Of a DNA stretch of 64,000 nucleotides, positions 1 to 64,000 are shown piece after piece. Positions within the stretch are counted from its first letter, which is position 1, and the number at the start of each line of letters is the position of its first letter. The notes beneath the pieces were generated by a model. That model was not told the DNA's origin, did not search any database, and was given only the letters and a program-made list of their open reading frames with translations. Made by a program: the position numbers and the translations under genes. Source of the DNA: Bryoerythrophyllum caledonicum (Eukaryota > Streptophyta > Bryopsida > Pottiales > Pottiaceae); contig OZ020517.1 in NCBI GenBank assembly GCA_963971425.1, positions 21,524,462 to 21,588,461 of the forward strand. Reading direction: 5' to 3'.

Positions 1-121
1 TGTAAAGAGTTCATTGTCTATGTTGTTATTGTTAGTCCATTTTTCTATGTTGTGAATATTTTCTGAGATTGTGTCAAGGTTGTTGAAGAGGTCTTGCTTT
101 TTGAGATATTTGCCCAAAAAT

Positions 122-750
122 CTAATCGGGCCTTTGTCGGAGATATCTTCTTTGGAAGGCTAATCTTCTTTTTGAAAGTAGTATGGGATAGCATGGGCAT
201 GTTCGTGTGGGTCTTTGGCCTTTTCGTGTTTTTTCTCGGCCTTCTTTTGCTAATATATTTGCTTGTTCGTTGCCATCAATATTGGCATGGGCTCTCACTT
301 TGTGGAGGGTTGTGATTTGTGTTCGATTTTGTAACATTTGGACCATTGACATTAATATGGTTTGGTTGGGGTGGCTATTGTGAAGAGTAGGGTGTGATAT
401 TTGAGTGTTTAGTAGGTAGAGTGCATTTATACAATCGGTGAATATATGTGCGGGTTCATTATTGTATTTTGTTGTGATGACTTGTAGTGTTTTGTGAATG
501 GCCATGAGTTCTGCTCTAAGGATATTTTGTAGTCCATGGAGTCTTTTGGCTAGCTTAATTTCCTTGGTAGAATTATAAATGCCATAGCCAGCTTTTTCTC
601 TGCGCCAAGATCCTGGGCTAATTTGTTCTCGTGGTTTAAAGGAGCCATCGGTGTAATAGCTATGTGTAGGGTTAAATTTTGGTGTGGTATGAGTTGGATA
701 GTTTGAGAGAGGGGGCGGTGTGACAAAGTAGTTTGATGTATTGTTGACAT
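122..750 (-). pseudogene. LINE RNase H domain
   Basis: This is the C-terminal RNase H of the LINE ORF2. The 127-residue frame at 505-122 contains the string HIFTDCINALYLL, where the aspartate is a typical catalytic residue. Further on, KVRAHANIDGNEQANILAKE matches the His-containing K-x-x-x-H...GNE-x-A-x-x-LA end of cellular-type RNase H. The frame at 750-550, and codons between the two, carry the start of the domain in a partly shifted reading frame. Such a domain would remove the RNA template during target-primed reverse transcription. Many LINE clades lack RNase H, so its presence narrows the clade. Confidence 0.7.
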
Positions 751-950
751 AGTTTAGTTTTGACCAGTTTTGACCAGTTTTTGCTTCGGTTTACGGGGAT
801 TTGTATCGGTGTTGGTGGGGTCAATTTTGTGTATAATCGGCGTATGTTTAAATTGTCTGTTATGGAGGTAAGTTCAACAAGTTGTTCTAGGGTGCCAAGG
901 GTTTGATTTTGATGATGGACACATAGTATTTGTAATGTAGATGGCTCTAT

Positions 951-2511
951 TCAGGGTTTTCTTAGCTGAGATGGAATAGTAGGTTCTTCGTATGGTATTG
1001 CCTCAAATATTTCCATATCTGCCTCAAATAATGCAATGATATGGGAATCTGGAAATGGATTTGAGTGTTGGTTACTGTTTTGGTACCAATTGTTGTTCGG
1101 TGTGATTATGATTGTGTTTGTGTTATTTGGATCATGTTTGGCGGCAAGTCGAGCCCAATGTACTGCTTGTTCCATTTCCTTCTCGTTGTGGGGGTGAGCT
1201 ATACCATTACCGATCCATTTGTAGTCAAAGCCCTTTCCCAAGGATCCAAATATTTTGTCTCTGTCATAGGGTGAGTAGAATTTTTTTAGTTTGGTAGAAC
1301 ATGTGACCGGGGAAGAAAAGTATGATTGTTCGATGTTAAAGGATGAGATTAGTGAGTCTAAAATGGGAGTGGGTATTGTGTATTGCGCATTTTTGAGGGG
1401 GTCATTTTTTGGTATTCGGTATTTATATCTTTGGTATAGCCAAATTAATTCGGTTTCAAAGGGTTGGGTCGTTGGTTCGATGTTTGTAGGAGTTTGTAGT
1501 TTTGTATGGTATTGATTCCATAGCCATTGGAGTCGCGTAATGGGGATAGTGTGTAAATGTTGGCCATTTTTTTCATATAGATGTGCTTGATTGTTATTTA
1601 TTTTTATTGTGTTCGCGAGTGTAAGTATATCATTTTCGGGATTGCATTCTATTGCATAGATATTTAAGAGTGGAATAATTATGGGTGGTGTTACGGATCT
1701 TGAGTCTGATAATTATTCTTGGGGGTGGTGGTTTTGGATGATATCCGAGTACGTTATGTTTTGAGCTTTTTGGTAGTATTGTTTTAAATTTTCAATGTTA
1801 AGTGTGGAGGTTTTGGTGTCGTGACGTGGGAGAAGGTCTCTTTGGGGAAGCCATTTATTGTATGTATTCTTGTTGTGTTGCCATTGGCATAAATATTTTG
1901 TATAGGTATTTTGTATATTATTTGTGTCTGTGTGTTGTATATGTTTATGGTGTGAGATGTTATTAATGGGATATGTGGTAGGGTTTTTGGGATATATGTT
2001 GGGGGACGGAGGTGGTATGGATGTTGGGGGTTAGGGGGATTGATTGGTGGGGGAGTATTTCTTGGGGTGATGCTATTGTTGATGGTGATGAATGAATCTT
2101 GAAGTATATAGAAGTATGGGTGTATGTTACAAGGGGTATGACATGTGGTGGGGCATGTTGGATGACAAAATAGTTGTTTAGCAACGTTTAGAGAACTTTT
2201 TAATAATTTGGATGAGGTGAAGTGGTAGGCTTTGAAGTTCTCATTGTTCATGATGTGTGTGCCGTTAGGTAAAGTAATTTGATTTAGTTCAAAATTATTT
2301 TTGAGAGGAGTTTTTGTAGAAGCTTTTGGGATAGTTGGGCATTGAATGTGTTGAGATTTAGTGTTTCTTGGCGCCATAGTATTTCTAGTGATGTAGAATT
2401 ACTGATTAAGTTTGGAAGTGTACTTTTAAGGTGGACTTTAGCTATGTGTTTTAATAAGAAGAATGTTCGTGTTATTGGTGATCTTATGTAGTCACTTTTT
2501 TTAATACACAC
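951..2511 (-). pseudogene. LINE ORF2 linker between RT and RNase H
   Basis: The minus strand holds several partial frames in series (2511-2284, 2377-1784, 1241-951) that belong between the reverse transcriptase and the RNase H of the LINE ORF2. The last of them has a Trp/Ala-rich segment, AVHWARLAAKHDPNNTNTII, followed by a PNNNWYQN string. I remember similar linkers in plant LINE polyproteins but cannot name the domain. Repeated frameshifts and stops show that the copy is decayed. The remainder (1242-1783) reads as the same linker in broken frames. Confidence 0.45.
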
Positions 2512-2522
2512 TCAATGCCCAA

Positions 2523-3913
2523 CTAAAAACATATTAAAACGTATGCCACACCTGGGTGTAGTACGATATCAACCATTTTTATTTTTTGTTTCATGGCGGC
2601 CTGACATGTTGTTAGTTCTTTGCATTGTTTGATGAGTTTTGTGGTTGTAGTGTGAGTTTGGATTTTCCATTTCAGTGAGGGAACAAGATTTGTACCTAGG
2701 TATATGTATGGTTCATTTTGGTGTAGTATAGGGATTGGTTGATTGCGGTAATTGATGTTAGAAGCTTGCATTAGAGCTTTGAAAGTGGTAGGGTTCAATT
2801 TGGATTTGTTTGGGCATCCGGTAGCGGCACATTTTCACCTACGTCCATACCGGTCCATTTGCAATATCGATCAATTTTATTGAGTTGTATTTGGATAGAT
2901 TTAATTTTGTTAGTTATGGCGGCAAGGTCATCCGCGTATGCTGTAGAGTTTATTGTGACTTGTGATGTGCCAAAAGTGTATCCGTTGTTGCCTCGTTCTA
3001 GCCATCTGAGTAGTGGTTCTAAGAAAAAAATGAATAGGTATGGGCTAAGGGTGTCTCCTTGTATAGTTCCTCTTTGAATGGGTATAGGTTTTGTTTTCCC
3101 AAAGTGTTCACCAATATAGTAAGTGGATGATTGGAAGTAGATGTTCCCAACAAGTGTAGTTGCATCTTTTGGGTAACCAAGATCCATCATTATTGCTTGT
3201 AGTCGAGCATGGTCTATTGAGCCAAAGGCATTTTTAAAGTCAATGTATAATATGTATATATCTTGGTTTGTAAATCTTGCGTCTTCTAGTGCGGCTATTA
3301 TAGTTTGTATTTGTCGAGCGGTACTTCTCTGTGCTCTAAATCCTTCTTGACTATCATGTAGGATTTTGAAATTTTCACCGTATGAGGATAGTATAGAGGT
3401 GAGTGTACTAGTGAAGAGTTTATATATTGTGTTAGCTAGTGCAATTGGCCTTTGGTTGGGTAGTATAGACGGGTCGCCTTTTTTGTAAAGTAAAATTGTT
3501 GCACTTGATTTCCATGAGGTCGGTATTTGTTTTTATTTTTAGCAGTGAGAGAAGAATATAAATAATAATTTATGAAATCTTGGAGGCATGTTTTTGAGTA
3601 TTGAATTTGGTATGCGATCTGGGCCTGGGGCTTTGTTGTTACCAAGATTTTGAAGGCATGTGTCGTATGTGGCTCTGTTAAAGTATTTATGTAGTGGAAA
3701 TTTTGGTTTGCCTCATTTGTCAAGGGTAAATCCATCAAGGTCATGCCATGGGTATTGGCGTACTACACATGTACATTCAATTGGATGTTGTGGTTGGTAG
3801 TTACATGTTGGTACTATTGGTCTATTGTTTTTTGTTTGTTGGTTGAATATTTCATTCGCAATGTCTTTGGGGCTAGTTAGAATATTATTATATTGATCTG
3901 TGATACAATCCAT
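2523..3913 (-). pseudogene. LINE reverse transcriptase domain
   Basis: Three minus-strand frames (3913-3713, 3744-3436, 3190-2523) together encode the non-LTR reverse transcriptase. The diagnostic parts are IQRGTIQGDTLSPYLFIFFL, which is the palm motif preceding the active site, and STAYADDLAAITNK, whose YADD is the catalytic Asp-Asp box. Downstream codons (2798-2523) contain a thumb-like segment with a YLGTNLVPSLKWK string. In the intact protein this domain copies the element RNA into DNA at the nicked target. The intervening 3191-3435 is open in broken frames and also reads as RT. Frameshifts make the copy non-functional. Confidence 0.8.
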
Positions 3914-4209
3914 CGGCGGGGATTCAAGGTTTTTAAAGACTTTTCTATTAATTGTTTTGGGCTAAGTTCGTATAGCTGTCTGTATTTTGAGATGCCTTTT
4001 TTAATGTTATCTTTGGCGTATTTTGAGGTTACTTTTCGGGCTTGTATGTTGGCATTTTTTGCAATTAGTGCGATATCTTTTATCCATGTATCATGGGGTA
4101 AATCCGGAGGCGGCGGGGTAGGGATTTGGGTGTGTTGTAGAGTTAGTAGTTCATTGCATATGGGGTGGTTATGCCATTGAGGGTTGTTTTTTACAATTCT
4201 AATGGTTTT

Positions 4210-5675
4210 TCATATAACATGGTATGTAGTTAGGTGTTGTTTCCAAGTTTTAGAAAGTTTGCGGGGTAAATAACCGCCTTGTTGAGAAGTTATGTTCGTC
4301 ATTTGAGGTATTGGGTGGGCTCTATAAGTTTGTTCTAGTGTGTCAGAGATTTCATTGATGAGTTTGTCTAGGATGTGGCATGCTTCTTGCCATTGTACTT
4401 GTGATAGTTGACTATAATTTTCAAGAGTGTTTATGAGAGAGTCTATTCGTATGGAGTTTTCTTCGAAGAATTTTGTGTTGAATTTTTCTACATTGTCTTT
4501 TGGGATGGGGTTGAGTATGCGTATAGTGTCATTGTTTAGGATTGTAGGGGTTCTATTAATTAATGTGTTTTTTGGGATGTGCAATTGTATAGGTGAGTGG
4601 TCCGAGTTGAGAATAACATCCTTGTTTGTTGTAGAGGTATATGAAGTATTGTTGTTGGTATTTATATAGAATCCATCTATTAGACTCCAATCACTATAAT
4701 TATAGCCACCTTGTCTAGAGAATTGTATATCGGTATTGATGTAAGCGAAGTTTAAGTTTTCTATGAAGCGGCGCCATTGGTAATCAATGGTTTGAGGGGG
4801 GGTGTTATGATTTCCATTTTGGCGACCGATTAATGCTATGTCTCTGTTGAAGTCTCCAGATAATAGGTATGTGTGATTGAGGTTATAATGAATTTGAGAT
4901 GTAATAGTGTTTTGTATGTCTATGATAAATATAGTATCTTTGGGATGAGATGGCATATACATGTGAAAGATTAACCATGGTTGTAGTTGGTGATTAGTAA
5001 TTTTGATTATTCGAATATAAGGTGATATGTGCATTGGGGTAGGAATTTTGTTGATATTGCCCAGGAAAGCATATTTTTTGTGTATTAGTGTAAGGAGGCC
5101 CCCGCGGCCCAGTGTGTATGGTCTCCATTGTTGGATGCATGTGTATTTTTAAAGATGAGTTTATAGTCTTGAGATATATTTTGTATATATTTTGTAGATT
5201 TTGTGGCGGATAATTTTGTTTCTTGTATAACTATGAGGGCTGGTGGCATGTCTGTGTGCGTGACTATAGTTTGTAAGCTAGGAAGTACAATGTTTAGAGA
5301 GGAGGCATTCCATGTCATTATGTATGTATTTTCTTGATTTGATCTAATGTTTTGATTTTGTGGAGGGATGTAGGGAAGTGGTGGAGGTGGGTGGGTGTAC
5401 TTTGATATAGGGTCTAAATATTTTAGTAATTCATTGATGAGATTGTTAGGGAGGTAAGGGAATTTGAGTTTTATTGTTTCATTTGAAGGAGGTATGGTTT
5501 GACTATGTAAAAAGTCATATAGTTCCTTATGTATTGAGTTCTCATGGTTTATAATATTTTGGTTGTCTTCAAGAAACTTTATATAAGAGTGCGTAGTGTG
5601 AATGTGTCGTTCTGGTGGGTTTTGTAAGTTTAGTAAAGTTTGTAGAAGTGTATTCATCCATGTAATTGTCTTCAA
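4210..5675 (-). pseudogene. LINE apurinic-like endonuclease domain
   Basis: Two adjacent minus-strand frames (5675-5085, 196 codons; 5034-4210, 274 codons) carry the N-terminal endonuclease of ORF2. The first contains MTWNASSLNI and ALIVIQETKLS, matching the WN...QETK opening of exonuclease-endonuclease-phosphatase folds. The second contains LLSGDFNRDIALIG (the GDFN box), a SLIDGFYI segment and NSDHSPIQLH (the catalytic SDH box). All major motifs are therefore recognisable, but a frameshift near 5034-5085 separates them. The enzyme nicks target DNA to prime reverse transcription. Codons 4209-3914 lead into the RT domain. Confidence 0.8.
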
Positions 5676-5715
5676 ATTTTGTGGATTTAGGAGATGGTTA
5701 CATTCATCTATGTGT

Positions 5716-5799
5716 GGATGAGTAGTGACTACTATGGCATATAGAATGTGGGGTGGTGGATGAGTAGTGACTACTATGGCATATAGAATGTGGGGTGGT
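5716..5799. repeat. Exact 42-bp tandem duplication
   Basis: Two head-to-tail copies of a 42-bp unit beginning GGATGAGTAGTGACTACTAT lie at 5716-5757 and 5758-5799. They appear identical, so the duplication is recent. It lies just upstream of the LINE endonuclease frame. Confidence 0.9.
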
Positions 5800-6832
5800 G
5801 GATGCGTATTTTTTTGTTGTATGTATTAGGCAATGTTTGGGTGTATAGTGTTATGTGTCTTTTGTAATGTATGTGTGTTTTTTAAGAAAGGTGCGAAGGA
5901 TTTTGCAATGTGTCTATATTCTCGTTGGAATTTTATGGTATTAGGTATGAAGTATATTTTGGCATTTTTCTTATGTGATGTAGGGTGTCTTTTTAGTATA
6001 TCAGGCATTGGGCCCGGGTTAATTTCAATGTCTCCTCCTTAAAGTAGTAGGAGTTTTATGTGTTTTGGTTTGGTGTTGTGTTTTAGGATTCTTGTTTTTT
6101 GTGTAACTTTGTGAAGTTTTTTTTGTGCTATTGTAGTTGTGCTTGGTCTGTAGTGAATATGAATTTCTGTTTGGGTGTGTTACTATTTTTTCTTTTGTTG
6201 TACTTCTGGTGGTTTTTTCGAGTATGGTTGCTAGTTGTTTTGTGTTTGAGGTGGGTTTGTGTGTGTTTGTTTGTGTGTTTTTAGTCCTATTTTTTTTTAT
6301 GTATGGTGTGTGTGGTTTTGTGATATTTGGTGCTATTTTGTACCAATTTGTTTTCATGGTTTGTGAGTTTTTTGGTGTGTTATTTTGTATGGTTTTTAAG
6401 TATGTGTATTTTTTGTATTTGTGCAAGGTGGTGTGTTTGTTGGTGTATTGTTATGTGTATTGCACATTATATTGTTATGTGAGATTTTTGTCATGTGTTT
6501 ACTAGTATGTGTATATGTATGTGTTTTTCTCTTTGGTATTTGGTAGTTGTACTTGGTGTAGTATTTGGTAGAGTATTTTGTGTAGTGTACAAGGTATTTT
6601 AATTGGTGGATGGTACATTGGATGGTCATGTGTGTATACGTACCGTGTATAGTAATTGTATTGGTATTAAAATGGGAGGTAGTACATTGTTTGTATGTAC
6701 TATCTAAGTATGTATCTACCATGATGTGTATAGTATTAATATAATGAGAGGATATGTATATTGTAAAGTACCGTATGTATTGTGTATAACTATATGGATG
6801 GTAAGTATGGATTACCGTGTGGTCATTGGTCT
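5800..6832. other. T/G-biased low-complexity linker of the LINE
   Basis: The plus strand here is dominated by T and G, and read the other way gives only Thr/Lys/Asn/His-rich frames (6426-6025 and 6836-6396) without recognisable motifs. It lies between the ORF1-like and ORF2-like frames and may be an inter-ORF linker. No gene can be supported. Confidence 0.5.
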
Positions 6833-8583
6833 TCACATGTTTGGCGGCTTGTCTTCAAGTCTTTGTGGCATTCTTCCCTTCATGGCTTGGAGTGCAAGCA
6901 ATGTGGCATTCATGGCATTCTCCTCCTTGTCCATTTGATCTACCAACTCGCTATATAGTGCGTCGGTGTATTTCTTGCTTTCTTCTAGCATCTTTTTGTT
7001 GTTTTCCTCCAAAGCTTCCTTCAATTCCTTCTTGGTGATGTTGGGGGGGTGTCTTTGAATCTTGAAGGTTGCAACGGTGTTAACCATTGCGGTGTTGATG
7101 TCGTTGAATCCAAAGGCCTTGATTTGTTCTTCGGTAGGAGGTTGTTTACCTTCTAAGCTCTTCCAATGTGGAGCAAAGTCCACGAAGTTGTCACCTATGC
7201 CAAATTGATTCTTGACAAATTGCTTATACACAATGGGGTTAGTGCATTCAACATTAACCTCACCATTATGTCTACCCTCGATTCCTTGTGGAACCAAATG
7301 GAATTAATGTTATTCTCTCCCATAATCCTGTGAATAGCATTAGTAGTATCATGCACACTCATGAGAAGGTGTAAGGGGGAGAGGGTGAGAGAGATGGCAT
7401 CCTTCTTGGCCTTGACTTCGGGTGTCACTCGCCCTCCAATGTAGGTCTTATTTGTTTTTATGATCTCATGGTGGATGGTGATGTGTTGTAGTTGTATCTT
7501 GGAGGCTTGGAGGGGGGTGGTCGTGGCAATGAAGGCTAGTGAGTCTCCTTCTCCCTTAGTCACTCTCGTGATCTCATAATCTTGGCCGCGCTTGAAACTA
7601 TTGTAGAGGATGTCCTTGAATAGTTGATGGGATGATGTACCTATCAATGTATCACTTCTCACTTGCACGGAGAGGTTAGAAGAGTTAGCGGTTAGGGGAA
7701 AGGATTTATACACCTTTCCAATGATGTTTTCATTGTCAAAGGTGAGAATAAAAGGCCTTATTTCTTTTAGCAACATAAGGGCATCCGTTTCGGGGTTGAG
7801 TAAGTGTAGCTTAAACATACCGGTCCAAACACCTTTTTGTCCCCCTCTCTTGACACTATGACATTGAATGTAAATGGGATCTATAAAATTTGACCCTAAT
7901 TTGATTTCCATGACCTCTAGTCTATGTGTTATCATCTTGTAGACATCATCATGCAATAAGAGAAAGGAGGGTGGCTCAAAGTAAATAGCAACATGGAAGT
8001 CAAGGGCCAAACCTATGGCACTGGTGATCTTGGTGCCTTTGGAAAGTTGAGTGATATTGTAGTGTTGTTCATCACTCCCCGGTCTTGAAAGTGGGTAGTA
8101 GAGTTGTGGGATCCTTGGGAATGCCATCCTTGCGATTTTGAACTCCTTTGCTTCGTCTTCTTGGAATCCTCCTGTCATCATATCCTCTACTTTCTCATCA
8201 CTAGGGAGTTCCTCAAGTCCCTCTTTGATTGCAAGGCATTCCATGGCTTCATACCCTAGCCAAAATTTGAACGTCATGGTTATGGGGTCAAGATGAGGGG
8301 ATGTACCTTCTTCGTCGCCGGTGCCTTTGCTCGTCTTGCTGCTACCAATCTCCTCCATGTTTTTTCTACCAATTTTTTCTTTAGAAGCCAATATTCTGTG
8401 CGAGGTTCCTTCATCTATATCCATCATTTCCTCAAAGCAAAGGTTCCTTTTACTACTGGACATGTTTTTAGAGCTAGAATTGTTAGTATTCTTTTTAGTG
8501 CTGGTTTTTAATGGGTCAATGTAAGGGGGGAGAGAATCTACTTTAGGGAGTTTGTTGATTTGCTTTTTAGTGTTTGAGTTCAA
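6833..8583 (-). pseudogene. LINE ORF1-like protein, frameshifted
   Basis: A 462-codon minus-strand frame (8583-7195) is followed, in a frame shifted near 7295, by a further 154-codon frame (7297-6833) that reads as its continuation. The N-terminus is Ser/Lys/Asn-rich and probably disordered. The middle is a globular region without a familiar enzyme motif. The second frame has a PHWKSLEG segment, then a charged helical stretch (KKELKEALEENNKKMLEESK) likely to form a coiled coil. Position, size and order upstream of endonuclease-RT fit ORF1 of a LINE, which binds the element RNA. The assignment rests mainly on that context. Confidence 0.55.
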
Positions 8584-8639
8584 TGAACAAATGTAGAGAG
8601 GGAGAGTACTTACCTTAGTGAGTATGGCCCTGGTAAGTG

Positions 8640-9680
8640 CTCATGGTTGGAGGCAACTGCTGTCGTGTACCCCGCGCCTGACTAGTTGTCGCTGAGCTTG
8701 GGTTTGGTGTTGTTTGCCCTGGTACTGTACCCTGTGCCTGGCCAGTTGCCGTTGAGCTTGCGTTTAGTGTTGTTCTCCCTAGCACGGTACTTGTAGTTCG
8801 AGCCTGCAGGGCTGGGGGTGTCTGTTGTGTATGGGCACGTCTTGGGACGTAGCTTATTTTGGAGTTGGTTGCCTACGTCTTCGGTGGAGGCGGCGTGCTT
8901 CACGCGAGGGTGCGCTTTGGAGACTGTCCTATTTTGGAGCATGTTCGACCCTACAATACTGGAGACGTTCGTGGCGCGATGGCTGGGGCTTGTCTTGATT
9001 CGGTGTTAGCTGCGCCCAACTATTGTGGAGGTGGCGCTCTTCGCGCAAGGGCGCGCCTTGGTGTCTATCTCGTTTTAGAGCCTACTGCTCTAAACTGTAG
9101 TGATGGGAGCGTCTTTGGCTCGGTGGCAAGTCTTGGGGCTCTTCAGAAATGGGTAGCTGCTGCAGCTGTTTTCGATGGAGGTCGCGCTCTTTGCGCAGGG
9201 GCACGCTTTGGTGTCTTCTATAGGGCTGGAGGCGACCGTTGAACAAAGGCGAGTAGTGGGGTTTGTCTTGTTTAGTTCTCAGCTGCACCTGTCTCCGGTT
9301 GAGGTGGTGCTTGTCATGTGAGGGCTCGCCTTGGTGTCTGTCTTGTTTTGAAGCCTTTAGCTGCACCCGTCTTCGATAGAGATGGCGCTTATCCTGTGAG
9401 GGCTCGCCTTGGTGTCTATCTTGTTTTGAAGCCTGTTGCTCGGGCCTGCGGTGCTGGGGACGTCTTGGCCTCAGCTGCTTGCGATTTCGGTGGAGGTGGT
9501 GTTCTCCACTCGAGGGCGTATCTTGGTGTTGGTGGTGACATCTTCTGCGTAAAGGCGGGCCTTGATATTTGTCCTTCAAATGCACGCCCTGTTCTTCCTG
9601 GTCTGTTTCTATGACTCTTGAATGTTGACACTCTTCTTCCTGGTCTATCTTCTTGTCTGTCCACAAGTGCTAGCACTGTT
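8640..9680. repeat. GC-rich degenerate tandem repeats
   Basis: This kilobase is much richer in G+C than its flanks. It consists of diverged units of roughly 65-110 bp. Near 8660-8800 two units share the phrase CCAGTTGCCGTTGAGCTTG or variants. From about 8840 to 9560 the phrase CTTGGTGTCT followed by ATCTTGTTTTGAAGCCT recurs at about 9059, 9212, 9330, 9408 and 9512. Open frames on both strands here are by-products of the repeats. The block lies immediately upstream of the LINE ORF1 and may be its promoter-bearing 5' UTR. Confidence 0.65.
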
Positions 9681-11020
9681 CTATTTTGTTCGTCTTATTT
9701 TTTTGCAGTATGCGTGCTAATCTCGTTATGTTGTCTCCGGTGCAGGTAGATTCTAGCTACAGTTGCTCTGTGAATGTATCTGCAGTAGCATAGGCATCAA
9801 TCTTTTCATGTACAACCTAGACTAGAAATCTTATATGTATGTCTAATGGTATGTAAGTAGCTAGGATTTAATGCATGTGAGGTTCTAGCGTGGATGGTGT
9901 TGTTGGTACTATTGCTAGTTGAGTGGGAGGATAAGTACAGTGTGTGTGGAGGGCTTTGCGAGAAGTATGAGTCATTAAAATAGGGGGGAGAAAGGTTAGG
10001 AGGGAGCTTACCTGAAATTCAGCTAGTGTTGGTTGCTGCGTTTTAAACTTGAGTCTTGTATACTGATCCACTTCGGTGTACAGCTATGGGCGATATGCTG
10101 GTACGCCTCAGGAGCGAGGAGCTGGTCCATCCTCCGGTCCTTTGTGGGTGGTCCCCGAGAGTATCTCGCAGGTCTAGAGTGTTGGTCTTGTGGTTGTGTT
10201 CTCTTCAGTAGTAGCTGATCTTCACTGATGGGCTTTGTCTTTACACGCATATACTCTTGTCTCCTGGGATGGGGTTAGTGCTCTTTGGATCTAGATCACA
10301 AGCATAAATGAGATGGAATCGGGATTCCGTGCATGTGGGTGTGGATTGTACTAGATCTGGTGTTGTTAGGCAACTATTGGAGCTTTCTACACACAAACAT
10401 AATGTACGTGAGGACCTAAGTGTGGGTGTATCAAAGGGAACAAAAATAATGTTAATGCAAAGCAAAGTTTGTACTAAAAAGAAATAACAAAAAAAAGTAG
10501 GGGTAGATGTAGCATGATGTGGTGCGTTGCTGCCGCCTTGCAGCGATGGTGGGTAAGTCTTGGCTTCAATCTTGTTCACTTGAGCACCTGGATCGGGGAA
10601 GGGGAGGGATTATATGGGAGGTAGCAGATTCACTCTATCTATTCTCACATCTAGGGTAGAGTGACCTTGTGAGTGAGGTTGAAATGACCACATCTGTGCT
10701 CCAACACATGTGCCCCTCGCCACAGATCTCTCATAGCAAGATCTTGTCAACAACTCTCATACATCAATCCTCTGATTCCAAATCCAAAAATTTTGAGCCT
10801 TGCCAACATACACACTCTGCTTACCACCCCTAACCACTTTCCAACAACCAACACTCACGCAGGCTCAACAACAGGGCCAACCACCTCCTGATGTGCGTGT
10901 TCTAGGGTTTTGCAAATAAGTCCCTCTCCTCCCCTCACCAGGAAATACGGAGCTCTACTCAGTGTTCATTTTCTCTCCCTTTGTAATGTGCCCCACCAAC
11001 ACCTATACAAACCTCTATAA
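9681..11020. other. No gene seen
   Basis: No convincing coding region, RNA gene or repeat unit was found. Short open frames here lack recognisable motifs. Confidence 0.4.
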
Positions 11021-11021
11021 C

Positions 11022-12260
11022 ATTGTAACTATATAATGACTTTTGATTTCACTACATAATGATAGAACAAAGCAAAAGTATTACTTTGAAATGGCTAATT
11101 AATTACTACACAATAACTATATACCTACTCAAAAACAACTATACAATGATTTTGACATAGTTACAAAATGACAGAACAAAGGAGAAGTATTCCTTTTATA
11201 TGACTATATAATTAGTATAGTACATTGTAACTATATACTTACTAAAAAACAAGTACACAATGACAACTAATATAACTTATACTATGAAATGGAAGTGGCG
11301 CTCATCTAACCAAAATTTGAGACTTCTTTGTACTCTTCCGCTTCAAAATAGGAGCCTCTATAACCTCTTCTAAGCTATGGTTTTAATAAAACCGGACCTT
11401 ATTGAACAGATCTCCAAAGTTTAGAACAAAGTGGATATAAACATTAACTCTACAAACTCTAGACGTGCTAAAAAATGGATCGGAGGTGGATACATTGACT
11501 AGATATAGTAAAATGAAAATCAATCTATTCAATCTAAAAGGTCTCCTACTCAAAACCACTCTCTAAGAACAAGATTCATGTCCATATATCAGCCTTGCCT
11601 CCAAACACACATTAGGGTTTTAAAAGAGCCATTACTTCTCTAAACCTTCACAAAGTACTCAATGTGCACTCTCCTAACAACAAATTTAGCCACTCTAATA
11701 AATCTACACTACCACCTTCTAGCTCTCTCTCGACACACACATATCCGTCAACAAGAGAGAGTGAGAGTGTGAAGGCGTTTGCCCTCGTCTCCTCCAAATC
11801 CAAGCCGCCATAACCCTAACTCAGTTTTCATCCACAATCCTAATTTCATCCATTGTCAATTGTCCATTATTCAATTTATTAAAAATAAATTACTAACGCA
11901 CAATCCACGCCACAATGAACTTGCCACATCAGCACTATCAAACGTAAATAAGCATACATCCACGTGAGCAATTATTTAAAAATATATGCGAGCTATTTTT
12001 TAGTCAGAAATTATATTACTAGAATGAGTTTTTTTACAATTATACAATAATTTGTTTCAAATGTATTACAAATGAATTACTAAGGCACAATCCATGTCAC
12101 CCACATACTTGCCACATTAGCACTACCGAACTTAAATAGGCATCACAAGTTATTATTTAGTCATAATTGTACTATTGCGATTAGTTATTTTATAATTATA
12201 CAACATCTTTTTTCAAATGTATTACAAACGAATTACTAAAGCACAATCCACATCACCAAC
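11022..12260. repeat. AT-rich tandem repeats
   Basis: Two repeat groups are visible. Around 11,030-11,290 two diverged units share ATAATGACAGAACAAAG-like and AACTATATACTTACTAAAAA-like phrases. Around 11,887-12,249 three units share TTACTAANGCACAATCC, starting near 11,890, 12,076 and 12,232, with periods of about 187 and 156 bp. The DNA between 11,300 and 11,880 has no recognised feature. Confidence 0.6.
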
Positions 12261-13367
12261 GTATTTGTCACATAAACACTACCAGATAATACTTGGATGA
12301 AAACATAGGGATGACAATACAAACAATACTATATGTTACGTGGCTTTTTTCACCTTCATGCCCACAAAATAATCAATTACTGCGGAGTTGTTTAGGCAGA
12401 TTCGCAGCCGAAAACCGGCAGCTCATCACGTCCTTGGTAATTGTTGAGTAATTGTTTCCTAGCTAGTAATTTGTGCTCCAGTGATTATTACCCTATTTCT
12501 AGTATTGTAACCTTTAAAGGGCCGAGACTATGTTTCACCAAAACCACCCAAAAACTACCTCTCTAAAATGAGACGTCGCAAGACGAATTAATTCTTATTT
12601 TCTATTTTCCATTGTAGGATCTTGAAGTTCACTACTACAAAAACACACTCCAAAGTTTTTGTAAACTTTAACCACACAGATTGTAAGATACACGCATTTG
12701 AAGAGTGCAATATAGTTTTTTTCTTCCCTACGTGTACAAGATCAGCCTTCTTTTTACTCAAGATAAGGGCATATTTTGTACTACACATTGCATAAATTTT
12801 ATAGATCCATGTTCTACTATATGTTAGGTTATTGCATGCCAAAAATCACAAGCAATGGAGGTGTTTTAAATAAGAAAAATGGACATGCAATGACTAGGGG
12901 AATAGAAAGTCGCCCTTTACTTATGAAAGCAATTAAATTTTTTGAAAAGAGAAAAAAATGTTGGATCTAAAATCCAAACAACGGATAGGATTATAATGAC
13001 TTATTCCAACAAAAGAAAACAATATTTTACAAAAAAAATGAAATCCTCAATTCAATGCATTTTCAAGTGAAAACAATGAAGGTTGGTGTTAAAGAGAGAG
13101 AGATAAGTAAAGGATAAAAGGATAAAGGTTGGTGTTAAAGGATAAAAGGATAAATGGATAAAGGTTGGTGTTAAAGAGAGAGAGCTCTTTGAAACTCACC
13201 CTACATGTCCCTTCAAAACCCTAGCTCCATCTATCCATCCAATAGATGAGAATTAATTAGAGTGGACGTTCATCCACTTTGTCAAGTCTATCCATTGGTG
13301 ATTTTGAACTCAACCAGAGGTTAAACACAAAAACTATCACCATGTTCAATAAATCCTATTTCTCCGC
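12261..13367. other. No gene seen; short GGATAAA-type repeats
   Basis: Nothing coding is supported. At 13,079-13,190 the phrase AAGGTTGGTGTTAAAG recurs three times among GGATAAA and GA repeats, which is a short local tandem repeat. Confidence 0.4.
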
Positions 13368-13371
13368 TTAA

Positions 13372-14428
13372 CCCCTAAAGTACCGTGACAGTTTTTCCCC
13401 AAAAACACTTCAAAATTGTTGGATTCTAGTGCAATGATCAAAGAAGGAAACAAAAACTTTGATTTGTAGTTCTAACCGAAGGATCTCAATAAAGACTTAT
13501 TGAGTAACACACTCTCAAAATTTCATAAACTTTTACTACACGGATTGAAATATCATAGTTTTTGAAGTCAAGCAAACTTTGACTTCGCTTGGTGTCAAAA
13601 TTTTGCACTACACAAGGTCTAAATCCATTACCATCTTGTTAAGCAAGATGTTAGTTCCTTGTACACCAATTTTTAGAGGTAGAAGACAAGTGTAGCATAT
13701 TCAAAACAATTGTGCAAGGAGTAGAGGTTTGAAATTTGCCAATTCACACTTTAATTTTTTGTGAAATTAATATGTTTTTGATTGGTAATCCGAATGGTCA
13801 ATAAGAAGGTGTACACCACATATTGTTGTGGAAAATATAAAAAGTGAAAAATACAAACATATCTAGGTTTTATGTGGAAAAGAAGAAGTTTTTTTGGTAC
13901 CTTGCCTGACAATGAGTAACAATGTGTGAAAATGTTTGACTTGGGTTGGTATGCTATTTTTCACTAAGGACAAGAACTTTTTTGGACAATATGAAGGGAA
14001 ATAATATTACTTGCGAGTATTGAAAATCTCACATTCAATAGAGTGTCCTAGCAAAAGTTTTTGGAGGTGCCCGCTCTCCCCATTTGAAATTCAAATCCCT
14101 ATAACTTTTTCATCAAATGTCCAATTTAGGAAAAAATTGTTTTGCCACTAAAGTCTTGGTAATTCCTTTTTTAGTAAAAATTTCAAAGAGGAATGTTAGA
14201 AATTGACACCATAGAAACCTGCACCATGCCTAGCTGCCCCAAAGCCAAGCTTTTTATGTTTGAAACCCCAGAACCTTTCCCCTATGAGTCCAAAGAAGAA
14301 AGAAAATATTCCCTGCAAAGATAACTCATATTCCTACTCTAACTAAAAATTTCAAGAAGATTTCTTCAAAAATGGATTTTTAAGAACCTGTCCAAAATCG
14401 ATTTGTACCCCTAATTGTCCTTTAGGGG
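13372..14428. mobile_element. TTAA-flanked non-autonomous DNA transposon (1.06 kb)
   Basis: The element begins CCCCTAAAG right after TTAA (13,368-13,371) and ends CTTTAGGGG right before TTAA (14,429-14,432). The TTAA duplication and CCC-starting inverted ends fit piggyBac-like (or Kolobok-like) transposition. No transposase frame is present inside. The interior is related to the elements at 54.6-56.4 kb: both contain a CACCAATTTTTAG phrase, TGTGTGAAAATGTTTGACTT and a GTACACCACAT-like phrase. It is therefore one member of a family. The superfamily assignment is inferred from the ends only. Confidence 0.65.
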
Positions 14429-14432
14429 TTAA

Positions 14433-16016
14433 AATCTAAAGAGGAGATATCTTGTTACAAACAACCCAAGTATCTTCCCAAGTTCCTGCATTCAAGCCAA
14501 TAGAAAAACGCTCCAAGATCCATGTAACATACTGTTGGCCATGAATACTTCCATCAGGAATCAAACGAACTGTAGTGGTAACGTAAAATCATACAAGATG
14601 CCCTGGAATCCTGCAACAAACCCTGCGTCATAATCTATTCCACAGCCAATGATAGCCCACATGATACTACTTCCCCATCCCCTGCCCACCCTTTTCAACT
14701 CGAAGCGTACAGATGCACCTCTCTGGAATTGCGGCACTCACAAAAAAATCCTGTAAACTTTCCTTGTACTCCACAGTAGAGTTTTCCTGAAGGTAAAGGG
14801 AGGCGACCCCACATCAATGGTCAAATCAAATTGCTCTGAGAATCTACGAGAGTCATAGAGAATGATGGCCAAATCCACCACCATTGTAGATTCTCGCAGC
14901 AACTAGATTCGATTATTGTCCTTAAAGGACTAAGAACTAGGACCATATGCACACCTTCGTCACTAGCGAGCCTCGAAATCAGGGACAGGCTGTGGCCAAT
15001 CATCGCCGTCCATCTCGTTTGAGATGATCCTCGCCCTTGAATTCGAACACTAGGGTATACGCGATATATCCAAAGGAAATGAGTGACCCCATATCAAGGT
15101 AGGAGACCATTAAACAATCGATTCATCATCCCTAAGCGCCCTGCGGGCGCAAGTGGCTATTTGGCCTACTTGCCAAGGGATAGGACCTTGACACCCAGAT
15201 CAACGGCCCACAATCGACACAGACTGAATCTTCTCCATCGACGGCCAGATCTTCTCCCAACCATTCCTTAATTTCAAGGGTGGCTGGTCACGAGGGATGC
15301 ACACCGTGACTTGGCTTGGGAAAGGTGTGGGGAACTTTTGGGAACTTGGGGTATTTACTGTGTACCCATTTAGCTCATTTGGGTAGGGCCCAAAAGCATT
15401 GATTGCCGGTACTACTCATGCAGAAAAAGGGAGTATGAAATTTCTAACAATTTGTAGTCGTACATGTACAAACTGGAGGTTGCAACATCCAAGCTGCAAT
15501 CCTTTTCGTCCATTATTGCCAGGCCTCTGAAAATGATTGACAGGCATCCTCAGCTCATGTATTCGGCGAGGCTGGCCCACTTCCATATCCATTGTTTGTA
15601 TCAGGAAAGGGCCTTGGTAAGTTTAGTCAACTCCCACAAACAGGGCAGAGGGACGCTGTCAACACAAGTTCCTGAGGAGGCGTCGGCAGGCATTCAACTG
15701 AGCACGCGGTCTAGACCGTTTGTTGTTCCCGTTGTAGGTAGCCACCGTGTTTCTGTCATTTGCTTGCAGGTGAACATTGACCTCGATCATTGACAGCTAC
15801 AATCGATGGTCAAAACAGCTTGTGAATGATTGACTGGTGAGTGGTCAAAACTAGTTCCAGGCAGCTGCTGAAGTAGATTCGAGACACTGTAGTCCGATTC
15901 TAGTTGACTCCTCCGAGTGCCTTAGGGGAGCCCTGGCTTGTGGAAACCCTTAGAAAGGATTTAGATTTCACGTTACTTGCAGTTGTATCTGAGAGGGGCT
16001 TGTTGTTAGAACCGGC
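14433..16016. other. Intergenic; upstream region of the DOMON-b561 gene
   Basis: No supported gene. The last few hundred bases before 16,017 presumably hold the promoter and 5' UTR of the downstream gene, but no TATA box stood out clearly enough to call. Confidence 0.4.
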
Positions 16017-19000
16017 ATGGCCATGGCGAGAGATCGGTCGTTATGGTGGTGGTGTGTAGCAGTAACAGTGATGGCTTCAGCTCTTTCAAGCTCCGGCCAA
16101 GAGTGTAGCACGCTTCTGAGCAGCGGAGGGGCCAACTTTCCGCCCGTGAACCTGCCGTGCAAGAGCTACAGCGTCGGACCAAAGTACCAGTTTCACATAT
16201 GGGTACGCTCTTTCTTTCTTCGGAGCTGGTTGATGTCTAATTGTCATCTTCTCTGAAGCGGGTCTCCTTCTCTTCCTTCCCTTTTCCGTTTCAGTTGTTG
16301 GTGATTGGGGGTACGGTTAGTCGCCGTTAAGGTAATCACTTGTTCACTAAGACAACATGGTTCATTGTTCTTCCTGGTTTTCATTTTCAGCTCCGAAGCG
16401 CGATTCTCCTCATTTATGGAAGCGACTGGTTTAAAGAGGGTTGTTTACAACTAAGAGGCTAAAACACGGTTTGTCTTCCTTAGTGCATCAGTGAGATTTA
16501 TTTTCTGTTTCCAACCGAAATTGAACTTGTAGTCACAACGTGAGCCAATCTGGGATTGATAGAGCTCCTTTTTGGATTGTATGTCAATTTCTCGCTTCCA
16601 CATAGAACAGGGTCAGGATAGCTTTTTTGGGGGTTTCTTTCAGTATGGGTATGGTTGAAGGGATCTTCAGAATCGTGGTCCGCACAAGCCTAAAACATGG
16701 TTCCGTTTCCTAACTGTGATCAACAAGGTTTATTCACTTCACCAACCAAATTGGATAGAATTTGTAGTCACAACCTGAGAAAGTGAACTGGTTTACTCTG
16801 GGATCAATTAGAAAGTCTACAGTTCCTCTTCGAATCAAGTTTCCAAACTAGGTTCCACACTTTCAGTTTCCACCTAATAATGAAACTCAGGTTTAGTGGT
16901 TGGGAGTTTGGTTGTGAGTTTGAATTGTTCGTGTAAGAACACACACTATTCAAGACTTTGTCAGCATCGACAACAATCTTAATGGTCATTATTTGCCATG
17001 TACCTGTAACTCTCAGTTCTCGTTGCCTAACTCCTAACATCAGTCGGGAACCATACGTACAGACACATATTCTACTCTCTAGAATACAAAAAATGTACTA
17101 AAGTTTATCAAGATTTACACCTTTGGATTGCAGATTCTTCAATCTCTGAACCTTATTGTGTTCAAATACGACACCATACATGTAGATTACTGTGGCCACC
17201 AGTGGCACCTTCTGACGTTTAAGGGTTAACCTGGAAATCTCTTATGTTTCTGATCTAGAATTGGATGGCAGGCCCTGAAAGACAACGGAACTCAAGTGAC
17301 AAGCATAATTTACGCGGCACCGTTAAGCACGAACCAGTGGGCGGCGCTAGCATTCTCCGGCGACGGTCGCATGGTCGGAGCCACCGCGTTGATATCCACA
17401 CTGGACGGCAGCGGTGTGCCCGTCGCCACAGTGTACAGCCTCAACGGGCAGAGCACATCGCAGGTGGTGCCAGCCAGCTCGGGCAATGGACTACTCAGCT
17501 TCGTGGGAGGCGTTCCGGAACCGTATTACAATTTCACCACGCAGACAGTTTATGTCTCCATGCAAGTCGACTTCGGGAAGTCCACCGCCAAGCCCACTTT
17601 CCTGCTCATGGCTTACGGGAGGCAACTCTCGGGCCAGCTCGCTCAACATGATGAAAGGATCTGGACTAGTGGGCAGTTTCTCTCAGGTATAATTTCCTGT
17701 AAAGTCAGAGATGATGTCCCCTCTTTTGACCACTCTTTCCTCACTCTGGATCATTTCAAGAGCTTGGTGGTCTTCTTCAATGGAAGAGTTTGGTGGTCTC
17801 TAGATTCAAGCTGTCTTTCATGAGATGAATATTAGCCACCTTTCTCTCCGTTGGGCTGATTTTTGGATTGAACAAAGAGAGGGGTATCCTGTTCAAACTT
17901 CATGTGACTTTATTAATAACCTGTTGGAGGGGTGCTCTCCTTGTGGCACACATGTAGTACTACCCACAGAGAAATCAATTCTAACTACAGTGTTAGTAAT
18001 TTGATGTTGTGTTATGCAGATGTTGTTGCGCCACAGTCTGCTGCATCCAAACTCGACAAGAAAGCGAAGGTTCACGGCTCCCTCAATATACTGGGGTGGG
18101 GATTACTGCTGCCAGTGGGGGCCATGGCTGCGCGCTACGCACGCGGATTTGACCCGGCGTGGTTCTACACGCACATCGCATTCCAGCTCACTGGATTCGC
18201 CTGCATAGTTGCGGGAGTTGCCACTGGGATTGAACTCGCCAAGGATGTCCAACCTGAGCAGCTCAACTTCCACCGAGGGCTTGGATTATTTATCTTTGTC
18301 CTGGCAATTCTGCAGGTAAGTCCTCCAATATTTGAATTGTGTGCGCATCTGTTACAGGAAACCAATAAGTCATAACTACTAGATATGGAAAAGCTTGGTG
18401 ATCTATCAACTAGAGCCCTGATTAACCCTTAAACGTCAGTCGGGAACCGTATATATTTTACTCTTTAGAATACAAAAAATGTATGAAAGTTTAGCAAGCA
18501 CCTTACACCTTTGGATGGAAGATCCTTCAACTAACACCTTTCATTTTGGAGGTAATTTCAATCAATCTGAATCTTATCATGTTCAGATACAAAGCCATAA
18601 ATGTAGAATATTGTGGCCACCAGTGGCACCTTCTGACGTTTTCAGGGTTTAATCAGTGACCAGTCTTAAAAAGAAAAGCACGAACAGTGTCCAGTATCGC
18701 ATGCCTTCATCTGTAAACAAAGTTAAGTAAAGGAAGGATGATGAAGCTAGAGTTTGTAGAATCTGAGGCTCTCCATAGATCTCTTGGCAATTACCTGAGC
18801 TCAGAACCATTCCATGGAGGTTGTAGAGTGTTGGAGTTGAAGTTCCTGTTGGTGTTTGCAGGTTCTAGCGGTGGTACGGAGGCCAAAAAAGGATGGCAAG
18901 GTGCGCAAGTATTGGAACTGGTACCATCACTGGGTGGGCCGCTTAGCGCTCTTCTTGGCCGTGATCAACATCTTCGCGGGCCTGAGAATGGGGAACGCCG

Positions 19001-19164
19001 AACGCGACTTTAAAGTGGGATACATCTCCATCCTCGCCATTGAGTTGGCCGCGTTCGTCGTGCTGGAGATTCTTCTGTGGCTGCGGTGGAACAGGCAGCG
19101 CCCCAGCGACCAACAAACACCACATGCAGAGGATCAAGCTTTCCACTTTGGTGGAAGCATATGA
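16017..19164 (+). CDS. DOMON domain-containing cytochrome b561 protein
   Basis: Four exons (16,017-16,202; 17,272-17,686; 18,020-18,315; 18,862-19,164) join in frame to 399 codons plus stop. All introns are GT-AG. The N-terminus, with a WWWCVAVTVMASALSSSG core, is a secretory signal peptide. Exons 1-2 encode a DOMON domain, a haem- or sugar-binding beta-sandwich, including YQFHIW and WAALAFSGDGRMVGATALI. Exons 3-4 encode a cytochrome b561 core with five or so membrane helices. Its conserved histidines lie in KVHGSLNILGWGLLLP, FYTHIAFQL, NFHRGLGLF and WYHHWVGR. Plant members (the AIR12/CYBDOM class) pass electrons across the plasma membrane, with ascorbate as likely donor. The family-typical RPKKDGKVRKYWNWYHH segment supports the call. 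Introns 1 and 3 each contain a TTAA-flanked MITE. Confidence 0.92.
17031..17225. mobile_element. TTAA MITE in intron 1 of the DOMON-b561 gene
   Basis: A 195-bp non-coding copy lies between a degenerate CTAA (17,027-17,030) and TTAA (17,226-17,229). It ends CTGACGTTTAAGGG and shares CAGTCGGGAACC, GAATACAAAAAATGTA and TGTGGCCACCAGTGGCACC with the copy in intron 3. The left end is more decayed than the right. No coding content. Confidence 0.65.
18426..18648. mobile_element. TTAA MITE in intron 3 of the DOMON-b561 gene
   Basis: About 223 bp starting CCCTTAAACGTCAG directly after TTAA (18,422-18,425) and ending CTGACGTTTTCAGGG before TTTAA. The two ends are inverted repeats of each other. The interior is homologous to the copy in intron 1. 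A short internal deletion or insertion explains the length difference. Confidence 0.7.
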
Positions 19165-20937
19165 AGAGCCTGGGTGCCACCAGAATCTCACCAAGTTGTA
19201 AACTCAACTCCACGACTAGGATTATGCTAGAATGTAAAGGAATTTCACTACAATCTTATCATGCTCTCACACACTCAAAGTACATGGACTTCAATAGGGG
19301 TGTCGGAGTTAGTGTGTGCAAGTGCATGATTGGGGAACTTGCGAAAAAATTGTTCAGCTTCTAGCCCAACTCACCTTATAACTCTAGGTTAAATTGTAAT
19401 ATAATCTGCTTGAACATGTGTCAAAGTGGCCTTCTAGCTACATACATTGAAGTCTAGTATCCTTTCACTGTCACATACAAGTGTTTTGTATCACCATTGA
19501 AATTTTAATTCAACAAGTTTCGATGGATGCAATTTCCTAAATGGAAAGCCAATCTAAAGTAGTATCCAATATGTTCACTACTTCAGGATGGAGGATATGC
19601 TTTACAAAAGCTCGCAATACATTCATTAAAAAACGTTGCACATCCTTCTTTGGGACTCATTTGGAACAAGTTCCTACTTGTTTATACCTCCTTTGATGGA
19701 ATCTGGCATGGATGGTGGTGTCCACATCTAACACTCACTGCAGTACTTGGATACAACTTAATCTTAAAAATGTTGTGAAGTCACTAATGGCATGCTAAGG
19801 ATGAAGGTAGTGGTTTAGTGTGCAGCCATGAGTGGAAATAATATTGAAATTAACGGTTTAGTGTGCAGCCATGAGTGGAAATAATATGGAAATAATATTG
19901 AAAGCAACGTCATGTTCCGAGACTTTTTTCTACGCAGTACTGTGCACCTGGACTTCGTCCTCCTCCTCTCAATCCCGAATCTATTCCCCACAAATTAAGC
20001 AGCCGAATTGACCAACAGATGCCAATTGATTCTTGTCGGGTACTCTGAAGCGCCAAACTACCTTGGATCACAAGATAAGGTGGTAACAGTATTCATTTCT
20101 TTGGCAGTTTCATGCTTGCCAAAATGAGGTCTTGAGACTACTACATAAGTGGGGTGCTATTTCAATTCATCCAAAACTATTTTCTCTTGGTAAGAAAGTT
20201 CCCATTCAGATGATTGCAGATGACATCGCGTAGACTGTGAGGTACGTACAATCAAAAGCTGGGCACTGCTATTATACTGGTTCATGAGAAATGAACATCA
20301 CTTGGACGGATAATGCAAAAAGCACGCTCTTCATCTCCAGTGTCTGTGAAAGGCAAAAATACAACTGCGACGATGAGAGGTGCCAGGTAAGTTGCACCTC
20401 GGGAAGGTTCTGTACAACTAGGTCGAGATTAAATAGCCTCATTTCAACAAGCGCACACACAAAATAGGAAGTTATTTTGATCAAGTCAAGAACGAGACCA
20501 GCTTCACATCCAACACCTTGAACTGAATCGTATGTTCTAACTAAACAAACTAGAGTTATAAGGTGAGTTAGACTTGAACTACTCTAACTCACCTGATAAC
20601 TGAAGCGTCTCTGAACGTCGATCTACTCCAGATTTCTTTCATTTGTGTGCTTGTTTCTTACGTGACTTGAAAAACAATCTTTGTAATTCACGTAATTAGC
20701 CTAAAAGGTTGGCGTAAGATTCTACTGGCTTGAGGGTGTTTGTATATGAAGCTGGCTTTTCATTCTGGCCGCAGTAACCTGGTTCATGTTTTGCTTGTTC
20801 CAGAAACCTTACTGTTAGGATTGAGATGTCTGTCTTGTCTGCAGTTTTATAAGGCCAAATAAGTATTAGGGAGTCAAGATACTAAACATTTCCATGGTCA
20901 GGAACTCCTGAGGTAAGAGGTAAGTAGTCAGAATAGT
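19165..20937. other. Intergenic with a 43-bp direct duplication
   Basis: No gene supported. At 19,812-19,897 the phrase GGTTTAGTGTGCAGCCATGA plus following bases occurs twice, 43 bp apart, as a recent tandem duplication. The first few hundred bases are the likely 3' UTR of the DOMON-b561 gene. Confidence 0.45.
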
Positions 20938-21168
20938 TGTCAACATCATAATGGTTTTTGTCTGTTTGGGGTGAATGCTTGTGTTGAAACACTATGATCT
21001 AAGTCACTTAGTGGAGGCAATGTGTCAGAATATATACAAGAGAGAAGGAGGCTTCGGTTGTCCTTGTTAAGATGAACTAGGGCAACAATATTGCTACAGA
21101 AGAATGTGTCTACAATGATGTACATAATGTCAATGATGAGTGTCACCATGTGGTTTGATATGCCAACA
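20938..21168 (-). repeat. 3' LTR of the minus-strand Copia element
   Basis: Read on the minus strand, a purine run (TGAGAGGGGG) after the RNase H end is followed by TGTTGGCATATC and closes with TGATGTTGACA, giving TG...CA ends and 231 bp. Size, ends and position after the polypurine tract are those of a small Ty1/Copia LTR. The matching 5' LTR was not found in the window, so the host element has lost or displaced its 5' end. Confidence 0.7.
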
Positions 21169-21175
21169 CCCCCTC

Positions 21176-22296
21176 TCAAACCATATCGAGGATAGGTAGT
21201 GAATGTCCCCTGTCGGCCAAAGATAAGATGGAAGAGATAGGAGTTGGAATGCGGCGAAGACCGGCAAGGGCCCGATTATCAATAAGTGGGCCTGGTTCAA
21301 GTGATTTGGTTAGAATGTTGGCTTGTTGAGATCTTGTGGGGACATATGAAATAACAATAGTACCATCCTCATATTTTTCTTGAATGGAATGATGCTCAAG
21401 TTCAATATGCTTTGTTTGTTGATGCATTACAAGATTTTTGACAAGCCGGATACTACTGAGGTTGTCACAGAATATAGGTGTAGGTGCTTGGGTACCAATT
21501 TAAAGTTCCTTGAGAAGACAACGGAAATAAGTAGTGTTTCTGGCTGCTTCAGATAACGCACAATATTCAGCCTCGATTGTTGATAAGGATAAGGTTGGTT
21601 GCAATTTGCTAGCCATGGAACAGCAGAGGTGCCAATTTTGTAGAGGATTCCGGAGGTAGAACGCCTAGAGTCCACTTCCCCTGCCCAATCTGCATCCATG
21701 AAAATGGATAGATTGCAATTGTCATCACAGGGATAGAAAAAGCCATGGTCGAGGGTACCTTTAAGGTATCATAAGATGTTTTTGGCTCTAGTGAGATGGA
21801 CATGTTGTGCGTTGCATATGTATCTTGAAACACATCCGAATGCATGTTAAATATTCCATCGACTTACAATGGCATATAGAAGTCCTCCAACTAAGCTTTG
21901 ATAGGTGAGTTTATCAACTGGATTACTATTCGTGTCTTTGCAAAGCTTGAGTTTAGAGTTCATAGAAATTGAAAGTGGATTGCAATCTTGCATGCCAAAG
22001 TGTTTGAGTAATCTTTCAATGTAGCTACGTTGATGGAAGTAGATTCCATGTGGAGTATATAGAAATTCTACGCCAAAATAGAATTTAGCTTCATCCAAAA
22101 ATGTCATTTTGTACTTGGAGTTGAGTTGTGCGATTAATGTATCGATATTAGAGTTGTCATCCTCACTTACAAGAATGTCATCAACATATAAAAGAAGAAC
22201 AGTATATTTATTGTTGCAAATCGAAAAATAGAGATTCGACACTTTTTGCTTTTCGTAAGGCCCTGACTCCGAAGATATTCATCTATTTCACTATCG
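21176..22296 (-). pseudogene. Copia reverse transcriptase (C-terminal part) and RNase H
   Basis: The minus-strand frame 22,242-21,847 holds LLLYVDDILVSEDD, the YVDD active site of Ty1/Copia reverse transcriptase. It is followed by YFGVEFLYTPHGIYFHQ and the conserved LTYQSLVGGLLYAI stretch. Frames at 21,845-21,176 add the RNase H part: DADWAGEVDSRRSTSG and, near 21,430-21,280, KHIELEHHSIQEK and YVPTRSQQANILTKSL. Several frameshifts inactivate it. The RT begins inside 22,250-22,296, where EIDEYLRSQGL is readable, and is cut there by inserted element A. The missing N-terminal half of RT is found at 26.9-27.5 kb on the same strand. Confidence 0.88.
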
Positions 22297-23694
22297 TAGT
22301 CTAGTGATTCGTAGATCTCAAAGTTAACCGACATTAACCTTAAGCAAGCCCACCTAACCAGATCGTTTCCATGGATATTTATGGTGTGTCAAACTCTCTA
22401 AATCTAAGGACAACTTACACTCAATACCTCAGCACATCTCGCAGGATGGCTTCCCCGGTACCTTAGTGACCGGTTACAAGTATCCACAAGTGTTTAGTTT
22501 AAACTCTATTAAACGTCAGAGTAGTTTTCCGGTAAGTAACGTAAGTTTTGACAATGCCCGGAAAGTCACTGCCCTCCGTTCTCGCAGTTCAGAAGCGACA
22601 ATATCCACAATCTAACTCTACACCTTGAAAGAGTTAAAAAGGTTGCAGCTAGTTACCGGCCTTCACAATCTATCGTAAACTAGTTCCGGTAAACCGGTCA
22701 CGCGAAACCGGCCACGCGAAACCGGGTTCCAACTACAACCACACCCAATGAATCAAACAAAGAAGATACAAGAATCACAATAGTATAATGCTAAGCAACT
22801 CATATAAGCAAGACGACCTTCCACGGGGATCATCGGACCTCATCCACTGTAAGGGTAGAAACCCCGAAATACTCCAGACTCAGGCTTAGCCGGGATCTCT
22901 CCTGGTGTACCAAGAGGGGGGATATCATCCCTCCTCTCCACCAATCCAAACACTTTCAACTTAAAGAAGGCTATCATAAATAGCCGTGGGCTTCCTGGAT
23001 CCCATCCGGTAAGCAACTCTTCTCGGTCCCACCGGTCAAGGGTTTGAAGTAGATCTCGGATCTTACTCCACCTATCTAACTTGGATATCCTACTCCTTCT
23101 GGAAGCCTCAACTCACATTCAATCACATAGCATTCAACAAGCCACAACCTTGCACATCCTAGCAAAGACTCACTAGGAGGACTCAACCCTCTCCACCTCT
23201 ACTCACACAAGCTCAACAAAGATTCTAAACACAAGCAATGAAGGCAAGACACAAGCAAAAAAACAAAGAGAAGAGTACTTAACACAACAGCCTAAGGCTC
23301 TTTAAGTACACAAAGGCTACTAGCTACCTTCCAAAAATAGATTTCTAAAAGGTAGAAACGACATCTAGAGAGTGTACAAAAGTCAATAGCTACCCTCCAA
23401 AACTAGATCCTCAAAAAGAAAAATGGCATCTAGATTCTAAAATCAGGGGCAACCCAGTCACTAGCGGATTACCGGTACAGCGGTAAACCAGAAGACTTCG
23501 GGTCCGAGACCGATAAAACATTCCTTAACAAAAGTAAGTAGCCGGAGAAATCACTCAAGTGGTAGTGACCGGGTGCACAATGGGGCCCCATTGACATCAC
23601 TACTCTCACCCTAGTGTTTAAATCTAGCAACTTTAATAACATCCCATCAACTGATAGGATAAATCAACAATAACACATAACATATAAGAAAGGC

Positions 23695-24205
23695 TCAACC
23701 AGAAGACTCATTCGGATGAGTGGAATTATCTTTCGGTTGATCCATAGGGGGATTGTCAAGAAGATTGGGAGTACCCACTGGTACATGGTCAAGAGAATCC
23801 ACCGGAAGGTTAGATGTCTCAACCGGGAGGTCTACTGGTGGATTGGAAGTATCCACCGGTAGATTGGATATATCTAGAGATACCTGAAAAGTCTCCATTA
23901 GATCAACAAGCATGGCTATCGAAGACTCAACCAAAGAATCCGGTGGTGAAAAAGGGAGGTCAACCGGTTCCTTCTCGATAGGTTTTACCAAGAAGCCTCG
24001 TTTCCTCTTGTAAACATTCACACCCTATTCCTTTGGAGGATGGAGAATCCACCCGATTCAGTGGACATTGAGTGGGTGGATCATGCTCATGTGAAGAGAG
24101 AGAATTGTCATAGACAAATCTTCTCTTCTTCCGGGGCGGTCTCCTGGCTTGCAATGGCATGGTGGCACTCGTTTGACCGGCAAGTAACTTGGCCAATGCC
24201 ACCAT
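23695..24205 (-). pseudogene. Unknown Pro/Val-rich protein of element A, frameshifted
   Basis: Two overlapping minus-strand frames (24,205-23,960 and 24,021-23,695) look like one protein split by a frameshift near 24,000. The first begins MVALAKLLAGQTSATMPLQA and has a basic RRPPRKKRRF patch resembling a nuclear localisation signal. The second has imperfect repeats of the type SNLPVDTSNPPVDLPVETSN. No known domain is recognised. The identical arrangement is present in copy B. Confidence 0.4.
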
Positions 24206-24286
24206 GGTTTTTTAAGTTGTGACCTTTGAGTCAAGATGCTTCTTCTGAGAGGTCTGGGGATCTTTCTTCACCTTGGTAAATTGTTC

Positions 24287-25250
24287 CTAGTTTTTGCGGA
24301 CTATAGGTAAGATGTCACGGTTGTCCTCCACTCCAAATACCTTCCGAAAAGTCCTCGAAAGACTCCCTGCCTCCATAAGCTCCATCTCCATCTGTTGGAC
24401 ATCTCGGGTCACCTCCCAGGAGAACTTGACTATGTTCTCCACGAGAGTGAGACTCTTGGATGACCGGGATGGTGGTGGTGGTTTCTCCCGGTGAGACCGG
24501 GAGGTCCTTCCCTCACTCGAGATTGCTTGAGATAAAGAGGCTTCCCGTGGAATCACTGGTAACGCCAACCGGAGCTCCGTATGTTGGGGAAAAGCCCGGG
24601 GAGCATGATCTTGAGTAGCCATCCCTTGTCTCCACATCCTCTTCTCTTCCGGCTTCAGACAATGGTGATGCTCATATAAATGCATGAGATATGGAGTTAA
24701 GAAAGTCTTGGAGCATCCACCTTGTTGAATTGCCTGGAGTTGTGGCAAAATTGTCTCTTTCAACAAAGATCCCAAATTTGGGAAGGAATCCTCGAAAAAT
24801 GTCCGTATGTAGGTGGTGGCTAGCCGGGTTGTGACTCTTTCACGTCGGTTGGGGTGGAGGATTGAGTTGAGAAACTCAACCACCCTCCTCAACCGGTGGT
24901 TCGTGAATTGGTCACTTTGGTAGCACTCCGACACATCGTAAGAACTCGACACGTGCTCGTCTAGCAGCTCCCGGTTGACTCCGGATGTCCACCCCTCCTC
25001 TTGACAAAAAGAACACACCTCACGCCATACTTCTGTGGTCCATGACCGGAGATTAGCCTGGTAGATTCCCCGGGGCGTCCTGGGAGGTTGCAACTCTGCC
25101 ACCGCACGTCCCTTTTGGAAGATCCAAGGCTTCTCGTATAGTCCTCTGCAACCCATCTAGATGAGGTCATCCTCCAGTTGTTCACCTTTCGCAGTCCCCT
25201 CCCACTTGTTTGGGTCAACCTTCGAAAGCGTCAGTGATACCGGTAGAGCC
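24287..25250 (-). pseudogene. Unknown protein of element A (289-codon frame plus N-terminal piece)
   Basis: An upstream in-frame segment starting at ATG 25,250 (MALPVSLTLSKVDPNKWEG...) runs into a TAG at about 25,157. It continues as a 289-codon frame (25,156-24,287), then another TAG and about 24 more in-frame codons. The protein is charged and helical, with a Pro/Ser-rich stretch (REKPPPPSRSSKS) near residue 225. I recognise no domain. By position it could be a gag-like or cargo protein. Copy B carries the identical frame and the same stops, so the stops predate the duplication or were spread by gene conversion. Confidence 0.45.
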
Positions 25251-26915
25251 ATGTCGTGCGGGATGGACTAGCTTCGTGAAGTGTCTGTACCTCCACCAAT
25301 CTCCCTATCAACTTATCACAAACTCCGGTCCGGCCTGGAAAACATAAGTATCCCAGACAACCGGTGTACTTTCTCCGGAACACTTTACTAGACTAACGTG
25401 GATGTAGGTATCGCACGTTTCTAGTAACACGACAAACAAAACAACATCACAATTGACCACTTCAAAAAGATGACTTGGGAAACAAGAATTTGGAAAGGGG
25501 TTTCCCGGTTGACCGGAAAAAGATTGAAAAATTACACAAGACCTAGAGAGGAGGGAAAAATGGAGAAAAACATTAAAGAAGACTTTTGCCACGAGGCCGG
25601 GACAATGGAAAACAAACAATGGGACACGTAGGTAGACGTAGAAGTGCAAGAAATCAAGATTTAGGACATACAAGGTTTAGATAGAGTCTACAGGGAGACT
25701 TTTCACTTGACCGGAGAGGAGGTAATCGGAGGTCACCCCGGGAGTAGAAAAGAGAGAAGAGATCTAACAAACAAGAAAGTTGTACAAAGAAGAAAAACCC
25801 GATATTTGGAAAGAATCATCTTTTCTAGAACTTCTTGTCACCTCCTTGTTGCACCTGCAACCTCTTTAAAATTGTGGTCTTGTCTCTTGAATCTTTTTGC
25901 CACGGCCGTGAACCTCCTTGTACTACCTCCACGCCTAGGAATCTCCACCACCGTTGTCATAAAGCCTTCACCACCAAACCCTAGGTTTGACGTTTCAAAC
26001 CCTAGGTGCCACTAACTCTCCTTTAAAACTCCAGCTTCCGCACGCTTCTTCTCACCTCATGCAACAAGCTTGAAATTTCCTTGAAAAGCCTCCTTCAGCT
26101 TCTTTTACTTGAACTTCTTCGTCTTCAACTTCCTGTGGTCAACTTCTTCTTGTCTACTCCAATTATTCACTTTCAAATAACCTCAAATCCTAAAAGATTT
26201 CAATCCTAAGAGAAAGACAAAGAGAGGGAAGAATTAGAGAGGGAGGAGGGAAAAGACCGGGAGAGAGGTTTCTGGAGAGGGGTCGGGAGAGGGGTTGGAA
26301 GAGGGGAGGGTGGCTGGAGTGGTGGCCTCGAGAAGGTTGGTGGCCGACGGCTGTCGGCTCATGCTCGGGTCCTTGAGACCTGGCTGATACGCGGGCACCC
26401 GGTTACCAGGCCATACCCTAGTTGGTACTCGGATATCATATTTTATTTTTTTAATTTTATATTTCTATATTATTTATATTATTTATATTTTCCTCATATA
26501 AATTTAAGGGCCTATTTTCTTCAGTAGGGACTTAAAACTTCTACAACAGCAAGGTAAAAACCTAAATAATTACTTCTAAAAATAACAGTACTAAGTATAC
26601 TATCTAATTGATGAAGAGTTTGTCTAGTTAGTTTAGTCTTAAATGGTGATTTGGACTTTTGTCCCGGAGATCCATCCCAGGCATTATCTCGAGGTCTTTC
26701 CGGGCACAACCTTGGTAGTTTTAAGGCCTAATTTTATCACCACTTTAACACTAATTAACAAGTTAAGCATTCACTGACTTTCACTAATTATTATACAACC
26801 TACTTCTACATAATACTTTCTACTTTTCCGGTTATCTAAGACTAAAAATCACAATTTAACTAATTTGTTTGGAAGGGGCAACCAAATGGGAGTTTCAGAC
26901 TCCCATAGTCACCAT

Positions 26916-27517
26916 ACTATGCTCGTGGGGCTTCGCAAAGACCATAAAGCGCTTGTTGTAATTTGCAAACTTGACCGGGATATTGAGGGTCAGTTTCAAA
27001 CCCAGGAGGAAGGTTCATGTAGTCGTCTTCATCAATTTTTCCATTGAGGAATGTTGTCTTAACATCTAAGTGATGAATTTTCTAGTTTTTTTAGCCGCTA
27101 GTGCAACTATGCTCCAAACAGTGGACTAACGTACGACATGAGCAAATGTTTCAAAAAAGTCAATACCTTCTGCTTGTTCAAAGCCACCTGCGACAAGTCA
27201 AGCTTTGAGTTTGTCATTTGTGCTACTAGGTCCTGGTTTTGCTTTGACTATCCATTTTGATGAAATTGGTATCTTTCCCTGTAGAAGATCCACCATTGCC
27301 CAAATTAAATTTGTGCAAATAGTGTCTACTTCCTGTTGAATTGCATTTTGCCAACCTGGATTTTTCATTGCCTCAGTAAAGTTTCTAGGTTCAGTAAATG
27401 TACTAGTCTCCGCGGAAAAAAGATAACTATCCCGAAATCTTATACTTGGTCGTTGTTCGTGAACAGGACATCGTTGCGGTGGTTCAATTGGAGGTTCCCT
27501 GATAGGTGATATGGGGG
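26916..27517 (-). pseudogene. Copia reverse transcriptase (N-terminal part)
   Basis: The minus strand reads as the start of Copia RT. A linker (27,520-27,400) is followed by NPGWQNAIQQEVDTI, WAMVDLLQGKIPISSKWIVK and, after a frame change, IHHLDVKTTFLNGKIDED and VCKLQQALYGLCEAPRA. It ends where element A begins. The region joins logically to 22,296 on the left and, across the 17.8-kb insertion, to the integrase at 45,353 on the right. TAG stops and frame changes show decay. Confidence 0.85.
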
Positions 27518-27521
27518 CTTC
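27518..27521. repeat. Target-site duplication CTTC, left
   Basis: CTTC immediately precedes the terminal inverted repeat at 27,522. The same four bases follow the right repeat at 45,349-45,352. Removing one CTTC together with the insertion keeps the Copia reading frame open across the junction. Confidence 0.8.
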
Positions 27522-27547
27522 ATGCCACATTTAACTAAATCTGGACT
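27522..27547 (+). repeat. Left terminal inverted repeat (26 bp)
   Basis: Begins ATGCCACATTTAACTAAATC and ends TGGACT. It matches the reverse complement of 45,323-45,348 without mismatch. Beyond 26 bp the two ends diverge, with only patches of similarity such as GGTCAAA. Confidence 0.9.
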
Positions 27548-27594
27548 ATTTGTGGATATCCGGACTTAGGGTCAAAAATCAATATGGACAGAAG

Positions 27595-27872
27595 ATCGTA
27601 GGATAGTACAATGTTAAACTATAAACAAAGAAATAGGACTACAAAAATATGCTTTTGCTATGAATTGCTCTTCATAATATATGAAATTGTGTCACAGTGT
27701 TCAAAATAGCATTAGACGACGTTGTATGATGTGGCAAACCAGAATACGTGGCATACATAGTAAGATCCTACGATACAAATCATGAAAGCACTTGGATTAG
27801 TAAACATATACGAATATGTGCTAAGAAGATTTGTGACATTCATAGAGGCTTATGACCGTAGGATCCTACGAT
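27595..27872. repeat. Left subterminal palindrome cluster
   Basis: Three variants of the 18-bp palindrome lie near 27,595 (right half decayed), 27,759-27,774 (left half decayed) and 27,855-27,872 (one mismatch). With the right-end cluster they place the motif near both termini, the usual place for transposase-binding subterminal repeats. Confidence 0.7.
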
Positions 27873-28030
27873 TGTTCAGGCTGCCAATCTATAGAAGAAC
27901 ATGATGGTCTGAATATAAATAGTAATAACCGTCCAGATAGTCAGGGACATGGAAGGCATAAACATGTGAATCACCATTTTTATTCACATAATAAATTGGG
28001 AACATACCACTGGCTTCAAAATTAATCACA

Positions 28031-28680
28031 TTATGGATTCTCATAAGCATGACCGTATAGAATACGGTCATAGTGCCAACCTTCGAACAGTCTACGAGGG
28101 AACTTTCCGTCCATCGGGTGCGCCCTGAGATACTGATTCACCGATGCGTAAGATCTCAGCGGGAGGATGAACGGAATCAGTGATGTCGTAATGTTTGGTA
28201 TAACACCGACTGCGTTGGGTAGAGTCATTTCTCCTCGCCAGGGCATCGGAAAGTAACAAGCAAAGTTTCCGCTGAAGACATGCCGCATTGGTTGGTCATC
28301 AACCATCATTACTTGACCAGGGAGGCAAATGTGCTTCGTCTTTTGGTCAGTTGATAATCTGAATATATTCTTGTCGCAGTATGGATACATCTCGGGCTTA
28401 GAACAGTGCTTTCGTCCATACAAAAAAAGAAGTCGTGACCTGATGCCTTCAGGTAGAAGAAAATTGAGAACCTTCTTCAAGCGGGGTAAATTCATAGACG
28501 ACCATATACCAACTTCAAAGTACCTAAGAAGTATTGTGAAGAACTCGAGCAGACCAGGCCGCACGATAACGTTCTCACGCTTGAAACGTCGTGGGGTGGC
28601 ATTATTGTACTGTTCGAAGCAAAGCAATCCGTTCACTGATAGAACGATTACTTTCCTTGAGGTCTCGGGGGGACGCTGTG
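28031..28680 (-). CDS. NIF/FCP1-like HAD phosphatase-like protein, first Asp replaced by Ser
   Basis: The frame ends at 28,031 and is open upstream to at least 28,680, past the non-ATG codon at 28,636, so the true start or splice site is unresolved. The sequence KVIVLSVNGLLCF occupies the place of motif I (family form LDxNG or DxDxT), but the nucleophilic aspartate is serine. Then come RPGLLEFFTILLRYFEVGIW and SSMNLPRLKKVL (motif II region) and MMVDDQPMRHVFSGNF (the DD of motif IV). NIF-domain proteins dephosphorylate Ser/Thr in RNA polymerase II tails or other partners. Without the nucleophile this copy is probably catalytically dead. It is a paralogue of the next gene upstream; a palindrome variant (28,743-28,760) lies between them. 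Confidence 0.65.
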
Positions 28681-28742
28681 CGCATACAGAACGAAAACAT
28701 TTGTAAGCAATATCAAAACCAACTGCTACAACGACCTGGATG

Positions 28743-28760
28743 ACCGCAGGATCCTACGAT
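28743..28760. repeat. Palindrome variant between the two HAD-like genes
   Basis: ACCGCAGGATCCTACGAT differs from the consensus only in the left arm. It lies about 100 bp upstream of the downstream HAD-like frame and downstream of the other HAD-like stop codon. Confidence 0.8.
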
Positions 28761-28896
28761 GTACAAGACAATGGAAATTGACACTGAGTAGATGATAGTG
28801 AAAAAATATTTATTTACAATGTACAAAAAGGTTTCTTACAAATTGTTGAGTCCAACAAAAACTCTAACTTCAAACACCACCCACATGAATGAGTGG

Positions 28897-29875
28897 TCAA
28901 ACAAATGTCTTCTTTCTCGAGTCCCATGACCGTGAACACCCTAATACTATATTTTGTGCTAATTTTGAAGTCCTAAAGATGGTAGAAGACGGACATCCGG
29001 GAAGGGGATTATTACGAACGTATTGAACCACAGAAAGGCCGAAATTAAACATCCTTCCTAACCAGGGAAGCATGATGTCAATGAGGAACTTGTCATTCAT
29101 GTCACCTGTCCATGGTACAGGGTGAACCGCACTGAACTCATCGTTCAAAAGGTTCTTCTCAGCGATGTCGTCGATGAGTAATGTCAAGTCCAGGTCCGCG
29201 TGATCAACTACAGTAGGGATCTTCTGAACGTCCTTAAGTAGGTAGGGCTTATCTCTATTCTCCTCTCTCGGGAAAGAGGATCTCGTTGTATGATCCTGTG
29301 TCATGATTACTATGCCCTCCATGATATCAGAATCGAGGACTTTCTCCAGCATCTTACGAACGTTTCTCTCGACGGCGCAGCTCCATACCACAACAGTAGC
29401 CAGATTATTCAGGGTGTTCAGAAACTGTGCACTACCGGGTCTAGGGATACTCTGTCTGTTATTATCCTTCCTGTGAACCTGAAATCCGTTCAAGTCCAAG
29501 ATGACGGTGTATCGAGGCAATCTCACCTTGTTGGTAAGAGGCAATGTCTTTACAATGTCCGCACCTACGTTCCCTGCAACAACCCGTCATTGCACGTAAG
29601 ACACTGGAATACACAGTACGTTTACAGAAGACATAGTGGTTAGGAACAAGGACGTTGCTGGGATAAATGATACTTGAGGATGGGAGGATCGTAGGATCCT
29701 ACGATGAGGATCCAAAGATCGTAAGCCCTACGATCAAGACCTGAGTTTTACATAAATTAGCGGAGGGAAGAGGTATACCTTGTGGTCCTTGGTCGTGACC
29801 GGAATTAGCTTCAGAGGAGCTCCGAGCCTCTTGGTCTTGGACGGAAGTCTGAGGGACGTCTCCAAACTTCTCCAT
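28897..29875 (-). CDS. NIF/FCP1-like HAD phosphatase-like protein (two exons)
   Basis: Exon 1 runs 29,875-29,779 and exon 2 runs 29,573-28,897. They join in frame to 257 codons plus stop across a 205-bp GT-AG intron (29,778-29,574). The first 45 residues are Ser/Gln/Glu-rich. Then YTVILDLNGFQV gives motif I with the nucleophile D59; the second Asp is Asn, as in many plant NIF-like proteins. RPGSAQFLNTL and VVWSCA (S about 97) give motif II, KPYLLKDV (K about 147) fits motif III, and TLLIDDIAEKN (D167-D168) is motif IV. It is therefore potentially active, unlike its neighbour. The intron contains one exact palindrome (29,688-29,705) and one variant (29,717-29,733). The start at 29,875 is the first ATG in frame. 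Confidence 0.72.
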
Positions 29876-29893
29876 TGTAGTCAATGTCGGAGT

Positions 29894-30493
29894 CTACTTC
29901 ACAGGGCTCAATGGCAGTATTTCGTGACTCGCCTCTTCAAACAAGCCAGCAAGAACCTCTTGCGCAATCGTCGAAGCAATAGTATCGACGGTCTCCATTG
30001 TGGGGACAACCGCAGCTAAGCTAGCTAATACATCCGCAGCAGATATAACGGCGCCACTGTCCAATGCCCAAGCCGCAAAGTCATCCACCAACGTCGAAGG
30101 CGCCAAAGAAGAGCGGGACTCAACAGCTGACATGGTCTGCTTCCCAGAACTAGGGAGAGAATCAGCACGGATCTCCTCTGGAATCCCTCGCCCGTCCATA
30201 AGACCTTCCTGATCTTTTATCTGAGCCTGACGCTGAAGAGGAGTCACCTCTCCGTCATCAGTACCGTGTGTTCTACTCCGAGAGACCTCCTCCCTGCGCA
30301 AACTCTCCACATTCCCCTGATTTACAACCTCAGTAGGAACCTCAAGGACACCTTGATCCTCGACATCGTAGGGTTCATTTACTGTTGGATCTGTACGAGG
30401 TAATACAACGCATGTGTCTCTCGCAGGCTGTGCGTCCAAGGGTAGATCCGGGTAGTCATTTGTCAGCTGCGTCCACGAAACAATGGAATACAA
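29894..30493 (-). CDS. Unknown Ala/Glu-rich protein of the large element
   Basis: This is an open frame of 199 codons whose first codon is not ATG. A plausible AG acceptor (GGACGCAG) lies at about 30,473, so it may be a 3' exon whose start lies upstream. The N-terminal two thirds are polar (Gln, Asp, Arg) and probably disordered. The last 70 residues (LVDDFAAWALDSGAVISAAD... onward) are Ala/Val-rich and helical. No known domain is seen. It stops 19 bases before the ATG of the adjacent HAD-like gene on the same strand. A palindrome variant (30,552-30,569) lies just upstream. Confidence 0.45.
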   Translation of the reverse strand: MYSIVSWTQLTNDYPDLPLDAQPARDTCVVLPRTDPTVNEPYDVEDQGVLEVPTEVVNQGNVESLRREEVSRSRTHGTDDGEVTPLQRQAQIKDQEGLMDGRGIPEEIRADSLPSSGKQTMSAVESRSSLAPSTLVDDFAAWALDSGAVISAADVLASLAAVVPTMETVDTIASTIAQEVLAGLFEEASHEILPLSPVK

Positions 30494-30551
30494 AGGATAT
30501 TAAACATCAAAGAGAATGGAAGGGTTCGCAGGTTCTTACAATCCGAAGACC

Positions 30552-30569
30552 CTCGTAGGATCCTACGAT
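30552..30569. repeat. Palindrome variant in an intergenic position
   Basis: CTCGTAGGATCCTACGAT, one mismatch from the consensus. It lies between the 3' end of the two-exon acidic/basic gene and the unknown frame at 30,493. Confidence 0.85.
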
Positions 30570-30775
30570 ACCTAGAGGAAAGTCCGATTACAATGTTGTG
30601 AAATTCTATAACACTCATTGTGGAAAATGAAGAACACTAGAAAATTATATTACGCATTGAATAACAGGTCACAAGCCCATGGTACAATTATTTACAAATC
30701 TGTCTGGTAACAAAAGTTCAAAAACGGCCAATCCAAAAATGTGCCTAGTAACAGAGTTCGGAGAAAGCTTCTAGG

Positions 30776-33057
30776 TCATACTTGGCTCGGGCCGAACAAA
30801 TCCTTCTTCGGCTTACTCGTCTGGGCATCCTTGACTGCTTGCTTAGCAGTGGCCTCCTGCTTCGCAGACTGATCTTCCTTGCTTGCTTGCTTGGGGACGG
30901 ACTCCGGCTTCCGCTTAGGAGGCCGAGCTTCCTTGGACACTTGCTTGGCAACGGACTCTGACTTCCGCTTAGGAGGCCGAGCTCCCTTGGACACTTCCTT
31001 GGCGGCGGACTCCTTCATCCCCTTTTCGATTTCAGCTTTCTTGCCTAATTGCTTGGACGCTTTCTTGCTTGTCGACCCAATCAGAGGCATGGCGCTCGCT
31101 TTCGAACGTTGGACCCGTTGCTTAGGCCTCGCGATACTCCTTGTCGCCCTAGGAGGAGGAACATCTTCCTCAAAAGGCATTTCCTGAGGAGGAAGAGCAT
31201 CTCCACTAGAATTCGCGTCCTCGTCCTCCGCCGCAGCGTCTTCCGTCCTCTGATGACCTCCCCCATCACCATCCCCTTCCTCCTCGTCGCCACTGCCATT
31301 GTCCTCGTCATCGTCGTCATCCGAGTCAGAGCTGTCAAGCTCCACAACTTCATCCTTCGTCATGTCATCGCTCGACGAATCCGGCTGCCTTTCCTTCCCC
31401 TTCTGTTGCTTCTTCCGTGATGTCGATGGTTCTTGCCCGGGTAGTGCCAGAGCCAACGCTCGACTGGTGTCGTAGATCTTGCTGGAAGTCTCCAGTGCTT
31501 TCTTCACCTCGCTCTTAGAGTGAACAACTTCCAAGACTTGTGCTCCTTTCGTCTGCAGAAGACATTGTTTAAGTATAAGGTACGAATGAGGCAGTGCACT
31601 GCAAAGACATGAAGTTCAATGATCGTAGGATCCTACGATAGACTTACCAGACGAATCCAGGTGATGCTTGGACCGCCGCCGACGTTGTTAAGTACGTATT
31701 TGGGGGCTCCCAATGTACCCAAAATCGAGGAGACCGCATCAAGATTGAAATTCGCATAAGTGGGCTGGTCCCACTGACGGGAAGCATTATGAAAGTCTGC
31801 TGCATTAACCACACTAGTAAACGGCATATCGTTGCCGAAGGCGTTGGTGAAGCAGGCTTTTAAATCATGTTTCGCCTCATTCCCGAACAAGAAGTTGAAA
31901 TATAGTCGACACGTAGCCTCCGGAGATGGCTGCTACGTGAAGCACTCGATGCCCGACGTCATATATAACGTCGAAAGGACGTGCCAAGGTCGTTGTTGCT
32001 TAATCACAGACCCTCTCTCGAATACGATATTCGCAACGTCCACCATGCCCTCCCGGTTGGTAATGAACACTCCCGGGTATTGGGCCCGTCTGAACTAGCT
32101 ACTATCTCTATACTCCATAGCCTGCATCGTTCGATTCAACTGCTCTGCACTGGAGTAGTCTGCAATACCTTTGTCCTTTCATTTGACAAAGCAGTACACA
32201 ATAACCACCAGTGAGTCGGCCTTCATCCAGGAGTTCATAGTGTCGCCTTCCAGATCAATAGTCTTCTTCAGGTTGCCCTTCGTCCTGTTCATGTAGAACA
32301 CCTTGTACTGATTCTCGAAGTTCGTCGCGGAAGATGAGCCAAGTTCCAAATCATGCGCGCTACCCTCCGAGACCGTCTTCTGGTGCTTGAATAGCGTGTC
32401 CAGGATTTCGATCCAATCTTCGTCCTTAGAAGATGCGTTCAGTTGCTCGCGACAGAGAAAGAACTTCTCGCCGCCAGGATCCTTGTTCACCATGTGAAAC
32501 CACGTCTCCACAACGTCGTCCATAATCTTGTATTCTGCTGCTCCTTCATCCCACTCGGCCTCAGTGTAGGGGAGTCCCTTTAGCTTCTTAGATCTCAGCG
32601 GCGCATTACACATGACATGCATGAATTCGTTCTTTAGAATTCTCTTCCTCTTCTGTTGCTTACACGTAGATTCAAGAGAAGTCACCGTGGCAGGAATCTT
32701 CGACGCCTTCGTCGATTTCACGGAGATTTCCTTGTCGATGACCTTCCTTGCGATGACCCTCTTGTCACTGTCCCAGAGAAAGTACAAGGGTTGTAAATCA
32801 TTCAGCATTAATGATCTGGAGGTCATTTGACGTTGCTTCACTCGTTCGTGCTGCGATGTCCCGGCATTATCTTGCTCCATGTCTTCGTCTTCAAGACCGA
32901 CCAAGCTTGACGTCCTATTCCATGGATCAGGGAGCAATCCGCTCATCCAACGCTGCTCAATCGTCTCCCACATGACGAAGATATCCTCTGGAACGAAGAG
33001 TAGAGGGTATTTAGGAATACCCGTCGCCGCGTCATCCTTCGCCTTCTTCCCGGGCAT
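30776..33057 (-). pseudogene. Large unknown protein with acidic and KxARPPKRK repeats; three in-frame stops
   Basis: Exon 1 (33,057-31,648, 470 codons) and exon 2 (31,552-30,776, 259 codons with stop) join in phase across a 95-bp GTAAGT...CTGCAG intron. Exon 1 starts MPGKKAKDD and stays in one frame, but is interrupted by TGA at 32,179-32,181, TAG at 32,095-32,097 and TAG at 31,933-31,935. Each is one C-to-T change from CGA or CAG. Exon 2 has a very acidic run (SSDSDDDDDEDNGSGDEEE) followed by lysine-rich imperfect repeats around ARPPKRKSES and KQVSKEARPP, like a chromatin-associated tail. No enzyme motif is recognised. An exact palindrome sits in the intron (31,622-31,639), 7 bases inside the donor. 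It lies downstream of the ParB-like gene on the same strand and in the same frame register. Confidence 0.55.
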
Positions 33058-33115
33058 GATTGTCGAGAGTTTTGACTGAAATAACTGTACAAAAAGTGCC
33101 AACAATGTTAACTTC

Positions 33116-33180
33116 ATCGTAGGATCCTACGAGACAGTCACACAGTAAAAGAACTAACTACTATCGTAGGATCCTATGAT
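33116..33180. repeat. Two palindrome variants, 47 bp apart
   Basis: Variants at 33,116-33,133 and 33,163-33,180, each with one or two mismatches near the end. They lie between the ParB-like frame and the ATG at 33,057. A possible acceptor (TTTTTGTACAG) follows, so they may be intronic or intergenic. Confidence 0.8.
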
Positions 33181-34599
33181 ACTGCATAATGGTGAATGCG
33201 GAAGGAATAGAATACTCATAGCAAAGTTTGCGTGCTCCGGCTGCCCTTTCTTTGCTTTCTCTGGACATCCCAATTCATACCAAGTCTTTCGAGCAATCTT
33301 GTAGCACGGAATGTAATTGCTCTCTGCCCTGGATCCAGCAAGGTCTTGGTTAAGTACTCTGGAGTACAGCTGCATCATCTCTCACTTCTTTTGAGGATCC
33401 TCCCAGAGAATTGTTACTTGGAATTTTGTCGCATCCTCCTTCGCCTCGTCACTCAATCTCCCTTCACCGATCAGGATCCTGTGCGCAGCAACACTATGTT
33501 GCCCTCCAACGATGACATAGTGCGTGTCATTCGTGATGTCAGCCCAGGTCGGCTTGTGCTCGAAATACCTGTACGTGTTATGAGGAATGTCCTCGTAATC
33601 TTCATCCCTCACACGGTATTGGCCCATCACCGGCATGACGTAGATATGCTGTAGCGCAAGCTCGAAGGGGTTTGTTCTTAGCTGTTGAAGGAGCTCTAGG
33701 ACCCGAACCCTTATGAGGGATCGATAAACGACAGTCCCAGGCGGTGCGCGATGGAGGCGGTCGATGTCAACAAAAAGGTCCTCCTTCGACGATCCCGAAA
33801 TCTTGGTTGGCTTTGTCCCGAAGACGTGCAGGTCACGAAAATTTGCCTCGTATAGTTGCTTCACTTTCAGGATAGACTCCGGGCTTGCCGAGTACACCTT
33901 CTTGCTCGTTAATGCAACGGCTTCCTCCAATGTCATCTGGTCCTCCTTGTTACCTCGAGTTTTCTTCGTCTTCTTCCGTGTATCTGTCTTCGCCAACGCG
34001 GAACTGCTCCTCTTCTTCTTCTCCGATGGAGAAGGCGCTACCGGCTTCACCAAGTCTCTGTTGTAGCGGTCCCGGTGACTCTTCAGCTCCATCCAGCCGC
34101 GGACAATTCTGTCTGGCTTCATGTTATGCGAAAGAACCGTCATGCCGTAGTCTTTGATAGATTCGTTCAGTTTCGCGGCTAACGACTCCGTCTTCACAAT
34201 CAATGCATACACCCACTTACAGCCAACACTAAGAACGTCTTCCTCGATCACTACGATCATCATGTTCGCACCAGCGAGCGCAATGTCGAGAACCTCCAGG
34301 TTCTTTGTTGAACACGTGAACAACTCCCCTGCAATGGCTGTTGGATTCGTCAGGCACATTATGGGCGCAACCAGGGCTTCCTTCGACAGCGCGATAGTCC
34401 ATTGTAGACCCCATTCGATGACGTTCTCCGCCAGATAGTATTGCAATACCTGGGCGTGTGTATGGAGAGGTCGATTCACCTCACAAATTGCAAGGGAAAC
34501 GCAGTTGATCAGGTTAACTGGACGCCAGTCCTCATCGACTTCATCCACCTCCTTAAAATTTTCCCTACACAGTGAAAGACGAAGAATAAGGTATTGCAA
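33154..34599 (-). pseudogene. Protein with a ParB/sulfiredoxin-like motif; one in-frame stop
   Basis: An open frame of 405 codons runs 34,599-33,385 and is closed by TGA (33,382-33,384). The same frame stays open for another 76 codons to 33,154, so the stop looks secondary (CGA to TGA). The first codon is not ATG; the real start is probably upstream. Residues 25-180 are a globular region without a match I know. Residues 194-216 are Lys/Ser-rich. Residues 272-376 recall the ParB N-terminal fold: DLFVDIDRLHRAPPGTVVYR, then a helix, then YVIVGGQHSVAAHRIL, comparable to the Y-x-I-x-(D/G)-G-x-H-R-x-x-A box. ParB folds bind or cut DNA or bind nucleotides. The canonical Arg after His is Ser here, so the assignment is tentative. 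Confidence 0.45.
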
Positions 34600-34652
34600 C
34601 AGACTGCCTCCTTACCAGTGCGCGGTTTAATGACTTAGATCCAGGTCCAGAG

Positions 34653-35520
34653 ATCGTAGGATCCTACAATGGCAATGGGCACTGAGATCCGGGACTAGAG
34701 ATCTTAGCATCCTACAATATCAAAAGGCACAATGAAACCTTGCACATTTCTGATCACCCTGCTATAAAAATCATTTGTGATGAAGGTGTCAATGTAGGAT
34801 CCTACGATGGATTATTCAGTTTGCACAGGGACATAACGTAGGATCCGACGATGGCGTGGCCAGCCACACCATCGTAGGATCCTACGATAGCAAACGACCA
34901 TATCATCCCATGATACCAGAAATAACAACGTCTTCCGGCTGCTAACGTGGGATCCTACGATATGAACTTGCAAATAGATTGTGAGTGATGACGCGCGAAG
35001 ATTGACCTTTTTGGCTGATATCGTAGGATCCTACGATATGAACTTGCAAACAGAGCATGATTGGAAAATGAACTAAACTACTTCGGACCCAGTAACCTTA
35101 ACATACCCTAAACCTAGCTGACCTTTCTGGCTGATATCGTAGGATCCTACGATATGAACTTGCAAAGAGAGCAGGTTTGTTATATGTAATATACAACTTT
35201 GGTGATATTTACCTCAAATACCCAGAAACCTGACTAACCATTTGGTTGATACCGTACGATCCTACGATATGAACTTGCAAAGTGCAATGGATTGTAATAT
35301 AAACTTGCGAGTTTTGGACGATATTAACCTTAGCAACCCACAAATCTAATTGACCTCTCCAGTGCTAATATTGTAGGATCCTACGATATAAACTTGCAAT
35401 ACAAATAGGACTGTAATATAAACTTCAGAACATCGGGTGATATTAACCTTAAAACTCCATAAACTTGACTGACGTTAGCAAGAACCCTATAGCAAACTGA
35501 TTCCCGTACGATATATCAAG
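34653..35520. repeat. Dense palindrome array, partly as 116-bp tandem repeats
   Basis: Ten copies or variants of the palindrome begin at 34,653, 34,701, 34,791, 34,835, 34,871, 34,944, 35,020, 35,136, 35,251 and 35,370, with a decayed half near 35,505. From 34,944 onward each is followed by ATGAACTTGCAAA or a variant, and from 35,020 onward each belongs to a repeat with spacings of 116, 115 and 119 bp. The array contains no coding frame. It lies upstream of the ParB-like gene and may be a long 5' intron or promoter: a GTGAGT donor lies at about 35,632 after an ATG at about 35,667 on the minus strand. Confidence 0.85.
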
Positions 35521-36460
35521 CGAACAACATCGATTTGGTTTCTAATATTGTATATGAACAAAATCTTCTTGATTGTATAACGTGACTACAAGCCATACAT
35601 ACATACAAAATCAATGGATTCATGGTACTCACGTGAAATTCCACTCGGGATCGTCCGTGCCGGCCATGATCGTTGTGATCCTCTGCTCACAATCTGCAGC
35701 AATTCACTTGGAGATTGGACTGCACTTGCTCCCTCAGCTTCCCAGCTCCAATCGTTGTTGGTTAAAGATACACGCGTCCGCTCGTCTTCTGAGGTAGGAG
35801 TCACGTCCACCTGACCTCGCTTAAACACACAAACTCACCTAACAGTCACCTAAAACACTCATAAACAAAAATCACCTAAAATCCTCACAATAGAAGACAC
35901 CTACAGTTACTCACGCTCACTCCAATCACACAACCAGCACACAAACGCGCCTAAAACACCAACAAACGTATGTCGCCTGAAACCCTCACACATGAACACA
36001 CAATGCAGAGCAACACAATGAACACGAACTCACATAAACAATGCGACCTCAGACAAACTCTCCCTGGCGCTCACGCTCACTCACATGAACAAACCTCACG
36101 ACTACACCTCACACCACACGAACACACCTCACCGCACAAACAGACCTTCGTAGAAGAAGCGCAAAAAAAAACTAGTCTAGAACAATTTCAAGAGTAGAAA
36201 AGTTGTGCGAAAGAGAGTGAGGGAGGTGAGAGCGTGGGAGGAGAGAGAATACAAGTACGAAATGATGGAAAAAACCAGCGCGCCTCCACAATGGCGGAGG
36301 TGCGTGACGAAATGATTCCTGTACTTAATACTGAACGCGACGTCTTGAGCTCGGTCTCGATCGTAGGATTTCTCGACTCGGGTGGCATGATAAATTTCAG
36401 CCCTTCATTAAGTACGTCATTAATTAATACGTATAATACTAGTGTTACTCACAAATAATT
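35521..36460. other. Left-arm leader: possible first exon and ACA-rich DNA
   Basis: On the minus strand ATGGCCGGCACGGACGAT (from about 35,667) followed by a strong GTGAGT donor could be the first coding exon of a left-arm gene. This cannot be proven from sequence. From 35,825 to 36,150 the plus strand is rich in ACA, CACC and CTCACA phrases. A half palindrome (ATCGTAGGAT) lies at 36,360. No other feature. Confidence 0.35.
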
Positions 36461-39400
36461 CAAGTAACATCTCACTTCACACTTTAATGTATACCTTCTA
36501 CTTTTTATCATCCACTTTTTACCTTCTACTTTTCACTTTAACTTTTTAACTTCTACAAAATTTCTACTTTAAACTTTTTAATTTCTACTTTTAAAAATTT
36601 TACCACCTACTTTTTACCTTCTATTTTTCACTTCAACATTTTAACTTCTAGGTCATTTCTACTTTTTACTTTTTACCTTCTACTTCTTACCTTTACTTTA
36701 ACTTTTTAACTTCTACCTAATTTCTACTTTTTACATATTAATTTCTACTTTGAACTTTTTAACTTCTACTTTTAACTCTTTACCTTCTAATTTTTACTTT
36801 CTACTTTTAACTTTGACTTTTTAGCTTCTAGTTAATTTATACTTTTTACTTTTTACCTTCTACTTTAACTTTAAAATTTCTACTTTCAATTTTTAGTTTT
36901 ACCTTTTTAAGTTCAACTTTTAACTCTTAAACTTTTAACTACTACTCATGACTTCTACTTTTAACTTCAACTTTTTAATCTAATTTTAAAGTTTAACTTT
37001 CAACTATAACTTTTTGACTTGTAATTCTAACTTGTACTTGACACTTTTAATTTTGTTCATGTTACATATTTATATACAACATACGATAATATCTCCATAC
37101 GATTCATATCTGCTTTTACAACATATAATGATACAGACATACATTTATACATATATACAGCATTCAATAATTAGTAATTACATATCAATACATTTCATAT
37201 AATTATCTATATATCCAACATACAACTATACATACACAGGTGTTACATATTTATATACAACATACGATTATATCTCCATACGATTCATATCTGTTTACAC
37301 AACATACAATGATATAGACATACATTTTATACATATATACAACATACAATAATTACATATCAAACATTATATATAATTATTTATATATCAAACATACAAC
37401 TATACATACATACACAGATGTTACATAATTATATACAACATACGATTATATCTCCATACGATTCATATCTGTTTATCCAACATACAACTATACATACACA
37501 GATGGTACATATTAATATACAACATACAATTATATCTCCATACGATTTATATCTATTTATACAACATCCAATGATACAGACATACATTTTATACATATAT
37601 ACAGCATACAATAATTACATATCAATACATTATATATAATTATTTATATATCAAACATACAACTATACATACATACACAGATGTTACATATTTATATACA
37701 GCATACAGTTATATCTCCATACGATGTATATCTATTTATACAACATACAATGATACATACATAACTTTTGTAGATATGTTCTGCAAGCAAAAATTATATA
37801 TCAATACATTTTACTTAGTTATTTATATATCCAACATGCAACTATACATACACAAATGTTAAATATTTAAATTCAACATACAATTATATGTCCATACGAT
37901 ATGTATCTATTTAAACAACATACAATTATACATGCATACATTTTGTACATATATACAACATACAACTATGCATGCATACATTTTGTACATATACACAACA
38001 TACAATAAATATATATGGATACATGATTCTATAAATATATATATATCCAACATACAACTATACATACACAAATGTTAAATATTTAAATTCAACATACAAT
38101 TATATGTCCATACGATTAATATTTATTTAAACAACATACAATTATACATGCATACATTTTGTACATATATACAACATACAATTCTACATGCATACATTTT
38201 GTACATATACACAACATACAATAGATATATATGGATACATGATTCTATAAAAATATATATATCCAACATACAACTATACATACACAGATGGTACATATTA
38301 ATATACAACATACAATTATATCACCATACGATTTATATCTATTTAGACAACATACAATGATACAGACATACATTTTATACATATATACAGCATACAATAA
38401 TTACATATCAATACATTTTATATAATTATTTATATATCCAACATACAACTATACATACACATATGTTACATATTTATATATTATATACGATTATATCTCC
38501 ATATTACGATTTATATCCATTTATACAGCATACAATGATGCATACATAACTTTTGTACATATATTCTGCAAGCAAAAATGATATATCAATACATTTTACT
38601 TTGTTATTTATATATCCAACATGCAACTATACATACACAGATGTTAATTACATAAATACAACATACAGTTGTATGTCCATACGATTTATAACTATTTATA
38701 CAATATACAATTATACTTGCATACATTTTAGACATATATATAGCATACAATAATTTTATATCGATACATGATTCTATAAATAAATATATATATATATATA
38801 TATCCAACATACAACTATACATACACAGATGGTACATATTTATATAGAACCTACGATTATATCTTCATACGATTTATATCTATTTAAATAACATCCAATG
38901 ATACAGACATACATTTTAAACATATATACATCATACAATAATTACATATCAATACATTTTATATAATTATTTGTATATCCAATATACAACTATGCATACA
39001 CAAATGTTATATATATATACAACATACAATTACATCTCCATACGATTCATATGTATTTATTCAACATACAATGATACATACATACATTTTGTACATATTT
39101 GCACCATACAATAATTATAGATCGATACGTTATATATTTATATATAAATATATTTTTAATATTTATATATATGCAACATGCAACTATTCATTTATTCATT
39201 CTATTTTATATAGGTATGTATATATATACATACATTATATACATTTTTACATACATTCATCATATATACGTACATACAAATAGACAATATATTTCCAATT
39301 TTCACCTTCTACTTTTTACCTTCTTCTTTTACCTCTAACTTTTTAACTTTGAGTTAATTTCTAGTTTTAATTTTTTTAATTTGTGCTTTTTACCTTCTCC

Positions 39401-39620
39401 TTTTAACTTTAGCTTTTTCAACTTCTTGTTAAATTCTACTTATAACTTTTAGTTTCTAATTTTAACTTTTTAATTTATGCTCTTATCTTTTGAATTTCTA
39501 CTTTTAACTTTTTAATTTCTACTTTTAATTTATATTTTTAACTTTTCAATTTCTACTTTTAACTATTTAACTTTTAACTATTACTTATGACTTCTACTTT
39601 TATATATACATATATGTCAG
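36461..39620. repeat. Central AT-rich spacer: CTTTTTAACTTC tracts flanking an ATACA repeat core
   Basis: The outer parts (36,461-37,060 and 39,290-39,620) are pyrimidine-rich on the plus strand, built from CTACTTTTTAACTTC-like phrases. The core (37,061-39,290) is made of diverged repeats. These contain CAACATACAATTATATCTCC, ATACGATTTATATCTATTTA and ACATACATTTTGTACATATA phrases, with higher-order spacing of roughly 180-250 bp. Short frames here are repeat artefacts. It separates minus-strand genes on the left from the plus-strand gene on the right. Confidence 0.85.
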
Positions 39621-41016
39621 ACAATAATATATGCATAAAACAATATGTACTAGGCAATTTTTATATATATACAACATACAATTATATATACATACGTTTT
39701 ATTACATTAATTATGTAAATTACATAAATTAGACATTTACGTTAAATACAAAATTTAATACGTACTTATATACGTACAATTATGTATGTAATACATAACT
39801 ATTTACAGACAATTTATATATTATATCACATTGAATATATTATCATAGATTATGTAAATCACATAAATTAGACAAAGTCATTTACCATAAACCCTATATC
39901 CTAAACCTATGTGCAACCCCTAACCTATACCCTAAACCTATAACTTAATTTTTCTCTATATGTTTAAATTTCTCAAAGAATAGTACCCTGATCCTAAATT
40001 ACGGATGTTTGGGATTAAACTAAACCATGATTCTATACCTGAATCCTAAACTCTATTCCCTGAACGTGAACCCTAGACGGAAACCCTGGACGTAAACCTT
40101 GAATGCAAACCCTGGACGAAAGCCGTGGACGAAAGCCATGTACCCGACGGCATGCCTAAACGCAATCATTACTCGTAGTTGGATGTTACACATAGTACAA
40201 GTGGATGATCATGATTGTTCATCGTCGGCATTGTAAACAATATTCTATATAGTAATTGATTATGTTATTTGATATTCCAATAATCACGTATTCCACTCTC
40301 TGTAATGATTGAAGTCCCGTGCCCCCGATGGAGGGAAAAAACTTCTTGATTCCAAGGCTTGCTCAAGCGCCTGACTTCCTACTCCCTCTTCCTTCCTGAC
40401 CTCATTTCCTCTTTAGTTGAATACCTCTAAATGTTGATTCGGAGGTTTGTGTCGTCACACGTTTGCATCGCATTCCATCATCGCAGTCAAGGACGTCAGC
40501 AGGCTGTCAATGGAGCCGGTATTATCAACTTTCCTCGCTGTTGTACCGGGTGTCGATTCTGGATTTACTGTAGTTTCTGCTGAATTGTCTACTCCCCTTC
40601 GTCCCTAACCATATTTCCGCCTTAACTAAACACCTCCTTGGTCATTAGGTTTCGGAGGCTTCTATCGCAGTTTAGGAGTTGAGCCTATGGCGTGGAGCGC
40701 GTGGAGTTGACCGATTGGCGATTCCAGCATTGCATTGAAGGTCATCAACGTGGGAAAGGGTGCCAATCTTGTCATCTGTTCGCTTGCAGCTGTAGGTGCT
40801 GCTTCTACTTTTGATCCGTTTCCTGTTGTTTTATGGAATTGAGGCGATTCTTCAATTCGTATGGTCATTGTTTTAGTATTTGTCATTGTGTGAGGGGTGG
40901 ATCTTCCCTTTACTGCTCTTACGATATCAATTCACCGATGTATGTGTGTACGGACGACTCTATCTTCTGAATGTGTACGGACAAATCTACATTTCTACGG
41001 ACGGACTTCTTCAGTT
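39621..41016. other. Non-coding DNA with degenerate AAACCCTGGACG phrases
   Basis: Between 39,880 and 40,140 there are loosely repeated CCCTAAACC- and AACCCTGGACGAAAG-like phrases. They are not regular enough for a telomere array. From 40,300 to 41,016 sequence complexity is normal, but no long open frame with recognisable motifs is present. It may be 5' regulatory DNA of the transposase-like gene. Confidence 0.4.
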
Positions 41017-41284
41017 ATCGTAGGATCCTACGATAAATATCACAACGTCTTTCAGCACATCCGCACGGGATATCGTAGGATCCTACGATAGAGATCGCGG
41101 AGTAATTCACTAACTTTCCAATGTAGATCGTAGGATCCTACGATAAGACAACATTGTATGCTATGTACTCAGGACACCTGCATCGATTTCATCACACACA
41201 TTACGTACTGATTTTGTGTGGGTAGTACATATCAAGTATCTGGACGTATTGCAAGCGGGCCATACCATCGTAGGATCCTACGAT
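41017..41284 (+). promoter_or_regulatory. Four exact palindromes in front of the transposase-like gene
   Basis: Exact ATCGTAGGATCCTACGAT copies lie at 41,017, 41,072, 41,127 and 41,267. The first three are spaced exactly 55 bp apart. The last ends three bases before the ATG at 41,288. Regular spacing and location just upstream of the gene suggest a binding array for autoregulation. This is inference; no promoter element was otherwise identified. Confidence 0.65.
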
Positions 41285-41287
41285 ATC

Positions 41288-44200
41288 ATGGATGAATCGT
41301 TCTCTTCTAGTCCCGAGACTACAAACCCTGAAGATGGCGAGGCGGACGGACCTGCACGTTTCGAACCGGGTGAGTCCGTATTTCTTTCCTATGCTGGTCA
41401 AGGTGTGGTTGGAGAAGCCATGATCATCGAAGCGGTTGTCTCTGGGACATGGCTGGGCGTTGATACGGATCAAACCTTTGGCGACTTCAGTCTCGTAAGG
41501 CCGACCGTCATATATCCTGTGGCTCGAAGTCTTCTCCTTCTGCCGATGCAAGATGGCCTTCCTGTCTTAGCTGATTCGCTTGGTAGAACGATCTTGTGGA
41601 TGTCTCGAAACCTTGTTCTCACTTCCGACATACGTGCCGACTCTGGTGGTCGAGACGGTATCCCATTTCTACCTCGCATGGTATGGAAAGGAAAAATTGT
41701 GGCACGCTTCAATGGCAGTGGTGATCTATTGTCATCTGGTCGCATTAATTGCGTCGGTCCTGAGGAACCGTTTGAGCACGGCACATTGGGCGAGGGTTAC
41801 ATTGGAGTCACGGTGTTTGATGTTTTTATAGGAGATCCAAGTGATATTATGAGTCACCGACGTTGGCCATTTGGAGAGTGTTCGTTCGAGGGTGGACATA
41901 GTCTACGCGATACTATTGCCCATTTCGACCGAATTCCAGAGGTTGGAGACCCGAATGCGCACCTGGGCGGCCGCAAGAAATCACCATACCGTTTCGTTGC
42001 CCGCAGGAAGCGTACTCATGAGAAGCTCAACGCTTTTGCTAAAAAGATGCTCCCGGAAGTAATTCAGGCTATCAGTTCGCATTCCTGCTATCCAGACGAG
42101 TGCGTTTGAGTATTCAAACCCCAGGATACCCTATACATTCGGACGAAATTTTGGCTGAAGAATTTTGACGATCGTCGGGATTATGCCAGATCTGTTGGTG
42201 GTCAACTGCGCTTTGTGGGTAATAATCGGAAACGAAAGTTTGTTACATTATGTGGGTAGGACGTCTGCGCTACCGCTTGGTATAAGATTCATGGCATCCC
42301 GAAGTCAACGTTCCATGAGTATATGAACCAATACGAGAAGGGAGTTGTGTCCTCGACGCACGGTAACAAGGACATTAAACGTCCACGACTTGGAACCATG
42401 CAAGCCCTCGGTAGTATTACGGCCATAGTTGATGAATGTGCTGATCAAATGCCAAATCAGATAAGGTCAACAACACCAGGGCGGATGGACACCTTGAAGT
42501 TCCTGCCCTCTGGTCAGAAGTGGAAGATGATTCAAGCTGCAGCCACGGAGGTAATAATTAGTTCGCCATTCATTGTATATAAGATTATGGGATGTTTGTG
42601 TGGTCTTGTATCGTGGGATCCTACGATCATTTCTTTACATAATGGTCCTTACTGGATCACATGCTCTTTTTGTTTCTCATAACTTTGATTTGACAAAATT
42701 GCAAACTAATCTCGAGTACGGGTTACCGCCCGTATCCCAATCGGCCGTTAGTAGAATGAAGAGGGAGCACTTTAAGAATGTTGTACTTAAACCGGTTGGG
42801 AGTTCTTTCGCAAAATGCACCCTCTGTGACACTCTACAACAATACATCGGGAGGTTGGTTAAGGGATCACCTGAATATAATTCGTTTGTGAAACAAAAAT
42901 TGGCTCACTGTAACCTCCAAGCATCGTGTAGGCGTGTGTACCATACTTGGCGGGAGGAGTCTAAGATGAGCAAGGGTAGAATCCTGTGTATAATCCACGA
43001 TAAAATGGATACAACGAAGACCGCTATTCCTCGTATGCGAATTAATACCAAACTCACTTCCCCTCTTGGTCAGTTCCCAGTTAACATCACCGGTATGGTG
43101 ACGCACGGACACGGAGATGGTGCCTACGCCCACTATTCCTCCGACCTTTGGCCGGGGGACTCTAATTATACTATTTCCTCCCTTTCAAGATTGCTCCGGC
43201 GTTTGCAGGAACCACCTATGCGTGAAACTGGTAGAATGTTTCCTTACACACCTGCCAATTTTTTATTTGAAGCAATGCTAAGAGGGAAGTCCAGATGCTT
43301 GAACCTGTTGCCGGCGGTGTTGAATACTTCTGCAAACCCCATTCCCCTACCCGAAAAGTTGTACCTGCAGTTGGACAACTCTGCCAAGGACAATAAGATT
43401 CAATTCCTCATGGCATTTTTATCTATGCTAACTCATCGGGGTGTGTTCAAGGAAATCCAAGTTGGATTCTTATTAGTGGGGCACACCCATGAGGATATTG
43501 ACGCTTACTTTAGCTACTTGTCGAAGACGTTGAAGGGTCAAAATACTTATGTTGTCGCGGATTTGATGATGGCCTTCATGAAATTGCAGGACATGAGTTT
43601 CATGCCTGAGTTTGTGCAAGAGGTAGCAGATTTAAAATCTTTTGTTAAAGGTTATATCCGTGATGGTTTTGATAGGATTACGGGCCTCGGAGAGATGCAC
43701 CTCTTCGAATTCTACGTTGACAAAGAAGGGTGGCCAGTCATGCAATTTAAGGAATTGGCGGTTGATTCATACTGGTTGCCTAAAGACAAGCCAGATATTC
43801 GTCTTTGGAAGCACGACGTAGATGGGAATCCCATGATACCTACCGGTATGCCCAATCCGGTTCCTTTCAGGCACTTGTGGGGCGATATAACTGTCTCTAC
43901 CACCGGCAACCAAGACAAGGCTAGAGCGAAGGCTTCGAAGGCGGTTGAGAAGAGGTCGTTCATCAAGTCAGGAATTCAAGGTTATATTAAGTTTTGGCAG
44001 GAGGGAATGCTCAATTGTACTAGCTGGGCAAGGGATTTTCCTCCATACATTGAGTACTGGAGTGCAATACTTGGAGACTGGAAAAACCTCTGTCTTCTAT
44101 TCCTGCGGCATTGGTAGAAGGTTTTTGGCCAAGTCAAGTTTCGAGAGCTACTGATCCAGATCCGCTATGCCTTATCACAAGTCCGGATGACCTACCTGAA

Positions 44201-44626
44201 GATGACTTTCCTGAACCGTATTGCGGCCCCATGAAGGAGAGACCAAAGGACCCCTTGAATCCATGGCGACATATCGTACCGGAGTCATGGGTGTATATTC
44301 GTCCGAGCGATCCCCATATATATCCCGTCTGGATGGGGAGAGCTTGCTCAGCAGTGAACTGCGAAAGAGGACATGCGGAGTTTGGAATGTTCATTGTCCA
44401 ATTCTGGGAGCCAAGAAATGCATTCAAGAACTCAAAGAAGAAGTATGAGAACTGTTGGGAAGACACCTGGATTCCCGAACGTCAACGACATGTACAAACG
44501 CATGTCAACTCAGTTGTGTTTGCATCCTCGTCGGGAAGAACGAATCCCCAGATTCGATCTATTCCAAGGAGGGACCGATTAGCAGCGTTGGCTAACTTGG
44601 AAGCAGCAAACGCAGCGGATCCTTGA
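41288..44626 (+). pseudogene. DUF7869-like protein, candidate transposase of the 17.8-kb element
   Basis: Exon 1 (41,288-42,550, 421 codons) and exon 2 (from 42,717) join in phase across a 166-bp GT-AG intron that holds a palindrome variant (42,610-42,627). The first 100 residues (LLLLPMQDGLPVLADSLGRTILW) recall a domain of plant CACTA-type proteins. Then come TLCG...DVCATAWYKIHGIPKST and a Cys-rich FAKCTLCDTLQ. The core has IIHDKMDTTKTAIPR (Asp 42,999), LYLQLDNSAKDNK (Asp 43,374) and VGHTHEDIDAYFSYLSKTL (Glu 43,491). These match the DUF7869 pattern from memory, and the spaced acidic residues suggest an RNase-H-fold DDE enzyme. Defects: TGA at 42,107, TAG at 42,257 and a frameshift near 44,085, after which the C-terminal part (to 44,626) continues in another frame. 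Confidence 0.68.
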
Positions 44627-44713
44627 TGCAAAGGCGATCTTGCAACCAGGATTGGAAGACAACCCAACGATTATTTTTTATTGGTCATCATCTCCTAGAA
44701 CTAGTCAACCCAC

Positions 44714-45253
44714 ATTGTAGGATCCTACGATCTTGTTCCTTCAAAGCTACCAAGGCTACACTTTCACAACATTCGACAGTTTTGATCCCACTGGCCTGCT
44801 TACTCCGATCCTACGGCTGAAGTACTCTTTAACAGGTCATCCACGCAGATCGTAGGATCCTACGATATTGTTTCTCCTTAGCTGCAGATCGTGGTTTTTG
44901 ACATCTGCCGCCACTATGTACCCATGTTTTGGCTTTGCCATTGAACTTATGAAATGTGTACTCGTTTTTGAGTAACTTTATTTACCCCCTACACTACTTC
45001 TATCCTACTTTACACAATCCAACCGATTCAAGCTCTTTAATCATACGTTTCGTACTTACTTGCTTCTTGTTTTCCCTTTATTGCTATTAGACCGAGGAGG
45101 TAGGATTCTAAAGGGTCTTGCAGGGATGAATGGGATCGTAGGATCCTACTATCTCCACATCTGGGACTCTTCTCACATTAAGTATGGTCTACAACTCGCT
45201 GAGTCCTTTGATATATCATGCACAAGTTGTATTTTTCGTAGGATCCTTCGAAG
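44714..45253. repeat. Right subterminal palindrome cluster
   Basis: Copies start at 44,714 (one mismatch), 44,849 (exact), 45,135 (one mismatch) and 45,236 (decayed ends). A partial CCGATCCTACGG lies near 44,807. They lie between the end of the transposase-like gene and the right terminal repeat. No gene is seen in 44,627-45,322. Confidence 0.8.
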
Positions 45254-45306
45254 CACGTCATTGCATATTTTATTGGATATTCTTCTAACAAATCGGAACT
45301 TTGACC

Positions 45307-45332
45307 AATCTGGACTTTTAAAAGTCCAGATT
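45307..45332. repeat. 26-bp perfect palindrome overlapping the right terminal repeat
   Basis: AATCTGGACTTTT followed by its exact reverse complement is centred at 45,319/45,320. Its right half overlaps the inner part of the right inverted repeat. The left end of the element lacks this foldback. It could form a hairpin at the right terminus. Confidence 0.85.
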
Positions 45333-45348
45333 TAGTTAAATGTGGCAT
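45323..45348 (-). repeat. Right terminal inverted repeat (26 bp)
   Basis: Exact reverse complement of 27,522-27,547. It is followed by CTTC (45,349-45,352), the right copy of the target-site duplication, and then by Copia sequence. Confidence 0.9.
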
Positions 45349-45352
45349 CTTC

Positions 45353-46567
45353 CTCAAATATTGGTGGTTCGGGCGTAGGAGGTAGAGATTCTGGTCATGC
45401 AACTAGAGGGATTAGAAGGATTGGAGAGAAAAGTCGGTTCTGGGAATAAGTTGTCAGAGAATGGATTAGAAGGAGAACTGATTATGGAAGAGCTAAAGTC
45501 GTATCCAATCCAAGTTTTGTCAAAGACCACGTCTCTACTCCAGTGAATTTTCCTCGTTTGTGGCTCAAATAGTCTATATCCCTTGCATTCTGCGTCATAC
45601 TCTACAAAGATGCACTGAATGGTTTTACCATCAAGTTTGGCTCTTTTGTTGTCATGGATGTGAACATATGCTAAGTGTTGGACAAAAGGTTTAGCTTTGT
45701 AGTATTTTTTTTCCGGGGTCATACCCTGGTTTGCTCGTGTAGGACTATTGTTGAGTAAGGAATTGGCCGTGTTGATTGCTTTTGTCTATAAAAATCTGGG
45801 ACGTTGACTTGCATGTACCATATATCTTGCTTTCTCAGGAGTAGTGCGATTACGTCTTTCACTGACGCCATTTTGTTGAGGAATTAGTGCTATTGTAAGT
45901 TGGCGCTGAATTCCATGGATGAGGAGTTATGAATCAAACTCATGGAAAAGGTACTCTCCACCTCGATCAAATCTCAATGTCAAAATATGTTTCCCGGTTT
46001 CTTTTTCCACTCGTGCCTTGAATTCTAGGAATTTCTGGAAGGTTTTAGTCTTAGGTCTTATAAAGTAGACAAAACTCTTCCTATAGTAGACGTCGGTGAA
46101 GGCTACAAAATACTGTGATCCAATGAGTGATGGTGTGCAACTAGGTCCTACAACATCAGAGTGGACAAGTTGAAGTATTAGGTTTGAGTGGTGGAGAGAA
46201 AATTTAGGAAAATGCTTCCGATGTTGTCTGCCCGCCATACAATCACCACAAACGCTCCAAATAGTTGGAAATGTAGGTAAGCCTTGGACTTGTTGTGCAT
46301 TTGCACAATGTTAAAGACTCGGGTAATTGTGATGTCTTAATCTTATATGCCATAAGTTCATAGTTGACTCGGAGACCACCGAATTCACCATGACTTCAAT
46401 TTTCTTTTTGGTGAATTGATAAAGTCCGTTTGTCATATTCCGATGACCAATGGCTATAATAGATTTATCTTGGGAAGATAAAGACATTGATTATCCATAA
46501 AGACAATGGTGTGTCCTTGGTCAACTAAAGAACCCACAGATAATACGTTGCGTTAAAAAGCTTTTAG
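45353..46567 (-). pseudogene. Copia integrase and protease-end region
   Basis: Read on the minus strand from 46,567. A NVLSVGSLVDQGHTIVFMDN segment (about 46,556-46,495) and LWHIRLRHHNYPSL (about 46,350) represent the protease-integrase junction and the GAG-pre-integrase zinc-binding region. Then LVHSDVVGPSC, YFVAFTDVYYRKSFVYF and LRFDRGGEYL (46,238-45,927) are the integrase core with its aspartates. KPFVQHLAYVHIHDNKRAKL and CIFVEYDAECKGYRL (45,722-45,354) form the C-terminal integrase. Frameshifts near 45,930 and 46,240 inactivate it. The frame enters the 17.8-kb insertion at 45,352 and resumes at 27,517. Confidence 0.88.
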
Positions 46568-48127
46568 TGCCCGGAAAGACCTAGAAAGGATGCCCGGGAA
46601 GAATCTCCAGAACAAAAGTCCAAATCACCACTTAAAGACTAAACTAACTAGTCAAAGTCGTCATCAACTAGATAGTATACTTAGTAGTGTTAGTAGTAGT
46701 TGTTTAGATTTTTACCTTCTTGTTGTAGAAGTTTTACGTCTCTATTGGAGAAAATAGACACTTAACTTTATATGAGGAAAAAGACAAAAAATAAAAGAGA
46801 AGAAAAAGAAAAATAATTTAAAATAATTTTAATAATAATTAAAATGCATACCCGGGTATCAAACCGGGTACGGGTTGGATATACAGGGCACACGGGTATA
46901 ACCTGGGCAGAAGCCCGGGTATCAGCAACAACAAGGCAAGGGCCGGGTCTTAAGGACTTGCGTAGGACCCCCACCCGGTTACCACAAACCCTTATCCAGT
47001 TAAAAGCCCACTCCCGATTCCAGCCAATTTTCTCCCTCACCGGCTAGACCTTCCTCTCGAGCCAACCCCTCCGACGAGTCATCCTCTACCATCCCCTCTA
47101 TTTCTCCCTCTCTTTCAATTTTCTCCTTCACTCTTAAAATTTTCTCTATCTTTCTATCTCTCTCTCTCTTCTTGGGATTGGTTTCTTTAAAGGATTTGGG
47201 TTCCTTTCAATAAAGGATTTGAAGAAGAAGAAGTTGGAGTAGTGGAAGGTTTTTAGAAAGAAGAAGTTTGAGAAAAAGATTTCAACAAAAGAGAAGAGGC
47301 TTTTCAAAAAGGTCTTAAAGGTTGTTGGAGGAGATGCTCGGAAGCAAGAGTTTAAAGAGAGACTTAGTGGCACCTAGGGTTTGAAACGTCAAACCTAGGG
47401 TTTGGTGGTAAAGGCTTTATGACAACGGTGGTGGAGATTCCTAGGCGTGGAGGTAGTACAAGGAGGTTCACGGCCGTGGCAAAAAGATTCAAGAGACAAG
47501 ACCACAATTTTAAAGAGGTTGCAGGTGCAACAAGGAGGTGACAAGAAGTTCTAGAAAAGATGATTCTTTCCAAATATCGGGTTTTTCTTCTTTGTACAAC
47601 TTTCTTGTTTGTTAGATCTCTTCTCTCTTTTCTACTCCCGGGGTGACCTCCGATTACCTCCTCTCCGGTCAAGTGAAAAGTCTCCCTGTAGACTCTATCT
47701 AAACCTTGTATGTCCTAAATCTTGATTTCTTGCACTTCTACGTCTACCTACGTGTCCCATTGTTTGTTTTCCATTGTCCCGGCCTCGTGGCAAAAGTCTT
47801 CTTTAATGTTTTTCTCCATTTTTCCCTCCTCTCTAGGTCTTGTGTAATTTTTCAATCTTTTTCCGGTCAACCGGGAAACCCCTTTCCAAATTCTTGTTTC
47901 CCAAGTCATCTTTTTGAAGTGGTCAATTGTGATGTTGTTTTGTTTGTCGTGTTACTAGAAACGTGCGATACCTACATCCACGTTAGTCTAGTAAAGTGTT
48001 CCGGAGAAAGTACACCGGTTGTCTGGGATACTTATGTTTTCCAGGCCGGACCGGAGTTTGTGATAAGTTGATAGGGAGATTGGTGGAGGTACAGACACTT
48101 CACGAAGCTAGTCCATCCCGCACGACA

Positions 48128-49092
48128 TGGCTCTACCGGTATCACTGACGCTTTCGAAGGTTGACCCAAACAAGTGGGAGGGGACTGCGAAAGGTGAACA
48201 ACTGGAGGATGACCTCATCTAGATGGGTTGCAGAGGACTATACGAGAAGCCTTGGATCTTCCAAAAGGGACGTGCGGTGGCAGAGTTGCAACCTCCCAGG
48301 ACGCCCCGGGGAATCTACCAGGCTAATCTCCGGTCATGGACCACAGAAGTATGGCGTGAGGTGTGTTCTTTTTGTCAAGAGGAGGGGTGGACATCCGGAG
48401 TCAACCGGGAGCTGCTAGACGAGCACGTGTCGAGTTCTTACGATGTGTCGGAGTGCTACCAAAGTGACCAATTCACGAACCACCGGTTGAGGAGGGTGGT
48501 TGAGTTTCTCAACTCAATCCTCCACCCCAACCGACGTGAAAGAGTCACAACCCGGCTAGCCACCACCTACATACGGACATTTTTCGAGGATTCCTTCCCA
48601 AATTTGGGATCTTTGTTGAAAGAGACAATTTTGCCACAACTCCAGGCAATTCAACAAGGTGGATGCTCCAAGACTTTCTTAACTCCATATCTCATGCATT
48701 TATATGAGCATCACCATTGTCTGAAGCCGGAAGAGAAGAGGATGTGGAGACAAGGGATGGCTACTCAAGATCATGCTCCCCGGGCTTTTCCCCAACATAC
48801 GGAGCTCCGGTTGGCGTTACCAGTGATTCCACGGGAAGCCTCTTTATCTCAAGCAATCTCGAGTGAGGGAAGGACCTCCCGGTCTCACCGGGAGAAACCA
48901 CCACCACCATCCCGGTCATCCAAGAGTCTCACTCTCGTGGAGAACATAGTCAAGTTCTCCTGGGAGGTGACCCGAGATGTCCAACAGATGGAGATGGAGC
49001 TTATGGAGGCAGGGAGTCTTTCGAGGACTTTTCGGAAGGTATTTGGAGTGGAGGACAACCGTGACATCTTACCTATAGTCCGCAAAAACTAG
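48128..49092 (+). pseudogene. Unknown protein of element B (copy of that in A)
   Basis: ATG at 48,128 opens a frame that meets TAG just before 48,223, then continues for 289 codons to 49,092. The protein is residue-for-residue the same as in copy A, with the same internal stop. It has helical, charged composition, conserved-looking aromatic positions (KPWIFQKGR, WREVCSFCQEEGW) and a Pro-rich RSHREKPPPPSRSSK stretch. No domain is recognised. Confidence 0.45.
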
Positions 49093-49173
49093 GAACAATT
49101 TACCAAGGTGAAGAAAGATCCCCAGACCTCTCAGAAGAAGCATCTTGACTCAAAGGTCACAACTTAAAAAACC

Positions 49174-49684
49174 ATGGTGGCATTGGCCAAGTTACTTGCC
49201 GGTCAAACGAGTGCCACCATGCCATTGCAAGCCAGGAGACCGCCCCGGAAGAAGAGAAGATTTGTCTATGACAATTCTCTCTCTTCACATGAGCATGATC
49301 CACCCACTCAATGTCCACTGAATCGGGTGGATTCTCCATCCTCCAAAGGAATAGGGTGTGAATGTTTACAAGAGGAAACGAGGCTTCTTGGTAAAACCTA
49401 TCGAGAAGGAACCGGTTGACCTCCCTTTTTCACCACCGGATTCTTTGGTTGAGTCTTCGATAGCCATGCTTGTTGATCTAATGGAGACTTTTCAGGTATC
49501 TCTAGATATATCCAATCTACCGGTGGATACTTCCAATCCACCAGTAGACCTCCCGGTTGAGACATCTAACCTTCCGGTGGATTCTCTTGACCATGTACCA
49601 GTGGGTACTCCCAATCTTCTTGACAATCCCCCTATGGATCAACCGAAAGATAATTCCACTCATCCGAATGAGTCTTCTGGTTGA
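49174..49684 (+). pseudogene. Unknown Pro/Val-rich protein of element B, frameshifted
   Basis: Frames 49,174-49,419 and 49,358-49,684 overlap and correspond to one protein split by a frameshift, as in copy A. A basic RRPPRKKRRF patch lies in the first frame. Repeats of SNLPVDTSNPPVDLPVETSN type lie in the second. Function unknown. Confidence 0.4.
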
Positions 49685-51082
49685 GCCTTTCTTATATGTT
49701 ATGTGTTATTGTTGATTTATCCTATCAGTTGATGGGATGTTATTAAAGTTGCTAGATTTAAACACTAGGGTGAGAGTAGTGATGTCAATGGGGCCCCATT
49801 GTGCACCCGGTCACTACCACTTGAGTGATTTCTCCGGCTACTTACTTTTGTTAAGGAATGTTTTATCGGTCTCGGACCCGAAGTCTTCTGGTTTACCGCT
49901 GTACCGGTAATCCGCTAGTGACTGGGTTGCCCCTGATTTTAGAATCTAGATGCCATTTTTCTTTTTGAGGATCTAGTTTTGGAGGGTAGCTATTGACTTT
50001 TGTACACTCTCTAGATGTCGTTTCTACCTTTTAGAAATCTATTTTTGGAAGGTAGCTAGTAGCCTTTGTGTACTTAAAGAGCCTTAGGCTGTTGTGTTAA
50101 GTACTCTTCTCTTTGTTTTTTTGCTTGTGTCTTGCCTTCATTGCTTGTGTTTAGAATCTTTGTTGAGCTTGTGTGAGTAGAGGTGGAGAGGGTTGAGTCC
50201 TCCTAGTGAGTCTTTGCTAGGATGTGCAAGGTTGTGGCTTGTTGAATGCTATGTGATTGAATGTGAGTTGAGGCTTCCAGAAGGAGTAGGATATCCAAGT
50301 TAGATAGGTGGAGTAAGATCCGAGATCTACTTCAAACCCTTGACCGGTGGGACCGAGAAGAGTTGCTTACCGGATGGGATCCAGGAAGCCCACGGCTATT
50401 TATGATAGCCTTCTTTAAGTTGAAAGTGTTTGGATTGGTGGAGAGGAGGGATGATATCCCCCCTCTTGGTACACCAGGAGAGATCCCGGCTAAGCCTGAG
50501 TCTGGAGTATTTCGGGGTTTCTACCCTTACAGTGGATGAGGTCCGATGATCCCCGTGGAAGGTCGTCTTGCTTATATGAGTTGCTTAGCATTATACTATT
50601 GTGATTCTTGTATCTTCTTTGTTTGATTCATTGGGTGTGGTTGTAGTTGGAACCCGGTTTCGCGTGGCCGGTTTCGCGTGACCGGTTTACCGGAACTAGT
50701 TTACGATAGATTGTGAAGGCCGGTAACTAGCTGCAACCTTTTTAACTCTTTCAAGGTGTAGAGTTAGATTGTGGATATTGTCGCTTCTGAACTGCGAGAA
50801 CGGAGGGCAGTGACTTTCCGGGCATTGTCAAAACTTACGTTACTTACCGGAAAACTACTCTGACGTTTAATAGAGTTTAAACTAAACACTTGTGGATACT
50901 TGTAACCGGTCACTAAGGTACCGGGGAAGCCATCCTGCGAGATGTGCTGAGGTATTGAGTGTAAGTTGTCCTTAGATTTAGAGAGTTTGACACACCATAA
51001 ATATCCATGGAAACGATCTGGTTAGGTGGGCTTGCTTAAGGTTAATGTCGGTTAACTTTGAGATCTACGAACCACTAGACTA
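49685..51082 (+). other. Non-coding 3' part of element B
   Basis: No coding frame is supported. The stretch is almost identical to 22,297-23,694 in inverted orientation and is rich in ACCGG and CCGGT phrases, for example GTTTCGCGTGGCCGGTTTCG near 50,657. Confidence 0.55.
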
Positions 51083-51940
51083 GAACACCTCAACTTGCAG
51101 AAACCATAGTATGTTAGCAGTCATATCTAGTTACTAGAGTCATCTAGGATAGAAGTCATCTTCATTTCGAGCACTCATCACGTGGTACCAGCCCACTGCA
51201 GAACCACTGACGATGCATTCACAAGGACGTTCTCATGTCATTAACAACCACATCCTTTAGGAGCAAGAGACCTGAAGACATAAGCACTACAACATCGAGG
51301 CAATCACAAAATCACCTTGAACAAGGATCTTCTTCCACCGTAGTCCCTAAACTCCCTAGCTTCATATACCTTTCGCAAGCCCTTTAAAGGATCCTAACAT
51401 TCTGCAAATCCTATGCAGAAGTCCACATGGATGGATGAATGTAAGGCTTTCTGCAAAGATCCGGCCAATATCTGACGTTTGGGCTTGACTTATGACCATG
51501 ACCTCGGAAACCCACAACTTAATCTCCACGGCCTCATTGCTACACAGATGCCCTACATCAACCTATCTACTGTTCACAACCCGCACCAACACCAATCCAT
51601 GTCTAAGCTTTGGAACGGCGCCTAGCTCATTTGAACTACCAGGGACTTTACCATATCTTACAACAAGCCTTAGTGAGAAGTATGCCACACCTGCCAAAAA
51701 TCCAATACACATGTGTGGCATGTATTTATGGTAAACATCATAGAATACCAATCCCTAAACTCAATGTCACAATCACCACCAGGCTCCTTGATTTGGTACA
51801 CTTTGACCTTTGCGGTCCCTTTTCCATTCCATCTTTAATTGGATCCAGATAGATATTTATCTATAGTGATGATTTTTCAAGACGTTCGTGGATATATTTT
51901 CTCTCGACAAATGACACTAGCTGCAATACATTCAAACAGT

Positions 51941-52105
51941 TAACACCATATTCATTATATTAGGAGATTTCCATGATTTTGATCTAGTGCACATTCAGCT
52001 CGACTCGAGCTAAATGTGCATAGTGGGTACATTTTAGAGCTCAAGAGCATCATACGTATTAAATTGGGAGGCTCACAATCTCCCAATATAATGAATATGG
52101 TGTTA
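51941..52105. mobile_element. 165-bp inverted-repeat element (MITE-like)
   Basis: Begins TAACACCATATTCATTATAT and ends with its reverse complement (..ATAATGAATATGGTGTTA), about 28 bp per arm with one mismatch. No clear target duplication is visible, so whether it transposed as such is unsure. It interrupts the plus-strand Copia integrase. Confidence 0.55.
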
Positions 52106-52286
52106 GTTCAGACAAATGATTGAAAAACAAACTTCTTAAACTATTCCATGTCTCCGCAGCGATAGAGGAGGTGAATACCTTTCTATAGCATTCATCCTTT
52201 ATTGTATGCAACATGGTGCTTGTCAATAGTTCATTGTAGCTTACACCCTGCAATACAACGGGGTCGTTGAATGGAAAAATAGGCAC
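52106..52286 (-). pseudogene. Minus-strand Copia gag fragment
   Basis: Minus-strand codons read TIKDECYRKVFTSSIAAETW and NSLRSLFFN, like the UBN2/gag_pre region of Ty1/Copia gag (the ...A...WN.L...F pattern). It lies inside the plus-strand integrase fragment but in opposite orientation. It could be a displaced part of the minus-strand Copia to the left. Confidence 0.45.
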
Positions 52287-52690
52287 CTCTGTGAGACTAT
52301 GCGCGTGCTCCTCTTCGACATCAACCTTCCGTCATCACTTTGAAAAGAAGCGGCTTGCACAGCAAATCAAGTCGCCAATCACACGCCTCATCTCACCATT
52401 TAGAATCTCACGCCCATTGAAAAATTCACAGGTCAGCGGCCAAACATCTCACATTTTAGAAATTTTGGTTGTAAACCCTATGTAAACATGAAAATTATTT
52501 GTTAACAAGCTACAAGAGAGGTCACTTCCTACCGTATTTGTGGGATACTACAACTCTTTCAAGGTGTATTGGTGCTTTGAAAGCGCTTGTCACACGATCC
52601 TTATCTCCAGAGACGTCTTCTTCGACAAAACTAGATTAGGCGTCTCCTCTCCTTCTACACAATCCTTCCAGTATGACTATAGGGCCCAAA

Positions 52691-53039
52691 TGTTTAAAAT
52701 AGCTTTTTGAATTTTTGTAGTGTAAAAAGGATTGCTGATATATTAAGAATGAGATAATTAGTGATAATGTTTATACTAAGTAGCTAATTGATTAGAAAAT
52801 ATCTATTTATATCTAAAAGTGAAAGAATAATGAGAAAAGGGTTTAATTCATATCCTTCGATAGGGCACATATTTTCAAGAAGAGTTGTGGGAATCAAACT
52901 AGAAGAAGCCTACTGGTTAGGAAATGGGAAAAACCTCTTGCTAAGAGGTGCACTTTTAGAGAATAGGTAGCATAAATAACTACTTTGTTGCCATTGCCAT
53001 TACGACAAGGAAGACTAGAGTAAGCCCTAGCTTTAGGAG
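52691..53039. other. No gene seen
   Basis: AT-rich DNA without supported features. Confidence 0.4.
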
Positions 53040-53225
53040 GAAAAGCACACCCCCACCCCCTATACGCGCGTGCCTTCTCGCAGATGTGCATACCCTCCCC
53101 CCAGATGTACGTGCCCCCCCTCCAGATGTGCCCCCCTAGACGTGCGCAACCCCCTCTAGACATGGGTGCCCCTCCTCCTACCAGCGCGTCCTCCTCTCTT
53201 AGACGCGCGCACCCCTAGCTGCTCA
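53040..53225. repeat. C-rich degenerate repeats
   Basis: Imperfect units of about 20-28 bp containing CAGATGTGC or AGACGTGC followed by C runs. Reading frames across it are artefacts of the repeat. Confidence 0.7.
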
Positions 53226-53871
53226 CGCCCCTCCATCTCAGCTTTATTCCTCAAAATATTTGGTGACATGTTACACACGTCGCATTTTAGGTGGACAAGG
53301 TAACTCCATTTTAACCCTTCAGATGGTCGACCTTAAGTTGATCCATAACGGACCTCCTCTGAACCTTAACGGACAGACATGCGGACTGGACGGTCCTTCG
53401 GATGGAGATGTCCTATGAACAACTCTAATAGGGTCTACTAAGAATAATGTCTACTTCCCAATCCACGTCTATCAATCATTGTTTTGGTGTTGTATATATT
53501 TCAATAGTACTTAGAGAACAATTCTTTTGCACAACAAACAGTAGAAAAATAGCATTCCGAGGAGGAGTGTATCGGTAATCCTAACCAATGAATCTTGTTT
53601 TGAGGGACAAATGTTCATTCATTTGCTTACTCTCTACGTTAGCTTAGCTTTAGGTCTCCCAAATATAGCCTGTAAATGCAAGTATACCTACCTATGAGTT
53701 TCCTTTTTAATACATTCCATTTTCTCATCTGACTTCAGAGTCCCTTGTAGCTTAGAAATTGTTTAGCTTCCAAGTTGAAGTTATGTATGTTGCATGGTGA
53801 CCAATTGATAGGCAAAAGCTGATATTCAAATGGATTAGTTTGCATGGTTGTATTATTAGAGAGAAATTCTT
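53226..53871. other. No gene seen
   Basis: No coding or repeat structure supported; the last part may be the upstream remnant of the LRR pseudogene. Confidence 0.4.
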
Positions 53872-54528
53872 TTGGAAGTTGCATTGAAATTTCTACAAAT
53901 TTGGAGATATGGAAATGTAATTCAGCTACTAAAGAACATAGGAGGATTGAAGTTCCTTCAACACCTTGATCTTTCACAGTGTCATGCATTGGAGCAGCTT
54001 TCTAAGAGCATCGGAGGATTGAGATTCCTTGAACATCTTGATCTTAAAGGTGTCATGCATTCAAGGAACAACTTTTGAAAGAGCATTGGAGGAGTGGGGT
54101 ACCTTTGACACCTCAATCTTTTGATCTATTGGATAGTAAAACAACTTCCAAAGATCATTAACAAATTGGAGTTCCTTGAACACCTTGATCTTTCAAGGTG
54201 TCATGTATTGGAGCAACTTTTAGAGAGCATGGGAGGATTGAAGTCTCTTGAATACTTTGATCTTTTACATTGTTTTGCATTGAAGCAGCTCCATGAGATC
54301 ATCAGAGCTGAGAGGATTGGGGTCTCTCGAGCAATTTTGTTTTCCAAACTCTTGGGCATTGAAGCAGCTTTCAAGAGAGCAGCAAAGAATTGGGATCCCT
54401 TCAAGATCAAGGTGTTGTGCATTGAAGCAGCTTCCAAGAACATGGAAGGATTGAGGTCCCTTCAATACCTCAATCTTTCAATGTGCTATGCATTGAAGCA
54501 ACTTCCAAGGAGCATGAGAGGATTGTAG
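53872..54528 (+). pseudogene. Leucine-rich-repeat fragment of plant resistance-gene type
   Basis: The plus strand encodes about eight tandem 24-residue repeats of the type IGGLKFLQHLDLSQCHALEQ followed by LSKSI. Others read LEFLEHLDLSRCHVLEQLLE and LRSLQYLNLSMCYALKQLPR. This is the consensus of cytoplasmic plant LRRs in NB-LRR proteins (L..L..LdLs.C..L..LP..i). The repeats lie in two frames (53,872-54,078 and 54,121-54,528) with a stop and frameshifts between, and decayed repeats around 54,300-54,420. No NB-ARC or TIR part is nearby. It is a relic, or a fragment carried by transposons. The DNA repeat unit is about 72 bp. Confidence 0.75.
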
Positions 54529-54567
54529 GCCTTTGAAGACGTAACCGTGAACAAAGATGCTTTTTAA

Positions 54568-55461
54568 TCCCTAAAGTTCATTGACAATTTCACACCAAAA
54601 ACACGTCAAAATTGCTAATTCAAATGTAAAGAGTGAAAAAGGAAAATAAACCTTTCATTTCCAAATTTAATCATAGGATCTTAATTAAGGCTTTTAAATA
54701 ACATGCACACTAATTTTCATAAATTCTGATTACATGGTTCAAAGATTACAGTGTATGAATCAAAGAACTAGGTTAAGAGTATCAGAGCAAACTTTGATTT
54801 CACTTGGTATCAAACTTTTGCACTACACCAATTTTTAGGAATAGAGAAGAGGTGTAGCATATATTCAAAATATTTGTGCTTGAAGTAGATGCTTGAAAAT
54901 TGTCAATACACATTTATTTTATTTTATTTCATTACCCTTAGTTTATGTTGAAATGAGAATCCAAATGGTCGATTAGAAGGTTTACACCACATCTTGTAGT
55001 AAGAAAAATAAAAAGTAAAAACAAACAGGATCTCTAAATATACATGGAAATGAAGAAGAGATTATTTTTCTACCTTGCCAGACAATGTGTGAAAATGTTT
55101 GACTTGAATAAACACTAAAGACACGCTTTTAACAAATTAATATTGCAATAAAATTAAAAAAGTAATTGTACTAACAATCTCCATTTCAATAGCAAAATTT
55201 TAGAGCTGCCCAATTTTGCTCAACTTTTTTCTAAAGATCCAGTGTGAAAAGTATTATATTTTCACGAAGCTACTACACCAAGTGAAGTCAAAATATGCTA
55301 TTACACTTTATACAAGGATGATTAGAGTCCTTATTCTTCAATTCAAACACCATAATAGTCTTGCAGTAAAATGATCAAGGTCCTACAGCTGAAAATCGAA
55401 AGGAGGTTTATTTATTCCCACTTTTCAAAATTTTGAAGTGTTTTTGGTGAGAAAGAGGAAC
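54568..55461. mobile_element. TTAA-flanked element, left member of a tandem pair
   Basis: Begins TCCCTAAAG after TTAA (54,564-54,567) and ends before TTAA at 55,462-55,465. Near both ends the phrase CACCAAAAACAC(G/T)TCAAAATT occurs in inverted orientation. Its interior is homologous to the element at 13.4-14.4 kb (TGTGTGAAAATGTTTGACTTG and others). The outermost bases of the right end are decayed. It has no coding capacity. Confidence 0.6.
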
Positions 55462-55465
55462 TTAA

Positions 55466-56376
55466 CCCCTAAAGGACCAAACGTCCCCTGGGGTCATTTT
55501 GGATTTTGGGCATGTACCTACAATTCAAAAAAAAATCCTTTTTAATTGAATTTCTTTTTCAAGATAGGATCTGATAAGAGCTTCATGGAGATTTTTTTAA
55601 ATTTTTTTTTGGATTTGTGGTTTGAAAGTTAGTACCACTTAAAGCCAAAAGTGGGACTCCAGGCACCTCCAAAATTTTTGACAAAAGTTTCTATTGACAT
55701 TGAGATTTTTCACACATACAAAGAATATTTTGTTCTTTAGAAATTTTCAAAAAAAATTCTTGTCTTTAGTGTAAAAAGGCATTTTATTCCAAGTCAAACA
55801 TTTTCACACATTGTCGGGCAACGGGGGAAAAAAACTTCATCTTTTCTACATAAAACCTAGAGATCTTCATATTTTTCACTTTTTATTTTTTCAACAACAA
55901 TATGTGGTGAAAACCTTCTTATTGACCGTTTGGATTATCATTCAAATACATACGTAGTTCACAAAAAAATTAAACGTGAAATGGCAATTTTTGAACTTCC
56001 ACTCCTTGCACACTTGTTTTGAATATGCTACACCCCTTTTTTACCTCTAAAAATTGGTGTGTTGGGAAATAACATCATGCTTAAGACAATGGTAAGAGAT
56101 TTAGACCTTGTACAATGCAAAAATTTGATACAAAGTGAAGTCAAAGTCTGCTGATCTACTCAACGCAGGGAAGAAAATGAACCATTGTTTTGACTTTAAA
56201 CACTAAAATCTACCAATCCGTGCGGTGGATTGCAACCAAATTTATATGGCATGTTTATATAGAAGTCTATTTTAAGATCTTACGGTTGAAAATCCAAAAT
56301 TCACTTTAAGATGTGATTTTCATTTTTGGCAGTTTGGACTGGTTTTAGAGCGAAAGTGGTCGTGGTCCTTTAGGGG
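55466..56376. mobile_element. TTAA-flanked element, right member of a tandem pair
   Basis: Begins CCCCTAAAGGACC after TTAA (55,462-55,465) and ends GGTCCTTTAGGGG before TTAA (56,377-56,380). The ends are perfect 13-bp inverted repeats. The interior is related to the neighbour at 54.6-55.5 kb in inverted orientation. The two copies share the central TTAA. Confidence 0.75.
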
Positions 56377-56772
56377 TTAAAGGGTTAATAATAATTTGAA
56401 TGAACAAGTCCACAAATTATTTGGAGAGGAAGCTGGCAGCATGCTTGTGTGTAATTGCCACACATGTCACACATGTGATAGTACTCTTCCTACTGCCGCA
56501 GTTAGACGGTGGATTATGGGTTAGAAGCCAGCAGAAGTGCAGTCTAACAGCTTTCAAAACTTTTACACTTACATTATCAGTTTGCAATGAAATGACCTGT
56601 TTTGGTTGTGCCAAGTTCACATGCATTTAATACTCAAAGACAGCCATTCTAAGTCGCTGCATTGGAGACTTGACAAAGATGTCTTGAATTTTGTCCAGCC
56701 ACCCACTTAGTTGATGTACAATTGTAGAAACATGTCCCATTCTCGCCCATGAAAGCCCGTGATGTAGGTTAG

Positions 56773-56888
56773 CCCTTTAAGGACAAGTGACCATGGATGG
56801 AAAGTGAAACGTACCGGCTGCCTTGACAATGTTCTGCAAAATCTATGAAGCTCGTAGATTTTCCAAGATGTGCTCGTCCTTAAAAGGG
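56773..56888. mobile_element. 116-bp TTAA MITE
   Basis: Begins CCCTTTAAGGACAAG after TTAG and ends CTCGTCCTTAAAAGGG before TTAA. The ends are inverted repeats with a 1-base length difference, and the target duplication has one mismatch. It is a small relative, by its ends, of the CCCCTAAAGGAC family. Confidence 0.6.
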
Positions 56889-56892
56889 TTAA

Positions 56893-59800
56893 TGAGCATT
56901 AGTCCTGCATGACCTACTTCTTGGCCTATATTGGTGAGTGGAATATGTTGAGATCACACACCAAGTTCACGCAACTATCAACCTACTGATCCGTAATACA
57001 ACTTGATTTTATACTAATTTGTTTTGATTTTTAGACATCCTTACATAGTTTATTGTGTTCGATACTTGTGCATCTGTCACATGGGTTGGATTCTACGTAG
57101 AATTTGATACGGTAACTCTTGGTAACCAATCAAAACCCATAATCAACTGCTATGAAATTGGGGTATATCCAACCCACTTCCCTTCTATAACCACCCATTC
57201 AATTTGCTATTAGTTATGATCCTTTAATTTTGGTTGGTGCTTTGGAGGGTAGCTATTGGCAGCCACCGGCTAAACATGGCAACACACTTTGAAAATTCAT
57301 ATCTAATTCAGATTTCATCCAATTTTTTTTTGAAATCGCTTGGGTTGAAATTATTATTCTATTGGTTGTTACTAAATCCATATATGCACATTGCTTCACT
57401 TGTAGGTTATGGGGTGTTTACCTTCTGATGTAGAGACATTATGACTCACAACTCTACTTGAAAAAATTAACGAGAAAATAAGATAAAAATAACATATAAT
57501 TCAATAAAATGAAGAAATTGTTCCAGTCACAAGCACATGCACCGAGTGACTTAGGATCTGTTTGCACTTAGAGGTTTGAACAACTCTTTAGATCGATGGA
57601 AAGGTGGTACAAAGTCATGCATTCGCACCATAAATAGTGGCCAGGAAATAAATGACATGGCATCCTACGTGGTGGATGAGATCATGACAATGATTGTTGA
57701 GAAAGCTTGGAGGTAGCTTGGAGGTAGCTTGGAGGTAGGAAATATTTCCGTAATTTCTTGGTACTTCATAATTCTTTTGAAAATGAACACATGTACCCTT
57801 AATAATATCTACAAGTCACTGCCATAATAACAAAGGTATGGAAGGTATGCAAAAAGTGGCACTTCAGAGCAGCCGCACCCGGCCTTCTAGCGAGCACATG
57901 AAGATGCATGTGGACGCTCGGGGAGCTCCCCACCGCAAAGATGGACGCTAAATTCATGCAAATTTGCAGCACCATGGCGTGAGATTTGGGGGACGCTAAG
58001 TTCTAGTCAACTGCACCTAGTCTCCGTCATCACAAGATCGAAGTGGTAGACCAAGTTTGCACACGAGCGGGAGCGGAAGAACATGAGATGGAGTGGAAGA
58101 AAATGAATGGGAGTGTGAGAGCATGAGGAGTGCATGTGGAACGGAGTACCGAAAGTTTTGGTGAGTTAAGGCATGGTTTGCGGTGCAACATAAGCGATTT
58201 GAAGCCTTGCCGTCCCCCCGAGCGACACTGTAGAGAATTTTTTGAGGGCCTTGCACTATGAGGAGCAGTGCGGGTGCTCTTAGCTATTTGTAAAGTGGTT
58301 TGGTGTGTATGCACACTTTCTTACTTTCGTAAATCTTGTCAACTACTAAAATTATTTTTTGTTCTCTAGTGTGAAAAGATTCATTTTATCCGGTTTCCAT
58401 AGACATATGGAATTTTCATGGATGTACAAACCTTCAAATGCGAACAGACCCTTATTCATTACGATGGGTAGTAGTTCACCTGGCTCATGGTTACCAACTT
58501 ACCTGACTCTGTCAATTTGTGACTGAAAATCCCCTGGTAACTTGAGCCATACATTAACTCAACTAACAATAACAATTCATGAATCATCAGAGCAAGGTAC
58601 CAATATTCAAGTGTAAGTACTGCAGTGCTGCATTGCCAGCAGTTAATTATCATGTAATTCAAAGATCAAAGCCTCACCCAAGACCACTATTCTCCAGGCT
58701 GCTCCTAGATGCTGACACTGGGGCTGGCCAATCAATTACCTAATAAGTTCCTAGGCTGCCACCCTATCTGAAGTTGATCTTCTCAAAAAAGGGGGTCAGG
58801 AAATCAATTTTCCTCCTGGTCAAAGGCACAGCGCTCATAAATTGGCCTCCACGCTTTTTAGACATCTGGAGAATGCTCATGGGTGGAGAATATTCAAATA
58901 TCTGATTTTTCCAACTAATTTTTAAGGAATCATGGAAAAATATTGGTCTACAGCCGGAGTATTTCCTAGAAATATCATCTAATTCATGACTGGTAATTTC
59001 AAGCTTATGATATCATTTCATCAGATGTCAGCTCTGATAACTGTACCTGAGGAGCAGTAAATGGCGACCTGAGAATGACCAAGGACGAAACAGGCATTAA
59101 ATAAGCGTCGCCTCATCTAGAGTCTTGTCTCCGACGAAGCACTTTTTATTCCCCAGCTTCAAACCTTGGCGCTCTGTCAATAAATTCACACTCTGGAGCC
59201 AGGCATGGAAGGAAAAGGCTGTAAGGTCACCCAGGTTTGTTGATGAGAAGATCGCCATATTTCTTCAGTCTACTCATTATGATGCGTGAGTCTCTATCTG
59301 GTGTGCGGAGGTCGTAATGTGCATTTGAGATTAAGTGGCATGTTTCTAGTGAAGTCCTCGCGTCCTGGTTCATGGCTGGTGGTAGTACTACTCTTCGTTG
59401 GGCTGTGACTTCGGACCAGCTCGTTGCGGAAGATAATACTTGCTGTCTTCGGCTTCCTGGTGCATTGGAAGAGCTTTGCTGTCTCACTATTTAGAGGCAT
59501 CTAGCTCGGCGAGCTTGGCGATGGAGCTGAATCTCTGTTGAGCTTGTGCTGCCAGCAGTGAGCTCCTGAAACGCACTGGTGAGCCTGGCAATAATCTTAC
59601 GTCCATGGCTTATATAATGACATGTGTGTTGAGTAACCTTTCTTCGATGTGTTGTTCGCTTGTTTTCATGAGCTGTTAATGGATTTTGTTTTGTTCCACA
59701 TGCTGCTGTTGTTCTTGCAAGTTGTATCATCCAACCAGGATACGATTTAGCTGCTTGCTAGCTCCAGATTGCGTATGTCATTTGTTTCGGATGAGATGTG

Positions 59801-60093
59801 CTTAGCAGGCTATCTGAGCGGTGGAATGTACAGTTCCCTGCTTCAGTGCGTAACATGACCTTGAGCATTTTATCTATTCTGAATTGAAGAAGTGGAGCCA
59901 GCAGCGTGAGGCAGAGGATTGTGCGATAGCATTTCTTGAGCATTTTCTTAGTGCTGAAGTTGAGAATGCTGGCTACTCAGATTTGTTCCAGCGCTATGAC
60001 GATATTGAGAAAGCAGAGGATACTGTAAGCGGCCTACATTGTCTGGTGAGGGACTGATGAAGGGACTAGCATTGTGATTCACAGCAGCAACCA
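56893..60093. other. Intergenic DNA before the ABCG gene
   Basis: No gene supported. At 57,709-57,737 AGCTTGGAGGT recurs three times in tandem. The final few hundred bases before 60,094 presumably contain the promoter and leader of the ABCG gene. Confidence 0.4.
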
Positions 60094-62148
60094 ATGGACA
60101 GTTTCGATCGGAGGAGAGATGGGCTTCACTACAACCGCGTGCTGTGCAGCTGCGGCGATGGCGTGTGCACAGGGCTCAAGAGCGCGATGCTGTCCCAGCC
60201 TCACGTGAAGCCGTCCCAGGTGGCCGTCGCGAGTACCTCCCCCAGCGACACACCCTCGCGCGTCAACAAGCATACGTACTGCCTGGAGCTGAAGGACCTC
60301 TCGTACAAGATCATCCGCAAGCCGAAGTATCCGAAGGGCACGTGGGAGACGATCAAAGCGGAGCTCGCGACGCTGAACGCGAAGCCCACGCACTACGTCC
60401 TGAAGCACATCTGCTGCGAGGCGCGGCCGGGCGAGGTGATGGCGGTGGCCGGGCCCAGCGGCGCGGGGAAGTCCACGCTCCTGGAGGTGCTCGCGGGGCG
60501 GATCAAGCCGGGGAGCGGCAGCGGCAGCATCCTGGTGAACGGGCAGCCCATGGACATGCAGCACTTCCGGCGCATCAGCGGGTACGTGATGCAGGACGAC
60601 GCGCTCTTCCCCATGCTCACCGTGAAGGAGACGTTCATGTACTCCGCGCGGCTGCGCCTCCCGCGCGTGGTGCCCATGAAGGAGAAGGCCGCGCGCGTGG
60701 AGCGCCTCATGGCGGAGCTCGGGCTGGGGCACGTCGCATCCACCCGCGTCGGGAATAATGAGGAGATCCACGGGCTCTCGGGCGGAGAGCGGCGGCGCGT
60801 CTCGATTGGGGTGGATGTCATCCACGACCCTGCGGTGCTGATTCTGGACGAACCGACTTCCGGGTTGGACTCCGCCGCCGCGCTTCACGTCTGCTCCATG
60901 CTGCGCACCATGGCTGTGGGCCATAACCGCACCATCATCCTCAGTATTCATCAACCCGGGTACAGATTACTGCAGCTGTTTCACTCCATTCTGCTTCTCG
61001 CGCACGGCGCGGTGGTGCACCACGGAACCCTGGAGTTGCTCGCGCAGCGCCTCATGGCCACGGGGCACAAGATCCCGCCGCAGGTGAACGTCTTGGAATA
61101 CGCCATCGACTCCATCGACTCGCTCGACGTCGATCGCAGCAGCATCTTCTCTGTTCGCGGCAAGAACACGAGTGAATTGCCCGTGTTGTCGCTCCACGAG
61201 CTCTTCGAGCTGGACCCTGCGCGCGCGCTGCTCGTGTCGCAGCCCTCTCTGGACTCAGCCGTGGCCACACACGAAGTGGAGAAGAATGTGAAGGTGCATT
61301 TCGCGAATTCCAGCGTGACCGAGATCGCGATTCTCGCGCACCGGTTCACCCGGAACGTGATCCGCACGAAGCAGCTGCTGATCGCGCGCACGATCCAGTC
61401 GCTGGGAGCGGGCTGCGGGCTGGGCACTATATACCTCCACATGGGATACGGCGCGCCCGGAATGCAGAAACGAGTTGGCTTCCTCGCGTTCACGCTCACG
61501 TTCCTGCTGACCTCCAGCATCGAGGTGCTGCCCATTTTCCTGGAGGAGCGTACAATCCTGAAGCGCGAGACGGGCCGCGGCGCGTACCGCGTCTCCTCCT
61601 ACGTTCTCTCGTCCACGCTCGTTTTCCTGCCGTTCCTGTTCCTGACCGCGCTCATGTACGCCGGCCCGGTGTACTTCCTCGTCGGCCTGGCGCCCGACGC
61701 GGGCGCGTTCTTCTTCTTCCTGCTCATGCTCTGGCTCGTGCTGGTCTCCGCGAACTCGTTCGTCTCGTTCTTCAGCGCGCTCGTGTCCAACTTCATCATG
61801 GGGAATACCTGGGTCACCGGCATCATGGGCGCGTTCTTCCTCTTCTCCGGCTACTTCATCGCCAAGGAGTACATGCCGACCTACTGGCTGTTCCTGCACT
61901 ATCTCTCGCTCTTCAAGTACCCGCTCAACGCCCTCCTCATCAACGAGTACACCCACGTCGCTGACAAGTGCTTCGGGCCTGTCTATGACGGCCGCTGCTT
62001 CGTCACCGGGCACAACGTGCTGGAAAACATGTCCCTGGAGACTGAGAACAAGTGGATCAACGTGGCCATCATGGCCGGGTTCGCCGTTGCCTACCGATTG
62101 ATGTGCTTCGCGGTGTTGCACTTCAAGCTCGTCAAGCAGCACCGATGA
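60094..62148 (+). CDS. Half-size ABCG transporter (WBC type, ABCG5/8/10-like)
   Basis: A single uninterrupted frame of 684 codons, GC-rich compared with the flanks. The nucleotide-binding domain comes first: Walker A GPSGAGKS (residues 120-127), a Q-loop at MQDDALFPMLTV, the signature LSGGERRRVSIG (about 228-239), Walker B VLILDEP (about 248-254), a D-loop GLDS and switch His in SIHQPGYRLLQLF. The C-terminal part from about residue 420 has six hydrophobic helices (ABC2 membrane domain), including VLSSTLVFLPFLFLTALMYA and GAFFLFSGYFIAKEYMPTYW. NBD-before-TMD order and length define a half-size ABCG, which works as a dimer in the plasma membrane. PMDMQHFRRISGYVMQDDAL resembles the plant ABCG5/8/10 group, linked to export of cuticle lipids or hormones. 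The start is the first ATG in frame; the substrate is unknown. Confidence 0.95.
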   Translation: MDSFDRRRDGLHYNRVLCSCGDGVCTGLKSAMLSQPHVKPSQVAVASTSPSDTPSRVNKHTYCLELKDLSYKIIRKPKYPKGTWETIKAELATLNAKPTHYVLKHICCEARPGEVMAVAGPSGAGKSTLLEVLAGRIKPGSGSGSILVNGQPMDMQHFRRISGYVMQDDALFPMLTVKETFMYSARLRLPRVVPMKEKAARVERLMAELGLGHVASTRVGNNEEIHGLSGGERRRVSIGVDVIHDPAVLILDEPTSGLDSAAALHVCSMLRTMAVGHNRTIILSIHQPGYRLLQLFHSILLLAHGAVVHHGTLELLAQRLMATGHKIPPQVNVLEYAIDSIDSLDVDRSSIFSVRGKNTSELPVLSLHELFELDPARALLVSQPSLDSAVATHEVEKNVKVHFANSSVTEIAILAHRFTRNVIRTKQLLIARTIQSLGAGCGLGTIYLHMGYGAPGMQKRVGFLAFTLTFLLTSSIEVLPIFLEERTILKRETGRGAYRVSSYVLSSTLVFLPFLFLTALMYAGPVYFLVGLAPDAGAFFFFLLMLWLVLVSANSFVSFFSALVSNFIMGNTWVTGIMGAFFLFSGYFIAKEYMPTYWLFLHYLSLFKYPLNALLINEYTHVADKCFGPVYDGRCFVTGHNVLENMSLETENKWINVAIMAGFAVAYRLMCFAVLHFKLVKQHR

Positions 62149-62155
62149 TAGCACT

Positions 62156-62263
62156 CAGTCCGAGTTTCTGATGATTCATTCCGAGTTTCTGATGAATCAG
62201 TCCGAGTTTCTGATGATTCAGTCCAAGTTTCTGATGAATCAGTCCGGGTTTCTGATGATTTAG
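62156..62263. repeat. Five 21-bp tandem repeats behind the ABCG stop codon
   Basis: Five imperfect units of CAGTCCGAGTTTCTGATGA plus two or three bases start 8 bp after the ABCG stop codon, so they are probably in its 3' UTR. Differences are single-base (ATTC/ATCA, GAG/AAG/GGG). Confidence 0.9.
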
Positions 62264-63338
62264 GTCTGCATGGATGCATATTCTGGACGTCAGCTCCTGT
62301 AAGTAACAACCACGAATAAAACGTAGTTCAGGGGATAGAGGATGGGATCAATTACATTGATGATAGAACTAAATGTAGGCTAGTTGAGATCCAGGATGTC
62401 TAGTATTCACCTTTATGCAATGGAGTTTTAATTTGTACATTGTATCTCTCTGTAGGTTGCCTTCAGGAAATTAATTCGTTTGGCTAACTAAATGTAGCTG
62501 GCGGTTGAATATTAGTCGATGTCAGCTTCATGGGATCATGAAATTGGCAGCATTCTCAGTTGTTCGGTCTCTGATGGCATTCAATGTGTGAACAAGAATG
62601 AAGCCGCCCGTATTACGACTTCAGTACATGTACGAATACATATGGTATACTATGAATACCTCTGGTATTAGGACTTCAGTGCATGTATGAATACCTATGG
62701 TAAATCGACAACTCGCACGCGCCGGAAAATCGTATTCCTTGATACCAAATCGGCCTCCGGTGTAGTAACGGCTTTGGGAACCAATGCCCAGAACGTTCCA
62801 GGTTCTCAAATCCAGGTTCACTAACGGCTTTAGGGTGCCCCATAAAATCTATGTGGTCGTGTGGGTTTTTGGGGTCCTATACCTGGTTTGGCACCGCCTC
62901 CTCCTTCGTTGTGGTAGCCTGCGGACTCGTGTGAGCTCCTCGTCCTTCCCCTCGATCGCTTTCCTGCCTCTAGAGAATGGTCTTCTCTAACAATCTCCTT
63001 TCCCACTGCTCGCTCCAGCATTTCACCGTTTCGCATTTGCGCCAGTAACGCGCCCGATCTCGTTTCCCGAGTAGCACCACAGGTAACAGGAAGGAAAACC
63101 TCCGAGAGTTTGTAGGGTTTGTCGCAATTTTGTGGGTAACGGAATTTGGCGTTGGGAGCTCTTTCAAATTTGGGTAGGTTTTGGTTTGGCTGCGTTTTGG
63201 GTTTGCATTCTACGTGTGAAGTGGTTTTTCCTCGTGAATTTTTTTTTTCGAGGGCGGTTTTGCGATTGCGGTGGTGGGAATTTTGGTGGGTTTTCATGGG
63301 TTTGGGCTGACTTGGAGGTGGTTTGCAGATTTGGAATC
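62264..63338. other. Intergenic; upstream of the ISU gene
   Basis: At 62,626-62,705 the phrase CAGTACATGTACGAATACAT / CAGTGCATGTATGAATACCT recurs. The stretch from about 62,980 is probably promoter and 5' UTR of the ISU gene, with a pyrimidine-rich CTAACAATCTCC run. No gene is supported. Confidence 0.45.
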
Positions 63339-64000
63339 ATGTTGGCACAGTTTGTGAAGGGGATTGCGCGAGTGGGGTCTTCAGCTGGACAAGTGTCCCG
63401 CGGCGCCGTCGTCTCTGGACAGAGGGCTTACCATGAGAAGGTAAGTATTCGAATTGGTTGAATTGTAGCTGAGTTGTAGGATTGGTGTCCTCTACCTTAG
63501 TTTATGTGGTTCTGTCCACTTTTCTATGAGGAGACGTGAGTTGTTTGGTTGTTGGATGCAGCATGGTTTCCTTTTTGTGGCTTGTAGGGTTGGTTAGAAG
63601 TTTGGAAACTGAGCAGCTCTGGTTGCAGGTTGTAGACCACTACGACAACCCCCGGAATGTTGGGTCGTTTGACAAGAATGATCCCAACGTTGGAACTGGT
63701 TTGGTGGGCGCTCCAGCGTGTGGAGACGTCATGAAGCTGCAGATCAAGGTGGACGAGAAGACCGGGGACATCATCGACGCCTGCTTCAAGACCTTCGGAT
63801 GCGGCTCTGCCATCGCCTCGTCTTCAGTTGGTATGCATACATTCTTGTTCAGGCAGTGTGGTTACATAGGTTAATTATTCGATGTTTCATGGAGTACCCC
63901 TTTGACCTCTTTTGTGTGCAGATTCCAATATAACTCTTGCTTTCTATTGTTTGTGGTTGCAGCTTCTGAGTGGATCAAGGGGAGGCCCATCGATGAGGCA
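63339..64000 (+). CDS. ISU1: Mitochondrial iron-sulfur cluster scaffold ISU/IscU, 5' part
   Basis: Exon 1 (63,339-63,440) starts MLAQFVKGIARVGSSAG, a basic amphipathic mitochondrial presequence of about 33 residues. Exon 2 (63,629-63,830) encodes VVDHYDNPRNVGSFDKN, GAPACGDVMKLQIKV and FKTFGCGSAIASSS. Exon 3 starts at 63,963 with ASEWIKGRP and runs off the window. All junctions are GT-AG and in phase. The first two of the three conserved cysteines (in PACGD and FGCGS) and the cluster-dissociating Asp are present. The third Cys would be in the missing part. ISU receives sulfur from the NFS1-ISD11 desulfurase and iron in the matrix, builds a [2Fe-2S] cluster and hands it on through HSCA/HSCB chaperones. 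Confidence 0.95.

Follow-up and report, generated by a model that had tools for sequence, protein, structure and literature searches.

To our knowledge, recognition of transposon copies by a factor of their own has been described in plants chiefly for the VANC/VANDAL and TNPA/Spm systems. VANA is a Mutator-like transposase. CACTA elements have terminal repeats beginning with CACTA and a 3-bp target duplication, the target duplication of Tc1/mariner elements is TA, and in ParB-parS several dispersed palindromes are bound by a dimer. The VANC motifs of the Arabidopsis VANDAL elements are described as dense in non-coding DNA (introns, upstream of the transposase gene) and often in tandem, with the motif differing between related families and the factor varying more than the transposase (Hosaka et al. 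2017, PMC5735166; Sasaki et al. 2023, PMC10398659). The VANC21 motif is given as the 9-mer YAGTATTAY, in one orientation in arrays (PMC5735166, PMC10398659), and the domains reported for VANC proteins are DUF1985 and DUF287 (PMC5735166). The TNPA-type subterminal repeats are described as family-specific and close to the ends, and can form palindromes in a soybean CACTA element (PMC2613891).

The window analysed here (the whole stretch of 64,000 nucleotides) contains a transposon that resembles VANDAL, as portrayed in those reports, in having a motif that is specific to the family, is dense in the non-coding parts, introns included (1 of 245 sites is coding), and varies between related families (those designated A and B overlap). 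Unlike the VANC21 motif reported, the site is a 20-bp palindrome, with many copies single and dispersed. The element further differs from the VANDAL elements described in that its putative transposase matched DUF7869 in Pfam and no Mutator-like family, the target duplication is of 4 bp, and neither DUF1985 nor DUF287 gave a Pfam match at E≤1 in 10 ORFs of the window element and nine proteins of other copies; the likeness is one of sequence. With CACTA (Spm/En) elements, as far as the cited account goes, it shares a similar size, family-specific repeated sites near the ends and, on our reading, an element-encoded second protein. However, its sites extend through much of the non-coding DNA, its ends read ATGCC, the duplication is of 4 bp in four A copies, and the only Pfam family matched by the transposase ORF was DUF7869, with no match to a tnp2-type transposase domain.

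The palindromes and the element

The palindrome family reported in the original prediction was confirmed. The window contains 28 copies of ATCGTAGGATCCTACGAT at ≤3 mismatches, 10 of them exact, at precisely the ten coordinates predicted, and the near copies, previously put at about 18, number 18 (nine with one, six with two and three with three mismatches). The chance level is a mean of 0.03 copies (100 dinucleotide shuffles). All 28 copies lie inside one 17.8-kb DNA transposon (Table 1); no copy at ≤3 mismatches was found in the rest of the window, in agreement with none having been noticed earlier in the remaining 46 kb, and the half-site ATCGTAGGA occurs 36 times inside the element versus 0 outside. 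The string IVGSYD, noted earlier on either strand, is a direct consequence of the 18-mer sequence.

The copies in the window share the same core and have unrelated flanks, with flank matches slightly above chance (2-bp matches at 6 of 28 sites, 1.75 expected; 3-bp at 2, 0.44 expected; 4-bp at 1, 0.11 expected), as might be produced by a tiny self-spreading palindrome, the 18-mer itself having been copied to many places. However, 22 of the 28 sites have no flank match, even of 2 bp. Sites also stay in homologous slots of the different subfamilies as their sequence changes, and they avoid coding regions, so we regard such mobility as most improbable.

The limits of the element slightly exceed the span given in the original prediction. 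It is inserted in a Copia-like element, and when the flanks are rejoined minus one copy of the duplication the frame is continuous across the junction. Both ends were read in four A copies, whose 4-bp target duplications are CTTC, TTAC, AAGG and ACTG, and the terminal repeats of subfamilies B, C and D are each 1 base in 25 away from that of A. A predicted RNase-H-like core, terminal inverted repeats and a fixed-length duplication, the features of DDE/RNase-H DNA transposons, were all found. The DUF7869 protein, with a predicted DDE/RNase-H-like fold and about 10–13% identity to Mos1 and Metnase in structural alignment, looks like a transposase. It is similar to the Tc1/mariner DDE transposases in this predicted catalytic fold, whereas the element is much larger, with several genes and a 4-bp duplication. 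In the literature searched we found no description of a DUF7869 transposon group, large and with a 4-bp duplication.

Table 1. Coordinates of the features in the window (pal., palindrome; mm, mismatches)
Feature	Position	Strand	Basis or remark
Whole element, subfamily A DNA transposon	27522..45348, 17,827 bp		Terminal repeats, target duplication, DUF7869 gene
Left target-site duplication CTTC	27518..27521	+	4 bp
Left terminal inverted repeat ATGCCACATTTAACTAAATCTGGACT	27522..27547	+	26 bp
Pal., 3 mm, left end	27595..27612		Mismatch scan
Pal., 2 mm, left end	27757..27774		Mismatch scan
Pal., 1 mm, left end	27855..27872		Mismatch scan
NIF1, NLI-interacting-factor-like phosphatase domain	28031..28706	-	PF03031, E 7.3e-9
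Pal., 2 mm, between both NIF ORFs	28743..28760		Mismatch scan
NIF2, NLI-interacting-factor-like phosphatase domain	28897..29570	-	PF03031, E 4.6e-13
Pal., exact, NIF2/ORF3 gap	29688..29705		Mismatch scan
ORF3	29894..30493	-	Among copies read, matched in A copies only
Pal., 1 mm, ORF3/ORF4 gap	30552..30569		Mismatch scan
Left gene (exons ORF7-ORF6-ORF5-ORF4)	30776..34611	-	Exons joined by analogy with copy B
Left-gene exons ORF7; ORF6; ORF5; ORF4	33382-34611; 32179-33060; about 31647-31936; 30776-31552	-	
Pal., exact, ORF5-ORF4 intron, directly past 5' splice site	31622..31639		Intron inferred from sequence
Pal., 1 mm, ORF7-ORF6 interval	33116..33133		Intron by analogy with copy B
Pal., 1 mm, ORF7-ORF6 interval	33163..33180		Intron by analogy with copy B
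Array of 10 pal. (34653, 34701, 34791, 34835, 34871, 34944, 35020, 35136, 35251, 35370), upstream of ORF7	34653..35387		Mismatch scan
AT-rich central tandem-repeat region	36093..39602		Genes diverge from here
Three exact pal. (41017, 41072, 41127), spacing 55 bp, upstream of R1	41017..41144		Mismatch scan
Pal., exact, directly upstream of R1 ATG	41267..41284		Mismatch scan
Transposase gene, first exon (R1 + R2N)	41288..42548	+	Stops interrupt window copy; single open frame in copy B
Pal., 1 mm, transposase-gene intron	42610..42627		Intron inferred from homologs
Transposase gene, DUF7869 exon	42702..44626	+	Two overlapping ORFs in window copy
Pal., 1 mm, 3' of transposase gene	44714..44731		Mismatch scan
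Pal., exact, 3' of transposase gene	44849..44866		Mismatch scan
Pal., 1 mm, right end	45135..45152		Mismatch scan
Pal., 3 mm, right end	45235..45252		Mismatch scan
Right terminal inverted repeat	45323..45348	-	Identical to left in reverse complement
Right target-site duplication CTTC	45349..45352	+	4 bp

The DUF7869 exon shifts frame near 44.08 kb in the window copy and is one 729-aa ORF in copy B. Relatives of NIF2 are present in the B and E copies, with a short piece in C. The left gene is fast evolving, belongs to no known family and has in-frame stops in the window copy; no ORF7 homologs were found in protein databases. Its proteins gave no above-threshold match to a DNA-binding family among Pfam, solved structures and database proteins, which does not favour a DNA-binding reading of the palindromes. 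Identity to A in subfamilies B, C and D is 78, 71 and 68% for DUF7869, versus 45, 38 and 32% for ORF7 and 44, 37 and 33% for ORF6. This greater divergence of the left gene is the pattern that a diversifying specificity factor would show.

Genomic distribution and placement of the sites

In the 437-Mb source genome the 18-mer has 1838 occurrences at ≤2 mismatches, versus 6 for a reversed-pattern control, and is therefore frequent, though clustered as far as seen. Exact copies occupy at least 68 places, which among the matches listed are all on contig C1, 63 of the 68 having another listed one within 20 kb. Ten regions, selected for holding clusters, all aligned to the window element (91–95% identity over 4.4–13.3 kb). 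Five exact places are isolated among the matches listed, one of them with an exact match to the terminal repeat about 0.5 kb away. The 18-mer is thus likely to be confined, genome-wide, to the family of the window element. The exact 18-mer was absent from the genome_contigs collection and occurred once in the viral collection, where a phage-like contig has a single copy within a ribonucleotide reductase gene; we take this as chance.

The slots common to the subfamilies are upstream of genes, in the same introns and at 3' ends. In nine copies, sequence homologous to the coding regions (window ORFs trimmed by hand), which makes up 19–51% of the stretches, holds 1 of 245 sites; a rougher tally, made with the untrimmed ORFs of the window, put 3 of its 28 sites in coding sequence, or by clusters 3 of 14 (P 0.0008). 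A site occupies the transposase intron and the 3' end in all nine copies and the ORF7-ORF6 interval in eight, namely those with both exons matched. The ORF5-ORF4 intron also holds a site in one B copy, and the array upstream of ORF7 consists partly of 48-bp and ~116-bp tandem units.

Subfamily-specific palindromes

DUF7869 relatives in the same genome carry a palindrome of about 20 bp different from that of the window element. When the commonest palindromic 20-mer (≤4 mismatches) was sought without supervision in nine element copies, eight gave 21–40 matches, versus 2–3 in three shuffles per copy and 2 in two flanking window stretches. The exception was the ninth copy, D_28.77, where words from AT-rich repeats led with 24 matches and the D motif came fifth (18). 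The half-sites are GATCGTAGGA in A (window), GATCGTARGA in B, GATMGRAAGA in C, GACCGGAGGA in E and GATCGGGWGC in D, with up to 4 of 10 positions differing between subfamilies. The changes are symmetric as far as the two central base pairs, the centre being GATC in the A, B, C and E consensus sequences, GCGC in D and TATA in five C sites. By nearest motif, A copies have solely A sites, as C, E and D copies have solely their own, whereas B copies have a mixture of A-like, B and tied sites. The A and B motifs overlap, and there are therefore four clearly separate motifs rather than five. Motifs first found in another copy recurred in A_25.14, A_22.59, B_28.57, D_28.77, L044 and L045; C and E are each represented by one long copy and short pieces, the two E pieces having few sites. 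The 16 kb read of D_28.77 contained 19 D sites and no match to the left gene, a combination that counts against a binding reading.

Such subfamily-specific palindromes in related DUF7869 elements of one genome are a finding new to this analysis. Since the slots are the same and the motif differs, many dispersed sites have changed together with their positions kept. The promoter-proximal and intronic sites might be host transcription factor sites exploited by the element, but their sequence varies from subfamily to subfamily in the same genome, a variation left unexplained by a single host factor, and we give this explanation hardly any weight.

A candidate self-recognition system

Different palindromes at the same places in related elements suggest that copies are marked, family by family, for a protein private to the family. 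From the sequences, we consider it fairly probable that a dimeric DNA-binding factor, encoded by the element and specific to its subfamily, recognizes the palindromes and has a VANC-like role in regulation or anti-silencing; we infer the protein binding, the origin of the binder in the element and the regulatory or anti-silencing outcome. Such a factor would bind the palindromes of its own element, each subfamily having its own version of the site and, presumably, of the factor. The bound sites would lie upstream of each of the two diverging sets of genes, within introns, in the gaps between genes and close to the ends, and binding would mark only copies of the same subfamily and control their expression, an outcome that, by analogy with VANC and VANDAL in Arabidopsis, would most likely oppose silencing. 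As the binder, the left gene (ORF7-ORF6-ORF5-ORF4) is the strongest candidate.

Of the readings in the original prediction, the one best supported is a site bound by a dimeric protein of the element, given symmetric variants in the same slots that follow the subfamily; the binders that it named are not supported. The DUF7869-like protein looks like a transposase, and the terminal repeats are near-identical (1 base in 25) while the palindromes differ more, which counts against it. The supposedly ParB-like protein matched no ParB family in Pfam, no solved structure and no database protein (for ORF7 of A, B and E, no ParB match in Pfam and no solved-structure match, both at E≤1). The ParB-like motif proposed earlier in ORF7, and dispersed and clustered palindromes surrounding the central AT-rich region, could indicate iteron- or parS-like replication or partition sites for an element maintenance protein; dispersed palindromes, and the dimer binding that we propose, recall ParB-parS. 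However, the proteins searched gave no ParB domain or replication-protein match (Pfam, solved structures), the site varies by subfamily, and the element is a chromosomally integrated transposon with terminal repeats and a target duplication, which makes this very unlikely.

The sites might instead serve a TNPA-like transposition cofactor (Spm/En), an element protein that joins the ends for excision rather than controlling expression. Both ends do have a site within 100 bp (73 bp left, 96 bp right), and the rapidly varying second protein of CACTA elements is reported to bind subterminal repeats (PMC2613891). Nevertheless, the majority of sites are internal (upstream arrays, introns, intergenic gaps) and the outermost copy at either end is among the most degenerate, with 3 mismatches each, so we consider this role improbable.

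If the palindromes are recognition sites for an element-encoded factor, each subfamily could have a private 20-bp palindromic address, all slots being rewritten together when the factor changes, as a self-versus-other code; we see the chances of this as evenly balanced. Related elements in one genome would then ignore each other, and an apparently unrelated transposon group would follow the same logic as VANC/VANDAL and TNPA/Spm, with a longer symmetric site in four or five versions within this one genome. The subfamilies allow sites to be paired with proteins, so the matched evolution of factor and site is directly testable. This raises the question of how the sites of an element, twenty or so at the least and many of them outside tandem arrays, come to change together.

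Conservation and strand bias

Among A copies, shared (older) non-CpG differences affect 5 of 374 positions in the palindromes versus 84 of 1531 in the flanks (P 0.0002), a difference that speaks for binding but comes from counts biased towards conservation by the choice of sites by consensus match in the window. CpG decay is 0.168 in the sites, 0.209 near them, 0.183 far from them and 0.175 in coding sequence; being no lower in or near the sites, it leaves no footprint of lasting local methylation protection, an observation against binding.

Half-site mismatches in the outward sense strand (162 sites, ≤5 mismatches, five copies) comprise 100 G.U versus 43 A.C, an excess not predicted by plain DNA binding. 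G.U exceeds A.C in 21 of 36 slots and A.C exceeds G.U in 5, with 10 tied (one-sided slot sign-flip test for G.U excess, P 0.00025), and the excess is seen in nine of ten family-sides, the exception being the right side of E. Transitions among A copies have no comparable strand bias (per base 0.0322 versus 0.0285 in non-coding and 0.0320 versus 0.0350 in coding sequence). This bias, together with the several sites in introns and 3' regions, could be explained by short stem-loops in outward transcripts, with a role in the processing or export of RNA or in escape from small-RNA silencing. However, the 155 non-pairing mismatches other than A.C exceed G.U, no Rfam family matched, and dense arrays are found ahead of the first exons, in DNA that may not be transcribed. 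The four central bases, the would-be loop, are conserved to about the same degree as the stem (in the half-site, 95 and 98% for A and 94 and 100% for B, with lower figures for C) and are self-complementary in all consensus sequences; the central base pairs, which a hairpin loop could not pair, change symmetrically, and we count this for DNA binding. We therefore consider the hairpins unlikely, if the least improbable of the alternatives. The G.U bias suggests a possible additional reading of these sites at the RNA level.

Distribution of the palindrome

The original prediction had placed ten exact copies of the 18-mer ATCGTAGGATCCTACGAT within the large element, a subfamily A DNA transposon carrying a DUF7869 transposase gene. 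All ten coordinates agreed with our recount, which gave 28 matches at up to 3 mismatches in the window (shuffles: 0.03), and the predicted confinement to the element also held, with no copies in the window outside 27,595–45,252 at this threshold. At up to 2 mismatches, 1838 matches were found in the 437-Mb genome, versus 6 for the control. To judge from the Copia-like element, the genes nearby and relatives in Riccia, this is probably a plant genome. An occurrence of the 18-mer in prokaryotic or viral sequence was considered and set aside: there were no exact matches in genome_contigs (prokaryotic sequence), and the single exact match in the viral collection lay inside a ribonucleotide reductase gene. 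No DUF7869 relatives were confirmed in the viral contigs searched. The palindrome was also rejected as a mobile unit, with even a 2-bp flank match absent at 22 of the 28 sites.

The terminal repeat of the element was found genome-wide at up to 3 mismatches 345 times in the forward and 342 times in the reverse orientation (control: 0), and 90 DUF7869 matches, with identities from 100% down to 68%, were scored among 4153 candidates. One contig (C1, 15% of the genome) holds 49 of these 90 matches (binomial P 4e-18), and is perhaps repeat-rich or a sex chromosome. Judged by eye, TAG seems to dominate the in-frame stops of the scored copies, a pattern consistent with the decay of CAG codons by C-to-T change in methylated DNA.

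Subfamily-specific palindromes

Beside subfamily A, we fetched long copies of the related subfamilies B (two, 78% identity), C and E (one each, ~71%) and D (two, ~68–69%). Ten further A regions were fetched, of which A_25.14 and A_22.59 alone entered the slot and nearest-motif tables; the other eight were used in the A conservation, CpG decay and mutational strand-bias analyses, among others, and one of them, A_38.69, also in the protein identity comparison among subfamilies. In a tree of eight copies, the branching of C, E and D was weakly supported.

Comparison of these sequences indicates that each subfamily has its own palindrome. A motif-free search recovered one dominant palindromic 20-mer in eight of the nine copies (21–40 matches; shuffles 2–3; window flanks 2). 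The exception was D_28.77, where the D motif, with 18 matches, ranked fifth and AT-rich repeat words came out on top. The half-site consensus was GATCGTAGGA in A, GATCGTARGA in B, GATMGRAAGA in C, GATCGGGWGC in D and GACCGGAGGA in E. When every site at up to 3 mismatches was given to its closest motif, the three A copies contained A sites only (20, 20 and 16), as did the C copy C sites (21), the E copy E sites (19) and the two D copies D sites (26 and 12). The two B copies were mixed, their B sites (7 and 7) being accompanied by A-like sites (9 and 7) and by sites tied between motifs (12 and 12). Among four 1.3-kb pieces of other copies, two had the E motif, albeit weakly (4–5 matches vs a shuffle maximum of 2), and the others had the C and D motifs; these pieces (L042–L045) were assigned to subfamilies by motif and DUF7869 identity to the window (69–72%), without a tree. 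Compared with the terminal repeat of A, those of B, C and D show 1 changed base in 25 apiece; that of the E copy was not found with the search pattern used.

Only one of the 245 sites identified at up to 4 mismatches in the nine copies fell within homologous coding sequence. The transposase intron and the 3' end had a site in all nine copies, and the interval between ORF7 and ORF6, the first exons of the left gene, had one in eight, these being the copies in which both exons were matched; in D_28.77, no left-gene match was present in the 16 kb read. In one B copy, the ORF7–ORF6 interval proved to be an intron that contains two sites and has ordinary splice ends. In this copy, and likewise in the window, a site lies just past the 5' splice site of the ORF5–ORF4 intron; the corresponding gap in D_35.29 had no site. 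The slots of the sites are therefore largely conserved between subfamilies, and many dispersed sites changed sequence together.

Nature of the sites

The changes between subfamilies are symmetric at all depths, innermost pairs included, and this fits the predicted DNA palindrome read by a dimer. Other observations did not favor that part of the original prediction: protection of CpG local to the sites, looked for through CpG decay, was not seen, and a G.U bias runs against it. Read in the outward sense strand, mismatches between the half-sites were G.U in 100 cases and A.C in 43 (162 sites, five copies), an excess that persisted at slot level (one-sided P 0.00025); mutational strand bias was looked for as its source and none was seen. 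An RNA role of the sites, which this unexplained bias supports, is thus kept as a rival to the dimer-read palindrome.

Simple conservation within A (2.8% vs 6.3%) was not relied on, because the sites were picked for their consensus match in the window, and shared and private differences were used instead. At non-CpG positions, shared differences among A copies numbered 5/374 in sites and 84/1531 in flanks (P 0.0002), and private differences 45/2839 and 245/10429 (P 0.014), although these figures keep some bias because it was the window copy on which the choice of sites was based. With CpG-type positions included, private rates hardly differed (sites 0.0258, flanks 0.0268).

Candidate binding proteins and related systems

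The transposase would be an unlikely binder of the palindromes, because its terminal repeats hardly change. Of the genes with matches in subfamilies B to E, the left gene is the fastest diverging: identity to A was 32–45% for ORF7 and 33–46% for ORF6, versus 68–78% for DUF7869 and 48–63% for R1, a part of the first transposase exon. Searches of families, homologs and solved structures found no recognisable domain in the left gene, and ORF7, previously described as ParB-like, matched none of the three, so that this description was rejected; its single-sequence structure model was unusable (pLDDT 35). R1 was compared with P0089, a protein of Riccia that likewise carries PF26133, and the two were not significantly similar.

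The logic of the element is like that of VANC/VANDAL (PMC5735166, PMC10398659) and, in part, TNPA/CACTA (PMC2613891). Its transposase, domains, ends and duplication length place it outside both VANC/VANDAL and CACTA. The term DUF7869 was absent from the literature searched, and among the papers listed by further searches none described such elements, judged by titles and abstract openings.

Other features of the element and its flanks

Other features observed in the window
Feature	Window position	Observation
LINE-like element	125–8640	minus strand; strong strand skew
3.7-kb inverted pair flanking the element	22297–26040 and 47339–51082	8 differences in 3744 bp
Shorter inverted stretches just within the 3.7-kb pair	26443–26707 and 46567–46826	75–87% identical
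Two NIF-like (CTD-phosphatase-like) domains	28031–29570	carried by the transposon
AT-rich tandem arrays	36490–39600	7-, 14-, 42- and ~180-bp periods; strong strand skew
Perfect 26-bp palindrome AATCTGGACTTTTAAAAGTCCAGATT	45307–45332	overlaps right terminal repeat

No simple target duplication was seen at the ends of the 3.7-kb inverted pair. By eye, the ORFs of the LINE-like element are endonuclease-, reverse transcriptase- and RNase-H-like. NIF2, the ORF with one of the two NIF-like domains, has relatives in copies of B and E, with a partial one in C. The usual motif of NIF-like domains is DxD; NIF2 of A and B has DLN at this position and may thus differ in catalysis. The C and D copies share words with the 42-bp unit of the AT-rich arrays, whereas the B and E copies tested do not, B having a different central repeat. 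Other A copies (L010, L013 and L016) have most of the 26-bp palindrome at one of their ends.
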